DNA from: Mycoplana dimorpha
GTDB lineage: Bacteria; Pseudomonadota; Alphaproteobacteria; Rhizobiales; Rhizobiaceae
Assembly: GCF_003046475.1 (NCBI RefSeq)
Contig: NZ_PZZZ01000001.1
Location: forward strand, 702,287 to 756,899
Length of the DNA: 54,613 nucleotides
Direction: 5' to 3'
The position numbers were made by a program, and so were the translations under genes. This document shows positions 1 through 54,613 of the stretch, piece after piece (position 1 is the first letter of the stretch; the number at the start of each line of letters is the position of its first letter). The notes under the pieces were generated by a model. That model was not told where the DNA came from and ran no database searches. It worked only from the letters and a program-made list of their open reading frames with translations.

Positions 1-90
1 CCGATCGCGATGGAAGAGCGCCTGCGCTTCGCCATCCGCGAAGGCGGCCGCACCGTCGGCGCCGGCATCGTCGCCTCGATCATCGAGTAA
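1..90 (+). CDS. tuf: Elongation factor Tu, 3' end only
   Basis: The window opens inside a gene whose last 29 codons read as the C-terminus of EF-Tu, including [14 protein letters not shown] and a terminal SIIE before TAA. EF-Tu is the GTPase that delivers aminoacyl-tRNA to the ribosomal A site. This end belongs to the third beta-barrel domain, which contacts tRNA. The gene sits immediately before the S10 operon, as in other alphaproteobacteria. The 5' part, including the GTP-binding motifs, lies outside the window. Rhizobia often carry two near-identical tuf copies, so tufA and tufB cannot be told apart from this fragment. Confidence 0.95.
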
Positions 91-400
91 GCGACGGCGG
101 GAAGCCCCGGGCCGCAGTTATGCGGCCCCGGCATGGCCGTAACGAGAGATTTAGTCGGTCGCACCGCTTGCCGACGACAGCAAAATAGTGCAAATGGCGC
201 GCACGCGTGATTTGTGCCCTGCTTCGTCATGGTGCGATCGCCACAGGACAAGGCCGGCCACGGCCGCTCAAATAGGAAGGGGCAGGGGAAACCCTGTCCC
301 TCCGATCTTTGATAATCAAGCGGACTGGCCGAACGTTAATCGAAGTTCAATGCGTGTTCCTCTATGGGAGCCGCGAGAAACATGAACAAGGACAAGTCGT
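91..400 (+). promoter_or_regulatory. tuf-rpsJ intergenic region, S10 operon leader
   Basis: This 310-base gap contains the tuf hairpin and no convincing gene; a 65-codon + frame from 188 lacks a ribosome binding site and family resemblance. It should carry the S10 operon promoter and leader. A loose candidate is TTGATA at 309-314 with GTTAAT at 335-340, but the spacing is long, so I do not assign it firmly. An AAGGA sequence precedes the rpsJ start by about ten bases. Confidence 0.35.
104..132 (+). terminator. Hairpin after tuf
   Basis: A GC-rich stem, GGCCGCA (110-116) with TGCGGCC (121-127) and a GTTA loop, begins 19 bases after the tuf stop. No clear T-run follows, so it is a weak intrinsic terminator or a 3'-end stabilising hairpin. 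Confidence 0.45.
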
Positions 401-709
401 ATGAACGGCCAGAATATCCGCATCCGCCTCAAGGCGTTTGATCACCGGATCCTCGATGCCTCGACGCGCGAAATCGTGTCGACGGCCAAGCGCACCGGTG
501 CCGGCGTACGCGGCCCGGTGCCGCTTCCGACGCGTATTGAGAAATTCACGGTCAACCGGTCGCCTCACATCGACAAGAAGAGCCGCGAACAGTTCGAGAT
601 GCGCACGCACAAGCGTCTTCTCGACATCGTCGACCCGACCCCTCAGACGGTCGACGCCCTGATGAAGCTCGATCTCGCCGCCGGCGTCGACGTAGAGATC
701 AAGCTCTAA
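401..709 (+). CDS. rpsJ: 30S ribosomal protein S10
   Basis: This 102-residue protein begins [15 protein letters not shown] and has the typical S10 core, including [14 protein letters not shown] and [11 protein letters not shown]10 binds the 3' domain of 16S rRNA in the 30S head and in many bacteria also acts with NusB as the NusE antitermination factor. It is the first gene of the S10 operon, followed after 167 bases by rplC. The length matches the family. The start is supported by the conserved N-terminus. Confidence 0.98.
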
Positions 710-876
710 TCGGGTCTGAAAGTCCGGCGTAAGCCGTATAACAAGGAAGGTACGTGGCGGAAACGCCAACGGCTTCTAGGAACGGGAAACCCGAAGGCCG
801 GACGGCCTCCGTGGAATCCTTAAACAAGAGGCATGTCGGGGCCTTGCCCCAACAGGACTTCTAAGAGGAATGAACC

Positions 877-1560
877 ATGCGTTCAGGTGTGATTGCACAG
901 AAGGTGGGAATGACTCGCGTCTATAACGACGCAGGAGAGCACGTTCCCGTAACAGTATTGCGATTGGACGGCTGCCAGGTTGTTGCCCATCGCACGGAAG
1001 AAAAGAACGGCTACACCGCAGTCCAGCTCGGTGCCGGCCGCTCCAAGGTAAAGAACACGTCGAAGGCGCTGCGCGGCCATTTTGCTGCGGCCAGCGTCGA
1101 GCCGAAGGCCAAGCTCGTCGAGTTTCGCGTTACCGCCGACAACCTCATCGAAATCGGCGCAGAGCTGTCCGCCAGCCATTTCGTCGCCGGCCAGCTGGTC
1201 GACGTTACCGGCACCACGATCGGTAAGGGTTTCGCCGGCGCGATGAAGCGCCACAACTTCGGCGGTCTGCGTGCCACGCACGGCGTGTCCGTCTCGCACC
1301 GCTCGCATGGTTCGACCGGCTCCAACCAGGATCCGGGTCGCGTCTGGAAGGGCAAGCGCATGGCTGGTCACATGGGCCAGACCCGCGTCACCACCCAGAA
1401 CCTCGAGGTCGTCTCGACCGACGAGGACCGTGGTCTGATCCTCGTCAAGGGCGCCGTCCCGGGTTCCAAGGGTTCCTGGATCGTCGTTCGCGACGCCATC
1501 AAGTCCGGCACGCCGGCTGACGCTCCGCGTCCGGCCGCTGTTCGCGCCGCAGCCAAGTAA
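877..1560 (+). CDS. rplC: 50S ribosomal protein L3
   Basis: L3 is an early-assembly 50S protein whose long loop reaches towards the peptidyl-transferase centre. This 227-residue protein opens [16 protein letters not shown] and carries the conserved [20 protein letters not shown] loop and [15 protein letters not shown]. An AGAGGA sequence sits eight bases before the ATG. The C-terminus has an alanine/proline-rich tail of about 20 residues ([16 protein letters not shown]), as seen in rhizobial L3. rplD starts 12 bases later, which suggests one transcript. Confidence 0.98.
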
Positions 1561-1572
1561 GGGAGCCTGGTT

Positions 1573-2193
1573 ATGGATCTCAAAGTCACGACCCTCGAAG
1601 GGAAGGACGCCGGCAAGGTTTCCCTCTCCGACGCGATCTTCGGTCTGGAGCCGCGCGAGGACATCATCGCCCGCGTCGTCCGCTGGCAGCTCGCCAAGAA
1701 GCAGCAGGGCACCCACAAGGCCAAGGGCCGCGCGGAAGTCTCCCGCACCGGCGCCAAGATGTACAAGCAGAAGGGTACGGGCCGCGCTCGTCACCATTCG
1801 GCACGTGCACCGCAGTTCCGCGGCGGTGGCAAGGCGCACGGCCCGGTCGTCCGCAGCCACGAGCACGACCTTCCGAAGAAGGTCCGGGCGCTCGGCCTGC
1901 GTCACGCCCTGTCGGCCAAGCTGAAGGCCGAGGAAATCATCATCATCGATGACCTCGTCGCCAACGAAGCCAAGACCAAGGCGCTGGCCGGCAGCTTCGC
2001 CAGCCTCGGCCTGACCAACGCCCTCTTCATCGGCGGCGCCGAGCTCGACAACAACTTCAAGCTCGCAGCCCGGAACATCCCGAACGTGGACGTTCTGCCG
2101 ATCCAGGGCATCAACGTGTACGACATCCTGCGCCGCGGCAAGCTCGTGCTGTCCAAGGCTGCGGTAGAAGCCCTTGAGGAGCGGTTCAAATGA
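1573..2193 (+). CDS. rplD: 50S ribosomal protein L4
   Basis: This 206-residue protein has the L4 signature, including the extended loop around [19 protein letters not shown] that lines the nascent peptide exit tunnel. In enterobacteria L4 also represses the S10 operon; whether that holds in rhizobia is not shown here. A GGGAG sequence lies just upstream of the ATG. The stop overlaps the rplW start by four bases (ATGA type), which suggests translational coupling. Confidence 0.98.
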
Positions 2194-2483
2194 CGGATCT
2201 TCGCCACTATGATGTGATCGTCTCGCCGGCGATCACCGAAAAGTCGACGCTGGTATCCGAGCATAACCAGGTCGTATTCAACGTCGCCAAGCGCGCTTCG
2301 AAGCCTGAGATCAAGGCTGCTGTCGAAGCCCTCTTCGGCGTCAAGGTCACGGCTGTGAACACGCTCGTCCGCAAGGGCAAGGTAAAGCGTTTCCGCGGCT
2401 TCTCCGGCCGGCAGGGAGATGTCAAGAAGGCTATCGTCACGCTTGCTGACGGTCAGTCCATCGACGTCTCCACCGGGCTCTAA
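2190..2483 (+). CDS. rplW: 50S ribosomal protein L23
   Basis: L23 sits at the exit of the ribosomal tunnel and is the docking site for trigger factor and SRP. The 97-residue protein contains [20 protein letters not shown] and [15 protein letters not shown], both typical of L23. The start overlaps the end of rplD by four bases. The length is normal for an alphaproteobacterial L23. rplB follows 31 bases downstream. Confidence 0.97.
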
Positions 2484-2514
2484 TCGAGCAGTCGGCTACA
2501 GAGGACATAAAAAA

Positions 2515-3351
2515 ATGGCATTGAAACATTTCAATCCGACCACTCCGAGCCAGCGTCAGCTCGTCATCGTCGACCGTTCGGGCCTGTACAAGGGCAAGCC
2601 GGTCAAGGCTCTGACAGAAGGTCTCTCCAAGAGCGGTGGCCGCAACAACATGGGCCGCATCACTGCCCGCTTTATCGGCGGCGGTCACAAGCGCACCTAC
2701 CGTCTGGTTGACTTCAAGCGTCGCAAGTTCGACGTCGAAGGCACGGTCGAGCGTCTGGAGTACGACCCGAACCGCACCGCGTTCATCGCGCTCATCAACT
2801 ATGCCGACGGCGACCAGGCCTACATCCTTGCTCCGCAGCGTCTTGCTGCCGGCGACAAGGTCATCGCTTCCGACAAGGCCGTTGACGTCAAGCCGGGCAA
2901 CGCAATGCCGCTGCAGAACATCCCGGTCGGCTCGATCGTTCACAACGTCGAGATGAAGCCGGGCAAGGGCGGTCAGATCGCCCGTTCGGCTGGCACGTTC
3001 GTCCAGCTCGTCGGCCGTGACCAGGGCATGGCCATCCTTCGCCTGAACTCTGGTGAACAGCGCCTCGTACCGGGCTCCTGCCTTGCCACGATCGGTGCCG
3101 TTTCCAACCCGGATCACGGCAACATCAACGACGGCAAGGCTGGTCGTACTCGCTGGCGCGGCAAGACCCCGCATAACCGTGGTGTCGTCATGAACCCGGT
3201 CGACCACCCGCACGGTGGTGGTGAAGGCCGTACGTCCGGTGGTCGTCACCCGGTTTCCCCGTGGGGCAAGCCGACCAAGGGCAAGCGCACCCGTTCGAAC
3301 AAGTCGACCGACAAGTTCATCATGCGCTCGCGCCACCTGAAGAAGAAGTAA
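2515..3351 (+). CDS. rplB: 50S ribosomal protein L2
   Basis: L2 is a core 50S protein needed for subunit joining and peptidyl transfer. I place the start at the ATG at 2515 ([15 protein letters not shown]), giving 278 residues. The longer open frame upstream overlaps rplW and is not conserved. Visible signatures are [17 protein letters not shown], the [18 protein letters not shown] region with the conserved histidine near the peptidyl-transferase centre, and a basic C-terminus. The sequence GAGGACATAAAAAA precedes the start. Confidence 0.97.
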
Positions 3352-3367
3352 GAGAGGTTAGTCAGAA

Positions 3368-3646
3368 ATGGCTCGTTCAGTATGGAAAGGCCCGTTCGTT
3401 GACGGCTATCTTCTCAAGAAGGCTGAGAAGGTGCGTGAAGGCGGCCGCAACGAAGTGATCAAGATCTGGAGCCGTCGCTCCACGATCCTGCCGCAGTTCG
3501 TCGGTCTCACCTTTGGTGTCTACAACGGCAGCAAGCATGTCCCGGTCAGCGTCAACGAAGACATGGTCGGTCACAAGTTCGGTGAATTCTCTCCGACCCG
3601 GACCTATTACGGTCACGGTGCGGACAAGAAGGCAAAGAGGAAGTAA
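3368..3646 (+). CDS. rpsS: 30S ribosomal protein S19
   Basis: This 92-residue protein begins [20 protein letters not shown] and ends in a lysine-rich tail, as S19 does. S19 forms a complex with S13 in the 30S head and contacts the A-site tRNA region. It includes the conserved [20 protein letters not shown] block. It lies 16 bases after rplB and only two bases before rplV, so it is cotranscribed with both. Confidence 0.98.
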
Positions 3647-3648
3647 CG

Positions 3649-4038
3649 ATGGGCAAGGCAAAAGCCGAACGTCGGCTGAAGGATAACGAGGCGCAGGCCA
3701 TTGCGCGCACGATCCGCGTCAGCCCCCAGAAGCTCAACCTGGTTGCCGCGATGATCCGCGGCAAGAAGGTCGACCGCGCTCTGGCCGAACTTGAATTCTC
3801 CCGCAAGCGCATCGCCGGCACCGTCAGGAAGACCCTGGAATCGGCTATCGCGAACGCTGAGAACAACCACGATCTCGACGTCGACTCGCTCGTCGTCGCT
3901 GAGGCTTTCGTTGGAAAGTCGATCGTCATGAAGCGTTTCCACGCCCGCGGTCGTGGCCGTGCATCGCGTGTCGAGAAGGCTTTCTCGCACCTGACGATCG
4001 TCGTCCGTGAAGTCGAAGCCACTGGGGAGGCCGCATAA
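3649..4038 (+). CDS. rplV: 50S ribosomal protein L22
   Basis: L22 binds 23S rRNA early in assembly, and its beta-hairpin lines the exit tunnel near the macrolide site. This 129-residue protein has the [19 protein letters not shown] motif, the [17 protein letters not shown] helix and the hairpin tip around [16 protein letters not shown]. The rhizobial form has a short C-terminal extension ([11 protein letters not shown]). Its TAA overlaps the rpsC ATG by one base. Confidence 0.98.
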
Positions 4039-4754
4039 TGGGTCAGAAAATCAATCCGATCGGCTTCCGCCTCGGCATCAACCGTACCTGGGATAGCCGC
4101 TGGTTCGCCGACAACGCCGAATACGGCCAGCTGCTTCACGAAGACCTGAAGATCCGCAAGTATCTGATGGATGAACTGAAGCAGGCCGGTATCTCCAAGG
4201 TCGTCATCGAGCGCCCGCACAAGAAGTGCCGCGTCACGATCCACTCGGCTCGCCCGGGTCTGATTATCGGCAAGAAGGGTGCGGACATCGAGAAGCTCCG
4301 CAAGAAGCTTTCCGAGATGACCAACTCGGAGACGCACCTCAACATCGTCGAAGTGCGCAAGCCGGAGACCGACGCGACGCTGGTCGCCCAGTCGATCGCC
4401 CAGCAGCTCGAGCGCCGCGTGGCCTTCCGCCGCGCGATGAAGCGGGCGGTACAGTCGGCCATGCGTCTTGGCGCCGAAGGCATCAAGATCACCTGCGCAG
4501 GCCGTCTGGGTGGCGCGGAAATCGCCCGTACCGAATGGTACCGCGAAGGCCGCGTTCCGCTGCACACGCTGCGTGCTGACATCGACTACGGTACGGCAGA
4601 GGCAGAAACCGCCTACGGTATCTGCGGCATCAAGGTCTGGGTCTTCAAGGGCGAAATCCTTGAGCACGACCCGATGGCCTCCGAGCGCCGCGCGACCGAA
4701 GGCGACGCCCAGGGCGAACGCCAGGGTGAACGCCGCCGCCGCGAAAACGCTTAA
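4038..4754 (+). CDS. rpsC: 30S ribosomal protein S3
   Basis: S3 is a head protein of the 30S subunit that helps form the mRNA entry channel. The 238-residue protein begins [20 protein letters not shown]. It contains the KH-domain GXXG-type segment ([16 protein letters not shown]) and the conserved [20 protein letters not shown] stretch. The C-terminus is an Arg/Glu-rich tail with GER repeats. The start overlaps the rplV stop in a TAATG arrangement. Confidence 0.98.
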
Positions 4755-4787
4755 TTCGCTTTAGGCGAGCAGATCGGAGAATAGAAA

Positions 4788-5201
4788 ATGTTGCAGCCAA
4801 AGCGTACTAAGTACCGCAAGCAGTTCAAGGGCCGCATCAAGGGCGTCGCCAAGGGCGGCTCGGAACTCGCCTTCGGCGAGTTCGGCCTCAAGGCTCAGGA
4901 GCCGAACCGCGTCAACGCCCGCGAGATCGAGGCGGCCCGCCGCGCGATCACCCGCTACATGAAACGTGCCGGCCGCGTGTGGATTCGCGTGTTCCCGGAC
5001 GTCCCGGTAACCGCCAAGCCGACCGAAGTCCGTATGGGTAAGGGTAAGGGCTCGGTCGAATACTGGGCATGCAAGGTCAAGCCCGGCCGTATGATGTTTG
5101 AGATCGACGGCGTCAGCGAAGAGATCGCCCGCGAGGCTCTTCGCCTGGGTTCCGCCAAGCTCTCGGTCAAGACGCGCTTCGTTCAGCGCATTGCAGAGTA
5201 G
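4788..5201 (+). CDS. rplP: 50S ribosomal protein L16
   Basis: L16 organises the A-site tRNA region of the 50S subunit. The 137-residue protein opens [19 protein letters not shown] and has the conserved [17 protein letters not shown] and [20 protein letters not shown] segments, the region that is hydroxylated on arginine in some bacteria. It is preceded by CGGAGAATAGAAA and followed nine bases later by rpmC. Confidence 0.98.
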
Positions 5202-5210
5202 GATTGAGCC

Positions 5211-5411
5211 ATGAAAGCCGCAGATGTTCGCGCCCTCAGCGCCGACCAGCTCAAGGACAAGCTCGCCGACCTCAAGAAGGAGCAGTTCAATCTGCGCTTT
5301 CAGAAGGCGACCGGCCAGCTCGAGAAGTCCTCGCGTATCAACGAAGTCCGCAAGGACATCGCCCGCGTGAAAACCATTGCCCGCCAGAAGGCGGCAGAAG
5401 CCAAGGCCTAA
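5211..5411 (+). CDS. rpmC: 50S ribosomal protein L29
   Basis: This 66-residue, largely helical protein has the L29 motifs [20 protein letters not shown] and [15 protein letters not shown]29 lies next to L23 at the exit of the peptide tunnel. Gene size and position between rplP and rpsQ are standard. A second + frame over this region is a shadow and was ignored. Confidence 0.97.
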
Positions 5412-5423
5412 GGACCAAGAAAT

Positions 5424-5660
5424 ATGCCGAAACGCATTCTGCAGGGCACGGTAGTCAGCGACAAGAACGACAAGACGGTCGTCGTTCGCGTCGAACGCCG
5501 CTTTGCACACCCGCTTCTTCAGAAGACCGTGCGTCGCTCGAAGAAGTACAAGGCGCACGACGAGAACAACCAGTTCAAGGTTGGCGACGTCGTTTCCATC
5601 CAGGAATGCGCGCCGATCTCCAAGGACAAGCGCTGGACGGTGGTTTCCGCCCAGGCTTGA
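5424..5660 (+). CDS. rpsQ: 30S ribosomal protein S17
   Basis: S17 is an OB-fold primary 16S rRNA binding protein of the 30S body. This 78-residue protein reads [20 protein letters not shown] and contains [17 protein letters not shown], the typical family end. It is the last gene before a 245-base gap with a hairpin and a terminator, so it may end a transcription unit. Confidence 0.98.
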
Positions 5661-5668
5661 TTCAGCTC

Positions 5669-5701
5669 TTTTCGCGCAAGGGGTTGCCCTTTGCGCGAAA
5701 A
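5669..5701 (+). repeat. Long inverted repeat after rpsQ
   Basis: The arms TTTTCGCGCAA (5669-5679) and TTTGCGCGAAAA (5690-5701) form a nearly perfect hairpin with a GC-rich inner stem. It starts eight bases after the rpsQ stop. It could act in mRNA stabilisation or attenuation, or be a dispersed palindrome. Confidence 0.6.
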
Positions 5702-5721
5702 CCTGTATGAAGCAGCGCAAG

Positions 5722-5750
5722 GACGCTCGGAATCGCGAGCGTCTTTTGCT
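5722..5750 (+). terminator. Intrinsic terminator within the ribosomal cluster
   Basis: GACGCTCG (5722-5729) pairs with CGAGCGTC (5736-5743) across a six-base loop and is followed by TCTTTTGCTTT. This is a typical Rho-independent terminator shape between rpsQ and rplN, 155 bases before the next gene. Confidence 0.65.
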
Positions 5751-5905
5751 TTCAGCGCAGGGAAGGTCCCGGGTTTCGCCAGGCGGAACTGACGAGGAAA
5801 CCACCTTGGCAAGACCCATCCCGCGCGAAAACATGGATTCTCATAAGCTGGAACAGGGGGCACCTGTGCCCAACCGGTCCGGTTACAACAAGAAGGCGAC
5901 CTGAC

Positions 5906-6274
5906 ATGATTCAGATGCAGACTAACCTCGACGTGGCGGATAATTCCGGCGCACGTCGTGTCATGTGCATCAAGGTGCTGGGCGGCTCCAAGCGCAAGTA
6001 CGCTTCGGTCGGCGACATCATCGTCGTCTCGATCAAGGAAGCGATTCCGCGTGGCCGCGTAAAGAAGGGCGACGTTATGAAGGCAGTCGTCGTTCGCACC
6101 GCCAAGGACATCCGCCGCGCCGACGGCAGCGTCATCCGTTTTGACAACAACGCCGCCGTCCTGATCGACAACAAGAAAGAGCCGATCGGCACCCGTATCT
6201 TCGGACCGGTTCCGCGCGAACTTCGCGCCAAGAACCACATGAAGATCATTTCGCTGGCTCCGGAAGTACTCTAA
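5906..6274 (+). CDS. rplN: 50S ribosomal protein L14
   Basis: L14 sits at the subunit interface of the 50S and forms intersubunit bridges; it is also where RsfS silencing factor binds. The 122-residue protein begins [17 protein letters not shown] and contains [22 protein letters not shown] and the conserved end [11 protein letters not shown]. It is the first gene after the internal terminator, so the upstream 150 bases probably hold a promoter, although I see no clear -35/-10 pair. Confidence 0.98.
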
Positions 6275-6287
6275 GGGGGCGATGGCT

Positions 6288-6599
6288 ATGCAGAAGATTC
6301 GCAAGGGCGACAAGGTCGTCGTATTGACCGGTAAGGACAAGGGCCGTACCGGCGAAGTCATCCAAGTGATGCCGAAGGAAGACCGCGCGGTCGTGCGCGG
6401 CGTCAACATGGTTAAGCGCCACCAGCGCCAGACCCAGGCGCAGGAAGCCGGCATCATCACCAAGGAAGCCCCGATCCACCTGTCCAACATCGCGATCGCC
6501 GATCCCAAGGACGGCAAGCCGACCCGCGTCGGTTTCAAGATCGAAGGCGACAAGAAGGTTCGCGTGGCAAAGCGTTCGGGAGTTTCGATCGATGGCTGA
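6288..6599 (+). CDS. rplX: 50S ribosomal protein L24
   Basis: This 103-residue protein reads [20 protein letters not shown], the KOW-motif opening of L24, an assembly initiator of the 50S subunit. Two in-frame ATGs exist, at 6282 and 6288. The AAGGGGG at 6273-6279 is eight bases from the second but only two from the first, so I choose 6288. The stop lies eight bases inside rplE, so the two are probably coupled. Confidence 0.96.
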
Positions 6600-7149
6600 C
6601 GCTAAGTACGAGCCGCGGCTCAAGAAGGAATATGTGGGCCGCATCCGCAAGGCGCTGCAGGAGCAGTTCTCCTACGCCAACGAGATGCAGATCCCGCGTC
6701 TGGAAAAGATCGTCATCAACATGGGCGTTGGTGAATCGACGGGCGACTCGAAGAAGCCTTCGGTCGCAGCTGCCGATCTCGCCGCGATTGCCGGCCAGAA
6801 GCCGGTCATCACCCGCGCCCGCAACTCCATCGCCGGCTTCAAGCTGCGCGAAGGCATGCCGATCGGCGCCAAGGTCACCCTTCGCGGCGTTCGCATGTAC
6901 GAATTTCTGGATCGCCTCGTGAACATCGCGCTGCCCCGCGTACGCGACTTCCGTGGTCTGAACCCGAAGTCCTTCGACGGCCGTGGCAACTTCGCCATGG
7001 GCATCAAGGAGCACATCGTGTTCCCTGAGATCAACTACGACAAGGTTGATCAGATGTGGGGCATGGACATCATCGTTTGCACGACGGCCACTAACGACGA
7101 CGAAGCCCGGGCTCTCCTGAAAGAGTTCAGCTTCCCGTTCCGTCAGTAA
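6592..7149 (+). CDS. rplE: 50S ribosomal protein L5
   Basis: L5 binds 5S rRNA and contacts P-site tRNA and S13. The 185-residue protein contains [39 protein letters not shown] and the terminal [13 protein letters not shown], all standard. The ATG overlaps the end of rplX by eight bases. Confidence 0.98.
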
Positions 7150-7183
7150 TCCGTAACGACAGGCGTAAAGAAGGATAACTGTT

Positions 7184-7489
7184 ATGGCGAAAACGAGCGC
7201 AGTTGAAAAGAACAAGCGCCGCCGCAAACTGGTTGCCAACCAAGCCGCCAAGCGCGCGGCCCTGAAGGCAATCATCCAGAACCAGGCTCTTCCGATCGAA
7301 GAGCGGTTCAAGGCCACCCTGAAGCTTGCCGCCCTGCCGCGCAACGGATCCAAGACCCGCATCCGCAACCGCTGCGAAGTCACGGGCCGCCCGCGCGCAT
7401 TCTATCGCAAACTCAAGATGTCGCGTATTGCGCTGCGCGAACTCGGCAATCTCGGCAAAGTGCCGGGCATCGTCAAGTCGAGCTGGTAA
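7184..7489 (+). CDS. rpsN: 30S ribosomal protein S14, zinc-free form
   Basis: S14 is a late-assembling protein of the 30S head. This is the long 101-residue form ([17 protein letters not shown]) that lacks the CxxC zinc motif of the short form; only one cysteine, in [16 protein letters not shown], is seen. The end [10 protein letters not shown] is diagnostic. It lies in the standard spc order between rplE and rpsH. An AAGGA sequence precedes the ATG. Confidence 0.98.
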
Positions 7490-7501
7490 GGAGACGGGCA
7501 C

Positions 7502-7900
7502 ATGGCAATGACTGATCCGCTGGGCGATATGCTCACCCGTATCCGCAACGGCGCCGCACGCCGCAAGTCGAGCGTTTCCACGCCGGCTTCGAAGCTGCGC
7601 GCCCGCGTTCTCGATGTCCTGCAGGCCGAAGGCTACATCCGTGGCTATTCGGAGGTTGAATTCGGCAACGGCAAGTCCGAGCTGAGCATCGAGCTGAAGT
7701 ACTATGAAGGCACGTCGGTGATCCGCAAGATCGACCGCGTCTCCAAGCCGGGCCGCCGGGTTTATGTCTCGGTCAAGTCCATTCCGCAGGTCGCGAACGG
7801 CCTCGGCATCACCATCCTTTCGACCCCGAAGGGCGTGATGGCCGATCACCAGGCACGCGAACAGAACGTTGGTGGCGAGGTTCTCTGCTCTGTCTTCTAA
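7502..7900 (+). CDS. rpsH: 30S ribosomal protein S8
   Basis: S8 binds the central domain of 16S rRNA and in E. coli regulates the spc operon. The 132-residue protein begins [20 protein letters not shown] and ends in the conserved [17 protein letters not shown] sequence eight bases upstream supports the ATG at 7502. It follows rpsN by 12 bases. Confidence 0.98.
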
Positions 7901-7941
7901 GGCAGGCAGGGAAACTCCATAGCGAACAGACAGGATAGAAA

Positions 7942-8475
7942 ATGTCTCGTATCGGTAAAAGGCCCGTTCAGGTTCCCGCTGGTGTCACCGCGACCATCGA
8001 TGGTCAGAAGGTCACTGCGAAGGGCCCGAAGGGCGAACTGTTCTTCGTCGCAAACGACGAAGTCTCGGTGAAGCTCGAAGACAACGCCGTTGTCGTTCAG
8101 CCGGTCAACCAGTCCAAGGACGCTCGGTCGAAGTGGGGCATGTCCCGCACGATGATCGAAGGCATCTTCAAGGGCGTGAAGGACGGCTTCGAACGCAAGC
8201 TCGAGATCAGCGGCGTTGGTTACCGCGCCTCCATGCAGGGCAAGAACCTGCAGCTGCAGCTCGGGTTCAGCCACGACGTGGTCTATGAGGCGCCGGAAGG
8301 CATCACGATTGCTGTTCCGAAGCCGACTGAGATCGTCGTCACCGGCATCAACAAGCAGCAGGTCGGCCAGGTCGCCGCGGAGATCCGCGAGTACCGCAGC
8401 CCCGAGCCCTACAAGGGCAAGGGTGTGAAGTATGCCGAAGAGCGGATTGTCCGCAAAGAAGGCAAGAAGAAGTAA
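7942..8475 (+). CDS. rplF: 50S ribosomal protein L6
   Basis: L6 is a two-domain protein near the GTPase-associated region of the 50S. The 177-residue protein starts [20 protein letters not shown]. It has the C-terminal motif [20 protein letters not shown] and ends RKEGKKK, as in other L6 proteins. It lies in normal spc order between rpsH and rplR. Confidence 0.98.
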
Positions 8476-8487
8476 GGAACGCGCGAA

Positions 8488-8850
8488 ATGGCTAGCAGGA
8501 AAGAACAACTTGCACGTCGTGCCAACCGCGTGCGCCGTCAAATCAAGGCGGTCGCCAATGGCCGTCCGCGCCTGTCGGTTCATCGCTCGTCGAAGAACAT
8601 CTACGTACAGGTCATTGACGACGTGGCCGGCAAGACGCTTGCGTCCGCCTCCACGCTCGACACCGATCTGCGCTCGTCCTTGAAGACGGGCGCTGACACG
8701 GCAGCCGCGGCTGCCGTCGGCAAGCTCATCGCTGAGCGTGCCGTCAAGGCAGGCGTCAAGGAAGTGGTCTTCGACCGCGGCGCCTTCATCTATCACGGTC
8801 GCATCAAGGCGCTTGCCGAGGCTGCCCGTGAAGGTGGTCTGAGCTTCTGA
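8488..8850 (+). CDS. rplR: 50S ribosomal protein L18
   Basis: L18 mediates attachment of 5S rRNA to the 50S subunit. This 120-residue protein has the basic N-terminus [20 protein letters not shown] and the end [20 protein letters not shown] typical of the family. The start is 12 bases after rplF. A hairpin follows before rpsE. Confidence 0.98.
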
Positions 8851-8858
8851 TCGTTGTT

Positions 8859-8877
8859 GGCGGGCCCCGTGCCCGCC
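8859..8877 (+). other. Hairpin between rplR and rpsE
   Basis: GGCGGGC (8859-8865) pairs perfectly with GCCCGCC (8871-8877). No T-run follows, so it is more likely an mRNA-processing or stability hairpin than a terminator. It lies in the 125-base gap before rpsE. Confidence 0.45.
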
Positions 8878-8975
8878 ATTCGACGTTCAGTGGGTAGTGG
8901 TCGCCTGCCCGAAAAGGCAAGGCGACCGTTTGACAATCTGCCGATTGCACCCGGAAAAGAAAAAGGAAAAGGACA

Positions 8976-9542
8976 ATGGCACAGGAAAGAAGGGGCCGCG
9001 AGGATCGCCAGGCCCGTGAAGAGCGCGACAGCGAATTTGTCGACAAGCTCGTAGCAATCAACCGCGTCGCCAAGGTGGTGAAGGGCGGCCGTCGTTTCGG
9101 CTTCGCAGCCCTCGTCGTCGTTGGTGACCAGAAGGGCCGCGTCGGCTTCGGCCACGGCAAGGCCCGTGAAGTTCCGGAAGCGATCCGCAAGGCCACCGAA
9201 TCCGCCAAGCGCGACCTCATCTTCGTTCCGCTGCGCTCCGGCCGCACGCTGCACCACGACGTGCACGGCCGCCACGGCGCCGGCAAGGTGCTGCTGCGTT
9301 CGGCCAAGGCCGGTACCGGTATCATCGCCGGTGGTCCGATGCGTGCCGTTTTCGAAACGCTCGGCATGCAGGACGTCGTCGCCAAGTCGACCGGTTCGTC
9401 GAACCCCTACAACATGATCCGTGCGACCTTCGACGCGCTGAAGAGCCAGATGCACCCGAAGGACATCGCGGCACAGCGCGGCATCAAGTACGCAACGCTG
9501 CAGGCCCGCCGCGCTTCCGCCGGCGTCGCTTCCGAAGAATAA
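8976..9542 (+). CDS. rpsE: 30S ribosomal protein S5
   Basis: S5 lines the mRNA entry tunnel and affects decoding accuracy. The 188-residue protein contains [19 protein letters not shown], the [15 protein letters not shown] stretch and the conserved [18 protein letters not shown]. The acidic and basic N-terminal extension ([18 protein letters not shown]) is normal in rhizobia. The start is preceded by an AAGGA sequence. Confidence 0.98.
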
Positions 9543-9555
9543 GGGAGCTTGAACA

Positions 9556-9759
9556 ATGGCTAAGAAAGAAGCTGCAACCAAGACGGTCACCGTCGAGCAG
9601 ATCGGCTCGCCGATCCGCCGTCCGGCCATTCAGCGCCAGACGCTGATCGGCCTCGGTCTCAACAAGATGCACCGGGTTCGCACGCTGGAAGACACGCCTT
9701 CCGTGCGTGGCATGATCCGTGCCGTCCAGCACCTCGTTCGCGTCGTCGACGAGAAGTGA
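9556..9759 (+). CDS. rpmD: 50S ribosomal protein L30
   Basis: This small 67-residue protein has the L30 core, [20 protein letters not shown], then [21 protein letters not shown]30 binds 23S rRNA near the 5S rRNA region. It lies 13 bases after rpsE and 13 before rplO. Many bacteria lack it; its presence here is normal for rhizobia. Confidence 0.97.
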
Positions 9760-9772
9760 GGGAGATAAGCTC

Positions 9773-10243
9773 ATGAAACTGAACGAAATCAAGGACAACG
9801 AAGGCGCCACCAAGAACCGCAAGCGCGTCGGTCGCGGTATCGGTTCGGGCTCCGGCAAGACCGGTGGCCGCGGCGTCAAGGGTCAGAAGTCCCGCTCGGG
9901 CGTCTCGATCAACGGCTTCGAAGGCGGTCAGATGCCGATCTACCGCCGTCTGCCGAAGCGCGGCTTCAACAACATCTTCGCTTCCGAATTTGTTGTCGTT
10001 TCGCTCGACCGGCTGCAGAAGGCGGTCGACGCCGGCAAGCTGGATCCGAAGGCAACGGTCGATGCGGCGGCGCTTCAGGCGGCCGGCGTCATCCGTCGCC
10101 CGAAGGACGGCGTTCGCATCCTCGCCGACGGCGAACTGACGGCGAAGCTTTCGATCGAAGTCGCCGGTGCCTCGAAGGCTGCCGTCGAGAAGATCGAGAA
10201 GGCTGGCGGCAACGTAAAGCTGCTTTCGGCTGCTGCCGAGTAA
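9773..10243 (+). CDS. rplO: 50S ribosomal protein L15
   Basis: L15 is a late 50S assembly protein. I use the ATG at 9773 ([20 protein letters not shown]), supported by GAGGGAGATAAGCTC just upstream; the longer open frame overlaps rpmD. The 156-residue protein has the glycine/arginine-rich N-terminal arm ([20 protein letters not shown]) and the [18 protein letters not shown] motif. secY follows after a 323-base gap. Confidence 0.97.
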
Positions 10244-10566
10244 TCTTTCGAACTTTTGAACGCCCGGGGTGCTTCACGCCGGGCGTTCGCGCTCCCATAT
10301 GTGAGCCTCACACTGGCAGGCGAAGCACGCTTCGTTTGTTTCTCGGGAGATTTGACCGCGGTGAGGCCTGGATTGCTTGACAATCCACGTTCCGCCCGGT
10401 TTACCCTCCGTTCCGCCTGCTTTGCCCTTGGCCTTGCCGGCGACAGAAATTCGAGCGTGCCACCAGGAGCCGGACGAGCGAGCCGGGGAGGGGCGCGCCG
10501 CAACGGTTCAGCCGTCGTCCGGGTCCGGCAACCAGTCCGCCCCGGCATGGTGACGCGGAGAAATGC
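10244..10566 (+). promoter_or_regulatory. rplO-secY intergenic region
   Basis: This 323-base gap is unusually long for the spc operon. It holds an inverted repeat (AACGCCCGG at 10259-10267 with CCGGGCGTT at about 10279-10287) without a T-run. There are open frames but none with protein-family resemblance. It may carry a secY promoter or leader. I see no firm promoter motif. Confidence 0.35.
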
Positions 10567-11907
10567 ATGGCTTCGGCAGCGGAACAACTCGCCTCCAACC
10601 TAAACTTTTCGACCTTTGCCAAGGCCGAGGACCTGAAGAAGCGTCTGTGGTTCACCCTCGGTGCGCTGCTGGTCTACCGGCTCGGGACCTACATCCCGCT
10701 TCCGGGCTTGAACGCAGATGCCTTCGCCCGCGCCTTCCAGGGGCAGAGCGGCGGTATCCTCGGCCTGTTCAACATGTTCTCCGGCGGTGCAGTCGAGCGA
10801 ATGGCGATCTTCGCGCTCGGCATCATGCCCTACATTTCCGCTTCGATCATCGTGCAGCTGATGACGTCGGTCGTTCCGGCGCTCGAGCAGTTGAAGAAGG
10901 AAGGCGAGCAGGGCCGCAAGATCATCAACCAGTACACCCGCTACGGCACGGTGGTGCTCGGCGCATTGCAGGCCTACGGCATTGCGGTGGGTCTCGAAGG
11001 CGGCGAGGGGCTGGTGGTGGATCCGGGTTGGTTCTTCCGCATTTCGACAGTAATCTCGCTGCTCGGCGGCACGATGTTCCTGATGTGGCTCGGTGAGCAG
11101 ATCACCTCGCGCGGCATCGGCAACGGCATCTCGCTGATCATTTTCGCGGGCATCGTCGCGCATCTGCCGACAGCCCTGGCCGGGACCCTCGAGCTCGGCC
11201 GCACCGGGGCGCTATCGTTCGGCGTCATCGCCGCCGTCGTCGTCATGGCCGTCGCAGTCATCGCATTGATCGTGTTCGTCGAGCGCGCGCAGCGCCGCCT
11301 GCTGATCCAGTATCCGAAACGTCAGGTCGGCAACCGGATGTTCCAGGGCGACACGTCGCACCTGCCGCTGAAGCTCAACACCTCGGGCGTGATTCCGGCG
11401 ATCTTCGCCTCGTCGCTGCTGCTCCTGCCGGCCACCCTTGCCGGGTTCAGCAACACGGCGGATCTGCCATCCTGGGCGACGATGATCATCGCCTCCCTGG
11501 GCCACGGCAAGCCGCTCTACATGGCGCTCTATGCGGCGATGATCGCGTTCTTTGCCTTCTTCTACACGGCGATCGTGTTCAATCCGAAGGATACGGCCGA
11601 CAATTTGAAGAAGCACGGCGGCTTCATCCCGGGCATCCGTCCGGGCGAGCGGACCGCAGAGTATATTGACTATGTGCTGACCCGCATCACGGTGCTCGGT
11701 GCGATCTATCTGGTGTTTGTCTGTATCCTGCCGGAGATCCTGATCGCGCAGACCGGGGTGCCGTTCTACCTTGGTGGTACGTCGCTTTTGATTGTTGTCA
11801 GCGTCACGCTTGATACTGTAGCACAGATTCAGGGTCACCTGATCGCACAGCAGTACGAGGGGCTGATCAAGAAATCGAAGCTGCGGGGAGGCAAGAGGGG
11901 AAGATGA
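10567..11907 (+). CDS. secY: Preprotein translocase subunit SecY
   Basis: SecY forms the protein-conducting channel of the inner membrane with SecE and SecG and accepts SecA- and SRP-delivered substrates. The 446-residue protein has the ten membrane segments expected and family motifs such as [33 protein letters not shown] and [14 protein letters not shown]. The GGAG six bases upstream selects the ATG at 10567 over an out-of-frame ATG at 10563. The stop overlaps the adk start by four bases. Confidence 0.98.
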
Positions 11908-12482
11908 GGCTTATATTTTTGGGGCCGCCGGGTGCCGGCAAGGGCACGCAGGCGAAACTCCTGACAGAGCGGTATGGAATTCCCCAGCTTTCCACCGGCG
12001 ATATGCTGCGGGCCGCCGTCGCGGCCGAGACGGATGTCGGCAAGCGTGCCAAGGCGGTCATGGATGCCGGCCAGCTCGTCTCCGACGCCATCGTCAACGA
12101 GATCGTTTCCGACCGGATCGATTCGCCCGATTGCGCGAGGGGCTTTATCCTGGACGGCTACCCGCGCACCGTGCCGCAGGCCCAGGCGCTCGACGAGATG
12201 CTCGCCGGCAAGGGGATCAGCCTCGACGCGGTCATCGAGCTCAAGGTCGATGAGAAGGCCTTATTGAAGCGGATGGAAAACCGCGTTGCTGAGACGATTG
12301 CCGCCGGCGGCGTTGTCCGCCCGGATGACAAGCCGGAAGTACTGGAACGTCGCCTGGTGGAATATCGGGAAAAGACGGCGCCGCTGTCGAGTTACTATGC
12401 GACGACCGGCAAGCTGAAGACCGTCGACGGCATGGCTGACGTCAACACGGTCACCGAAGAGATCGGCAGGATCCTGGCCTAG
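11904..12482 (+). CDS. adk: Adenylate kinase, short-LID form
   Basis: This enzyme interconverts ATP + AMP and 2 ADP. The 192-residue protein carries the P-loop [12 protein letters not shown] near residue 7, the AMP-binding [11 protein letters not shown] and the catalytic arginines in the [11 protein letters not shown] and [11 protein letters not shown] regions. It is the short form without the long zinc-type LID, common in alphaproteobacteria. It overlaps secY by four bases, the classic secY-adk pairing. Confidence 0.97.
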
Positions 12483-12711
12483 GCCGGGGTTCGCCAATTG
12501 GATCGGCGGGGTTGACTTTCCCGGCCGATTCCCCTTAAGACAGCGCCAACTCGCGACATATAGGCGATCGGCGCGGATACTCATGAAGAACGAGGTCCGG
12601 GTGCGGTCGTTTTTCACGTGTCCGAACTATCAAGTTGAACGGGCGGCCCGTCGGGTCGCATGACGAAGAAACCCACTTGCCGGATGGCAACTGGAAGCAA
12701 GGAGAACAGGC

Positions 12712-13080
12712 GTGGCTCGTATCGCTGGCGTCAATATCCCGACTGCAAAGCGCGTCGTTATCGCGCTGCGCTACATCCACGGGATCGGTCCGAAATTCGC
12801 ACAGGAAATCATCGAGAAGGTCGGCATTCCGTCCGATCGCCGCGTTCATCAGCTGACTGACGCTGAAGTGCTGGCGATCCGCGAAGCCATCGACCGCGAC
12901 TACCAGGTCGAGGGCGACCTGCGTCGTGAGACGTCGATGAACATCAAGCGCCTGATGGATCTGGGCTGCTACCGCGGTCTGCGCCATCGTCGCGGCCTTC
13001 CGGTCCGTGGCCAGCGCACGCACACCAACGCCCGCACCCGCAAGGGCCCGGCGAAGGCGATCGCAGGCAAGAAGAAGTAA
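12712..13080 (+). CDS. rpsM: 30S ribosomal protein S13
   Basis: S13 sits at the top of the 30S head and contacts the 50S subunit and P-site tRNA. The 122-residue protein reads [20 protein letters not shown] and ends [11 protein letters not shown]. The start codon is GTG at 12712, preceded by AAGGAGAACAGGC, a strong ribosome binding site. A 229-base gap separates it from adk, and there is no infA or rpmJ between them, as in other alphaproteobacteria. Confidence 0.97.
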
Positions 13081-13101
13081 TTACCCGCTAGGCGGGCACT
13101 G

Positions 13102-13129
13102 GAGGCTGGCGCCTGCGCCGGCCTCTTTT
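13102..13129 (+). terminator. Terminator-like hairpin after rpsM
   Basis: GAGGCTGGCGC (13102-13112) pairs with GCGCCGGCCTC (13115-13125), with one G-U pair, and is followed by TTTT and GGG. This resembles a Rho-independent terminator 21 bases after the rpsM stop, in the 257-base gap before rpsK. Confidence 0.55.
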
Positions 13130-13337
13130 GGGTTTCGAGCGGGGCCGTGGCCGCCATGGCGGTGTCCGGCAAACAGGTCGCCCCGGTCGGTGGAGCTGCT
13201 GGTGTTACGGCAGTGACGATATCGCCGCACAGTCTCATGGGCCGTGCAAACAACAATGCAGGGCAGGGGCGGAAATGCCTCGACCCGGTGGAGCCGCTGG
13301 AACTACGGCGGTGTAGAGATCAACGAAAGGACTATCC

Positions 13338-13727
13338 ATGGCCAAGGAAGCCGCACGCGTCCGCCGTCGCGAACGCAAGAACATCACCTCCGGTGTTGCT
13401 CACGTCAATTCTTCGTTCAACAACACGATGATCACCATTACCGACGCGCAGGGCAACGCAATTGCCTGGTCGTCGGCCGGTGCCAAGGGCTTCAAGGGTT
13501 CGCGCAAGTCGACCCCGTTTGCAGCTCAGATCGCCGCTGAGGACTGCGCCAAGAAGGCCCAGGAGCACGGCATGAAGTCCCTCGAGGTCGAGGTCTGCGG
13601 TCCGGGTTCGGGCCGTGAGTCGGCACTGCGTGCGCTGCAGGCTGCCGGTTTCATGATCACCTCGATCCGCGACGTCACGCCGATCCCGCACAACGGCTGC
13701 CGTCCGCGCAAGAAGCGCCGCGTCTGA
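13338..13727 (+). CDS. rpsK: 30S ribosomal protein S11
   Basis: S11 forms part of the 30S platform and the mRNA exit cleft. The 129-residue protein has the signature [20 protein letters not shown] and ends with [16 protein letters not shown]. The ATG at 13338 is preceded by GAAAGGACTATCC. It lies between rpsM and rpoA in the alpha operon, as expected. Confidence 0.98.
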
Positions 13728-13833
13728 TCATCCGCAATCATCAAGCCGGTGAGCGCGGCCATCGCGCTCCTCCCGGTTCTTCAAGGCTCGGCCGCCACGA
13801 TTGGATGGTGGTGGCGAACGGAAGGCAACAGAT

Positions 13834-14844
13834 ATGATCCAGAAAAACTGGCAGGAACTGATCAAGCCGAACAAGGTGGACTTCACGTCGTCGGACCGCA
13901 CCAGGGCCACGCTCGTCGCGGAGCCGCTGGAGCGCGGCTTCGGTCTCACCCTCGGCAACGCGCTTCGCCGCGTCCTCCTGTCGTCGCTGCGCGGCGCGGC
14001 CGTGACCGCCGTTCAGATCGACGGCGTGCTGCACGAATTCTCGTCGATCCCGGGCGTCCGGGAAGACGTGACCGATATCGTGCTCAACATCAAGGAAATC
14101 GCCATTAAGATGGATGGCGACGATTCCAAGCGCATGGTCGTGCGCAAGCAGGGCCCGGGCGTCGTCACCGCCGGTGACATCCAGACGGTCGGCGACATCG
14201 AGATCCTCAACCCCAACCATGTGATCTGCACCCTCGATGAGGGCGCCGAGATCCGCATGGAGTTCACCGTCAACAACGGCAAGGGCTACGTTCCGGCCGA
14301 CCGCAACCGCGCCGAAGACGCGCCGATCGGTCTCATCCCGGTCGACAGCCTCTACTCGCCGGTCAAGAAGGTGTCCTACAAGGTTGAGAACACCCGTGAA
14401 GGCCAGGTCCTCGATTACGACAAGCTGACGATGTCGATCGAGACCGACGGCTCCGTCACCGGTGAGGACGCAATCGCGTTTGCCGCCCGCATTCTGCAGG
14501 ACCAGCTGTCGGTCTTCGTCAACTTCGAAGAGCCGCACAAGGAAGCCGAGGAAGAGGCCGTAACCGAGCTCGCCTTCAACCCGGCGCTGCTCAAGAAGGT
14601 CGACGAACTCGAGCTTTCGGTGCGTTCGGCGAACTGCCTGAAGAACGACAACATCGTCTACATCGGCGACCTGATCCAGAAGACGGAAGCCGAGATGCTG
14701 CGCACGCCGAACTTTGGCCGCAAGTCGCTGAACGAGATCAAGGAAGTTCTCGCTTCCATGGGCCTGCACCTCGGCATGGAAGTGCCGGCCTGGCCGCCCG
14801 AGAACATCGAAGACCTCGCCAAGCGCTACGAAGACCAGTACTAA
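13834..14844 (+). CDS. rpoA: RNA polymerase subunit alpha
   Basis: RpoA dimerises to nucleate RNA polymerase assembly, and its C-terminal domain binds UP elements and activators. I start at 13834 ([17 protein letters not shown]), giving 336 residues, the usual rhizobial length; the upstream in-frame extension is not conserved. The N-terminal domain contains [17 protein letters not shown]. The alphaCTD has the helix-hairpin-helix stretch [20 protein letters not shown] and [19 protein letters not shown]. Confidence 0.98.
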
Positions 14845-14851
14845 ACAACAA

Positions 14852-14880
14852 AAAAGGCAGGGTCTTTGCGCTGCCTTTCC
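14852..14880 (+). terminator. Hairpin between rpoA and rplQ
   Basis: AAAGGCAG (14853-14860) pairs with CTGCCTTT (14871-14878) around a ten-base loop, just after rpoA. The downstream T-tract is short (TTTCCCC), so termination may be partial, with rplQ still read through. Confidence 0.5.
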
Positions 14881-14970
14881 CCGTCAAACAGCAGGCGTAA
14901 TGCCTGTATGTGCCAGGAAACGGCAGGACCGATGCGATATCGGCAAGACCTGCATTGAAGGAGAATAGCA

Positions 14971-15396
14971 ATGCGCCACCAGAACGCCGGCCGCAAGCTG
15001 AACCGTACCGCCAGCCACCGCAAGGCGATGTTCGCCAACATGGCTGCCTCGCTCATCACCCATGAGCAGATCGTCACCACCCTTCCGAAGGCGAAGGAAA
15101 TCCGTCCGATCGTCGAGAAGCTCGTGACCCTCGGCAAGCGCGGTGACCTGCACGCTCGTCGTCAGGCGATCTCGCAGATCCGCGACGTCGCCGTCGTCTC
15201 GAAGCTGTTCGACGCGATCGCTTCGCGCTACGCCACCCGCAACGGCGGCTACCTTCGCATCATGAAGGCCGGCTTCCGCCAGGGCGACAACGCGCCGCTC
15301 GCCGTCATTGAGTTCGTCGACCGCGACGTCTCCGCCAAGGGCGCGGCCGACAAGGCACGCGTCGAGGCCGAGGCCGCTGCTGCCGAAGCTGCTTGA
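14971..15396 (+). CDS. rplQ: 50S ribosomal protein L17
   Basis: L17 is a 50S protein near the tunnel exit. The 141-residue protein starts [20 protein letters not shown] and has the [20 protein letters not shown] segment and [20 protein letters not shown]. The C-terminus carries an alanine/glutamate-rich tail as in other rhizobia. A GAAGGAGAATAGC sequence precedes the ATG. It is the last gene of the ribosomal cluster. Confidence 0.98.
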
Positions 15397-15420
15397 TTTC
15401 AGGCAACGGAATGAAGGAAG

Positions 15421-15448
15421 GGCCGGGTGCGAAAGCGCCCGGCCTTTT
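15421..15448 (+). terminator. Strong intrinsic terminator after rplQ
   Basis: GGCCGGGTGC (15421-15430) pairs with GCGCCCGGCC (15435-15444) around a GAAA tetraloop and is followed by TTTT. This ideal Rho-independent terminator ends the ribosomal cluster. Confidence 0.85.
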
Positions 15449-15658
15449 CGCGTTGGGTCCACTACCCGGTGCGGAGTGGCCGGCGGCATTCGTGGCGTCA
15501 CCGTCGGAGTTTGCCGGGCACCCGATCCTCTTCCTGTAAGGCGGGGAGAGGGGGGCCAGTCGGCCTGACCCTGCTGCCATTCACCGTCAGATGACGCCGG
15601 CAGCGGTTGAGGGTAGATTAGATAAGGACGACGAGTATGCCCGAACTGGGCGCCGTTT

Positions 15659-16315
15659 TTACCGGGCTCGCTCGAAGCTAGGCCGGCCGATCTGGGCCCG
15701 GCGCCACTGATTAAAGCGTGGCCTGAGCGGCCGCCAGAGCAACAGCACCATCACCATGCCGATGTAGATCAGTTGCTGCGGCCCGACGACTTTCACCGAC
15801 ATGGCGAAATGCACCGCCCCGGCGGCTGCGATGACGTAAGCGAGCTTGTGCAGACGATTCCAGCGCGAGCCGAGTCTTCGGATCGACCAGTTGTTGGATG
15901 TCAGTGCCAGCGGGATCAGCATGATGAATCCCGCCATGCCGATGGTGATGAAGGGACGCCTGGCGATGTCGGCGACGATCGTCGGAAAGTCAAGATACTT
16001 GTCCAGGATCATGTAGGTCGCAAAGTGCATGACGACGTACCAGAAGGCGAGCAGCCCGAGCGCGCGGCGATAGCGCAGCCAGTTGATGCCGAACAGGTCG
16101 CGCAGCGGCGTGATGGACAGCGTGGCGACCAGATAGCGCAGCGCCCAAAGGCCGAGCAGGTGCTCGAACTCCTTGATCGCGTCTCCCGGCAATTGCCCGG
16201 TCGCTCCCAGATAGAAGCCGAAGACGGCCGGGATGAAGCCGACCGCATAGAGCGCCCAGACGGAGGCGCCGTGGTATTTGCGGGGCAGGGCGGGGATGGC
16301 GGGGATCACGGTCAT
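15659..16315 (-). CDS. msrQ: MsrQ, haem membrane subunit of the periplasmic methionine sulfoxide reductase
   Basis: MsrQ passes electrons from the respiratory chain or a flavin reductase to MsrP. The 218-residue protein (start MTVIPAIPALPRKYHGASVW) is predicted to span the membrane five or six times and belongs to the ferric-reductase-like family, with histidines in WYVVMHFATYMILDKY and RLHKLAYVIAAAGAVHF as likely haem ligands. I use the ATG at 16315, two bases after the msrP stop; the longer frame upstream lies inside msrP. The pair forms a two-gene operon. Confidence 0.93.
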   Translation of the reverse strand: MTVIPAIPALPRKYHGASVWALYAVGFIPAVFGFYLGATGQLPGDAIKEFEHLLGLWALRYLVATLSITPLRDLFGINWLRYRRALGLLAFWYVVMHFATYMILDKYLDFPTIVADIARRPFITIGMAGFIMLIPLALTSNNWSIRRLGSRWNRLHKLAYVIAAAGAVHFAMSVKVVGPQQLIYIGMVMVLLLWRPLRPRFNQWRRAQIGRPSFERAR

Positions 16316-16317
16316 GG

Positions 16318-17259
16318 TCAGAAGTTTGCTTTCAGGTCCATGCCGGCATAGAGGCTTGCGACCTCCTCGCCGTAGCCATTGAAGGGCAGTGTCTTGCGGC
16401 GGCTGCCGCCGAAAAATCCGCCTTCGCCAATGCGGTTTTCCGTCGCCTGGCTCCATCGCGGGTGATCGACCGCGGGGTTCACGTTCGCATAGAAGCCGTA
16501 CTCGGTCGGGGCTGAGATATTCCAGGTGGTCGGCGGCTGCTTGTCCGTGAGCGTGATCTTTACGATCGATTTGATCCCCTTGAACCCGTACTTCCACGGC
16601 ACGACCAGCCGGACCGGCGCGCCGTTCTGGTTCTGCAACGTCTTGCCGTAAAGCCCAAGCGCCAGGATCGTCAGCGGATGACGGGCCTCGTCCAGTCTGA
16701 GCCCCTCCACGTAGGGCCACTGCAGCGGCTGGAAAAAGCCGGCCTGGCCGGGCATCTGGTCGGGCCGGAGCACCGTCTCGAAGGCTACATATTTGGCGCT
16801 GCCGAGCGGCTCGACCTTATCCAGCAGCTTTGCAAGCGGGAAGCCGATCCAGGGAATGACCATCGACCACGCTTCGACGCAGCGCATCCGGTAGATTCGT
16901 TCCTCCAGCGGAAACGCCATCAGTTCCTCGATGCCGAACTCCCTCGGGCTGGCCACCATGCCGTCGACCTTGATGCTCCAGGGCGTCGGCTTGAAACTGC
17001 CGCTGTTTGCGGCCGGGTCGCCCTTGTCCGTGCCGAACTCGTAGAAATTGTTGTAGTTGGTGACGTCCTTTTCCGGAGTGAGCGCCTCGTCGGGGGAGAA
17101 GGGGGACGGATTTGCCTTCAGCGCCGCAGCGCTGGCTTGGGCCCGCTGGGCCAGAAGCAGGCCGCCGGCGGTTGCGGCGATGAACCCGCGCCTGTTCAGG
17201 AAAAATTTCTCCGGCGTGATTTCCTTTGCGGCGATCTTTGGGGGACGGTAGGCGGACAT
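16318..17259 (-). CDS. msrP: MsrP, molybdopterin methionine sulfoxide reductase catalytic subunit
   Basis: MsrP repairs oxidised methionines in periplasmic proteins with a molybdopterin cofactor. The 313-residue protein starts at 17259 ([20 protein letters not shown]). It has a twin-arginine signal (NRRGFIAAT, residues 22-30), so it is exported folded. The likely molybdenum ligand is Cys127 in [14 protein letters not shown]. The end is conserved with YedY-family proteins. msrQ follows directly. An upstream in-frame extension of 37 codons is possible but poorly supported. Confidence 0.94.
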
Positions 17260-17457
17260 GGGTGTTTCCTTGGCGGCGAGCGGGTTAGCGTCGGTGGCCA
17301 TGACACCAAAGTTTAAATCACGAGGATAGGGGGTACGCAGCCACGTTTTCGTGTGCATTGCGTGAGTCATCTTGCGCTCCGGACGGCACTACCCGGAATT
17401 GCCTTTTCGCACGTCAAATCCTATCTGAAGGGGGCTGCTATGACAGGAGAATCTTTG

Positions 17458-18849
17458 ATGAGAATCGGCCAGAGGCTCGCCACCGCAATTTTTCTTGTGC
17501 TCGCCGCTTCCGGCCCGTTGCATGCCCAGGACAAGACCGTCCCGTCGTCGCAAGCGGCGATGCAGTTGTCCTTCGCACCGCTCGTGAAGCAGACGGCAAA
17601 CGCAACGGTGAACGTCTATGCGGAACGCATGGTCGAGCGGCGCTCGTTGTTCAACGACCCGTTCTTCGACGAGTTCTTCGGCCAGCGGATGCCGAACCGG
17701 AGCCAGAAGCAGTATTCGCTCGGCTCAGGGGTCATCGTCGGCAAGGATGGTATCGTCGTTACGAACAACCACGTCATCGAAGGCGCCGATGAAATCAAGG
17801 TGGCGTTCGCCGACGGCCGCGAATACCCGTCCAAGGTGCTGCTCAAGGACGACCGCGTCGACCTTGCGGTGCTCAAGATTGATTCGAAGGACGCGTTCGA
17901 GACATTGCCGCTCGGCGACAGCGATGCGGTCGAAGTTGGCGATCTGGTGCTGGCGATCGGCAATCCCTTCGGCGTGGGCCAGACGGTAACGAGCGGCATC
18001 GTCTCGGCGCTGGCTCGCAATCAGGTCAAGGCAGGGGACTTCGGCTTCTTCATCCAGACCGATGCTGCGATCAACCCCGGCAATTCCGGCGGTGGCCTGA
18101 TCAACATGAAGGGGCAGCTGATCGGCATCAACACGGCGATCTTCTCGCGCGGCGGCGGCTCCAACGGCGTCGGCTTCGCGATTCCCGCAAACCTCGTCAA
18201 GGTCTTCGTCGCCAGCGCCACTAGCGGCCAGAAGACATTCGAGCGGCCCTTCATCGGCGCCACGTTTGATGCCGTCACGTCCGACGTCGCCGAGGCGCTC
18301 GGGCTCGACAAGGCCCGCGGCGCGCTCGTCTCCAGTGTCCTGCCGGGAAGTCCTGCCGAGAAGGCCGGGCTGAAACCCGGCGAGGTCGTGACCGCCGTAA
18401 ACGGCATTACCGTCGAGCACCCGGACGCGCTCGGATACCGCCTTGCCACCGTCGGAATCGGCGGGGCGGCGAAGCTGACCGTCAGCGACGGCGGCAAGGA
18501 CAAGACGCTGACGATCGCGCTTGACCGCGCCCCCGAAACGCCGCCGCGCGATGAGCGGCAAATCGAGGGCCGCAATCCGTTCTCGGGCGCCGTCGTGGCG
18601 AATCTCTCGCCGCGGGTCGCCGAGGAACTGCGCATGCCGGCGAACTCCGTCGGCGTGGTCGTCACTGACGTGACCCGCGGTTCACCGGCCGCCCGCATCG
18701 GCCTGCAGCCCCGCGACATCATCATCGAACTCAACGGCACGAGCGTCGCTTCGACTAAGATCCTCGATCAACTCGTCGCCGAAAATGCCTCTGTCTGGCG
18801 GGTCGAGATCGACCGCGACGGCCAGCGCATCCGCCAGTATTTCCGATGA
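17458..18849 (+). CDS. degP: Periplasmic serine protease of the DegP/HtrA family
   Basis: This 463-residue protease degrades or refolds damaged envelope proteins. It has a signal peptide (MRIGQRLATAIFLVLAASG, cleaved after HAQ) and a trypsin-like domain with triad His105 (NNHVIEG), Asp135 (VDLAVLK) and Ser210 (NPGNSGGGL). Two PDZ domains follow (about 235-340 and 365-460). Two ATGs have ribosome binding sites: 17440 (AGGGGG) and 17458 (AGGAGA); I chose the second because it gives a clean signal peptide. It is divergent from msrP and overlaps rarA by four bases. Rhizobia have several DegP paralogues, so the exact paralogue is uncertain. Confidence 0.92.
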   Translation: MRIGQRLATAIFLVLAASGPLHAQDKTVPSSQAAMQLSFAPLVKQTANATVNVYAERMVERRSLFNDPFFDEFFGQRMPNRSQKQYSLGSGVIVGKDGIVVTNNHVIEGADEIKVAFADGREYPSKVLLKDDRVDLAVLKIDSKDAFETLPLGDSDAVEVGDLVLAIGNPFGVGQTVTSGIVSALARNQVKAGDFGFFIQTDAAINPGNSGGGLINMKGQLIGINTAIFSRGGGSNGVGFAIPANLVKVFVASATSGQKTFERPFIGATFDAVTSDVAEALGLDKARGALVSSVLPGSPAEKAGLKPGEVVTAVNGITVEHPDALGYRLATVGIGGAAKLTVSDGGKDKTLTIALDRAPETPPRDERQIEGRNPFSGAVVANLSPRVAEELRMPANSVGVVVTDVTRGSPAARIGLQPRDIIIELNGTSVASTKILDQLVAENASVWRVEIDRDGQRIRQYFR

Positions 18850-20153
18850 CCGACCTGTTCGCACCCAAGGAACCGGAGGGCATGGCAGCGAAGCGGCCGC
18901 TAGCAGAGCGGCTGCGCCCGCAGTCATTGAAGGACGTCGCCGGCCAGGAGCATCTGACGGGCGAGGATGGCGTGCTGTCGCGCATGATCGCGTCGGGCTC
19001 TCTCGGTTCGATGATCTTCTGGGGGCCGCCAGGAACTGGGAAGACGACGGTCGCGCGGCTGCTTTCGGGGGAAGCGGACCTGGCCTTCGAGCAAATCTCG
19101 GCGATTTTCTCCGGCGTCGCCGATCTGAAGAAGGTCTTCGATGCGGCCCGGCAGCGCCGCATGGGAGGGCGACAGACGCTGCTCTTCGTCGACGAGATCC
19201 ACCGCTTCAACCGTGCCCAGCAGGACAGTTTCCTGCCGGTGATGGAGGATGGCACGATCGTGCTCGTCGGCGCCACGACGGAGAACCCCTCCTTCGAACT
19301 CAACGCCGCGCTCCTGTCTCGGGCCCGGGTGCTGACCTTCAAGTCGCATGACGAGGACAGCCTGGAGGAACTCCTCAAACGGGCCGAGGCGGCGGAGCAG
19401 AAGCCGCTTCCCCTCGACGCCGGCGCTCGCGCCTCGCTGATCCGGATGGCCGATGGCGATGGCCGTGCCGTTCTGACCTTGGCAGAAGAGGTCTGGCGTG
19501 CGGCGCGCCCGGCTGAAATCTTTGGCCAGGATGACCTGTTCCGCATCGTCCAGCGCCGCGCACCGGTCTACGACAAGGCGCAGGACGGGCACTACAATCT
19601 GATCTCGGCGCTGCACAAGTCAGTACGCGGTTCCGACCCGGATGCGGCGCTCTACTATCTTTGCCGCATGTTCGACGCCGGCGAAGACCCGCTGTTCATC
19701 GGCCGGCGCCTGGTGCGCATGGCGGTCGAGGACATCGGGCTCGCCGATCCGCAGGCGCTGGTGGTCTGCAACGCCGCAAAGGACGCCTACGATTTCCTCG
19801 GCTCGCCGGAGGGCGAACTGGCGCTGGCGCAGGCCTGTGTCTACCTGGCGACGGCGCCGAAGTCGAACGCGGTCTACACGGCTTTCAAGGCGGCTACCCG
19901 CACCGCCAAGGAGAACGGCTCGCTGTTGCCGCCGAAACATATTCTCAATGCACCGACGAAACTGATGAAGGGCGAAGGCTACGGCGACGGCTACCGCTAC
20001 GACCACGATGAGCCGGATGCCTTCTCCGGCCAGGACTATTTCCCGGAGAAGCTGGGCCGCAAGACCTTCTACGATCCACCCGAGCGCGGCTTCGAGCGCG
20101 AACTCCGCAAGCGTCTGGATTGGTGGGCGAAGCTCAGGCGCGAGCGCGGCTGA
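18846..20153 (+). CDS. rarA: Replication-associated recombination protein A
   Basis: RarA (MgsA, the WHIP/WRNIP1 family) is an AAA+ ATPase acting at stalled replication forks. The 435-residue protein has RPQSLKDVAGQEHL near the N-terminus, the Walker A GPPGTGKTT at residues 60-68, the Walker B LLFVDEIHRFN, and the C-terminal tetramerisation region (YLATAPKSNAVYTAF). It overlaps the protease gene by four bases, an arrangement common in rhizobia. Length is normal. Confidence 0.95.
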   Translation: MTDLFAPKEPEGMAAKRPLAERLRPQSLKDVAGQEHLTGEDGVLSRMIASGSLGSMIFWGPPGTGKTTVARLLSGEADLAFEQISAIFSGVADLKKVFDAARQRRMGGRQTLLFVDEIHRFNRAQQDSFLPVMEDGTIVLVGATTENPSFELNAALLSRARVLTFKSHDEDSLEELLKRAEAAEQKPLPLDAGARASLIRMADGDGRAVLTLAEEVWRAARPAEIFGQDDLFRIVQRRAPVYDKAQDGHYNLISALHKSVRGSDPDAALYYLCRMFDAGEDPLFIGRRLVRMAVEDIGLADPQALVVCNAAKDAYDFLGSPEGELALAQACVYLATAPKSNAVYTAFKAATRTAKENGSLLPPKHILNAPTKLMKGEGYGDGYRYDHDEPDAFSGQDYFPEKLGRKTFYDPPERGFERELRKRLDWWAKLRRERG

Positions 20154-20228
20154 GTCCGGGGCGATGCGGCGGTTTTAGTCGATCATGCTCCCCGGAAGTC
20201 TCGGGAATCTTGGCTTTCAAATGCGCGA

Positions 20229-20549
20229 TCAAGTCGCGTTGGCGAAGCGCGGGCCGGTGGGCGTTTTGGGTTTCGGCACGACCCGGATCGACGATTCCGC
20301 CTTGCCGGGATGGCCTTCCATATCGACGACGACATGCCAGTGGGCATCCTTCGGGATCGTCAGCCGGATCGGTGATTTCTTCGCCACGCCGCCGAGAAAC
20401 TTGTGCTGGCGCCCGTTCCTGAACAGGTCGAAGTCGGCATTGGTCATCAGGCGCACGTTGGCGATCGCCGAAAGCGTGATCTCGATGGTGACACCGGCGC
20501 GGATGTCCTTCAGGTCGTAGTGGGTATAGGGGAAGCTGATCTGCGCCAT
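20229..20549 (-). CDS. DUF1883 domain protein
   Basis: This 106-residue protein reads MAQISFPYTHYDLKDIRAG and contains NVRLMTNADFDLFRNG and AHWHVVVDMEG, the pattern I associate with DUF1883, a small beta-rich domain of unknown role. No signal peptide or membrane segment is seen. It stands alone, convergent with rarA. The C-terminus is proline-rich. Family assignment is from memory of the pattern. Confidence 0.7.
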   Translation of the reverse strand: MAQISFPYTHYDLKDIRAGVTIEITLSAIANVRLMTNADFDLFRNGRQHKFLGGVAKKSPIRLTIPKDAHWHVVVDMEGHPGKAESSIRVVPKPKTPTGPRFANAT

Positions 20550-20679
20550 CTTGGGTCCGTCGTCTCGTTGCTCGGCGCCAATATGCTGCCCAGCCGTTAA
20601 GGATCGGTTGGCGAGATGCGCAGATTTCCCGTCACTTCTTCAGCTCGTCTGCGACTGTCTGCCGCAATGACCCCGACGC

Positions 20680-20862
20680 TCAGTTGGTGCTGTCGTCGAA
20701 CTGCGGCGGGGCAATCGGATCGCTGGCCGGAAAGGTCCCCTTGAGCGCCTCGTTGAGGTATTCGTCCTCGGCCTTCTGCTTTGCCTTCTCATCGTCCGGC
20801 GATTTGCCGGGCTGCGGCTTGCCGGACTGCGGCTTCCTGGGCGGCTGCTTTGCTTTGCTCAT
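20680..20862 (-). CDS. Small FPASDP-motif protein
   Basis: A 60-residue charged protein (MSKAKQPPRKPQSGKPQPGK) with an acidic/lysine middle and the end GTFPASDPIAPPQFDD. The LNEALKGTFPASDP motif recurs in many small rhizobial proteins of unknown function, often stress related. The N-terminal half is disordered lysine/proline-rich sequence. The ATG is preceded by GGGAGATCGTC. No function can be assigned. Confidence 0.65.
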   Translation of the reverse strand: MSKAKQPPRKPQSGKPQPGKSPDDEKAKQKAEDEYLNEALKGTFPASDPIAPPQFDDSTN

Positions 20863-20991
20863 GACGATCTCCCGGACTTTGAAGCCGATCGGGTTAGAAC
20901 GGCCTTACGCGGGTTGGCTCGAAGTCAGTGTAGCCATGCATGCCCTGTGACGAAACCGCTGCCCGGTTTAAGAAGCGGCACATCGGGCGCT

Positions 20992-21309
20992 TCAGCGCCG
21001 ATCCAGGGCTCGGTCGAGGATGCGCCGCTGCACCTCCTGGTCCTGGGTGCGGATCGCCTCCATCAATGCACCGAGTTTACCGCGAAGGCTGTGGACCTGG
21101 TCGAGGAGCTGCATGGCGACGTCCACGCCGTGCTCGTTCACGCCCATCGGCCCGACGAGGTCCAGGATCAGCCGGCCACGTGCGAGGTCGGCCTCGTGGA
21201 ACGTGCGGATGCCGGCTTGCTCGTCGGGCACCAACCAGCGGTGCTCGACCCAAAGTTCGAGCAGCGTGCCTTCGATCTCGAGCGTGCGGCAGAATTCGGT
21301 GTCCCTCAT
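20992..21309 (-). CDS. cbpM: Chaperone modulator CbpM
   Basis: CbpM binds the J-domain of CbpA and blocks its action. This 105-residue protein carries a MerR-like helix-turn-helix-type segment (LLELWVEHRWLVPDEQAG, then FHEADLARGRLILDL) followed by a coiled region (MQLLDQVHSLRGKLGALMEA). It follows cbpA by one base on the same strand, the standard cbpA-cbpM operon. This fits the family well. Confidence 0.85.
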   Translation of the reverse strand: MRDTEFCRTLEIEGTLLELWVEHRWLVPDEQAGIRTFHEADLARGRLILDLVGPMGVNEHGVDVAMQLLDQVHSLRGKLGALMEAIRTQDQEVQRRILDRALDRR

Positions 21310-21310
21310 C

Positions 21311-22222
21311 TCAGCCTCCCATGTGCCGCCGTGCTGCCTGTGCCTTGCCGGCCGTCCAGCCCTCCACGAAGGCCTTTAGCTCGGGGTCGGGCGGTTCCGG
21401 CAGGACGATCTGAAGCGACACATAGGCATCGCCATGCCCGCCGCCTGGTTTGCGCAGCCCCTTGCCCTTGAGCCGCAGCGTCTTGCCGGTGCTGGAGTTC
21501 GCCGGAATGGTAACGTTGACGGCGCCGTCGAGCGTCGGCACGCGGATCTTGCCTCCAAGTACCGCCTCCGAAAGCGAGATCGGGACTTCGTAGCGGACGT
21601 CATCGCCATCCTGTTTGTAAAAGGGATGCGGCCGGACCCGGATTTCGATCCGGGCATCGCCGGGGGGAGCTCCGTTCAGGCCGGGCTCGCCCTTGCCGCG
21701 CAGCCGCAGCGTCTGGCCGTCGCGCGTACCGGGCGGGACCGTCAGATCGATCGCCGGTCCGTCGGGCAGGTGGATCTGTTTGGTCACACCGTTGGCCGCC
21801 TCCAGGAAGTCGAGCTCCATCGAAAAATAGGCGTCACGGCCCTTCGCCTGGCGCTGACCCTGGCCGCGCCGGGAAAAGAAGCCGGAAAAGATGTCGTCGC
21901 CAAGACCGAAATCATGAAAGCTGTGCTCGCTTTCGTATCGTCCCGCCGTATCGCCAGACGCGGCATACTCGCGATAAAAGTGCCTTGGCGGCGTCTCCGC
22001 GCCGGTCTCGTCGATCTCGCCGCGATCGTACTTGCCGCGCTTGTCTTCGTCACCCAGCACGGCATAGGCCGCAGAGATCGCCTTGAACCTGTCCTCGGCA
22101 TCCTTGTCGCCGGGGTTCAGGTCGGGATGCAATTTCTTGGCAAGCTTGCGGTAGGCACTCTGGATGTCCTTCTGGGTGGCATCCTTGCCGACTCCAAGGA
22201 CCTCATAGGGGCTGCGGCTCAT
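21311..22222 (-). CDS. cbpA: DnaJ-like co-chaperone CbpA
   Basis: CbpA is a DnaJ paralogue that stimulates DnaK and binds curved DNA in E. coli. The 303-residue protein has a J-domain at residues 1-70 with the essential HPD ([10 protein letters not shown]), a short linker, and the two C-terminal substrate-binding domains ([20 protein letters not shown] and beyond). It lacks the cysteine zinc-finger domain of DnaJ, which distinguishes it. The cbpM gene follows one base downstream. Confidence 0.92.
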
Positions 22223-22387
22223 TCAGCTTTCCCTCGAACCATGACGCTTCGAAACGTGGCCGGCGCTCCGGTGAGGAAGCGCCAACGGAAGCGTTGCACG
22301 TCTTTCCATCGATCTCAACTGTCGAGCGGGGCGCGCGACCGGGAGCCACCCGACCATTGTGAGCATCGCCGCACTGCAGCGACCATC

Positions 22388-22894
22388 TCAGTTGCGCTGC
22401 AGGACGATGTCGCAGGTCGCAACTTCCTTTCCGGTCGACAGGTCCTTGTCGATCGTACGCAGCCTAAGCCCGTCGGCGCCGACCAGCTGGATTATCATTC
22501 GGGCGGTGCGGTCGCCGTTGACGTCCTTGCCCCAGCGGACCGACAAGTCGATCGCGTTGCCGCGGCGCGTTCCCGACAGCGCCGACTGGCCGCCGCTCGG
22601 GCCGATGTAGATGCCGCTGTAGCCTGCGCTACCGGCGTTTAATTCGGCGGAAATCCTGCGGGTGACGACGAGCAGTCCGCGGCAGGTGCCCTTCATGACC
22701 ACCGAGGCGGCCTGCGCGGTGGAACTGAGGCTGCAGCTTACGTTGATCGGCTGCCTGCCGATCTTCATGATGACGGTTCCCTTGCCGCTCCACGTCCCGG
22801 CGAGCGACTGCAGGAAGGGGCCTTCGTCGGCCGCCGCCGGACCGCCTGACCAAAGAAGCGATATGAGGACCGGCAGAATTTTGAAAGAACGCAT
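22388..22894 (-). CDS. Secreted small protein of unknown function
   Basis: This 168-residue protein (start at 22894, MRSFKILPVLISLLWSGGPA) has a clear Sec signal peptide with AADEG at the cleavage point. The mature part contains LAGTWSGKGTVIMK, a lipocalin-like opening, and ends in a beta-rich segment. I do not recognise a named family; similar small secreted proteins in rhizobia are called hypothetical. The longer frame upstream adds a non-signal extension and is less likely. Confidence 0.65.
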   Translation of the reverse strand: MRSFKILPVLISLLWSGGPAAADEGPFLQSLAGTWSGKGTVIMKIGRQPINVSCSLSSTAQAASVVMKGTCRGLLVVTRRISAELNAGSAGYSGIYIGPSGGQSALSGTRRGNAIDLSVRWGKDVNGDRTARMIIQLVGADGLRLRTIDKDLSTGKEVATCDIVLQRN

Positions 22895-23145
22895 GGGATC
22901 CCCCGCCCGCCAGATCATGGAGAAAGCGCGAGGATAGCATCTTGTTCCCGATCCCTGAAAATCTGGCGGGTGGGTTCGCATATGTGGCGATGCTTCTCCA
23001 TCGCGCTGGCATCGCTGCGCGCGGCGATCTGCTGCCCCTCAGGCTAGGACGTCGGACCAGGGCGGGCGTTATGCAGCGAGCCGGAGAGCGGGAAGCTCTC
23101 CAGCCTGAGGTGGGGCATGCAATCTGGAAATTTTTGCGCTGCAGC

Positions 23146-24192
23146 TTAGCTCGACTGACCAACGAGCCAGTCGTACCATTGCTTTTCACTGCCGTGGAAC
23201 ACGTTGAGGTCGATCTTGCCTTCGACGCCTTGCGACAGACCGGATCCCGAATACTGCCAGAACACCCATTTGCGTCCCGGATAGCGCTGGGACGGGTGGG
23301 CTGCGACCGACCGCAGCCAGAACGGATAGTTGAGGAATTCGCCCGTCAGGTTATCGGCATAGAAATCCGGCGCTGTATAGATGATCGGGCGTTTGCCGTA
23401 GTGCCGTTCCAGCTTGTCCATGAAGACCTGCATCTTCTCCAGCACCGTCGCGCGCGACAGGCGGCGCTTGCAGCTCGATTCGGCGTTGTACTCGACGTCG
23501 ATTACCGGCGGCAGCGCATCCGGGTCGTTTGGAACGTTGCGGATGAACCAGTCGGCCTGTTCGCCGGCGGTGCGGCACCAGTAGAAGAAATGGTAGGCGC
23601 CGCGCTTCAGCCCGGCCTCCTTGGCCCGCTTCCAGTTCTGCCGGAACATCGGGTCGAGGTGATCGCCGCCGTCGGTCGCCTTGATATAGGCGAAGTTAGC
23701 GCCCTGCGTCCGCAGCGTCGCCCAGTCGATCTCGCCTTGCCACCGCGAGACGTCGACGCCGTGCACGGCATGGTGACGCGGCGTGACCTTGCCGAAATTG
23801 ATCGGCTTGGCATCGCGGAAACGCTGGCCGTAGATCCGCGAGCGCTTGCCGGGCGCGGCCTGGGTGGCTGGCGCCTCAGGGACGAGCGTCTGCAACGGGC
23901 GTTGCGAGGGGATCGCCATTCCGGTGGTGCGCGTCACGGCCTCGAACGCTTGCTGGTCGGGAATCGGGCCGGCCCAGGCGAGCTCATGCGGTGCCGTGTC
24001 GGCCTCGTCGGCCGCAGCGACGCTCGCGGCCGGAACCGGCGCAGCCGGAACGGGCGCGGCCGGCCGAGCGATCGATTGCGTTGTCTCGCGGGAGGTCAGC
24101 CCGGCCTGGAGGACCTCGGGTCCCGAACTCGACGTGCAGCCGGCAAGGGCCAGGCCAAGGGCGAAGATTGCTGGAGCAGCCGAGAGACGCAT
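23146..24192 (-). CDS. GH25 lysozyme-like lipoprotein
   Basis: A 348-residue cell-wall hydrolase candidate. It has a lipoprotein signal (LGLALAGC, lipobox near residue 18), an alanine/proline-rich linker of about 100 residues, and then a glycoside hydrolase family 25 domain beginning VHGVDVSRWQGEIDW. The likely catalytic acids are in GVDVSRW and VIDVEYN, and the YIKATDGG and AYHFFYW segments are also typical. It would cut peptidoglycan from the periplasmic side. It stands alone. Confidence 0.88.
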   Translation of the reverse strand: MRLSAAPAIFALGLALAGCTSSSGPEVLQAGLTSRETTQSIARPAAPVPAAPVPAASVAAADEADTAPHELAWAGPIPDQQAFEAVTRTTGMAIPSQRPLQTLVPEAPATQAAPGKRSRIYGQRFRDAKPINFGKVTPRHHAVHGVDVSRWQGEIDWATLRTQGANFAYIKATDGGDHLDPMFRQNWKRAKEAGLKRGAYHFFYWCRTAGEQADWFIRNVPNDPDALPPVIDVEYNAESSCKRRLSRATVLEKMQVFMDKLERHYGKRPIIYTAPDFYADNLTGEFLNYPFWLRSVAAHPSQRYPGRKWVFWQYSGSGLSQGVEGKIDLNVFHGSEKQWYDWLVGQSS

Positions 24193-24587
24193 GAGTACCC
24201 GTTACGCAAGACACCAACGGCCGCGATTTCGCGCCGTCTAAACCACCTGAAGGGCAAGGCTAACGGGAAATTACCAAGAAAGACTGAATCCAATTCTTTT
24301 CTCGCGGCGGCTTTCGTGTTGCGGCAGGATTGATCCACGGCGGGTGCCTGCGGGCGTATCGCCGAGCGGGCAAGATGCCGAGCGAAGGTGAGGCGATTAG
24401 GGGCATTGGGGCGCGCGCAAGAAGGCCTAGACCAATCCGCCCCGCCGGCACATTCTTCACGCGGCCGGGAATAAGGGCACTAGGCCGAAGCGGCTGCATT
24501 CACTATCCCCGGCCGAGCGGAGAGGGCAGGTCAACGGCTGCATCGCCGGCGGCCCCGCTTCCGCGCAGCCGCCGGGATTGGGCAGGA
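24193..24587 (-). other. Gene-free stretch between the lysozyme and phoX genes
   Basis: This 395-base gap lies upstream of the lysozyme gene and downstream of phoX. It contains only shadow frames. I see no RNA gene, clear promoter or terminator in it, although the lysozyme promoter should lie near 24200-24300. Confidence 0.4.
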
Positions 24588-26576
24588 TCAGACGGCGATC
24601 TTGCCGCCGCCGATCTTGGTGATGGCGACCACTGCGGGGCGTACCGGCATGTCGTCCTTGAAGTCCGGCCAGCGGGTGGAGAGGTCCTCGTAGTAGGACG
24701 GGCGCCCGTGGCCATCCCAGTCCTCGCCGCCGTCGCCCGGGTGTTGGACGGCGACGAAGGCCGTCTCGTCGTCCGGCGTGAAGAGCGGCCCGCACATTTC
24801 GGCGCCCACCGGCACGCGGAAGAACAGTTTCGAGGTGGCGCCGGCATCGCCTTCAGTGTCCACCGCCCAGAGCCCGTCGGTGCGGCCGGTCGCCTTGTTG
24901 GAGTTGCCGTCGGTCGAGACCCAGAGCCGGCCGGCGGCGTCGATTGCACAGTTGTCCGGCATGCCGAACCAGCCGTTCTTCGTTGTTTCCGTCGAGAACG
25001 TCGCGCCGACCTCGGCGATCGAGGGATCGCCGCATTTCAGCAGCACTTCCCATTTGCCGCTGGTGGCGGAGAAGTCGCCGCCATCCTCGGCAATCTCGAT
25101 GATGTGGCCGAAGGCGTTTGCGGCGCGCGGGTTGGCGGCGTCGACCTGGTCGGCCTTGCGCTTGCTGTTGTTGGTCAGCATCACATAGACCTTGCCATTG
25201 ACGCCGTTCGGCTGGACGTCCTCGGGGCGGTCCATCTTGGTGGCGCCGAGCAGGTCGCCGGCACGGCGCGTCTCGATCAGCACGTCGGCCTGGCTCGCAA
25301 AGCCGTTCTCGGCCGTCAGCGGCCCCTCGCCGTGGACGAGCGGCAGCCACTGCATGGTGCCTTCCTCGTCGAACCTGGCCACGTACAGCGTACCGGCGTC
25401 GAGCAGGTCCATGTTGGCGGCGCGGTCGTCCGGATTGAAGGTGCCGTCGGTGACGAACTTGTAGACATAGTCGAAGCGCTCGTCGTCGCCGAGATAGAAC
25501 ACCACCTTGCCGTTGGCAGCGACGATCGATTCGGCGCCCTCATGCTTGTTGCGGCCGAGCGCGGTGCGCTTCTTCGGCGTCGACGTCGGGTCCATGACGT
25601 CGACCTCGATGATCCAGCCGAAGCGGTTCGGCTCGTTCGGCTCCTTGGAGAGGTCGAAGCGGTCGTAGTAGTCCGCCCAATCGTAACCGTTGTCCGGAAC
25701 ACCGTAGCGCTTGTAGTTGGCGGCTTCGGCGTGGCCGGCCGGCAGTTCGCCCGAGAAGTAGCCGTGGAAGTTCTCTTCCGCCATGATATAGGTGCCCCAC
25801 GGGGTCACCCCGCCAGCACAGTTGTTCAGCGTGCCGATCACCTTGGTCCCGCTGACGTCGGCCGCCGTCTTGACGCGGTCGTGGCCGGCGACCGGGCCGG
25901 TAAGCACCATCTCGGTGTTGGCGGTGATGCGGCGGTTATGCTTGCCGTCCGGCACGACCTGCCACTTGCCGTCGACCTTGCGGATCTCGACGATCGTTCC
26001 GCCATGGGCGGCCATCTCGACGTCGACCTGGTCCTTGGACAGCTTGCCCTGCTGGATCTTGCCATCGACGATCTCGACAAGGCCGGGGAACATTAGGTGC
26101 GGGTTGGTGTATTCGTGATTGACGACAAGCAGGCCGTGCTCGGAGGAACCGCCCAGCGGGATGAAGCCGACATAGTCGTTGTTGTAGCCGAACTGGCGCT
26201 CCTGCGCGGCGGCCGTCTGCTTCGTCGGATCGAACTGCGGCGAATCGGCAAAGATCGCATCGCCCCAGCGCAGCAGGATGTCGGCGTCGTAGCCCTCTGC
26301 GACGTGGTGGGTGGCATCGACGCCGGCCTCGACCTCGGTGAACGAGAAGGCCGAACCGCCGGCCGCGCGCGCCTTGTCGGCGCTCATGAGCGCTGCCGGG
26401 CCGACGGTCGCGGCGATCGCCGAGACGGCAAGCGAGCCCTGCAGGAAACCGCGACGCGAGAAACGCTTGCCGATGATCTCGCCCATGGTCGGGTTCAGGC
26501 TCGAATTATGGCCCTCGCCATCAGCATCCTCGAGCTGGGTCGTCGGGAAATTCTTCTGGGAATAAGGTTTGGTCAT
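24588..26576 (-). CDS. phoX: PhoX-family Tat-exported phosphatase
   Basis: PhoX enzymes are calcium- and iron-dependent alkaline phosphatases that release phosphate from organic esters in the periplasm. This 662-residue protein has a Tat signal (KRFSRRGFLQGSLAVSAIAA, about residues 37-56) and the family blocks NNDYVGFIPLG, LLVVNHEYTNPH, NNCAGGVTPWGTYIMAEEN and RFGWIIEVDVMDP. The start is preceded by GGAG eight bases upstream. It stands as a single gene after the sugar-transport operon. A phosphate-starvation promoter is likely but no exact Pho box was found. Confidence 0.9.
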   Translation of the reverse strand: MTKPYSQKNFPTTQLEDADGEGHNSSLNPTMGEIIGKRFSRRGFLQGSLAVSAIAATVGPAALMSADKARAAGGSAFSFTEVEAGVDATHHVAEGYDADILLRWGDAIFADSPQFDPTKQTAAAQERQFGYNNDYVGFIPLGGSSEHGLLVVNHEYTNPHLMFPGLVEIVDGKIQQGKLSKDQVDVEMAAHGGTIVEIRKVDGKWQVVPDGKHNRRITANTEMVLTGPVAGHDRVKTAADVSGTKVIGTLNNCAGGVTPWGTYIMAEENFHGYFSGELPAGHAEAANYKRYGVPDNGYDWADYYDRFDLSKEPNEPNRFGWIIEVDVMDPTSTPKKRTALGRNKHEGAESIVAANGKVVFYLGDDERFDYVYKFVTDGTFNPDDRAANMDLLDAGTLYVARFDEEGTMQWLPLVHGEGPLTAENGFASQADVLIETRRAGDLLGATKMDRPEDVQPNGVNGKVYVMLTNNSKRKADQVDAANPRAANAFGHIIEIAEDGGDFSATSGKWEVLLKCGDPSIAEVGATFSTETTKNGWFGMPDNCAIDAAGRLWVSTDGNSNKATGRTDGLWAVDTEGDAGATSKLFFRVPVGAEMCGPLFTPDDETAFVAVQHPGDGGEDWDGHGRPSYYEDLSTRWPDFKDDMPVRPAVVAITKIGGGKIAV

Positions 26577-26598
26577 GACGCGGTCTCCATGAGCTATC

Positions 26599-26618
26599 GA
26601 ACTCCCGGTCTGGAGTTC
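26599..26618 (-). other. Hairpin in the phoX leader
   Basis: GAACTCC (26599-26605) and GGAGTTC (26612-26618) form a perfect seven-base stem ending 22 bases before the phoX ATG. It may influence translation start or be incidental. Confidence 0.35.
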
Positions 26619-26715
26619 AGTCTAGCCATAGAGACGGCCTGTTTCGGTTTTGCGACGAGGCTGGGAGGGGAGCTTCGCGTCATGTCCCCCGTCATGCCTT
26701 CCTGGTTTCCACAGG

Positions 26716-27825
26716 TCAGTGGCTCGGAGTGGCGGTCCCGTCTGTTTTCTCTGAAGGGTCGCCGATCCGTCGTCCCGTGTCCGCGTCGAACAGGTGCATC
26801 ATGTCTGCGTCGAATGAAAGCGGCAGCCCCTGTCCCGGTTCCACCCGTGAGCGCGAGGGCAGGCAGGCGACGAGCTGCTGCCCGCCCGCATTCGCCGAGA
26901 CCACGAGTTCCGGCCCGGTGAGTTCCACCACTTCAGCGCGGGCATTGATGGCGATGCCTGCCATGCCGCCGAGCTGCAGTGTCTCCGGCCGGATCCCCAG
27001 GACAAGACGTTGGCCTTCCTTGAGAAGGGCGTAACGTTCGGCGGGCAAGGGCAGGGCGATGTCGCCGAGCATCAGCGAACCGCCTGCTGCTGTGACCTCC
27101 AGGAGGTTCATCGGCGGCGCGCCGACGAAGGTTGCCACATAGAGCGTCGCCGGCCGGTTGTAGATTTCCTCCGGCGTTCCGAGTTGCTCGATCCGGCCGT
27201 CGCGCATGACCGCGATCCGGGTCGCCAAGGTCATCGCCTCGATCTGGTCGTGCGTGACGTAGACCATCGTCGTCTGCAGCATCTGGTGCAGGCGCTTCAA
27301 CTCGGTGCGCATCTCCATCCGCAGCTTCGCATCGAGGTTGGAGAGCGGCTCGTCGAACAGGAAGACCTCCGGCTTGCGAACGAGCGCCCGGCCGATCGCC
27401 ACGCGCTGGCGCTGGCCGCCCGAAAGCTGGGAGGGCTTGCGGTCGAGCAGGTTTTCGATTTGCAGAAGCGTCGCCACTTCGCGCACGGCCCGGTCACGCT
27501 CGGCCGCCGGCACCTTGCGCATCTCCAGCCCGAAGCCGATGTTGCGGTGAACCGACAGGTTCGGATAGAGCGCATAGGACTGAAACACCATGGCAATGTC
27601 GCGATCCTTCGGATGCACGCCGCGCACCGAACGTCCGCCGATGCGCACATCTCCGCCGGTCGCTTCCGCAAGGCCGGCGATGATGTTGAGGAGTGTCGAC
27701 TTGCCGCAGCCGGACGAGCCGAGCAGCACGAGGAACTCGCCGCTTTCCAGCGTGATGTCGATGCCCTTGAGCGTCTCGACGTCGCCGTAGGCCTTGCGGA
27801 CGTTTACGATTTCCAGCGCGCTCAA
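26716..27825 (-). CDS. Sugar ABC transporter ATP-binding protein
   Basis: This 369-residue ATPase powers the uptake system encoded in the same operon. It has Walker A GSSGCGKST (residues 36-44), signature LSGGQRQRVAIGRAL, Walker B VFLFDEPLSNLDA and H-loop YVTHDQIEA. A C-terminal OB-fold regulatory domain of the MalK/UgpC type follows (from about residue 240). The gene is last in the operon and overlaps the kinase gene by four bases. The substrate is not shown by the ATPase itself. Confidence 0.93.
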   Translation of the reverse strand: MSALEIVNVRKAYGDVETLKGIDITLESGEFLVLLGSSGCGKSTLLNIIAGLAEATGGDVRIGGRSVRGVHPKDRDIAMVFQSYALYPNLSVHRNIGFGLEMRKVPAAERDRAVREVATLLQIENLLDRKPSQLSGGQRQRVAIGRALVRKPEVFLFDEPLSNLDAKLRMEMRTELKRLHQMLQTTMVYVTHDQIEAMTLATRIAVMRDGRIEQLGTPEEIYNRPATLYVATFVGAPPMNLLEVTAAGGSLMLGDIALPLPAERYALLKEGQRLVLGIRPETLQLGGMAGIAINARAEVVELTGPELVVSANAGGQQLVACLPSRSRVEPGQGLPLSFDADMMHLFDADTGRRIGDPSEKTDGTATPSH

Positions 27826-28754
27826 GGCATCGTCTCCCCGAAGTGAATGGACCCGCCGTAGCTGCGCGGGAGGGTGGAAATCGCGTGCGAGGCGAGATGG
27901 GTTCCGGCTTTCAGACAGGCCGCGAGCGTCTCGTCTCTTGCGAGTGCGGCCAGGAAGCCGGCATTGAAGACGTCGCCCGCGCCGATCGTGTCGACCACGG
28001 TGACTGCCGGTGCCGCCTGCGACAGGAGCACGCCATCGGAGGCGAGCGCAATCGCGCCGTCCGGACCGCGCTTGATGACGACGGTCGCACCGTCCGGCAT
28101 CAGCGCCTGGATCGCTTTCGCCGCCGCCACCGGATCTTCCGTATCGGCGAGCGTCGTCGACTCCACCTCGTTCATGATCGCGATGCGGCAGCGCGACAGC
28201 CAGCCTCGTGCGGCTGCCTTGTTCGCCTCCGTCCAGCCTTCCAGCGGCCAGCCTGTGTCGAGTGCGACAGCAATGCCGTGCCGGTCCGCCCAGTCGAAGA
28301 AGGCGGGATAGTCAACCGTCAGGTCGTCGGTGAGGAATGAGCCACAGAGAAGCGCATATCCGCCGCTGAGAGTGGGACCCTGCAGGACCGACAGCACGTC
28401 GGCAAGGTTGAGGCGTGCCAGATGGCCGCGCGTGGTGAAAAAGGTGCGCTCGCCGTCGGGATGGGTGATTCCGACCGACAGTGTCGTCCCCTCGGGCCGC
28501 ACCGGCCACTTTTCCGCGCGCGCTCCGAACCCTTCCTTCAGCCAGCGGCCGAACTGGTCGGAACCGACATTGGCGGCGATTGCGAAATCGACGCCGAGTC
28601 CGTCCCAGGCGAGCGCGGTATTGCCGGCCGCACCGCCGACGCGAAGCTCGTCATGGTCGACGATAATCTCCGTCCCGGCCTTCGGCCAGGGCGCGGCAGG
28701 CCCGAGGATCAGGTCGACATTGACGTTGCCGACGACAGCAAGCGGTCGCATCAT
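27822..28754 (-). CDS. PfkB-family carbohydrate kinase
   Basis: A 310-residue ribokinase-fold sugar kinase. It opens MRPLAVVGNVNVDLILGP, has the substrate-side motif ELRVGGAAGNTALAWDGLG and the catalytic DTIGAGDVFNAGF near the C-terminus. It sits between a SIS-domain gene and the ATPase gene, overlapping both by four bases, so it probably phosphorylates the imported sugar. The pairing resembles FrlD with FrlB (fructose-amine catabolism), but the substrate is not determined. Confidence 0.88.
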   Translation of the reverse strand: MMRPLAVVGNVNVDLILGPAAPWPKAGTEIIVDHDELRVGGAAGNTALAWDGLGVDFAIAANVGSDQFGRWLKEGFGARAEKWPVRPEGTTLSVGITHPDGERTFFTTRGHLARLNLADVLSVLQGPTLSGGYALLCGSFLTDDLTVDYPAFFDWADRHGIAVALDTGWPLEGWTEANKAAARGWLSRCRIAIMNEVESTTLADTEDPVAAAKAIQALMPDGATVVIKRGPDGAIALASDGVLLSQAAPAVTVVDTIGAGDVFNAGFLAALARDETLAACLKAGTHLASHAISTLPRSYGGSIHFGETMP

Positions 28755-29773
28755 TCGCTCCGCGTGATCTTGGTGGTGCGCACCGGGGTGCCGACATCCT
28801 CCACCCGCTGCCAGGCGAAGGCGATCATCAGGCGCTGCGCGACGGGCAGCATGGCAAGCGTCGCTGCCAGGCCGGTTGCGGGCTTGAAGGCCAGCGTGAC
28901 TGTTCCCGGAACCGCCGCCTCGCCGGATGCATCGAAGACCACCACCGGTGCGCCGGTCTGAACCGCGGAAACGGCCATCGCCGTGACGAGAGCGCCGGTC
29001 GCATCATTGCCGCGGAAAAGGACAACGCCGACATGCGGCCCCAGCATCTCCATCGGCCCGTGGCGCAGCTGGCCACCTTCGAGCGAAAAGCAGGGGCGGC
29101 GGGACAGTTCGGTAAGACCAAGCGCCAGCGCCTCTGCGGCGCCCTGGAGCCGGCGACCGGACGTGACGACGACGCCAACTTCGGCCAGGGCTGCAACAGC
29201 CTCGGAAATGTCCGGCTCCTGCGCATTCTCCAGAGCGGCAAGAGCGTCCGTCGGATCGTCTCCCAGCGCGGCGAGGATCGCGAGATGCAGGGCGAGGCTG
29301 ATCGTCAGGCTCCGGGTGGCGGCAAAGGCGAGCTCCGTGCCGCCGACACCGACAAGGCAGGGAGCGCTTCTTCCAAGAAAGGAGTTCGCTTCCAGCGTCA
29401 GCCCGAAGCTTTCCGGCGTCCCCCCGGTCTCGGCGAACCAACGCAGCACCTCGGCGCTCTCGCCCGACTGGGATGTCAGCAGGACGGTGCTGCCGTCGAC
29501 GCGCAGCGGCTGGCCGAGCTGCTCGGAGAGCGGCAAGGCGATGGCATCAATGCCGAGCGCGCGATAGAGCGGCTCGACGGCGCGGCCGACGGCATGCGAA
29601 CCGCCCATGCCGAGCAGCAGCAGCCGGCCGGTCCGCCGAAGCGAGGCGGCAACCTTCATGGCCATGTCGCGGGCGTTTTCATAGGAGGCGATAGCATCGG
29701 CGCGCTGCCGCGCCATTTCGCGATCGATTGCGACAAGCCCGGCCGGGCGCGTTCTTTGTACCGTGGTGATCAT
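28751..29773 (-). CDS. SIS-domain sugar isomerase or deglycase
   Basis: This 340-residue protein has two SIS domains: LLLLGMGGSHAVGRAVEPLY and TVLLTSQSGESAEVLRWFAE in the first, and VVTSGRRLQGAAEALALGL with SLEGGQLRHGPMEMLGPH in the second, the pattern of the GlmS/AgaS/FrlB group. Such enzymes isomerise or deaminate phosphorylated amino sugars or split sugar-amine conjugates. It lies between the permease and kinase genes. It lacks the glutamine-amidotransferase domain of GlmS, so it is catabolic rather than biosynthetic by inference. Confidence 0.85.
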   Translation of the reverse strand: MITTVQRTRPAGLVAIDREMARQRADAIASYENARDMAMKVAASLRRTGRLLLLGMGGSHAVGRAVEPLYRALGIDAIALPLSEQLGQPLRVDGSTVLLTSQSGESAEVLRWFAETGGTPESFGLTLEANSFLGRSAPCLVGVGGTELAFAATRSLTISLALHLAILAALGDDPTDALAALENAQEPDISEAVAALAEVGVVVTSGRRLQGAAEALALGLTELSRRPCFSLEGGQLRHGPMEMLGPHVGVVLFRGNDATGALVTAMAVSAVQTGAPVVVFDASGEAAVPGTVTLAFKPATGLAATLAMLPVAQRLMIAFAWQRVEDVGTPVRTTKITRSE

Positions 29774-29780
29774 CCCCTGG

Positions 29781-30626
29781 TCATCCCTTGACGCCGCCGC
29801 TGGTCAGCCCCGAAATCAGGGCGCGCTGCATGAGGAACCCGATCAGCACCGGTGGCAGGGCGGCAAGCACACCGGCGGTTGCGATCAGGCCGTAGTCGGA
29901 AACACGGCCGCCGGCGAGATCGGCAATGGCGACCGTCAAGGTCTTGGCGCGCTGGTCGGACGTGAACAACAGCGCGTAGAAGAACTCGTCCCAGGCCAGA
30001 AGGAACGCGAACAATGCCGAGGTCGCCACCACCGGCGCGGCGAGCGGTAGCGTCAGGATCCGCAGCGTTTGCCAGAGGCTGGCGCCGTCGATCATCGCGG
30101 CGGCTTCGATCTCGCGCGGGATCGTATCGAAGCCGGACTTCATCAGCCAGGTGGTGAAGGGGGCAAGGATCGTCAGATAGACGAGCGCCAGCCCGAAGAC
30201 GTTGTTCAGCAGCCCGAGATAGGAGAGCCCCATGTAAAGCGGGACGGCCAGCGCCACCGGAGGCAGCATGTAGGTGGCGATCACCAGCGACAGCGACCAG
30301 TTGAGCGCGGGCGCGCGCGACACGGCCCAGCCTGCGGGGATGGCAAGGGCAATGGCGGCGACTGTCGCCATGCTCGCCACCGCCAGGCTGTTGCGCAGGG
30401 ATGCGGTGAAGGCTGCGCCCGCGCTGTTCGCCACGGTCGACAACAGCAATTGGTAGCGGGAGAAATCCGCTGACTGCGGCCACCAGCGAAGCGGCTTGGC
30501 GGACAGATCGGCCGCCGGCGAAATGCTCATGACGAACAGCCAGACGAGCGGCGCCAGGATGACTGCGGCCAACAGCAGCGCGGCAAGGTGGACAAAGACC
30601 GAGAAGGCCAAGCTCTTTCGTTCCAT
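29781..30626 (-). CDS. Sugar ABC transporter permease, MalG type
   Basis: This 281-residue inner-membrane protein has six predicted membrane spans. The binding-protein-dependent transport EAA loop is near EIEAAAMIDGASLWQTLRI, which contacts the ATPase. It starts MERKSLAFSVFVHLAALLLA and overlaps the preceding permease by one base. It forms a heterodimer with that partner. Confidence 0.92.
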   Translation of the reverse strand: MERKSLAFSVFVHLAALLLAAVILAPLVWLFVMSISPAADLSAKPLRWWPQSADFSRYQLLLSTVANSAGAAFTASLRNSLAVASMATVAAIALAIPAGWAVSRAPALNWSLSLVIATYMLPPVALAVPLYMGLSYLGLLNNVFGLALVYLTILAPFTTWLMKSGFDTIPREIEAAAMIDGASLWQTLRILTLPLAAPVVATSALFAFLLAWDEFFYALLFTSDQRAKTLTVAIADLAGGRVSDYGLIATAGVLAALPPVLIGFLMQRALISGLTSGGVKG

Positions 30627-31510
30627 CAGGCGGCACTCCCTGCGGTCTTTCGTACCAGTGCCGCATAGGCCACCGCCAGAACCGTCACCAGCAGGGTCAC
30701 GATCAGCGCCAGCGAGGCACCCGAGCCGGCTCGCTGGAACGAGAACGCCTCCTGGTAGACGAGGATCGACAGCGTGCGCGTGCTGTTCGCCGGTCCGCCA
30801 CGGGTCATCACCCAGATGATGTCGAAGACCTTGAAGGCCTCGATCGTGCGCAGCACCAACGCCACCATCAGGGGACCGGCGAGGTAGGGCAGGATAACGA
30901 AACGGAAGCGGGAAATCGGGCCGGCACCGTCGACGAGCGAAGCGGAGGTGATCTCACGCGGCACCGCCTGCAGGGCGGCGAGCGCGATCAGTGCCACCAG
31001 CGGGAAATTCTTCCAACAGTCCGCAACGATCAGCGCGGTCAAGGCCGAGCCGGGCTCGCCGAGCCAGGAGCGATAGCTGTCCAATAGGCCGATCTGCGTC
31101 AAGGCGGCATTGAGAGCGCCGTATTCAGGATTGTAGATGAGCCGCCACAGCGTGGCGTTGACGACGGTCGGCAGCGCCCACGGCAGGATCATCAGGGCGC
31201 GCAGGACGGTTCGGCCACGAAATTCCTGGTTCAACAGCAGTGCTGCGAGAACGCCGAGCACCATCTCGGCCGCAACGGAAATGATCGCGAACCATGCCGT
31301 CGTGACCAGGGTCCGCTGGAAGTTCCCGCTGGACAGCATCTTCGTGTAGTTCTCAAGGCCGACGAAGTTGCCGCCTGTGCCTACCAGTTTGGCATCCGTA
31401 AACGACAAGGCGACGGTATCCACCAGCGGCCAGCCAATCACGGCGATCATGACCGCGAGCAGGGGCGCCATGAGCAGCCATGCGCGGGTCGTCATCCAGG
31501 TGCCGGACAT
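30626..31510 (-). CDS. Sugar ABC transporter permease, MalF type
   Basis: A 294-residue permease partner. I start at 31510 (MSGTWMTTRAWLLMAPLLAV) rather than the longer frame, since AAGG lies about nine bases upstream and the shorter form starts close to the first membrane segment. The EAA-like loop is near REITSASLVDGAGPISRFRF. The stop overlaps the next permease gene. Six membrane spans are predicted. Confidence 0.9.
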   Translation of the reverse strand: MSGTWMTTRAWLLMAPLLAVMIAVIGWPLVDTVALSFTDAKLVGTGGNFVGLENYTKMLSSGNFQRTLVTTAWFAIISVAAEMVLGVLAALLLNQEFRGRTVLRALMILPWALPTVVNATLWRLIYNPEYGALNAALTQIGLLDSYRSWLGEPGSALTALIVADCWKNFPLVALIALAALQAVPREITSASLVDGAGPISRFRFVILPYLAGPLMVALVLRTIEAFKVFDIIWVMTRGGPANSTRTLSILVYQEAFSFQRAGSGASLALIVTLLVTVLAVAYAALVRKTAGSAA

Positions 31511-31681
31511 CGGGCAGCCTTCCCATTCAAGCGGCCGTTCGTGATCCGTCGGGACCATGCTGGCCCCAAAAAGAATTCACGTCCGGCGCGGTCTTATCAA
31601 TTTCGCGCCCATTTACTGGATGAGGCGCGGTGCAAGGAGAGCGGGCGGCGACGAGCGCCACCCGCTTCTCCTTGGTTTGGC

Positions 31682-32920
31682 TCAGAGGCCGCTGTTTTCT
31701 GCGGCAGACTGCAACGCCTCTTCCGGCGAGGCCTGGCCAAGCAGCGCCTCCTGGATCGCCTGTTGCAGGGCGGTCGAGAGTTCCTGGTACTTTGGCGTCG
31801 TCGGGCGCGGATACATGGCGGCGAGGCCGAGCTTGGCGGCGCCGATCAGCTCTTCCTGGCCCTGCGTCACGGCCGGATCCTCGTAGGAGGAGGCCCAGAT
31901 CGGCAGGCTGAGCTTGGCATACTGGTTCTGCGTGTCCTGCGAGGTCATGTGGACGATGTACTTCCAGGCCTCGTCCGGATGCTTGCTCACCGAGGTCACG
32001 CCGAGGCCCATCGAGCCGTTGACGGCCGAGACTTCGCTCTTGCCGGCAACGCCCGGGGCGGGGACGACGCCAACCTTGCCGGTGACCTTGCTGTCTTTGC
32101 CGCTATTGGCAAGGTTGTACATGTAGGTCCAGTTCAGCGCGAAGGCAGCTTCGCCGTTCTCGAAGACCTTGCGCACGTCCTCTTCCAGGAATTCCTTGGA
32201 GTTCGGGTTGGTGAGGCCGGACTTGTAGCTGGTGACCATGTAGTTCAGCGCGTCCAGACCGCCATCGCTCTGGAACGCCGGCTTGCCGTCCTTCAGGAAC
32301 TCGCCGCCATAGGCGCTGACGAGGGTGGTGTAGTCGCAGATCGCGGCTTCCGCCTGCGCCCAGCTCCAGGCAATCGGGGTCTGCAAGAGGCCCTTGTCCT
32401 TGATGACCTTTGCCTGCTCGGCCAACTCGTCCCAGGTCTTCGGCGGCGCGGTGATGCCGGCCTTTTCAAGGATCTCCTTGTTGTAGAACAGGTACTTCGT
32501 ATCGAGGATCCACGGCATGCCGTAGTACTTGCCGTCATATTGGACGGTCGTCCAGGCGCCGGGAAGAACGCCCTTCTTCATCTCGTCGGTGACGCGCGAA
32601 GAAATGTCGACGAGCACGTTGTTGCTGGCATATTCGGCCGGCCAGATCACGTCGAACAGCACCACGTCGTAGCCGCCGCCGGACCCTTGCGCCAGCACGG
32701 TCTTGTCGTGCAGGCCTTCATAGGGGACGAATTCGAGATTGACCTTGATGTCGGGGTTGGCCTTGGTGAAGGCGTCGGTCATGGCGCGCACGTCCGCCTC
32801 GCTGTAAGCGGCCTGGGCCATGAACAGCGCATTCAGAGTGGTTTCGGCAAAAGCGTGGTGGGCGAAGGACGCGCTCAACAGCGCTGCCCCGATGAGGGCT
32901 CTGGTGATGGAATTCGACAT
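31682..32920 (-). CDS. Sugar ABC transporter substrate-binding protein
   Basis: This 412-residue protein is the periplasmic receptor of the uptake system. The start at 32920 (MSNSITRALIGAALLSASFA) is chosen because GGAGGT lies five to six bases upstream; a signal peptide ends at AFAET. The mature part follows the family 1 solute-binding pattern (DVRAMTDAFTKANPDIKVNL and YDVVLFDVIWPAEYA). It is the first and so probably most expressed gene of the operon. Substrate is inferred as a sugar or amino sugar from the SIS and kinase partners. Confidence 0.92.
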   Translation of the reverse strand: MSNSITRALIGAALLSASFAHHAFAETTLNALFMAQAAYSEADVRAMTDAFTKANPDIKVNLEFVPYEGLHDKTVLAQGSGGGYDVVLFDVIWPAEYASNNVLVDISSRVTDEMKKGVLPGAWTTVQYDGKYYGMPWILDTKYLFYNKEILEKAGITAPPKTWDELAEQAKVIKDKGLLQTPIAWSWAQAEAAICDYTTLVSAYGGEFLKDGKPAFQSDGGLDALNYMVTSYKSGLTNPNSKEFLEEDVRKVFENGEAAFALNWTYMYNLANSGKDSKVTGKVGVVPAPGVAGKSEVSAVNGSMGLGVTSVSKHPDEAWKYIVHMTSQDTQNQYAKLSLPIWASSYEDPAVTQGQEELIGAAKLGLAAMYPRPTTPKYQELSTALQQAIQEALLGQASPEEALQSAAENSGL

Positions 32921-33061
32921 TTCTACCTCCGAGTTTTCAAAGCACGACAAACGGCTGCGCCGTAAAAGCGCCGACGACACCCGCGAGCGGAATGCCGAAA
33001 CTTGCAGTCAATCCTGCCGGATCAGCCGGCACTGGTTCCCTGGAGCTCTTTTGACTCCCCA

Positions 33062-33084
33062 TTAAGTCAAATTACTTGACTTAA
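33062..33084. promoter_or_regulatory. Palindromic operator candidate for the ROK regulator
   Basis: TTAAGTCAA (33062-33070) and TTGACTTAA (33076-33084) form a perfect 9-bp inverted repeat with a five-base spacer. It lies between the divergent binding-protein and ROK genes, and its TTGACT could also overlap -35 elements in both directions. Confidence 0.7.
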
Positions 33085-33132
33085 AACATAAATCTTCCCT
33101 AGCCTTTGGGTCCTGTCAAGAGGAATTGCGGG

Positions 33133-34332
33133 ATGACCGACCCACGGATGATCCGTGCCAAGAGCGGGACGAACCACGAAGGCACGAGCGCCCATAACCG
33201 CCGGGTGATGATCGATGCGCTGCGGGTGAACGGTGCGCTTTCCCGCGCCGATCTTGCCCGCGCCACACGCCTGACAAAACAGACGGTATCGAACATCATC
33301 GAGGAACTGGAACGTGATGGTCTGGTCGTGCCGCAAGCAACGGTTCGCAAAGGTCGCGGTCAGCCTTCCACACCCTACGCTCTTGTCCCCACCGGTGCGT
33401 TTGCGATCGGCCTGCAGATCGACCGGTACGTGACGCGGGCGGTTGCTGTCGATCTCATGGGCACACAATTGGCGCGTGCGGAGGCCGACCTGCCGGCGGG
33501 TGGCCCGGCGAACGGGATAATGGTCGTGCTTGAACTGATTGCCGGAGTGAGGGGTGAACTGGCGAAGGTCGCAGCGGAATCCGAGAAGCGCCTCGTCGGG
33601 CTCGGCGTCGCCATGCCCGGCCCTTTCGACGTGGAAGGGGCTGACAACGATCAATGGATGATGGAGGCGTGGCAGAAGTTTCCGCTGCTCGAAACGCTGG
33701 CCGCGCGCACCGGGTTGAATGTCGGCCTGCAGAACGATGCCGCCGCCTGCGCCACTGCGGAGCGGATGGTCGGCGCGGCCCACGGGCTGGACAATGTCGT
33801 GTGCCTCTACCTTGGCTACGGCATCGGCGCCGGGTTGATCCTGAACTCGGAACTCTATAGCGGCGCGAGCGGCAACGCCGGAGAGATCGGCATGGCCCTG
33901 CTTTCGGCGGGCGATCCGAAACGGACGGCGCTCGAGCATCGGGCTTCTCTCGCCTCCCTCTACCTTCACCTTGGTATCGATCCGGCCGCGCAGGGTGTCC
34001 ATGACGAAATCGGCCGGCTCGCGGCCGAGGACAATCCGCGCCTCCGTGAATGGGTGTCGGAGGCCGCTGGCAACTTGCGTTGGGCGGTCCACCTGGTTGA
34101 GACGATCTTCGACCCCCAGACTGTGATCGTCTGCGGAGGCGCCCCCGAAGCGCTGGCCCGTCGGTTGCTCGCTGCGATGGAGCCCTTGCTGCCATCGATT
34201 GCCGACCGGCCTGGAAGAAGCCTCCCGCGGCTCACCCTTGGGATGACCGACCCCTGGTCGGTTGCGCTCGGTGCCGCTGCCGAGCCCATTGGCCGCGCTT
34301 TCGACCCGCGCTTCTGCGCAATCATGAAATAG
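33133..34332 (+). CDS. ROK-family transcriptional regulator
   Basis: This 399-residue protein has an N-terminal winged helix-turn-helix (NGALSRADLARATRLTKQTV and SNIIEELERDGLVV) and a C-terminal ROK sugar-sensing domain. ROK repressors such as NagC and Mlc bind sugars or sugar phosphates. It is divergent from the sugar-transport operon and probably represses it through the palindrome at 33062-33084. The usual ROK zinc motif (CxCGxxGC) is not visible; the region after GNAGEIGMALLS lacks cysteines. I use the ATG at 33133, with AGAGGA upstream. Confidence 0.88.
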   Translation: MTDPRMIRAKSGTNHEGTSAHNRRVMIDALRVNGALSRADLARATRLTKQTVSNIIEELERDGLVVPQATVRKGRGQPSTPYALVPTGAFAIGLQIDRYVTRAVAVDLMGTQLARAEADLPAGGPANGIMVVLELIAGVRGELAKVAAESEKRLVGLGVAMPGPFDVEGADNDQWMMEAWQKFPLLETLAARTGLNVGLQNDAAACATAERMVGAAHGLDNVVCLYLGYGIGAGLILNSELYSGASGNAGEIGMALLSAGDPKRTALEHRASLASLYLHLGIDPAAQGVHDEIGRLAAEDNPRLREWVSEAAGNLRWAVHLVETIFDPQTVIVCGGAPEALARRLLAAMEPLLPSIADRPGRSLPRLTLGMTDPWSVALGAAAEPIGRAFDPRFCAIMK

Positions 34333-34423
34333 GCCGCAATCTCAGTGCTGACAGGGGAGCACGCCGTAAAGCCTAGGTCTCTGGCCGACGGCGGATCCTA
34401 CCCGGCATTTCGCTGCCGCTGGA

Positions 34424-34672
34424 GTGGATGGGAGTCAGGTAGAAGACCGGATAGATGAAGATGTGCTGCTCGGAAGGCTGGACGATGCGCGCACCCTGTT
34501 CGAGCGGCTTCTCTCGCTCTGCAACGACGTCGGGCTTCTCGCCGAGGAATACGGTCCGCGGTCCGGACGACAGGTCGGCAATTTCCCGCAGGCCTTTTCG
34601 CTCGCCCTGATCAACAGCGCCTACAACCTGGCTCATCACCGCGGGCCCGCCAAGGAACGCTCGAAAACGTGA
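34424..34672 (+). pseudogene. Glucoamylase (GH15) C-terminal remnant
   Basis: An open frame of 82 codons holds text typical of the end of glucoamylase-family GH15 proteins: [29 protein letters not shown] and [12 protein letters not shown], then [10 protein letters not shown]. Intact family members are about 600 residues and read FSHVALINSA, so here a residue or two is missing after FS. Only the last tenth of the gene remains, and nothing upstream in the intergenic region matches. It is a decayed fragment directly before the ThDP enzyme gene. Confidence 0.65.
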
Positions 34673-34772
34673 TCGCCCACGCCCGATATGGGCGGCGATT
34701 GTGCACCGGTGCCCGGGAACGATCGCGGCGCGCGTCAGTTCGTCCGGAGGCTGCGAACTGCGGAGAAATGCC

Positions 34773-36563
34773 ATGTCCATGACAGTGGGGGACTTCATCG
34801 TCGAGCGCCTGCACGCCTGGGGCGTGCGCAGGATATTCGGCTATCCGGGCGACGGGATCAACGGGGTTTTCGGCGCCCTAAACCGGGCCAAGGGTTCGCT
34901 GGAGTTCATCCAGGCGCGCCACGAGGAAATGGCCGCTTTCATGGCGTCGGCGCATGCAAAGTTCACAGGCGAACTCGGCGTCTGCATCGCGACCTCAGGC
35001 CCTGGCGCCTCGCATCTGGTCACCGGGCTCTACGATGCCAGGCTCGACCACCAGCCTGTCCTTGCGATTGTTGGCCAGCAGGCGCGGACAGCGATCGGAG
35101 GTCACTACCAGCAGGAAGTCGACCTCGTGTCGTTGTTCAAGGATGTCGCCGGCGAGTTCGTCCATCAGGCAAGCGCGCCCGCCCAGGTCCGGCATCTGGT
35201 CGACCGTGCCGCCAGGATCGCGCTTGCCAATCGCACGGTCACCGCGCTCATCCTGCCCAACGACCTTCAGCAAATGACATATGAGGACCCGCCGCGCCGG
35301 CACGGGACGATCCATTCCGGGATCGGCTTCAAGGCGCCGAAAATCGTTCCCCATGCGGGCGACCTGAAGCGAGCGGCCGATATCCTGAATGCCGGAAAGA
35401 AGGTGGCGATGCTGGTCGGCGCCGGCGCACTTGGGGCCACCGACGAGGTGATCGCCGTCGCGGATCGTCTGGGAGCCGGTGCCGCCAAGGCGCTGCTCGG
35501 CAAGGCGACGCTGCCCGACGACCTTCCATGGGTGACCGGATCGATCGGCATGCTGGGCACCAAGCCCTCGTGGAAGCTGATGAGCGGCTGCGACACGCTG
35601 TTGATGGTCGGCTCGGGCTTTCCCTATTCCGAATTCCTGCCCGAGGAAGGGCAGGCCAGGGCGGTTCAGATCGACATCAACCCAAACATGCTGTCGCTTC
35701 GCTACCCGATGGACGTCAACCTGGTCGGCGACGCTGCCGAGACCCTGAGTGCGCTATTGCCGCTGCTCGACCAGAAGGATGCCGACTGGCGCCGCGAAAT
35801 CGGCAAGGAGGTCGAGGCATGGTGGGAGACGCTTGAAGACCGGGCCCATGCGGAGGCCAATCCCATCAACCCGCAGCGGGTCACCTGGGAACTGTCGCCA
35901 CGGCTTCCGGGAGATTGCATCCTCACCAGTGATTCCGGCTCCTGCGCCAACTGGTTCGCGCGGGACATCAGGATGAGGCGCGGGATGAGCGCTTCGCTGT
36001 CAGGAGGCCTCGCCTCCATGGGCGCCTGCGTTCCCTACGCGATCGCCGCCAAGTTTGCCCATCCCGGTCGCCCGGTCATCGGGCTTGTGGGGGACGGCGC
36101 CATGCAGATGAACAACATGGCGGAGCTGATCACCGTCGCCAAGTACTGGAAAAGATGGTCGACACCCGGTTTCGTCATCGGCGTCTTCAACAATGAGGAC
36201 CTCAACCAGGTGACCTGGGAGCAGCGCGTGATGGAGGGCGATCCGAAGTTCGACGCCTCGCAGCGCATTCCGAACGTGCCGTATCACCGGTTCGCGGAGC
36301 TTATCGGCCTCAAGGGCCTCTATGTCGACCGGCCCGACGATGTGGGCCCGGCCTGGGACAAGGCCCTGGCGGCGGACCGGCCGGTGGTCGTCGAATTCAA
36401 GACCGACCCGGAAGTGCCGCCGCTGCCGCCGCATATCACCCTCACGCAGATGCAGCACCTGACGGAAGCGCTGGTTAAGGGCGATCCGCATGAAAGCGGC
36501 ATCGTGACCGGCACCGCCCGGCAATTGCTCGGGGCGCTGCTGCCGGGCGGAGACGAGAAGTGA
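34773..36563 (+). CDS. Thiamine-diphosphate enzyme, pyruvate oxidase/dehydrogenase-like
   Basis: This 596-residue protein resembles PoxB-type pyruvate oxidases. The N-terminal Pyr domain has MTVGDFIVERLHAWGVRRIF and the activating glutamate in RHEEMAAFMASAHAKF. The central domain (from about 190) resembles a nucleotide-binding fold. The C-terminal PP domain has the ThDP motif GDGAMQMNNMAELITVAKYW, ending in FNNEDLNQ. It probably decarboxylates pyruvate or a related 2-keto acid. The start at 34773 has GGAGAAAT upstream; the longer frame is less likely. It is the last clearly core-like gene before the accessory region. Confidence 0.85.
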   Translation: MSMTVGDFIVERLHAWGVRRIFGYPGDGINGVFGALNRAKGSLEFIQARHEEMAAFMASAHAKFTGELGVCIATSGPGASHLVTGLYDARLDHQPVLAIVGQQARTAIGGHYQQEVDLVSLFKDVAGEFVHQASAPAQVRHLVDRAARIALANRTVTALILPNDLQQMTYEDPPRRHGTIHSGIGFKAPKIVPHAGDLKRAADILNAGKKVAMLVGAGALGATDEVIAVADRLGAGAAKALLGKATLPDDLPWVTGSIGMLGTKPSWKLMSGCDTLLMVGSGFPYSEFLPEEGQARAVQIDINPNMLSLRYPMDVNLVGDAAETLSALLPLLDQKDADWRREIGKEVEAWWETLEDRAHAEANPINPQRVTWELSPRLPGDCILTSDSGSCANWFARDIRMRRGMSASLSGGLASMGACVPYAIAAKFAHPGRPVIGLVGDGAMQMNNMAELITVAKYWKRWSTPGFVIGVFNNEDLNQVTWEQRVMEGDPKFDASQRIPNVPYHRFAELIGLKGLYVDRPDDVGPAWDKALAADRPVVVEFKTDPEVPPLPPHITLTQMQHLTEALVKGDPHESGIVTGTARQLLGALLPGGDEK

Positions 36564-36654
36564 GGCCGAGGCACCGATCGATCGCCTCGAATGCGCGGCC
36601 TACTCGAAAGGGCAGGAGACAGACCGCCTTTGACACCAGCTTCTCCAGGCCGAG

Positions 36655-37323
36655 CTATGGGGCCGGTGTATCCGACGCGGCATCCCCTTCGGCTACAGTC
36701 GGCAATCCAAATTCAAGCCGTGCGCTCGCAAACTCTAGGTCAAGCACCTCAAGCAGTTTTTCGCCAAACTCTGCCGTCTCCTTGTTCGCGTCGGACCATC
36801 TAAAAAGACGTCCATCCTGTAATGACAGCACAGCAAAGTCATCCGGGCGGGCTTCAAGCGGATGGCGGTTCGCTACCATGCAAAGTGACGCGTTCACCAA
36901 GCCTGCGCTCAACGTTTGACGCGTGTTCCAAAGATGGACCGCAGTGCGACGGCCGTTCAACTCGATGAGAAAAGTCGGCGTGAATTCAACCTTGAAAAGA
37001 CTTTTTGGACTACTGAAAAGGAAGCTCTCGCAAGCCGAGAGGTCGCCGACGTTCTTCTGTCTCCATACAAAGAATTGACGGAGGCCGCGAATGGCCGAAT
37101 CGCGCTCAGCTTTTTTGCTGATCTCAGTCGCAGACGTCAGCGCCTCCAGAAAACCAAGGTTTTCGAATGCTATTTTCTGTACACGCTGACGAAGGCTTTT
37201 GTGAAAATCATATCCGCCGGTGCTCGGACGAAAGCGATCACGAACAAGGCGTTTCTGCGGCTTGGGATTGGAATTGATCAATTTTAAGAACGCGGAAAAT
37301 CCGAACTTAGGCACTTGGCTCAT
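36655..37323 (-). CDS. Hypothetical protein next to the transposon end
   Basis: A 222-residue protein (MSQVPKFGFSAFLKLINSNP) with no clear family. Its middle, FTPTFLIELNGRRTAVHLWN, and the RPDDFAVLSLQDGRLFRW segment suggest a nuclease-like alpha/beta fold, but I do not see a full catalytic motif. It starts between the left-end repeats of the Tn7-like element and a hairpin region. Its base composition is lower in GC than that of the upstream genes. It could be cargo of the element or resident DNA outside it. Confidence 0.6.
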   Translation of the reverse strand: MSQVPKFGFSAFLKLINSNPKPQKRLVRDRFRPSTGGYDFHKSLRQRVQKIAFENLGFLEALTSATEISKKAERDSAIRGLRQFFVWRQKNVGDLSACESFLFSSPKSLFKVEFTPTFLIELNGRRTAVHLWNTRQTLSAGLVNASLCMVANRHPLEARPDDFAVLSLQDGRLFRWSDANKETAEFGEKLLEVLDLEFASARLEFGLPTVAEGDAASDTPAP

Positions 37324-37356
37324 TAGCTGAATTCCTATCGTCTATGGTCTGACCTG

Positions 37357-37440
37357 CTACGTAGTCCCGAACTGCCTTTCCTTTTTTGCGGTCCCGGGCA
37401 GCACTATGCTGTCCGGGACATTTCTTCTACCTAGTCCCGA
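37357..37440. repeat. Direct repeats around a hairpin, upstream of the hypothetical gene
   Basis: CTACGTAGTCCCGA (37357-37370) and CTACCTAGTCCCGA (37427-37440) match at 13 of 14 bases, 70 bases apart. Between them TCCCGGGCAGC and GCTGTCCGGGA form an 11-bp stem around ACTAT. Repeats may be protein sites of the divergent unit or part of the transposon border. Confidence 0.5.
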
Positions 37441-37474
37441 GGATCAATCGGCCTGTCGACCGCATGTCACCGAA

Positions 37475-37599
37475 CCCATAGAACGCCTCAGTAATTTTGT
37501 AAATAATTGAAATATATAGATAAAATAAAACATCTCGCCTCGGGAAGAGGGCGAAATAACCAATGAAACGCCTCAGGGCGATACCAATGAAATGCCTCA
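37475..37599 (+). repeat. Three direct repeats, candidate TnsB sites of one transposon end
   Basis: Three copies of a 16-mer occur at 37475-37490 (CCCATAGAACGCCTCA), 37560-37575 (CCAATGAAACGCCTCA) and 37584-37599 (CCAATGAAATGCCTCA). The last two differ at one base and the first at three. A weaker form, CATCTCGCCTCGGG, lies near 37530. They lie just beyond the tniQ terminator in an AT-rich stretch, which is the layout of transposase-binding arrays at Tn7-like ends. The outer terminus could be TGTCACC at 37465 or TGTCGACC at 37454. Confidence 0.6.
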
Positions 37600-37618
37600 A
37601 CTACTGCTGGGCAAAACA

Positions 37619-37640
37619 AAACCCGGCATTTGCCGGGTTT
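37619..37640 (-). terminator. Terminator after tniQ
   Basis: AAACCCGGC (37619-37627) and GCCGGGTTT (37632-37640) form a perfect nine-base stem with a four-base loop. Read on the - strand it is followed by TTGTTTTGCCC, so it would end the tnsABC-tniQ transcript 26 bases after the tniQ stop. Confidence 0.8.
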
Positions 37641-37665
37641 CAATGGGAATGCGATGGGTCCGCTG

Positions 37666-39504
37666 TTAAAGCGAAGGGAGGTCGGATCGCAGGTAAAACG
37701 TGGAACCGATCAGGCCTCTGTCCATCGCTAATGGAACGTCGCTCAACTGCTTTTTGAGATTGTTGAAATGGATGCCCGTCTCCTTGGCCAAAGTGAACAG
37801 CGAGACATACGTCTTCTGGAACCGCTCAATATCGGCATGGTCGATAACGGTCTGTGGGCACCGATTGATCGGATTCACCTCGATGCGGCTTCTGATGTGA
37901 CCCTGTGAGAGAAGTGCGGTTAACACCCTCGTGTTGACCCTAAGGGCTTTCTCAGCTTTTTTCAGCGAAATCGCATTGTGATCTTTTAACTGGACGGCTG
38001 CGCGGAGTTGAGCGAGGTTGACCATGACGGAAAGAAAGCCACGTTCTTCGGGGTTCTTGCGCACGCAAAGTTTCCGGCTCAACAGGAGATCGAGGATCTC
38101 TGACAGAGCACAACAAGCACGCTTTCGGGCATCAAGGATCCCGATGAACTGCCGTTCGTCGGTGGTCCACGGTGCCGCATGTCCGAGCAACCGTTCCAGG
38201 AACTCGTCCAAGGCAGACTTTTCGTATGCATATTGAACAAGTGGCTGCCGCTCGCCACGTGTGACATCGACGAGTGGCTCGATATAGGATCCTCCAAGGA
38301 CAGTCTTTTCATGTGGCCGCGGAACATTGAGGTAGGCCATGGCTTCCTTGAAGTTCAGCGACTGAATTGCTCGTTCGATGAAACTGTGCGCCGCGTCGGC
38401 GTCGAACAGTGCATGGTCGTCTACCTTCTTGTTGGCTTCTTCACTCAAATATCGTCCCATATAGAGGAGCTTCCGCAGTCGCTTCGGGTGAGTTTGATAC
38501 GTCAACGAAGCTGTCCGAATTGAATGGAGTTTGCGGACCTCAACGGGCTTGCCAAAGAGTTCGTCGCCTGAGCCGAGCGGCATCGTTTCGATGCAATGAG
38601 TTGCGAAAACCTCTCGAAGGCGGTCGTACTCTGCGTCGTCTGACTCGTGAGCGAGCCATTCGTAGATCCGGTAGAAAGCCATCTTGGGACCCTGTCCCGG
38701 TTTCGTAGGATCAAGTCTACCTTGCAGTTCGCTCAACAACTCTCGAACGCCGCTTTCCCCGCGGCAGGCGTAGGAATATCCGCGATCGCCGCACTGATAG
38801 AGTTGATCATCGGTGAGGTCCGACACGCGGACACGGACCCCGAAGTCGTAGGCTGCGCCGAGCATCTCGCACATCTTCCCGACGGCATCGAACCGGAAGC
38901 CATCGAGCCAGGTCTTTGCGGCAGGGAGGTGGGTGAGGCGGCCCAAGAGATACTCCTCGAGCGAGGACACACCACGATTGATGGCCAGATGCTGCGAGTT
39001 CCCCAACTGCGGCAGGGTACCGTGCAGACTGAGCGAGAAGTCGTGCACGGTCTGCGGGTTGAGATCATTGGCCAGTTCGACCAGCGCCAACCGGTGGTGA
39101 CGGCAAGTCCTGATGTGCGTAAGCGACCATTCTAACCGCTGATAGGGGCGGGCGGGCAAGGGGCAAGCAAACCTGGAGATATCGTCGTTTAGGCAGGCAA
39201 GGCACGCCCGTACACGACCACGGGCAAGCCCGGTGCGGTGTAGACGCTCGCCGCCCAACTCAAAGAGCCGATCGTCGATCCGCCGAATGGCTCTGAAATG
39301 CGAGGGGTCTGCTCGCCCACAACTTGCGAGTCTCGTCAGCGCATCGCTCTTGCCATCAACGACGTCTTGAAAACGAAATCCCATGTCAAGGCAGAACTGG
39401 CGTGCCGTGCGTCCATTGACCATGGCAGTTCTCGACGCAAAGCTGGATGCGAGTTCATCCTTGCCCAAAGGAACCGTCATGTTTCTCGGTAGCGGAGAGG
39501 CCAT
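37666..39504 (-). CDS. tniQ: TniQ/TnsD-type target selection protein of a Tn7-like transposon
   Basis: This 612-residue protein is the last gene of the transposition operon. The N-terminal part has the TniQ pattern: two cysteines at 101 and 104 (ACLACLNDD) and His/Cys at 130-137 (HIRTCRHH), a zinc finger. Its length and the C-terminal helix-turn-helix-like region (VSLFTLAKETGIHFNNLKKQ) fit a TnsD-type protein that would bind a specific target DNA, rather than the shorter CRISPR-coupled TniQ. The ATG overlaps the tnsC TAA (TAATG). No cas gene is nearby. Confidence 0.85.
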   Translation of the reverse strand: MASPLPRNMTVPLGKDELASSFASRTAMVNGRTARQFCLDMGFRFQDVVDGKSDALTRLASCGRADPSHFRAIRRIDDRLFELGGERLHRTGLARGRVRACLACLNDDISRFACPLPARPYQRLEWSLTHIRTCRHHRLALVELANDLNPQTVHDFSLSLHGTLPQLGNSQHLAINRGVSSLEEYLLGRLTHLPAAKTWLDGFRFDAVGKMCEMLGAAYDFGVRVRVSDLTDDQLYQCGDRGYSYACRGESGVRELLSELQGRLDPTKPGQGPKMAFYRIYEWLAHESDDAEYDRLREVFATHCIETMPLGSGDELFGKPVEVRKLHSIRTASLTYQTHPKRLRKLLYMGRYLSEEANKKVDDHALFDADAAHSFIERAIQSLNFKEAMAYLNVPRPHEKTVLGGSYIEPLVDVTRGERQPLVQYAYEKSALDEFLERLLGHAAPWTTDERQFIGILDARKRACCALSEILDLLLSRKLCVRKNPEERGFLSVMVNLAQLRAAVQLKDHNAISLKKAEKALRVNTRVLTALLSQGHIRSRIEVNPINRCPQTVIDHADIERFQKTYVSLFTLAKETGIHFNNLKKQLSDVPLAMDRGLIGSTFYLRSDLPSL

Positions 39505-40574
39505 TACTTGTTCCTCCTGTCGCGAACCTTCTTCTCCTTCATCGGCGCAGGATCGGCGCTGTGCGCGTCATTGTGGGCGTCTTGGAGCGCCATTGAGACA
39601 TCGATGTGATGCCAAACCTCTGCAGTGAAAACATTCCTATCAGCCGTGCAACCAGACCGTGCCTCATAGGCCTGGGCGAAGTGGGCTAGCGAGACAGCCG
39701 TCGCCTGATCTTGGAGAGCTTCCTGGATGGCGTCCTGGACAAATTCGATCGCGATACCGAGTTGGCCACCGGCCGCATGGATAAGGCGCGCTACGAAGGG
39801 CTGGTCTAAGGGCGCATCCAGCTCCATTTTGGCAATCTTCGTGATGATTCCGCGAACAGCCTTGGCCAAGAATTGGCCATCCGTTTCCAGATGCAGGTCA
39901 CCAAAGTGAACAAAACGGCTGCGTCGCTTGAGTTGGGTGTCGTTTTCGATGAAGGACGCAAACGAAGGCTTGCCGGACAAGATGAGCCAGACTGGCCAGT
40001 CGGACTGCTGCAGGAGGCCCTTCAGAGTATCGCGTACCTTCTGGACCTCGTTCACGTTTGCTGTGTCGACAGCATGCTGGATCTCGTCGATATGGACGTA
40101 ACGAACATTGCAGAGCTTCAGCCGATCGCGAACCATGTCCCAAACGACGTTTTCTCGCAGGTCTCTTTCCACTCTGTAGCCGAGTTGCTTCAGTAGGGTA
40201 TGACCTAGCTGCCGCAGTGTGCAGGGTGATGGGGCCTTCACGGAAACCAGTTGAGAGCCTTCGTGATTACACGGAGCTCCCCAAGCGCTTGCACGCAACC
40301 GGAAAATTCGCTCCAAAGAACGGGTCTTCCCCGCGCCCGGTTTTCCCGTGACAGCAAGGATGCGACCCTCAGCAAGCCTACCGACCCGCGAAGAGTGATC
40401 GTCATCGATCGAGCAGCTTAGCTCGCAACTCTCGATCAGCCGATCGAGTTCCGACTCTAGTAGCTGGTCCCGGCTATGTCCGATGTATGCCCGTAATACG
40501 GCCCTCATGGTCTCCACACGAGAGACCCTCTCGGTCACTTCCGGCTGTTCAATGCAGATGTCAGTATCATTCAT
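39504..40574 (-). CDS. tnsC: TnsC-type AAA+ regulator of a Tn7-like transposon
   Basis: TnsC links target recognition to the transposase in an ATP-dependent manner. I start at 40574 (MNDTDICIEQPEVTERVSRV), one base after the tnsB stop, giving 356 residues. Walker A is GKPGAGKT at residues 77-84 and Walker B is VRYVHIDEIQH at 157-167. The longer frame upstream runs in the wrong frame through the end of tnsB and is not real. The C-terminus RDRRNK overlaps the tniQ start. Confidence 0.9.
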   Translation of the reverse strand: MNDTDICIEQPEVTERVSRVETMRAVLRAYIGHSRDQLLESELDRLIESCELSCSIDDDHSSRVGRLAEGRILAVTGKPGAGKTRSLERIFRLRASAWGAPCNHEGSQLVSVKAPSPCTLRQLGHTLLKQLGYRVERDLRENVVWDMVRDRLKLCNVRYVHIDEIQHAVDTANVNEVQKVRDTLKGLLQQSDWPVWLILSGKPSFASFIENDTQLKRRSRFVHFGDLHLETDGQFLAKAVRGIITKIAKMELDAPLDQPFVARLIHAAGGQLGIAIEFVQDAIQEALQDQATAVSLAHFAQAYEARSGCTADRNVFTAEVWHHIDVSMALQDAHNDAHSADPAPMKEKKVRDRRNK

Positions 40575-40575
40575 T

Positions 40576-42723
40576 TCAAAACTCCATAAAAAAATCATCG
40601 TCATCATCGTCATCATCGGCGTTTTCCGCGTTGATGGCAGTTGGTTCGTCTGCGAGACCTGGGACCATCCCAGAAACCAGCGCGGACGGGTTGGCGATCT
40701 CATCGATTGAGCCATCTTCGGCCAGGAAATCGCGCTCGTCGGGCGTGACGTCTTCGATGCGGCGGCGACGATCGTCCACACTTGCAAGCGACCGGATCTG
40801 TTCCGAGGAATACGTTGGTGGCAGTAAGCCCGCCCGTTCTGTCGCCGCTTCGGAGAACGCGAGGATGTCCGCAATCGCTCTCAGACGCACGTCGCGGCTC
40901 GCTTTTGCTTGTTCGCCATGCTCTCGGCGGATCTTCTCGTTAGCAAGCTTCAAAGTGTGGAGGCTGACGCCATCCATTCCATCTTCACGGCAGGGCACCA
41001 TCAGCCAGCCTTCCTCGGTACGAACCGAGATAAAGCCAACGTCCGTCTGATCCACGCGAACGATCACCGCCTTCTTGCGGTTCCGCCTGCGAAGCCTCTG
41101 AAGCTCGTCATGGTAATAGTTCAAGCCAAACAGACGGACGCCATGCTTCTGGATTGTAGCCTCGATCGTCGTCCCAAAAATGGAACGAGCGATATCTGGA
41201 TCCAGCGTGTCCTCCGTTCCAAATTGACGATTCAACCTGATCCACGCGTTCAGAGGCGTCTCCTTCTTCAAGCCTTCGTGAGGCGTGTTGTGATAGACAT
41301 CCACCACATACCGAACGAGCACCTGATACAGTTCTTCCTTGTCGAGTACCGCCATCGCGTCTGGATCGTAGTCACCCTTGGCGACAACGTTTTCAAACGT
41401 CCGTCCGTGGAACCGAGCAATCAGTTGCTTGTGAAAGGTCGAGAACACCCGCTCAATCCGCGCGCGCATTTGGGGTACGCCCGCGGGCGGAAACATGATT
41501 TCGATCCCGAGGTCGGCGCACGCCGCGCGAAACTCCTGACTATACCAAGCCGAACCGGTGTCGGTGCAGATCGTCTGGATTTTACGACTGCCCATGTTCC
41601 ACGGAGACTCGCAGCCTGCCGCTTTGGCAATGGCCGACTTGTCGCTGACGACTTGGCGGAGGGTGGCTACCGCCGACTCCGACGAGGGAGCGCCGTCGAC
41701 GATGTGAAGGCCCACAATGGCGCGGGTGGCGCAATCGATAGCGACGGAAATCCAGAACCGGTTTCGCTCGATCTTTTCTTTGACCGCCACGGAAAGCTCC
41801 TGCCAAGCGGGATCCTTGTCCATCAGGGTTCGTAGGGACACATTCCATTCGTCGATCTCGATACGCTCGAGTGGCCTGGATACGCCCAAGCCCCCACGGA
41901 CGATATAGAACGCCTTGTTGGCCTTTTCGTCCCCCTCGCGAGCTGCCATGACTTCGAAGTCATTAAGTTTCGCGATCTCTTTTGACAAAGTTCGCACGCT
42001 CGGGATGAGGTACGGCTCCAGTCCGTCAACCTTTCGTTCTTCGTTCAACGCCTTTACCAACAGCCCGAGAGCTACATGTTGGTCAGCAAGCGATGGCTTG
42101 AGGGAATCCGCGTAACCCTCCGCGGCTTCTCGGAGCAAGGCGCGGATTTCCTCTGGCAGTCGGCTCTTCCGATTTCCGCTACGGCCAAGGTGGTCGCGCA
42201 ACGCCATCGGGTCGTAATTCCAAGCCTCATATGCGCGCAGCCACTTCCTCAACGCAGTGGGGCTGGGAGGGCGACGCGAGACCACCTTGCCCCCGCACCG
42301 CTTTGAGCCACCTCCCATTTTGATGATCTCGCCAGTAATGGTCGAGATCGCCATCGCCATCGATTCATCAGAACGGGTTGCCTTTCTCTGGGCTGCCATC
42401 CGCAGGAAACGGTCGCAGTACTCCTTTCGCCAAAGGATGGTTTCCTGTTGGGACATCTTCAAATTGGAGACGAGATCGCCCGCAGGTCTTGCTCGACGAG
42501 CACGCTCGGCACTTGCACGGTAGTAGCCGTTGGAAATCTGCAGAAGCCTTCCTTCCGAGCGAAGCTGATAAAGCTCTTCGTGGGACCGCCGGATCTCTTC
42601 ACCACTCTCATACCGGCGAAGGACGTGGTGGGTCTGATCGCTGGACATTGGTTCATGACCGACGCCATCGATGACGATCTTGTCGTGATGGCCGAAGGCC
42701 AAACGGGGTACAAACTGATTCAT
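40576..42723 (-). CDS. tnsB: TnsB-type DDE transposase
   Basis: This 715-residue transposase has the retroviral-integrase core with acidic triad Asp291 (ERIEIDEW), Asp388 (TICTDTGSAW) and Glu424 (MRARIERVF), followed by a Mu-type C-terminal domain. N-terminal residues 1-180 are DNA-binding helices. The extreme C-terminus is an acidic tail of eight aspartates followed by FFMEF, a plausible TnsC-binding hook. It overlaps tnsA by four bases. It would cut the 3' ends of the element and join them to target DNA. Confidence 0.92.
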   Translation of the reverse strand: MNQFVPRLAFGHHDKIVIDGVGHEPMSSDQTHHVLRRYESGEEIRRSHEELYQLRSEGRLLQISNGYYRASAERARRARPAGDLVSNLKMSQQETILWRKEYCDRFLRMAAQRKATRSDESMAMAISTITGEIIKMGGGSKRCGGKVVSRRPPSPTALRKWLRAYEAWNYDPMALRDHLGRSGNRKSRLPEEIRALLREAAEGYADSLKPSLADQHVALGLLVKALNEERKVDGLEPYLIPSVRTLSKEIAKLNDFEVMAAREGDEKANKAFYIVRGGLGVSRPLERIEIDEWNVSLRTLMDKDPAWQELSVAVKEKIERNRFWISVAIDCATRAIVGLHIVDGAPSSESAVATLRQVVSDKSAIAKAAGCESPWNMGSRKIQTICTDTGSAWYSQEFRAACADLGIEIMFPPAGVPQMRARIERVFSTFHKQLIARFHGRTFENVVAKGDYDPDAMAVLDKEELYQVLVRYVVDVYHNTPHEGLKKETPLNAWIRLNRQFGTEDTLDPDIARSIFGTTIEATIQKHGVRLFGLNYYHDELQRLRRRNRKKAVIVRVDQTDVGFISVRTEEGWLMVPCREDGMDGVSLHTLKLANEKIRREHGEQAKASRDVRLRAIADILAFSEAATERAGLLPPTYSSEQIRSLASVDDRRRRIEDVTPDERDFLAEDGSIDEIANPSALVSGMVPGLADEPTAINAENADDDDDDDDFFMEF

Positions 42724-43526
42724 CGTGCAATCTCCTCAACAAAAACTTCTTCGCCGCGTAACCGCACGGGGGTGTCATAGGAAATCAGACCGTTTCCGAT
42801 GGGAACGAGCTCACCATCGCCGATCAGGCAGACCAAGGCACTGAAGCCTGCCGCTTCAGGAATACTTGCCTTCAGAATGTCCGAGATCTTGGCGCAGCCG
42901 CGAAGCGTCATCGTGAAGTTCCTCATCCGAGCGACATCGGCATCCACGCGAAACGAGTTCGAATGAAAGATCAGACGTGCATTCGCCGCCCTTGCCCGGG
43001 TGATGTGGCGCTCGGTGCGAAGGACCATTGCATCAGCGCATCCACGTGGCCGCTGTTCTCGCATCAGCTGAAGGTCATCAACAATTCCGCTCTTGGCGAC
43101 CTGGTTCTCCTGTTTGATGGCAAAGGCAATGCGCTTGCCGCATCGAAGGCGAGCCTCAAGATCAAAGGTGTGAGAGCGCTTTCGTCGCTCCCTGTCGTGA
43201 AACGTCACCGGTGGTGGCTGGTCGATAAGGTCGACCACGTCAGGGCGGGCTAGCAGGATATACATGGCGTCCCGCTCCATGGTGCTTTCGTAGTGCATCT
43301 CTCGGTGAGAGAGCGGGTTCACGATGGTCCCGCGAAATGATCCTCTTCCGCGAAGACTGATTTTTCGCGAGGCCACGCTTGCGGATGGAGGAATCCAAAG
43401 CTGTCCCGCACGTTCCGAAGGCGGGGTTAGTCCAGCACTCATCATGCGCCGTTCCTGCTTGCGGCGGGGGCCGACAGGTGCGTCTCCTTGATACTTGAGG
43501 TGAGGGGGCAATTTATTGTTAGACAA
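42720..43526 (-). CDS. tnsA: TnsA-type endonuclease of a Tn7-like transposon
   Basis: TnsA cuts the 5' strands so that the element moves by cut-and-paste. The 268-residue protein has the restriction-endonuclease-like triad Glu80 (HYEST), Asp122 (HTFDLEA) and Lys138 (AIKQE), with an 80-residue N-terminal extension. The start is TTG at 43526, supported by GGAG nine bases upstream (TGGAGATTTGTGCC). It is the first gene of the operon and its stop overlaps tnsB in ATGA style. The presence of TnsA argues against a replicative, TnsA-less element. Confidence 0.85.
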   Translation of the reverse strand: MSNNKLPPHLKYQGDAPVGPRRKQERRMMSAGLTPPSERAGQLWIPPSASVASRKISLRGRGSFRGTIVNPLSHREMHYESTMERDAMYILLARPDVVDLIDQPPPVTFHDRERRKRSHTFDLEARLRCGKRIAFAIKQENQVAKSGIVDDLQLMREQRPRGCADAMVLRTERHITRARAANARLIFHSNSFRVDADVARMRNFTMTLRGCAKISDILKASIPEAAGFSALVCLIGDGELVPIGNGLISYDTPVRLRGEEVFVEEIAR

Positions 43527-43660
43527 GGCACAAATCTCCAGTTATCGGCGCGCGATTGCGGCCGATTGATCTCAATCGGGAGAGAATTCTCCGCGTGTCA
43601 GACCGCAGTCTGAGTGGTTACCTGGCTATTCGGAGATGTGCCGTTGTAAGGGAGGGCGCG
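43527..43660. promoter_or_regulatory. Promoter region of the transposition operon
   Basis: This 134-base gap separates tnsA from a divergent small gene. It holds GGAGAGAATTCTCC (43579-43592, palindromic) and CAGACCGCAGTCTG (43600-43613). A weak inverse copy of the left-end repeat (TGAGTGGTTACCTGG at 43611) is about 10 of 16 in agreement, so it may be a degenerate right-end site, but this is not proven. Confidence 0.4.
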
Positions 43661-43816
43661 ATGTCGATTTTGATGCACATATGCGACCTCCTTTCTCGTC
43701 GGTGGTTTTCGCTGAGCCAGACATGCTCGCGCGAATGGGTGCTTCTGGCGCAGGCAGCGCTAGAAGGCGTCAGATCACACACGCCAGTTGTGACCTTAGT
43801 GATTTCTAATGTTTGA
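43661..43816 (+). CDS. Small hypothetical protein
   Basis: A 51-residue open frame (MSILMHICDLLSRRWFSLSQ, then TCSREWVLLAQAALEGVRSH) is preceded by GGGAGGGCGCG, a good ribosome binding site. It reads like a real small protein but I know no family. It is divergent from tnsA and could be transposon-encoded or lie just outside. Confidence 0.4.
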   Translation: MSILMHICDLLSRRWFSLSQTCSREWVLLAQAALEGVRSHTPVVTLVISNV

Positions 43817-44031
43817 GAGAGGGAAGTTGGCCGATGGTTTTGGCATCGGATACATCCATACCGAGCCGTTAGGCGGTCGTGCCGAATTCCCGGGCCGATT
43901 TCGATATGGTTGTTATACGCATGTTCGCGATCCTACTTCGCCCGAACAGGGTCGGGGACTCGGGTTATCGCAGCCGTCGGTCCTGATTGCAATCTTGACA
44001 GACGCCAAGTCGAAAACATAGTTAACAGAGA

Positions 44032-45195
44032 TTGCACTGTGATCGTTGCGTTTTAGGAACAAGGCACGATGCTGGCGAACTGCGAACGCTCGGGTGGATC
44101 TCCCCGTCGTTTGGTTGTTCGATGTCCCCGCTTGATGGCCTGGTACTCCTCGAGCATGATACCTGTCATCTTGGTGACAACATCGTCAGTCCTGTCCAGC
44201 GAGGAGCCAGCGGGAAGCTGCATTCAGGTTGTTAACGCGCTGCTGGAATGCCTTGATGGTCTCGAGGGTCGGGAAGGCGTCGTAGTCGTCGGAGCTACGA
44301 ACAACTCTGATAACATTGACCCAGCAATCTTGCGCTCGGGGCGGCTGGATCGGCAGATTGAGATCCCGCTTCCATCGGAGCAAGATCGAATTGCAATCCT
44401 GGCTCAGCACATCGATCACTGCATCGAAGTCACCGAACTGGAAGGTCTGAAAGCGTGGACTGCTGGCATGAGCGGCGCAGACCTGGCCAAGGCCGCCAGA
44501 GATGCTCGTCGTCTAGCGAGGCGTGCCAAGCGTCCGCTTAATCTGGACGACGTGCGTGCCGTATTGCCTGCTCCTATCGACATCACGCCCGAGCATCGAA
44601 GAGCACTTGCTATTCATGAGGTAGGCCATACTGTTGTTGGATTAGCTTTGGGTCACGGCATCTACAGGGCACAAAGATCATCGGAACCAAGATCGCGCGC
44701 GCGGAAACGCAGCAAGGCGGCGCGGCCTACTTTGAATTGCCGCAGGCAAGTTATCGGGATCGGGAGTTCTTTCTGATTTATATCGCCGTGCTGCTTGCTG
44801 GCCTGGCTGCAGAGGAGGTTTGCCTGGGGCACCGAGGAGATGGTGCTGGACTCGGCAACACGTCAGATCTTGCCATGGCGACCCGGGTCGCCACGATGAT
44901 CGAGGCAGTGTTGGGGATGGGGATCACATTGCGCCATAGCGCCGCGTACGATGATGGCGCGTTGGAAGGCATCCGTATTGCCGACCCGAGGCTATGTTCA
45001 CGGATAGAAGTGATCCTTGCCGAGCAGTTTGCGCGGGCGAAAGCACTTATCGTCCAGTTCCGCCCGCTGGTAGATCGATTGGTAGAGGTTTTGGATGAAG
45101 TAGGTGAACTGACGCCTGAGGCCGTTGCGAAGGCAGTGCGGTCAACTGTGCTTACTCCGCTTCTGCGGCCGCCAAAGCAATCTTCGGCCAAATGA
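44032..45195 (+). pseudogene. FtsH-like AAA protease, frameshifted and truncated
   Basis: Three frames hold consecutive parts of an AAA+ zinc metalloprotease of the FtsH type. First comes a Walker-B-like region (SPLDGLVLLEHDTCHLGDN), then after a shift near 44225 the second region of homology (GATNNSDNIDPAILRSGRLD) and the M41 motif HEVGH. After a second shift near 44665 it reads KIIGTKIARAETQ, then ELPQASYRDREFF and AVLLAGLAAEE. The N-terminal half with Walker A is missing. It cannot make an active protease. The left break lies close to the tnsA-side of the transposon operon. Confidence 0.8.
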
Positions 45196-45485
45196 ACGAC
45201 CTGCGAAGGTAGTCACATTGACCAGAACTCCCTCTGCGAGGTGTGATAAGCAACGTGGCGACGGAGGCACTTGATGGGGCCACTGAGTTCAGCCTGGAAT
45301 ACAGCTTTGAGCAGCAGAATTCGCTTGCGTACCAATGTCCGCAGCTGCAGCGGCTCCACTTGCAGTGGGCCTTCGGATATTGAGGGAATTGAGGAGGACC
45401 CGCAGTCCTGTCACCACGGATCTCTCCAAGCAGATTATCGGTGATTTGTGATCTCGTTCTGACACGAGATCCGGCACTCGTGGCG

Positions 45486-46316
45486 CTAGGCTGCAGCAGC
45501 CTCTCGCTGCTCGAAAGCCCGCAACATGGCCGCGACGACAGATGCACGTCGCTCGAGCTTCGTGTCCGGCGCTCCCACCCAGCCCCAGTTCGTGGGGTAG
45601 TGGTACCATCCCATCCGGATCGCGCCGCCCTCAAAGTCTCCCTCAGCGCAGGAAACTCCCTTTAGACCGTTAAACGGGTGTCGAGGCATCGTTGAACTTG
45701 TAGGCGCAGCCATCATACCCGGCAAAGACATCCAGCGGGGGCGGCGTGCCTGATACAGCGTAGGGTCGATCAGCAGATCGGCTTCAGGAACACGGGTGAC
45801 CATATGGCCGCTCCAATGTCCCGGCTTTTCTGGCTGATTAGAAAGTGGATCACCGATGGACAAGGGCTGCAGATACTCTCTGTCCCGTTTCGCCTCAATC
45901 TCCAGGTTTACGGAAACGACTTCCGCCGACTCAAAGCCAACCTCTTTCAGAAAGTCACGAACGGTCATAGAGGCCAGAATGCAGCGCTTTTTGGAATCTG
46001 GATTGCTGATCCACGGTTGGCGAGCAAACGTGGAATGCATCGTATTCGAAATAACCCAGAGAGCACGGCTTAAATCAGCGGGTAGGTTAGGGTGCAAGAC
46101 GAGCATATCGTTGAGAAACATTCTGATCCTTTGAGTTGGCTCAACCTGCCAAGCGAAATGCATAGCCGGGCCGAGCAGAGGAAATTGGAGATGAAAGGCA
46201 ATCGCCATACGCCCCGACGGGGCTGGCGCACGATTGCCTTTTTCAGGGGCGTACGATCTCGTTGCCAACGCAGTCGGCACGCTAAGCACATTGAACAAAT
46301 TGTTCAGTGCCAGCAT
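45486..46316 (-). CDS. Hypothetical protein with a possible transglutaminase-like fold
   Basis: A 276-residue protein of no named family. A cysteine near residue 111 (KKRCILASMTVRDFLKEVGF), a histidine in SGHMVTRVPEADLLIDPT and an aspartate in that LIDPT stretch follow the Cys-His-Asp order of transglutaminase-like or papain-fold enzymes. The N-terminal 30 residues look poor and a start at MAIAFHLQFP may be better. No ribosome binding site is clear. The gene stands alone among decayed sequences, so it may itself be damaged. Confidence 0.5.
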   Translation of the reverse strand: MLALNNLFNVLSVPTALATRSYAPEKGNRAPAPSGRMAIAFHLQFPLLGPAMHFAWQVEPTQRIRMFLNDMLVLHPNLPADLSRALWVISNTMHSTFARQPWISNPDSKKRCILASMTVRDFLKEVGFESAEVVSVNLEIEAKRDREYLQPLSIGDPLSNQPEKPGHWSGHMVTRVPEADLLIDPTLYQARRPRWMSLPGMMAAPTSSTMPRHPFNGLKGVSCAEGDFEGGAIRMGWYHYPTNWGWVGAPDTKLERRASVVAAMLRAFEQREAAAA

Positions 46317-46641
46317 GTACAGGACGGTACCGGGCAGCGCAGTGATTGGTGAGGAATCTTAGGGTATGCAGTCGATGTCCACCGCTGCTCTGAAGAACTT
46401 GGTGGCATCCGGCCTTCGGCAGCGGAGGTGGATGACTCAGCGCGTCGACAGACTGCGGGATTCCCGTGTTTCTATTCGTATCGCTGACTGTTGTGTCATC
46501 GGACTTCCTTTTGGAGCGATGGCGTTATACCTGGGAAGTTCTCAATGCTCGTTAACGAAAACGTTAGAATTCTAAAGAAAGCAGAAATTGTCGTGTCGCC
46601 GGACTTTGGCAGGCCTGCACATCCGGCGCGTGCCGCGACGC
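46317..46641. other. Intergenic region without a gene
   Basis: This 325-base stretch has only short frames without ribosome binding sites. I see no RNA gene or mobile-element border in it. Confidence 0.4.
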
Positions 46642-46977
46642 TCATTGATCTCGCGACGCACCTAATGGACGTCCTAATGAGTAGAACCGCGACGTCGTCC
46701 GTGCGTATCCGAGTTTCGGTGCAAGTGCCCAAACCTCTGTCGTCGTGCAGTTGTCGCCGTCCTCAATGTGCGGGTGTCCGGAAACAAGTCCCGTCAGGCA
46801 AGGCACCGTTCTCCAGCGGAGCGCCCATCCTTCGAGGTGTGGTGCCGCTTGGAGCGCTTCTTCATTCGGTGGCTTGCCATCTCGAATGTGCACTAGATCT
46901 TCGACCAGCTTGGTTAGCCGACGGATTTCATGTTCGAGCTGAGATTTCGCATAGGATTGGCTCATAAGAACGACCAT
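46642..46977 (-). CDS. Small rhizobial protein, possibly DUF6634
   Basis: This 111-residue protein contains a helical N-terminus (SQLEHEIRRLTKLVEDLV), then LRWRTVPCLTGLVSGHP and TTEVWALAPKLGYARTTSRF, a pattern I recall from the DUF6634 family of rhizobial plasmid and island genes. GGAGAGGAG lies just upstream of the ATG at 46977, which supports a real gene. Function is unknown. The family name is from memory. Confidence 0.55.
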   Translation of the reverse strand: MVVLMSQSYAKSQLEHEIRRLTKLVEDLVHIRDGKPPNEEALQAAPHLEGWALRWRTVPCLTGLVSGHPHIEDGDNCTTTEVWALAPKLGYARTTSRFYSLGRPLGASRDQ

Positions 46978-47161
46978 CTACTACTCCTCTCCCTGAGCCG
47001 TCGCTCGACTCATGGGGCAAACCAACGATGTTGCGGGTTTGTAGAGAGGGGTCAGCGTATGAGCGGCCCTAGCACGAGCCGGACTTTGTGCGGGTGTTTG
47101 GCGACTTGGAAAACGTATGTCATTTCATCCATCATGTGTGCTGGATTAGGCACCGCAAAAC

Positions 47162-47773
47162 CTAGTCTCGCCATCGCTTCACCCTTGTTTCCGGACCCAG
47201 GATCGCTTCATCTAGATCGACATCGACGAAACGATGAAGGATCAGCGAAGCTAGGCCTGCCATCGGGTTGGTCTCTCGAAAAGCGGTCAAACACTCAGAG
47301 ATTGTCAGCGATCCATGCTCGTCAAAAGCTGCGAGTAGGCGAACGCGGTCTCCTAAGGGACAGGTCCAACGGGCGTACCTCAGCAAGTCGCGTGCATTGC
47401 GGTACCGAAAGCTCTGGGGATCAACAGGATCTGCTACCGAGTATTGGTATCCCGCGGCCCTCGCGCGATCTGCAATCCAGGATGGCGTTCCAGAGTTAGC
47501 GTCCCGGACATCAATCAGGAAAGCTTGATCGCCTTTGAATACCAGGAAATCGGGCACATGAGCCTGAGGACCTGCCTGCAACTCCAAAGGAAGGCAGGAC
47601 CAATTCGTCACCTCTCGATTGATTTCGAGTAGAACTGCGAACTCGAAAGCCGTCTTTCCGCGAAAGAGAGGCTGTCCCAAGCAACGAAGGGCTGCGTGCA
47701 GCTTGAATCCAGATGCGGCGGCTTGGCCTCTAGCGGCAACAAGTGGCGATTGGCATTTGCGGATTTTTGTCAC
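47162..47773 (-). CDS. Hypothetical protein with a TnsA-like nuclease pattern
   Basis: A 203-residue protein starting with GTG at 47773, with GGAG five bases upstream. Residues 43-90 read FEFAVLLEINREVTNW, then HVPDFLVFKGDQAFLIDV, with acidic residues at 44 or 50, 75 and 88. That is the order of the TnsA-type endonuclease fold, although the usual final lysine (EVK) is replaced by LIDV. It could be a diverged transposon endonuclease or a regulatory relative. It lies about 3.6 kb from the intact tnsA. Confidence 0.55.
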   Translation of the reverse strand: MTKIRKCQSPLVAARGQAAASGFKLHAALRCLGQPLFRGKTAFEFAVLLEINREVTNWSCLPLELQAGPQAHVPDFLVFKGDQAFLIDVRDANSGTPSWIADRARAAGYQYSVADPVDPQSFRYRNARDLLRYARWTCPLGDRVRLLAAFDEHGSLTISECLTAFRETNPMAGLASLILHRFVDVDLDEAILGPETRVKRWRD

Positions 47774-47952
47774 ACAGAAACTCCATAAGCAGACAGCCTA
47801 GTGTCGATGCCCAAGGGCACCGCCAATAGATCAGCGTATGAGAGTATTCTGGCTCATATGGAACAGATACAGAACAAACCGAGGCACGTCAACCCCAATG
47901 CGGCGGTGTTGTTACGTAACAGCAGTCGGAGAAAGCAAAGCCGACCGAAGGA

Positions 47953-48540
47953 CTACTGATTTAGCTCAGCGAGATGATCAAAGACCACCGCGGATACCGC
48001 GACGGTCGGCTGCACACGATTGGCGAAGGGTACGCTATCTGTCCACACGGGCCGCACGAGCCACTTTGCGTCCATTGGGTTATAAAGGCCCGGGAGCTTG
48101 AAGTGCTCATGAATCTGAAGGAAATGCCTAATATTCATCGTTGCAATGGGCGCTTTGTGCACAATGGCCGAAGCTGCGATCGAAAGGTCTTCACCGAGCT
48201 TTGGATTTTTGGCGAAGCTTGATGGTAGCCATAGATTTCTCAGCGCGGGCAGAGACGTCATGTGCGCGTATAATTGGGCTGTCGGCAGATCCATTCCCAG
48301 GAAGCGAACGTTTGAGGCTAAAATTGAGTTAAGCCATTCCCGAAGAAATTTGCTTCTTTCCGGATTTTTCTCAGCGATATTTTTAATACCTCGCTCAATT
48401 TCAATGATCGCTCCAACAGGGATAGCCACAGGCGTCCCCAAATCATTCAACCAAGCAATCATTTGCGGACTCGGCCGCTTTGTCGCAAAATGACTCCATA
48501 CGTTTGTATCGAGCACAAATAAGCTTGGATTCGAGACCAT
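47953..48540 (-). CDS. PIN-domain toxin, VapC/FitB type
   Basis: This 195-residue protein has the PIN RNase pattern: Asp in VLDTNVWSHF (about residue 10), Glu in AIIEIERG (about 46-48), and Asp in GEDLSIAASAIVH (about 117). PIN toxins cleave RNA, usually tRNA or mRNA. The fourth acidic position that often follows (TRNxxDF) is here TMNIRHF. There is a C-terminal extension past the usual 140 residues. Its likely antitoxin gene is divergent 101 bases away, not cotranscribed in the usual order. Confidence 0.75.
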   Translation of the reverse strand: MVSNPSLFVLDTNVWSHFATKRPSPQMIAWLNDLGTPVAIPVGAIIEIERGIKNIAEKNPERSKFLREWLNSILASNVRFLGMDLPTAQLYAHMTSLPALRNLWLPSSFAKNPKLGEDLSIAASAIVHKAPIATMNIRHFLQIHEHFKLPGLYNPMDAKWLVRPVWTDSVPFANRVQPTVAVSAVVFDHLAELNQ

Positions 48541-48641
48541 TATGGGAACCCTGCTGATACATCCTCGATGAGGGTGCAGCGATTCGTTGTAATTTTGGTT
48601 AACGAGTCTGATGAAATTGATCAGGGCTGAGGGGCGTCAAG

Positions 48642-48878
48642 ATGGCGAGCAAGCAAACCGAGAAAGATTCGCTACGGGTTGCTGGTGTTTGGACCACCGA
48701 AGACGCGCGTGAGAATTTTGATGCACTCATTAAAGCTGCAATAAACCTTGGTCCTCAGAAAATCTTGCACCATGGTCGAGAACTAAGTTTGTCCCTTAGA
48801 GGTGCGCAAAAATTGCCGGATGTAAGAGAAATACTGCGGCGAGGGGGGCCATTAGATAATAGCGGCGAGCTGGATTGA
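48642..48878 (+). CDS. Phd/YefM-like antitoxin
   Basis: A 78-residue protein whose N-terminal half (AGVWTTEDARENFDALIKAA) resembles the DNA-binding part of Phd/YefM antitoxins and whose C-terminus (RGAQKLPDVREILRRGGP) would neutralise a toxin. GAGGGG lies seven bases before the ATG. It is divergent from the PIN toxin gene. Pairing is inferred from proximity. Confidence 0.6.
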   Translation: MASKQTEKDSLRVAGVWTTEDARENFDALIKAAINLGPQKILHHGRELSLSLRGAQKLPDVREILRRGGPLDNSGELD

Positions 48879-48902
48879 AGTCGTGATGACGTAAGCGCTA
48901 TT

Positions 48903-49441
48903 CCGCAGCGTAGAGTACAAAAGAAGACGTTTGATGAGAAGGCCGCGACGCAATTCCAGAATGCAACCAAGCTACAGTATTTGCCCGGCGTAAAGATCAC
49001 CTACGCGCCAAGCCCCGTTCATGTCCAGCGCACGGCAAAGACCATCTCAACCTACGTTTTGTCGAATTTCAGTTCCGAAATTGACCTCGCGATAACGATA
49101 GCGGTGCAGAGCGCAGGAAACCTGCTGGGCATGGGCTCGCGACCCACGACCTCCGCATCGGCGCTCTGCCGATCATGCGCCCAAACCCGTTCGGTGAAGG
49201 TGCGGATTTCAGATACGACCGGTGGGAGATCATGAGCCTGGGCCTCCTTGCCGATTCCTGGTTGATCCCGTTTCTGTTATGGCAGCCGCCCGGACTTGGC
49301 CGGGTGCTCGATCCTCGGCTGCGGTGCTTCAGCCAAAGGCATCCGGCTTGCGTCTCTCGCTCCGCCTGGCACGCGGATCGTAAGAAGTCGAAGTCATCAC
49401 GACAGATTTTCGTAGGGACTAGTCGGGACTCGGCCGAATAA
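48903..49441 (+). pseudogene. Broken gene of unknown function
   Basis: Two overlapping frames look like one interrupted gene. The first reads PGVKITYAPSPVHVQRTAKT and TIAVQSAGNLLGMG; after a shift near 49135 the second reads LRIGALPIMRPNPFGEGADF and RYDRWEIMSLGLLADSWLIP. No family was recognised. There is no good start codon. This fills the gap between the antitoxin and SRAP genes. Confidence 0.35.
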
Positions 49442-50018
49442 GCTGGACGTCAAGGCTTCCCTGTGAAAGAGGACGCAGGAGTTGGTCTTCTGGTTTGGAT
49501 AGGTCCAGCCAATGTCGCCAGTGGTCCGGTCTCAAGACAACCACCTGCCGATCATGTATGGGGGCGACATCGGGTCCTGGTTCCGTTGTCAGCATCGTAA
49601 ATGATGGGGGCTCATTCCCTTCACCGTCACGCCACAGGCCTGCGATCGCCAGGAACGCCGACCCCCGAAGCGTGAAACGATGTTTCGCTTTCGGGAATTT
49701 CTTGCCCGTGAATTCGAAGAACGCGCTGGCGGGTATCAAACAACGCTTGCTGTTTCCGAAGTGCCGTCCCTCCGAGCGAAAATTGAAGACAGGCCCGCCT
49801 TTTCTTCCGGTGGGCGACGGGAAACCGAACCGCATTGGCGATAGCTCGACCACGGCCGCCGACGCCGCCCGCATCACGGGCCCGATGTCTCCGACCTTGA
49901 TATCGTCGGCCCGGGGAAGATCGAGTTCGCTCTGGTGTGACGGAATCTCGAGCGCAAGCTCCTGCATCATCTTGCAGTACTCGGCGTACAAAATGTGCTG
50001 TTCGTAGTCGTTACACAT
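49419..50018 (-). CDS. SRAP-domain protein (YedK/HMCES family)
   Basis: SRAP proteins bind abasic sites in single-stranded DNA through a covalent link to Cys2. The 199-residue protein starts MCNDYEQHIL, so Cys2 is kept. The N residue in VFNFRSEGRH, the glutamate in ASAFFEFTGKK and the histidine in VAPIHDRQVVVL complete the active-site set. It is convergent with upstream sequence and divergent from small genes leading to exonuclease III. It would protect abasic sites in exposed DNA. Confidence 0.88.
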   Translation of the reverse strand: MCNDYEQHILYAEYCKMMQELALEIPSHQSELDLPRADDIKVGDIGPVMRAASAAVVELSPMRFGFPSPTGRKGGPVFNFRSEGRHFGNSKRCLIPASAFFEFTGKKFPKAKHRFTLRGSAFLAIAGLWRDGEGNEPPSFTMLTTEPGPDVAPIHDRQVVVLRPDHWRHWLDLSKPEDQLLRPLSQGSLDVQLIRPSPD

Positions 50019-50113
50019 AGTCAGGACTATAGAGCGGCACCAGCCGATTTAAATGGTCGCCGGACAAGCGGTCGGCGGAGGACGGCTCCTGCCGCAGGAC
50101 CAGAGGCATTCTC

Positions 50114-50227
50114 ATGAGGAAGCGCTTAAAAAAGAAGACTGCTGCCGATACGTCGGCCGAGGCCGATGATTGTAACTTTCCGCCTTTTCACGCGTTTGTC
50201 GGGCAAGCGCAAAAACGGAGGTTGTGA
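50114..50227 (+). CDS. Short basic protein
   Basis: A 37-codon frame (MRKRLKKKTAADTSAEADDC, then NFPPFHAFVGQAQ) ends in TGA that overlaps the next ATG (TGATG), suggesting coupling. The ribosome binding site is weak. Small lysine-rich proteins like this occur in rhizobia but I recognise no family. Confidence 0.35.
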   Translation: MRKRLKKKTAADTSAEADDCNFPPFHAFVGQAQKRRL

Positions 50228-50403
50228 TGTCAAAGCGAGAGCTCATCGATACCGGGACGGACAAGCGTTACGTTCGTCGTGACGAAGGCGGCAGGTTCAA
50301 GAAGTCGGTCGATGTCGGCCGTTCTCTGTCAGCCGACAAGCGTCACCGCGCCAAGCACGATGCCAAACCAGGAGAGGGCGACAGGGGCGACCATAAGCGA
50401 TAA
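50227..50403 (+). CDS. Small basic protein
   Basis: A 58-residue lysine/arginine-rich protein (MSKRELIDTGTDKRYVRRDE) that ends GEGDRGDHKR. GGAGG lies about five bases before the ATG, a good ribosome binding site. It begins in the overlap with the previous short frame and ends three bases before xthA, so it is probably in the same operon. Function is unknown; high basicity suggests nucleic-acid binding. Confidence 0.6.
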   Translation: MSKRELIDTGTDKRYVRRDEGGRFKKSVDVGRSLSADKRHRAKHDAKPGEGDRGDHKR

Positions 50404-50406
50404 TCG

Positions 50407-51195
50407 ATGAAGATCGCGACCTATAACGTCAATGGCGTGAATGGCCGTCTCGACGTGCTGCTGCGATGGCTGGAACAAGCGTCACCCGATGTCGTGTGCC
50501 TTCAGGAGCTGAAATCACCGGACGCCAAGTTCCCGGTCAAGGCCATCGAGGCCGCTGGCTACGGCGCAATCTGGCATGGCCAGAAAAGTTGGAATGGCGT
50601 GGCGATCCTTGCCAAGGGAAAAGAGCCGCTGCTGACCCGCAAAGGCTTGTCGGGCGACGCCGATGACCCGCACAGCCGCTATATCGAGGCAGCCGTTGAT
50701 GGCATGCTGTTTGGTTGCCTGTACCTGCCAAACGGTAATCCCTATCCGGGACCCAAGTTCAGCTACAAGCTCGCTTGGTTTGAGAGGCTGGCCGCCTACG
50801 CCGCCGAGCTTCTCGAACTCAAGGTCCCGGTGGTTCTCGCTGGCGACTACAACGTCATGCCAACGGAGCTGGATGTTTACAAGCCCGAACGCTGGCTCGA
50901 CGACGCATTGTTCCGCGTCGAGGTCCGCGACGCCTTTCGTCGTCTTGTCGACCAAGGGTGGACAGACGCGTTGCGGCAACTGCATCCGGGCGAACGCATC
51001 TACACCTACTGGGACTACTTCCGAAATGCTTTCGCAAGAGATGCAGGGCTCAGGATCGATCACTTCCTGCTCAGTCCGCAGCTCGCTGCCAAACTAGTGA
51101 GAGCCGGAGTCGACAAGGAAGTCCGCGGATGGGAACACGCCAGTGATCATGCCCCGACCTGGATCGAACTGTCTGATGCCCCACACAGAAAATGA
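50407..51195 (+). CDS. xthA: Exonuclease III family AP endonuclease
   Basis: This enzyme cuts DNA at abasic sites and trims 3' blocks in base-excision repair. The 262-residue protein has the family blocks MKIATYNVNGVNGRLDVLLR, VVCLQELK (metal-binding glutamate), YIEAAVDG and VVLAGDYNVMPTELD, then RIDHFLLSPQ and ASDHAPTWIEL (catalytic His). It follows the small basic protein by three bases. Rhizobia have several XthA-like proteins, so this copy may be secondary. Confidence 0.9.
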   Translation: MKIATYNVNGVNGRLDVLLRWLEQASPDVVCLQELKSPDAKFPVKAIEAAGYGAIWHGQKSWNGVAILAKGKEPLLTRKGLSGDADDPHSRYIEAAVDGMLFGCLYLPNGNPYPGPKFSYKLAWFERLAAYAAELLELKVPVVLAGDYNVMPTELDVYKPERWLDDALFRVEVRDAFRRLVDQGWTDALRQLHPGERIYTYWDYFRNAFARDAGLRIDHFLLSPQLAAKLVRAGVDKEVRGWEHASDHAPTWIELSDAPHRK

Positions 51196-51202
51196 GGAAT
51201 GG

Positions 51203-52099
51203 TCAAGAATGCCTTGGTTGATGGGATCGCCCAAGGGGAGCCGTCGAACGCCTGCGCTCGCGAGAACGGGCGAGTTTCCGGGCTAATCTTAGCTCGGCAA
51301 GCGTCGGCAGCCACCATCCCAGCCTCCGGTCGGGCTCGCTGCGCGCAGGCCAGGTGGAGACGAGTTCCTTCAACGAGGGTAGTCTCCACGACGCCCATAT
51401 AAAGTCCATTAGGCTATTGGCCAGGTGCGGATAGAAGGAGGAAAAATCGGTGGTGACGAGTTCACCTGAGAGGTCCGTAAACAGGACAATGCCGTAGCGT
51501 TCAGTCGAAACTGGACGACCCAGCGGAGGCGGAAAGACGCTTGGGATTGGATAGCGCCGGCGGCGGCGCTCGCTGGCCAGCATTCGCGCTCTGCGCTCAT
51601 CCTCCGAGCCATGCATGGTCATTCTTCGCATTCTGCGCACCTCGGGCTCGTTGCGCTGAGCGGCCGCCTCGATGATCGGCCAACGCCTGCGCAAGTCTTC
51701 ATAGGATCGAAAGGGCACCCGCCACAGGCGATGTGTTTCATCCCAATGAGCCCACGGCACTTGACGCAGCTCCTGGATGGCCGTCTTCGAGTAGGGGGTG
51801 CGGACCCGCAGATCGTCGGCGACTTCAAGGTACTGGCTGACGATCGGCTCAAAGTCGTATGCATCTCTTCCTTTGTCGTCAGCAAATGCGTCAAGGCCTG
51901 AGGTCTGCCGATCAATCCAGCGCGCGATCCTTTGGTCAGCGGTCTTGCCGGGAACGAACCAGCTTCGCCGCTCATCGTCCCAGCGTGCTCTGGGGAAGCT
52001 CTCGCGGAACTGCTCCACCGTTGCGCGGTCGTACGGAAAAGCCACGAACGCTCCGGGTTGAGTTGAGGAGACTGAGATATGGCGCACTGGAAGCCTCAT
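51203..52099 (-). CDS. Protein with two HARP-like motifs
   Basis: This protein of about 298 residues (start uncertain; I use the ATG at 52099, MRLPVRHISVSSTQPGAF) is not a named family to my knowledge. It has two copies of a pattern like the HARP domain of annealing helicases: AFPYDRATVEQFRESFPRAR with WDDERRSWFVPG, then YSKTAIQELRQVPWAHWDET with HRLWRVPF. No helicase motifs are present. A C-terminal region has YGIVLFTDLSGELVTTDF and ends in a basic tail. It is convergent with xthA. Confidence 0.6.
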   Translation of the reverse strand: MRLPVRHISVSSTQPGAFVAFPYDRATVEQFRESFPRARWDDERRSWFVPGKTADQRIARWIDRQTSGLDAFADDKGRDAYDFEPIVSQYLEVADDLRVRTPYSKTAIQELRQVPWAHWDETHRLWRVPFRSYEDLRRRWPIIEAAAQRNEPEVRRMRRMTMHGSEDERRARMLASERRRRRYPIPSVFPPPLGRPVSTERYGIVLFTDLSGELVTTDFSSFYPHLANSLMDFIWASWRLPSLKELVSTWPARSEPDRRLGWWLPTLAELRLARKLARSRERRRSTAPLGRSHQPRHS

Positions 52100-52279
52100 G
52101 CGTTCAGACAGAAACGCACCTGCGGGGTGCGGGTTCAAAACAATGGGTTCCGCAAGAACTAAAGCTTCAGCTTGATCGACAGGTTCGCCTCTAAGACGAA
52201 GACGAGGGCTGACCGAGAGCCTCTCGCTCCGCAATGCCATCGCTGCGCATTTCATACGGGCACACAAGAAGGCCTCAAA

Positions 52280-52411
52280 ATGCTCTCAGATGGATCAGAG
52301 GGGGCAGTGTTCACTGTTACTGGCAATCGGGCCATCTTACCGTGGGGTCCGTACGATGCGGCTGCTTATCTTTCTGGCATTCTCGCTGGGTTGGTCTATC
52401 CGCTCCTGTAG
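52280..52411 (+). CDS. Possible very small membrane protein
   Basis: A 43-codon frame (MLSDGSEGAVFTVTGNRAIL, then PWGPYDAAAYLSGILAGLVY) ends in a hydrophobic stretch that could span the membrane. A short AAGG lies ahead of the ATG. It may be real, but no family is known. Confidence 0.3.
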   Translation: MLSDGSEGAVFTVTGNRAILPWGPYDAAAYLSGILAGLVYPLL

Positions 52412-52440
52412 CCACTTAACTAGCAGCGGTGCGGCGGCTC

Positions 52441-52737
52441 TCATTCACCTTGCTGGCTGACCATCAGAAGGTCTCGGACTTGCACCGGATCCCTGCTGAT
52501 AAAGGCGAATGATTTTTCCGAGGGCATTGGCGTGTTCATTGCCCACCGAAGGGCGATCCGCCTCGACAGATCAAAAATGCTCTGCAGCGCTTTCATGTCT
52601 GCTGGCTCGAATGCACCGGACAGCGGAAACGCACGATTTAGCAAAATGGTGGCTTTGGTGTTGTACACAGCATACTCTTTCACCTCTCGCCTCACCGCCG
52701 TCAGCGCCTTACTTATATCTGACGATGTTGGGAGCAT
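52441..52737 (-). CDS. Hypothetical protein
   Basis: A 98-residue, mostly helical protein (MLPTSSDISKALTAVRREVK; then FDLSRRIALRWAMNTP). No family or signal peptide is recognised. The ribosome binding site is weak. It is an isolated gene in accessory sequence. Confidence 0.45.
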   Translation of the reverse strand: MLPTSSDISKALTAVRREVKEYAVYNTKATILLNRAFPLSGAFEPADMKALQSIFDLSRRIALRWAMNTPMPSEKSFAFISRDPVQVRDLLMVSQQGE

Positions 52738-53257
52738 GCCCTCGAACGCTCCAGTTGTCTAAATATGTTTTGGTGACATGGCTGACGGTTCCGCTCACTT
52801 GCGAGCGCGGACTTTCGTGGCGTGGCGATCCAGCGTCAGGTCCAAGCGAATATGTAGACTGGCTCGATGATGTCTCGTATCTGCAACGAGCCGAGGATAT
52901 TGAACGACCGCGCGACGGCCTGCAGCGGCCGGACTGCCTGCCTGAGGATCGGGATCCTGTTCCCGGATCGTGAGGCACCCAGCGGGGTGCAAACCCCCGT
53001 GGGGGGAGTGCCGAACGTATGATGCGATTGGCACCTGGATGCGAAGGTATCTGGCGCGGGGTCCGATAATTACTTGGACCGCCGGCCTCCAAAGATGTGA
53101 CCGCCGTGTTGGACGTTGGACCTCAATATAAGGTGCCAAATCGCTCACCTTTCCCGTGTTTGAGCGGAACTTTTTCTAGTAGGCATGATTGTGCTCCCGA
53201 GAGACATGCCCCTTCAGGCCAAACCTTAGCGCCTGAGCCACCAAAACTAGTGCCGGG
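52738..53257. other. Intergenic region with hairpins and a possible gene fragment
   Basis: This 520-base stretch holds a coding-like piece without a start (ERGLSWRGDPASGPSEYVDW and QRAEDIERPRDGL, frame of 52509) and a dense cluster of hairpins at 52946-53012. No complete gene is seen. Confidence 0.35.
52946..53012. ncRNA. Candidate structured RNA or hairpin cluster
   Basis: GATCGGGA and TCCCGGATC form one hairpin. GCACCC (52975-80) pairs with GGGTGC (52985-90). CCCCC (52994-98) pairs with GGGGG (53001-05). GGCAC (52974-78) can also close with GTGCC (53008-12) in a larger competing stem. No promoter was located. Confidence 0.3.
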
Positions 53258-53842
53258 ATGGGAAAGATGTCTGGCGAGGTAGGCACGACCCTCAAATGCT
53301 TAGCGGTCACGACAATGTGCGCATTCTGCGCATGTCCGACCTCCCAAGCCCCTGCCAAGGAGGGCGGCAAGGGGTACAACAATCATAAGGCACAGGTCGC
53401 GAAAGCGAGCGTGCGGACGTCCAATCGAAAGCAACTTCGTAAGGGTGGTGGCCGATATGTCGTCGGCAAGGCTTATGTGGTCAGGGGCAAGCGGTATAAC
53501 CCGAAGCAGGACAGAGATTACGACTCAAAAGGGATCGCATCCTGGTATGGGGCGGGCTTCCATGGACGCCTCACGGCGAACGGAGAAATCTTTGACAAGG
53601 ATCACCTTTCAGCCGCACACTCAACCCTTCCCTTGCCGAGCTATGTGCGGGTGACGAACCTCGAAAACCGTTCCTCGCTCATCGTGCGCGTCAATGATCG
53701 TGGCCCATTCCATAAGGGTCGTATTATCGACCTTTCGAGCAAGGCGGCCGATTTGCTCGATTTAAAAAAGCGCGGAACGGCCACCGTCAGAGTGCAGTAT
53801 GTCGGCCTCGCCCGTATGGACGTTACGACATGCCATACCTGA
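53258..53842 (+). CDS. rlpA: RlpA-like double-psi beta-barrel protein
   Basis: A 194-residue protein with an N-terminal signal-like or lipoprotein segment (CLAVTTMCAFCACPTSQAPA), a basic linker, and an RlpA domain (GIASWYGAGFHGRLTANGEI; then LPLPSYVRVTNLENRSSLIV and VNDRGPFHKGRIIDLSSKAA). RlpA proteins act on peptidoglycan as lytic transglycosylases near the septum or cell surface. It lacks the C-terminal SPOR domain, so it is a short form. A GGGATGGGAAAG sequence surrounds the start, which is uncertain. Confidence 0.8.
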   Translation: MGKMSGEVGTTLKCLAVTTMCAFCACPTSQAPAKEGGKGYNNHKAQVAKASVRTSNRKQLRKGGGRYVVGKAYVVRGKRYNPKQDRDYDSKGIASWYGAGFHGRLTANGEIFDKDHLSAAHSTLPLPSYVRVTNLENRSSLIVRVNDRGPFHKGRIIDLSSKAADLLDLKKRGTATVRVQYVGLARMDVTTCHT

Positions 53843-54300
53843 TGGCTTCATACGCCGCGGAGGGTGGACGCTTTCAACTCAATCCTCAGCTTCGAACCGG
53901 TATTGGGGTCATGGTCGCTTGGAACAGATTGTGAACCTTGCGCATACTGGCGGTCTGTTACGAGCTAGGTCCTAGCGGAGCAATGATCTAGGCGTCCCAG
54001 ATGGAAATTACTTGCTTTCGACCTGGCCCAAAAATTCATGGATTGCAGCGTCAACTCGCAGGCCGCCGCTCTGTCAGAAGACCAGGCGTAAGTCTCGACC
54101 AACTGCGTGGTGTACCTGCTTGATATGCCAGGATGTCTTCTGCCGATCAGAAGGACGATCTGGAGGTTTAGAGCGCAAGGCTGTTACAATACATGCATCG
54201 GAATTCCCCGAGGGAAATTGCGCCGCTTTATCTTGGAAACGAAGATTGTTCATCTGCGAAGAAGCTGCGCCTCCATGCGAGAAGCTCTGGAGAGGAAAAC
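53843..54300. other. Intergenic region without a clear gene
   Basis: This 458-base gap shows only short overlapping frames in two + strand phases. No tRNA, insertion sequence border or promoter was identified. Its right end contains the ribosome binding site (GGAGAGGA) of the next gene. Confidence 0.4.
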
Positions 54301-54555
54301 ATGATCACGGGTCCGCAATGCCGTGCAGCGCGAGCGCTGGTCGAAGTTACGAGGAGCAAACTGGCACTTCGCTCGGGTATCGATGAATCGGTGATAGAGG
54401 GATTTGAGCGCATCATCGATGAACCAGCGCCTGATGTGATCGCGACGCTGGAAAAGGTCCTGCAAGAGCTAGGGGCAATTTTTATTGAAGAGAACGGTGG
54501 CGGAAAAGTAAGCGCTGGTTTTCCCCCACCTTCCGGATCAGCGTGTGATTGTTGA
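54301..54555 (+). CDS. Short HTH (XRE-like) regulator
   Basis: An 84-residue protein begins MITGPQCRAARALVEVTRSK and continues LALRSGIDESVIEGFER, a helix-turn-helix of the XRE/Cro type, then VIATLEKVLQELGAIFIEEN. The ATG at 54301 has GGAGAGGA about six bases upstream; longer in-frame extensions to 54193 lack one. Such short HTH proteins are frequent in rhizobial genomes. Confidence 0.75.
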   Translation: MITGPQCRAARALVEVTRSKLALRSGIDESVIEGFERIIDEPAPDVIATLEKVLQELGAIFIEENGGGKVSAGFPPPSGSACDC

Positions 54556-54582
54556 TGTTGTTGCCGAACGAGGCTTCGACAT

Positions 54583-54613
54583 ATGACGATTACAGGGTTT
54601 ACGCATGGCACCA
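54583..54613 (+). CDS. Start of a gene cut by the window edge
   Basis: An ATG at 54583 begins MTITGFTHGT and is open to the end of the window. The upstream GAGG at 54570 is weak. Too little sequence remains to identify it. Confidence 0.25.
   Translation, partial: MTITGFTHGT

Follow-up and report, generated by a model that had tools for sequence, protein, structure and literature searches.

A Tn7-like tnsA-tnsB-tnsC-tniQ operon in Mycoplana dimorpha, probably the transposition module of a large element inserted beside nrdJ

The stretch of Mycoplana dimorpha DNA analysed here (54,613 nucleotides, hereafter the window) carries an intact and tightly coupled operon, tnsA-tnsB-tnsC-tniQ, on the minus strand at 37666-43526. 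Its genes are as follows.

42720..43526, minus strand: tnsA, endonuclease (NCBIfam match below cut-off; residues invariant in alignment)
40576..42723, minus strand: tnsB, DDE transposase, 715 aa (Pfam, alignment, solved relatives)
39504..40574, minus strand: tnsC, AAA+ regulator, 356 aa (Pfam, alignment)
37666..39504, minus strand: tniQ/tnsD, 612 aa, likely target selector with a CCCH zinc finger (Pfam, alignment)

tnsA and tnsB overlap in ATGA, and tnsC and tniQ overlap in TAATG. The tnsC start at 40574, 1 nt past the tnsB stop, is preferred over a TTG at 40874. In Pfam, TnsB matches Mu-transpos_C (2.5e-8, above cut-off) and rve (4.2e-7, slightly below), TnsC matches AAA_22 (4e-15) and TniB (7e-13), and TniQ matches the TniQ family (8e-16). 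The best solved relatives of TnsB are PseTnsAB (5e-49) and Tn6677 TnsB (8e-46). TnsA has no match in Pfam and no homologue among solved structures in the PDB, and its match to the NCBIfam TnsA-like model (3.5e-8) is far below the model cut-off (33 of 110 bits). In alignments where many rows are trimmed to the tblastn stretch, the following residues are invariant: E84/D122/K138 of TnsA (8 aligned rows), D330/D388/E424 of TnsB (6 rows), G177-x-x-G-x-G-K and D263-E264 of TnsC (7 rows), and C101/C104/C134/H137 of TniQ (6 rows). From the known motifs, we take these to be the TnsA, DDE, Walker, and zinc residues, respectively. Judged by its sequence, the operon is a Tn7-like engine, with TnsA, TnsB, TnsC, and TniQ all present. 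The genome has a single TniQ match and a single TnsB match, and a TnsB scan of genome contigs found no relative.

On the tniQ side, the end of the element is placed at 37465 (TGTCACCGA), 201 bp beyond tniQ, next to the 5-bp duplication CCGCA. The features around this end are listed below.

36655..37323, minus strand: ORF222, outside the element, downstream neighbour of nrdJ elsewhere (gene order in other genomes)
37460..37464, no strand: target-site duplication CCGCA, tniQ side (partner on contig C10 of the same genome, 39298-39302)
37465..37481, plus strand: tniQ-side terminus, TGTCACCGAACCCATAG (match with the C10 terminus and with that of the relative G176)
37473..37491, plus strand: putative TnsB site 1, one of three 19-bp copies
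37558..37576, plus strand: putative TnsB site 2, one of three 19-bp copies
37582..37600, plus strand: putative TnsB site 3, one of three 19-bp copies

The terminus agrees with the tniQ-side terminus of G176 at 14/17 positions. An alternative terminus, TGTCGACC at 37454, pairs with the nrdJ side at 7/18 only and was rejected. A homology break at about 36603-36612 was also set aside as an end, because it marks the border of a piece duplicated on contig C15 (95% copy) and lies outside the element. The initial annotation had described four overlapping or abutting, apparently intact genes with tniQ at one end, and both points hold: the key residues are invariant, and only the 201 bp with the three 19-bp repeats separate tniQ from the end. 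Its view that this is unlike typical layouts does not hold, since the four genes occur together in the same order in 11 of 18 relatives, and those inspected have their cargo upstream of tnsA.

Motif, PWM, repeat, and pair searches for a distal end within the window gave no convincing candidate. The second end lies at position 39297 of C10, another contig of the same genome, 19 bp beyond the stop codon of nrdJ, the gene for B12-dependent ribonucleotide reductase. The same CCGCA is found there, so that the 5-bp target-site duplication is present at both ends on two contigs, and the terminus matches that of the tniQ side at 13/17 positions (13/18 in an 18-bp comparison). CCGCA together with 13 terminal matches was reached by none of 200 shuffles; none of 2000 real segments reached 13, and six reached 12. 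An unconstrained local alignment of both ends is at chance level (194/300 controls equally high), and no site at the nrdJ-side end resembles the three tniQ-side repeats (best score 3.6 vs 23-25). The 10-mer GCATAGTTTG is common to the distal ends of this element and G176.

The two ends can be joined through IS66 copies, whose 8-bp flanks pair contig C1 with C18 and C18 with C10. The order C1-IS66-C18-IS66-C10 suggested by these duplications would give an element of about 67 kb with two IS66 copies inside it. Reading nrdJ on C10 as a rearrangement was dropped for this contig order after the IS66 flanks matched. Thus "compact", the word of the initial annotation, fits the operon but not the element. 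Its cargo in the window is as follows.

44069..45195, plus strand: FtsH-like AAA/M41 protease relic, N-terminal half missing, two frames (Pfam)
47162..47773, minus strand: second TnsA-like protein, 203 aa (NCBIfam TnsA-like, 8.6e-7, below cut-off)
47953..48540, minus strand: PIN-domain protein (Pfam)
49419..50018, minus strand: SRAP, inside the inferred element (domain scan)
50407..51195, plus strand: exonuclease III-like gene, inside the inferred element (sequence comparison)
54508..54613, plus strand: first 106 bp of an IS66 copy, where contig and window stop (8-bp flank)

The 8-bp flank of this IS66 copy, GCGGAAAA, is the same as the flank at the end of C18. The FtsH-like relic has matches upstream of tnsA in all five closest elements, and the PIN gene is also found in G176, G238, and G089. 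A type II CBASS is located near the nrdJ end.

Gene order in other genomes points to the site before insertion. Twelve other genomes have ORF222; in seven of them, representing seven other genera, it follows nrdJ at a distance of 0.2-1.9 kb downstream. As the gene just beyond the tniQ end thus adjoins nrdJ downstream in seven genera, the empty site would be nrdJ-ORF222. Of what the initial annotation proposed to look for, the ends, the duplication, and the gene order of the empty site were found, but no base-exact empty site was obtained. The best empty-site genome, G313, carries an end-like piece at that site, which counts against this reading. Eight other genomes, each of a different genus and G023 among them, have tnsB 20-69 kb downstream of nrdJ on the same strand; within 111 kb, this is the case in 10 of 31 other TnsB-bearing genomes. 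Against such a link, nrdJ is on another contig in 16 of the 32 TnsB-bearing genomes and on the same contig in another arrangement in five.

Very probably, then, the operon encodes the transposition machinery of a Tn7-like transposon that measures about 67 kb and separates nrdJ from ORF222. The sequence itself shows the genes, the two termini, the duplication, and the gene order of the empty site. The layout would run from nrdJ through the first end, CBASS and further cargo, and tnsA-tnsB-tnsC-tniQ to the second end and ORF222. TnsB would bind the inverted ends (TGTCA...) and, together with TnsA, excise the element, while TnsC would connect the TnsA/TnsB complex to TniQ. The conserved 3' end of nrdJ is most likely what TniQ, a long selector of the TnsD type, recognises. 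This would set the insertion 19 bp beyond the nrdJ stop codon without disrupting the gene, as Tn7 does beside glmS. The element may be mobile, but the single TniQ and TnsB matches in the genome, the two IS66 copies inside the element, and the decayed cargo gene give no support to the view of the initial annotation that it is active or recently active.

A shorter element of about 12 kb, with its distal end in the window near 48.9-50.1 kb and the C10 terminus by nrdJ arising in a separate event, is unlikely. The cargo common to the closest relatives does end at the PIN gene, save a weak SRAP match in G176, and the DNA from about 50161 onward is conserved in rhizobial replicons. However, within 43527-54613 no partner that carries the duplication matches the 37465 end at more than 7/18, and neither of the two TGTCACC-type candidates (44179 and 52778) has the duplication. 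The C10 terminus has it, and the nrdJ-ORF222 order is seen in other genomes.

The single copy in the genome, and the position of several relatives downstream of nrdJ, would also fit a domesticated transposase module fixed at a conserved locus, the case that the initial annotation named as refuting a transposon. This is highly improbable, as relatives occupy many contexts on plasmids and chromosomes with differing cargo, and the ends and duplication here are intact. G176 has the same kind of ends at a different site with its own duplication, TAACA. Among six other genomes of the genus, two have no TnsB match at 1e-3, only one has a match better than 1e-60, and the top identity, over part of the protein, is 40%. 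The least probable reading is a decayed CRISPR-associated transposon (CAST) whose CRISPR part has been lost. Of the TnsB proteins with solved structures, those of type I-F CASTs (Tn6677, PseCAST) are nearest, but a crude scan of the window, C18, and C10:1-39310 found no CRISPR-like array, in agreement with the initial annotation of a Tn7-like operon without CRISPR. TniQ is also long (612 aa), and the part of Faure et al. 2023 consulted associates direct target selection with proteins longer than 400 aa. Among the proteins scanned (part of the ORFs), no cas gene was seen.

Tn7, described in part in PMC10293859, shares with the element TnsA, TnsB, TnsC, and a TniQ/TnsD protein, as well as TGT-type ends, a 5-bp duplication, and an insertion point shortly beyond a conserved gene at its 3' side. 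It targets glmS, whereas the site here adjoins nrdJ. In addition, tnsA is here about 61 kb from its end of the element with tniQ at the opposite end, and there is a single selector, with no TnsE in Pfam scans of 20 proteins (part of the ORFs). Tn7-like transposons in the part of Benler et al. 2021 (PMC8649781) consulted have terminal arrays of about 20-bp TnsB sites, to which the three repeats at the tniQ end may correspond, and likewise defence genes in their cargo; "nrdJ" and "ribonucleotide" are absent from the main text covered by a term search. The operon can also be compared with the Tn5053/Tn402 group. The two share a DDE transposase, a TniB-like ATPase, and TniQ. Tn5053/Tn402 elements have no TnsA and carry the resolvase TniR, whereas here tnsA comes first and the four genes include no resolvase.

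In the literature searched, on Tn7-like elements and on nrdJ islands, no report of nrdJ as a docking site was found. Tentatively, and with slightly less than even confidence, we suggest that the nrdJ 3' end serves generally as a docking site across this bacterial family, to which at least two, probably three or more, Tn7-like lineages came independently via different long TniQ proteins. If so, nrdJ would be added to the genes at which the Tn7 family is known to dock (glmS, comM, and tRNA genes among them), and the defence island (here CBASS) beside the same gene in different genera would be explained. It would also offer a natural test of unlike TniQ proteins converging on one target, and a protein-guided selector homing to a conserved alphaproteobacterial gene where safe large insertions are wanted. 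Location at nrdJ takes 5 changes on the TniQ tree (shuffled mean 5.5; 191/500 shuffles as low) and 5 on the TnsB tree (5.5; 213/500). This lack of clustering gives no support for a single nrdJ-binding TniQ type or for one TniQ clade at nrdJ. Among the 10 nrdJ-linked genomes, ends with a duplication at nrdJ were found only in G023, whose matching ends and duplication ACTAT lie 25 bp beyond the nrdJ stop. No convincing pair was obtained for G277, G009, and G314, and no convincing ends for G238 and G089; in G206 the ends look right by eye, but their 5-bp flanks do not match. As part of the same tentative reading, a copy of the nrdJ 3' block would lie in these elements immediately within the nrdJ-abutting end, by which nrdJ keeps its terminator after insertion, and later deletions would produce solo ends, with G313 and G167 as examples. 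About 130 bp inside the nrdJ end of the present element there is a hairpin-GAACAAA block resembling a block downstream of nrdJ elsewhere, which could mean a history of several steps.

The tnsA-tnsB-tnsC-tniQ operon that the initial annotation placed at 37666-43526 is real: its four genes lie on the minus strand and have invariant residues. It belongs to a proposed Tn7-like element; the following features lie in it or beside it.

42720-43526, minus strand: tnsA (NCBIfam match below the cut-off; invariant residues)
40576-42723, minus strand: tnsB (domain matches)
39504-40574, minus strand: tnsC (domain matches; the start at 40574 is better than the TTG at 40874)
37666-39504, minus strand: tniQ (domain matches)
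36655-37323: ORF222, just outside the tniQ-side end of the element
44069-45195: FtsH-like AAA/M41 gene, a two-frame relic
47162-47773, same strand as tnsB: second TnsA-like protein

Genes in the operon overlap by 1 to 4 bases, with a gap of one base between tnsB and tnsC. In the alignments, E84, D122, and K138 of TnsA (8 rows), D330, D388, and E424 of TnsB, Walker A and Walker B of TnsC, and four cysteine/histidine residues of TniQ are invariant. PseTnsAB and Tn6677 TnsB are the best solved relatives of TnsB; a solved homologue of TnsA was sought and none was found. The whole genome has one TniQ match and one TnsB match.

All four genes exist in the same order in 11 of 18 relatives examined by tblastn (a TnsA match alone is missing in five and TniQ in one; another shows just TnsA and TnsB). 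The cargo upstream of tnsA differs between relatives; Methylobacterium radiotolerans, for example, has CBASS there, and Paracoccus aminovorans has ars genes. Among the matches listed, 13 plasmid records have TnsB at ≥80% coverage and 28-35% identity, including Paracoccus, Methylobacterium, Rhizobium, Ensifer, and Phaeobacter. Within the family, TnsB matches (E ≤ 1e-60) are found in 32 of 297 genomes, this one counted; the closest (36-44%) are in the genomes G176, G238, G089, G108, and G067. Ensifer adhaerens has a tandem pair of tniQ genes (locus L024, 15933-19330), and G004 (L068/L069) has a tniQ gene on either side of tnsABC.

In this genome nrdJ, the gene of B12-dependent ribonucleotide reductase, is located on contig C10. 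ORF222 is matched in 12 of 296 other genomes, and its neighbourhood was surveyed in 11 of them, all but G227. In G313, G075, G090, G292, G035, G084, and G096 (the last two read from coordinates), ORF222 lies 0.2-1.9 kb downstream of nrdJ on the same strand, the G035 copy being broken. In G277 a tns operon sits between nrdJ and ORF222, and in G148, G217, and G273 the two genes are on separate contigs.

The tniQ-side end of the element lies at 37465. Between the tniQ stop and this position are three 19-bp repeats and, by eye, a terminator-like hairpin. The terminus TCGGTGACA is common to this element and that of G176, 201 bp past tniQ here and 195 bp there. G176 has a full end pair, TGTCGCCAGTCGCATAGTT and TGTCACCGACCGCAAAGTT, which match at 13/18 positions, carry TAACA on both flanks, and span ~41.8 kb; the distal end contains the motif CGCATAGTTYGCACTCAAA twice, 21 bp apart, and the G176 element does not adjoin nrdJ. 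On C10, past the nrdJ stop codon in the nrdJ sense, 14 bases are followed by TGCGG and then TGTCATCGGAAGCATAGTTTGG. TGCGG also follows the tniQ end. This pair was spotted by eye first and then ranked top by an automatic scan. Its 13/18 terminal match was equalled by none of 200 shuffles and by none of 2000 real segments, six of which reached 12. No partner of the 37465 end that also has its duplication matches at more than 7/18 positions within 43527-54613. The 10-mer GCATAGTTTG of the nrdJ-side end recurs in the G176 distal end. Against this pairing, the nrdJ-side end has no site resembling the tniQ-side repeats, and local alignment of 200 bp from each end, left free, scored no higher than random sequence (194 of 300 controls reached its score). 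Of the empty site, TSDs and boundaries that the initial annotation proposed to look for, the ends and a 5-bp duplication were found; an end-like piece separates nrdJ from ORF222 in G313, the best empty-site genome, so the empty site is not defined to the base.

Contig C1, and with it the window, breaks off 106 bp into an IS66 copy. Seven contig ends run into one edge of this IS and eight into its other edge. IS66 generates 8-bp duplications. The 8-bp flank GCGGAAAA pairs C1 with the end of C18, and GTACTATC is shared by the starts of C10 and C18. As a control, CCTGGGGC pairs C14 with C12, and the flanks of C9 and C16 are 7/8 identical (six of seven left-edge and six of eight right-edge flanks were compared, leaving out the start of C14 and the ends of C4 and C7). 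The matching flanks suggest the order C1-IS66-C18-IS66-C10-nrdJ, in the required orientation. The three pieces of the element (17043 + 5811 + 39191 bp) would add up to 62045 bp, and to 67001 bp once two IS66 copies are included, with the IS66 length (2478 bp) borrowed from a relative.

From Faure et al. 2023 and what is known of Tn7, direct target binding is expected of a long TniQ. TniQ (612 aa) would bind the nrdJ 3' end, TnsC would bridge TniQ to TnsAB, and cut-and-paste insertion would follow. A term search of Benler et al. 2021 (PMC8649781) and Faure et al. 2023 found neither "nrdJ" nor "ribonucleotide" in their main texts, and no paper on nrdJ as a Tn7-like site was among the literature matches listed, by title and abstract start.

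The position of nrdJ was determined for all 32 TnsB-bearing genomes. tnsB is found 20-69 kb downstream of nrdJ on the same strand in eight other genomes of eight genera (G277, G206, G009, G023, G314, G311, G131, and G153), compared with a chance expectation, by our own estimate, of ~0.2 of 31 within 70 kb. The distance is 101 and 111 kb in G067 and G072; five genomes (G315, G026, G166, G028, and G136) have both genes on one contig in another arrangement, and 16 have them on different contigs. Ends were searched in five nrdJ-linked elements, G311, G131, and G153 lying outside this search. G023 ends match at 14/20, with the duplication ACTAT, 25 bp past the nrdJ stop; those of G206 look similar by eye and carry no exact duplication; and in G009, G314, and G277 no matching ends with duplication were found. 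G313 and G167 lack a TnsB match at 1e-60; in both, a piece that resembles the G023/G206 end by eye remains beside nrdJ. The six nrdJ-linked rows are spread over the trees of TniQ (26 rows) and TnsB (25 rows), with 5 changes on each tree against a mean of 5.5 after shuffling, and well-supported branches require at least three changes for TniQ and at least four for TnsB. This scatter implies that the nrdJ site was either acquired several times or lost several times.

In 10 of 29 loci (L168, L170, L172, L173, L178, L180, L184, L186, L188, and L191), a GAACAAA-like motif, mostly behind a hairpin by eye, follows nrdJ at a distance of at most 330 nt. The motif also lies just inside the nrdJ-side ends of the element here, G023, and G206 (C10, L196, and L198). 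G067 (L126/L127) has a 43-residue piece of the NrdJ C-terminus ~1.3 kb past tniQ, oriented away from the element; its full nrdJ is ~101 kb off.

By the nrdJ end, C10 carries CBASS genes, which we read as type II (best PADLOC E-values: phospholipase 2e-92, cyclase 3e-142, E1-E2 1.5e-137, and JAB 1e-60). Farther inside are two proteins weakly like ZorA (1e-4) and ZorB (4e-4), a DNA polymerase III alpha-like protein, two Y-family polymerases, and a UvrD-like helicase. A crude scan of the three element pieces found no CRISPR-like array, and no cas gene or TnsE appeared among those ORFs whose products were scanned. An FtsH-like match lies upstream of tnsA in all five nearest relatives (G176, G238, G089, G108, and G067); a counterpart of the window's PIN gene is present in three of them and one of the second TnsA-like gene in one. 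ClpX has an accessory role in Mu transposition, and by analogy one might imagine such a role for the FtsH-like protein.

Sixteen plasmid records, rhizobial nearly throughout, encode relatives of the second TnsA-like protein. An AAA/ATP-binding gene follows it, with a metallophosphoesterase gene near, in all five annotated loci inspected; the window's copy has neither adjoining. Of its 15 listed records, 11 recur in the list of 40 TnsB records, and in all 11 (several near-copies) the gene lies 10-135 kb upstream of tnsB and on the other strand. Inside the inferred element, one stretch of a small gene (58 aa) occurs twice, the two copies being 90% identical (window 50258-50319 and C10:33290-33351). 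Outside it, 34461-36603 (GH15 tail, TPP enzyme, and start of an enolase-like gene) has a 95% copy on contig C15. A further match to C15, of the 26 bases at 34436-34461, lies 14 kb from the first, so the window copy (34436-36603) looks like a duplicate carrying an internal deletion.
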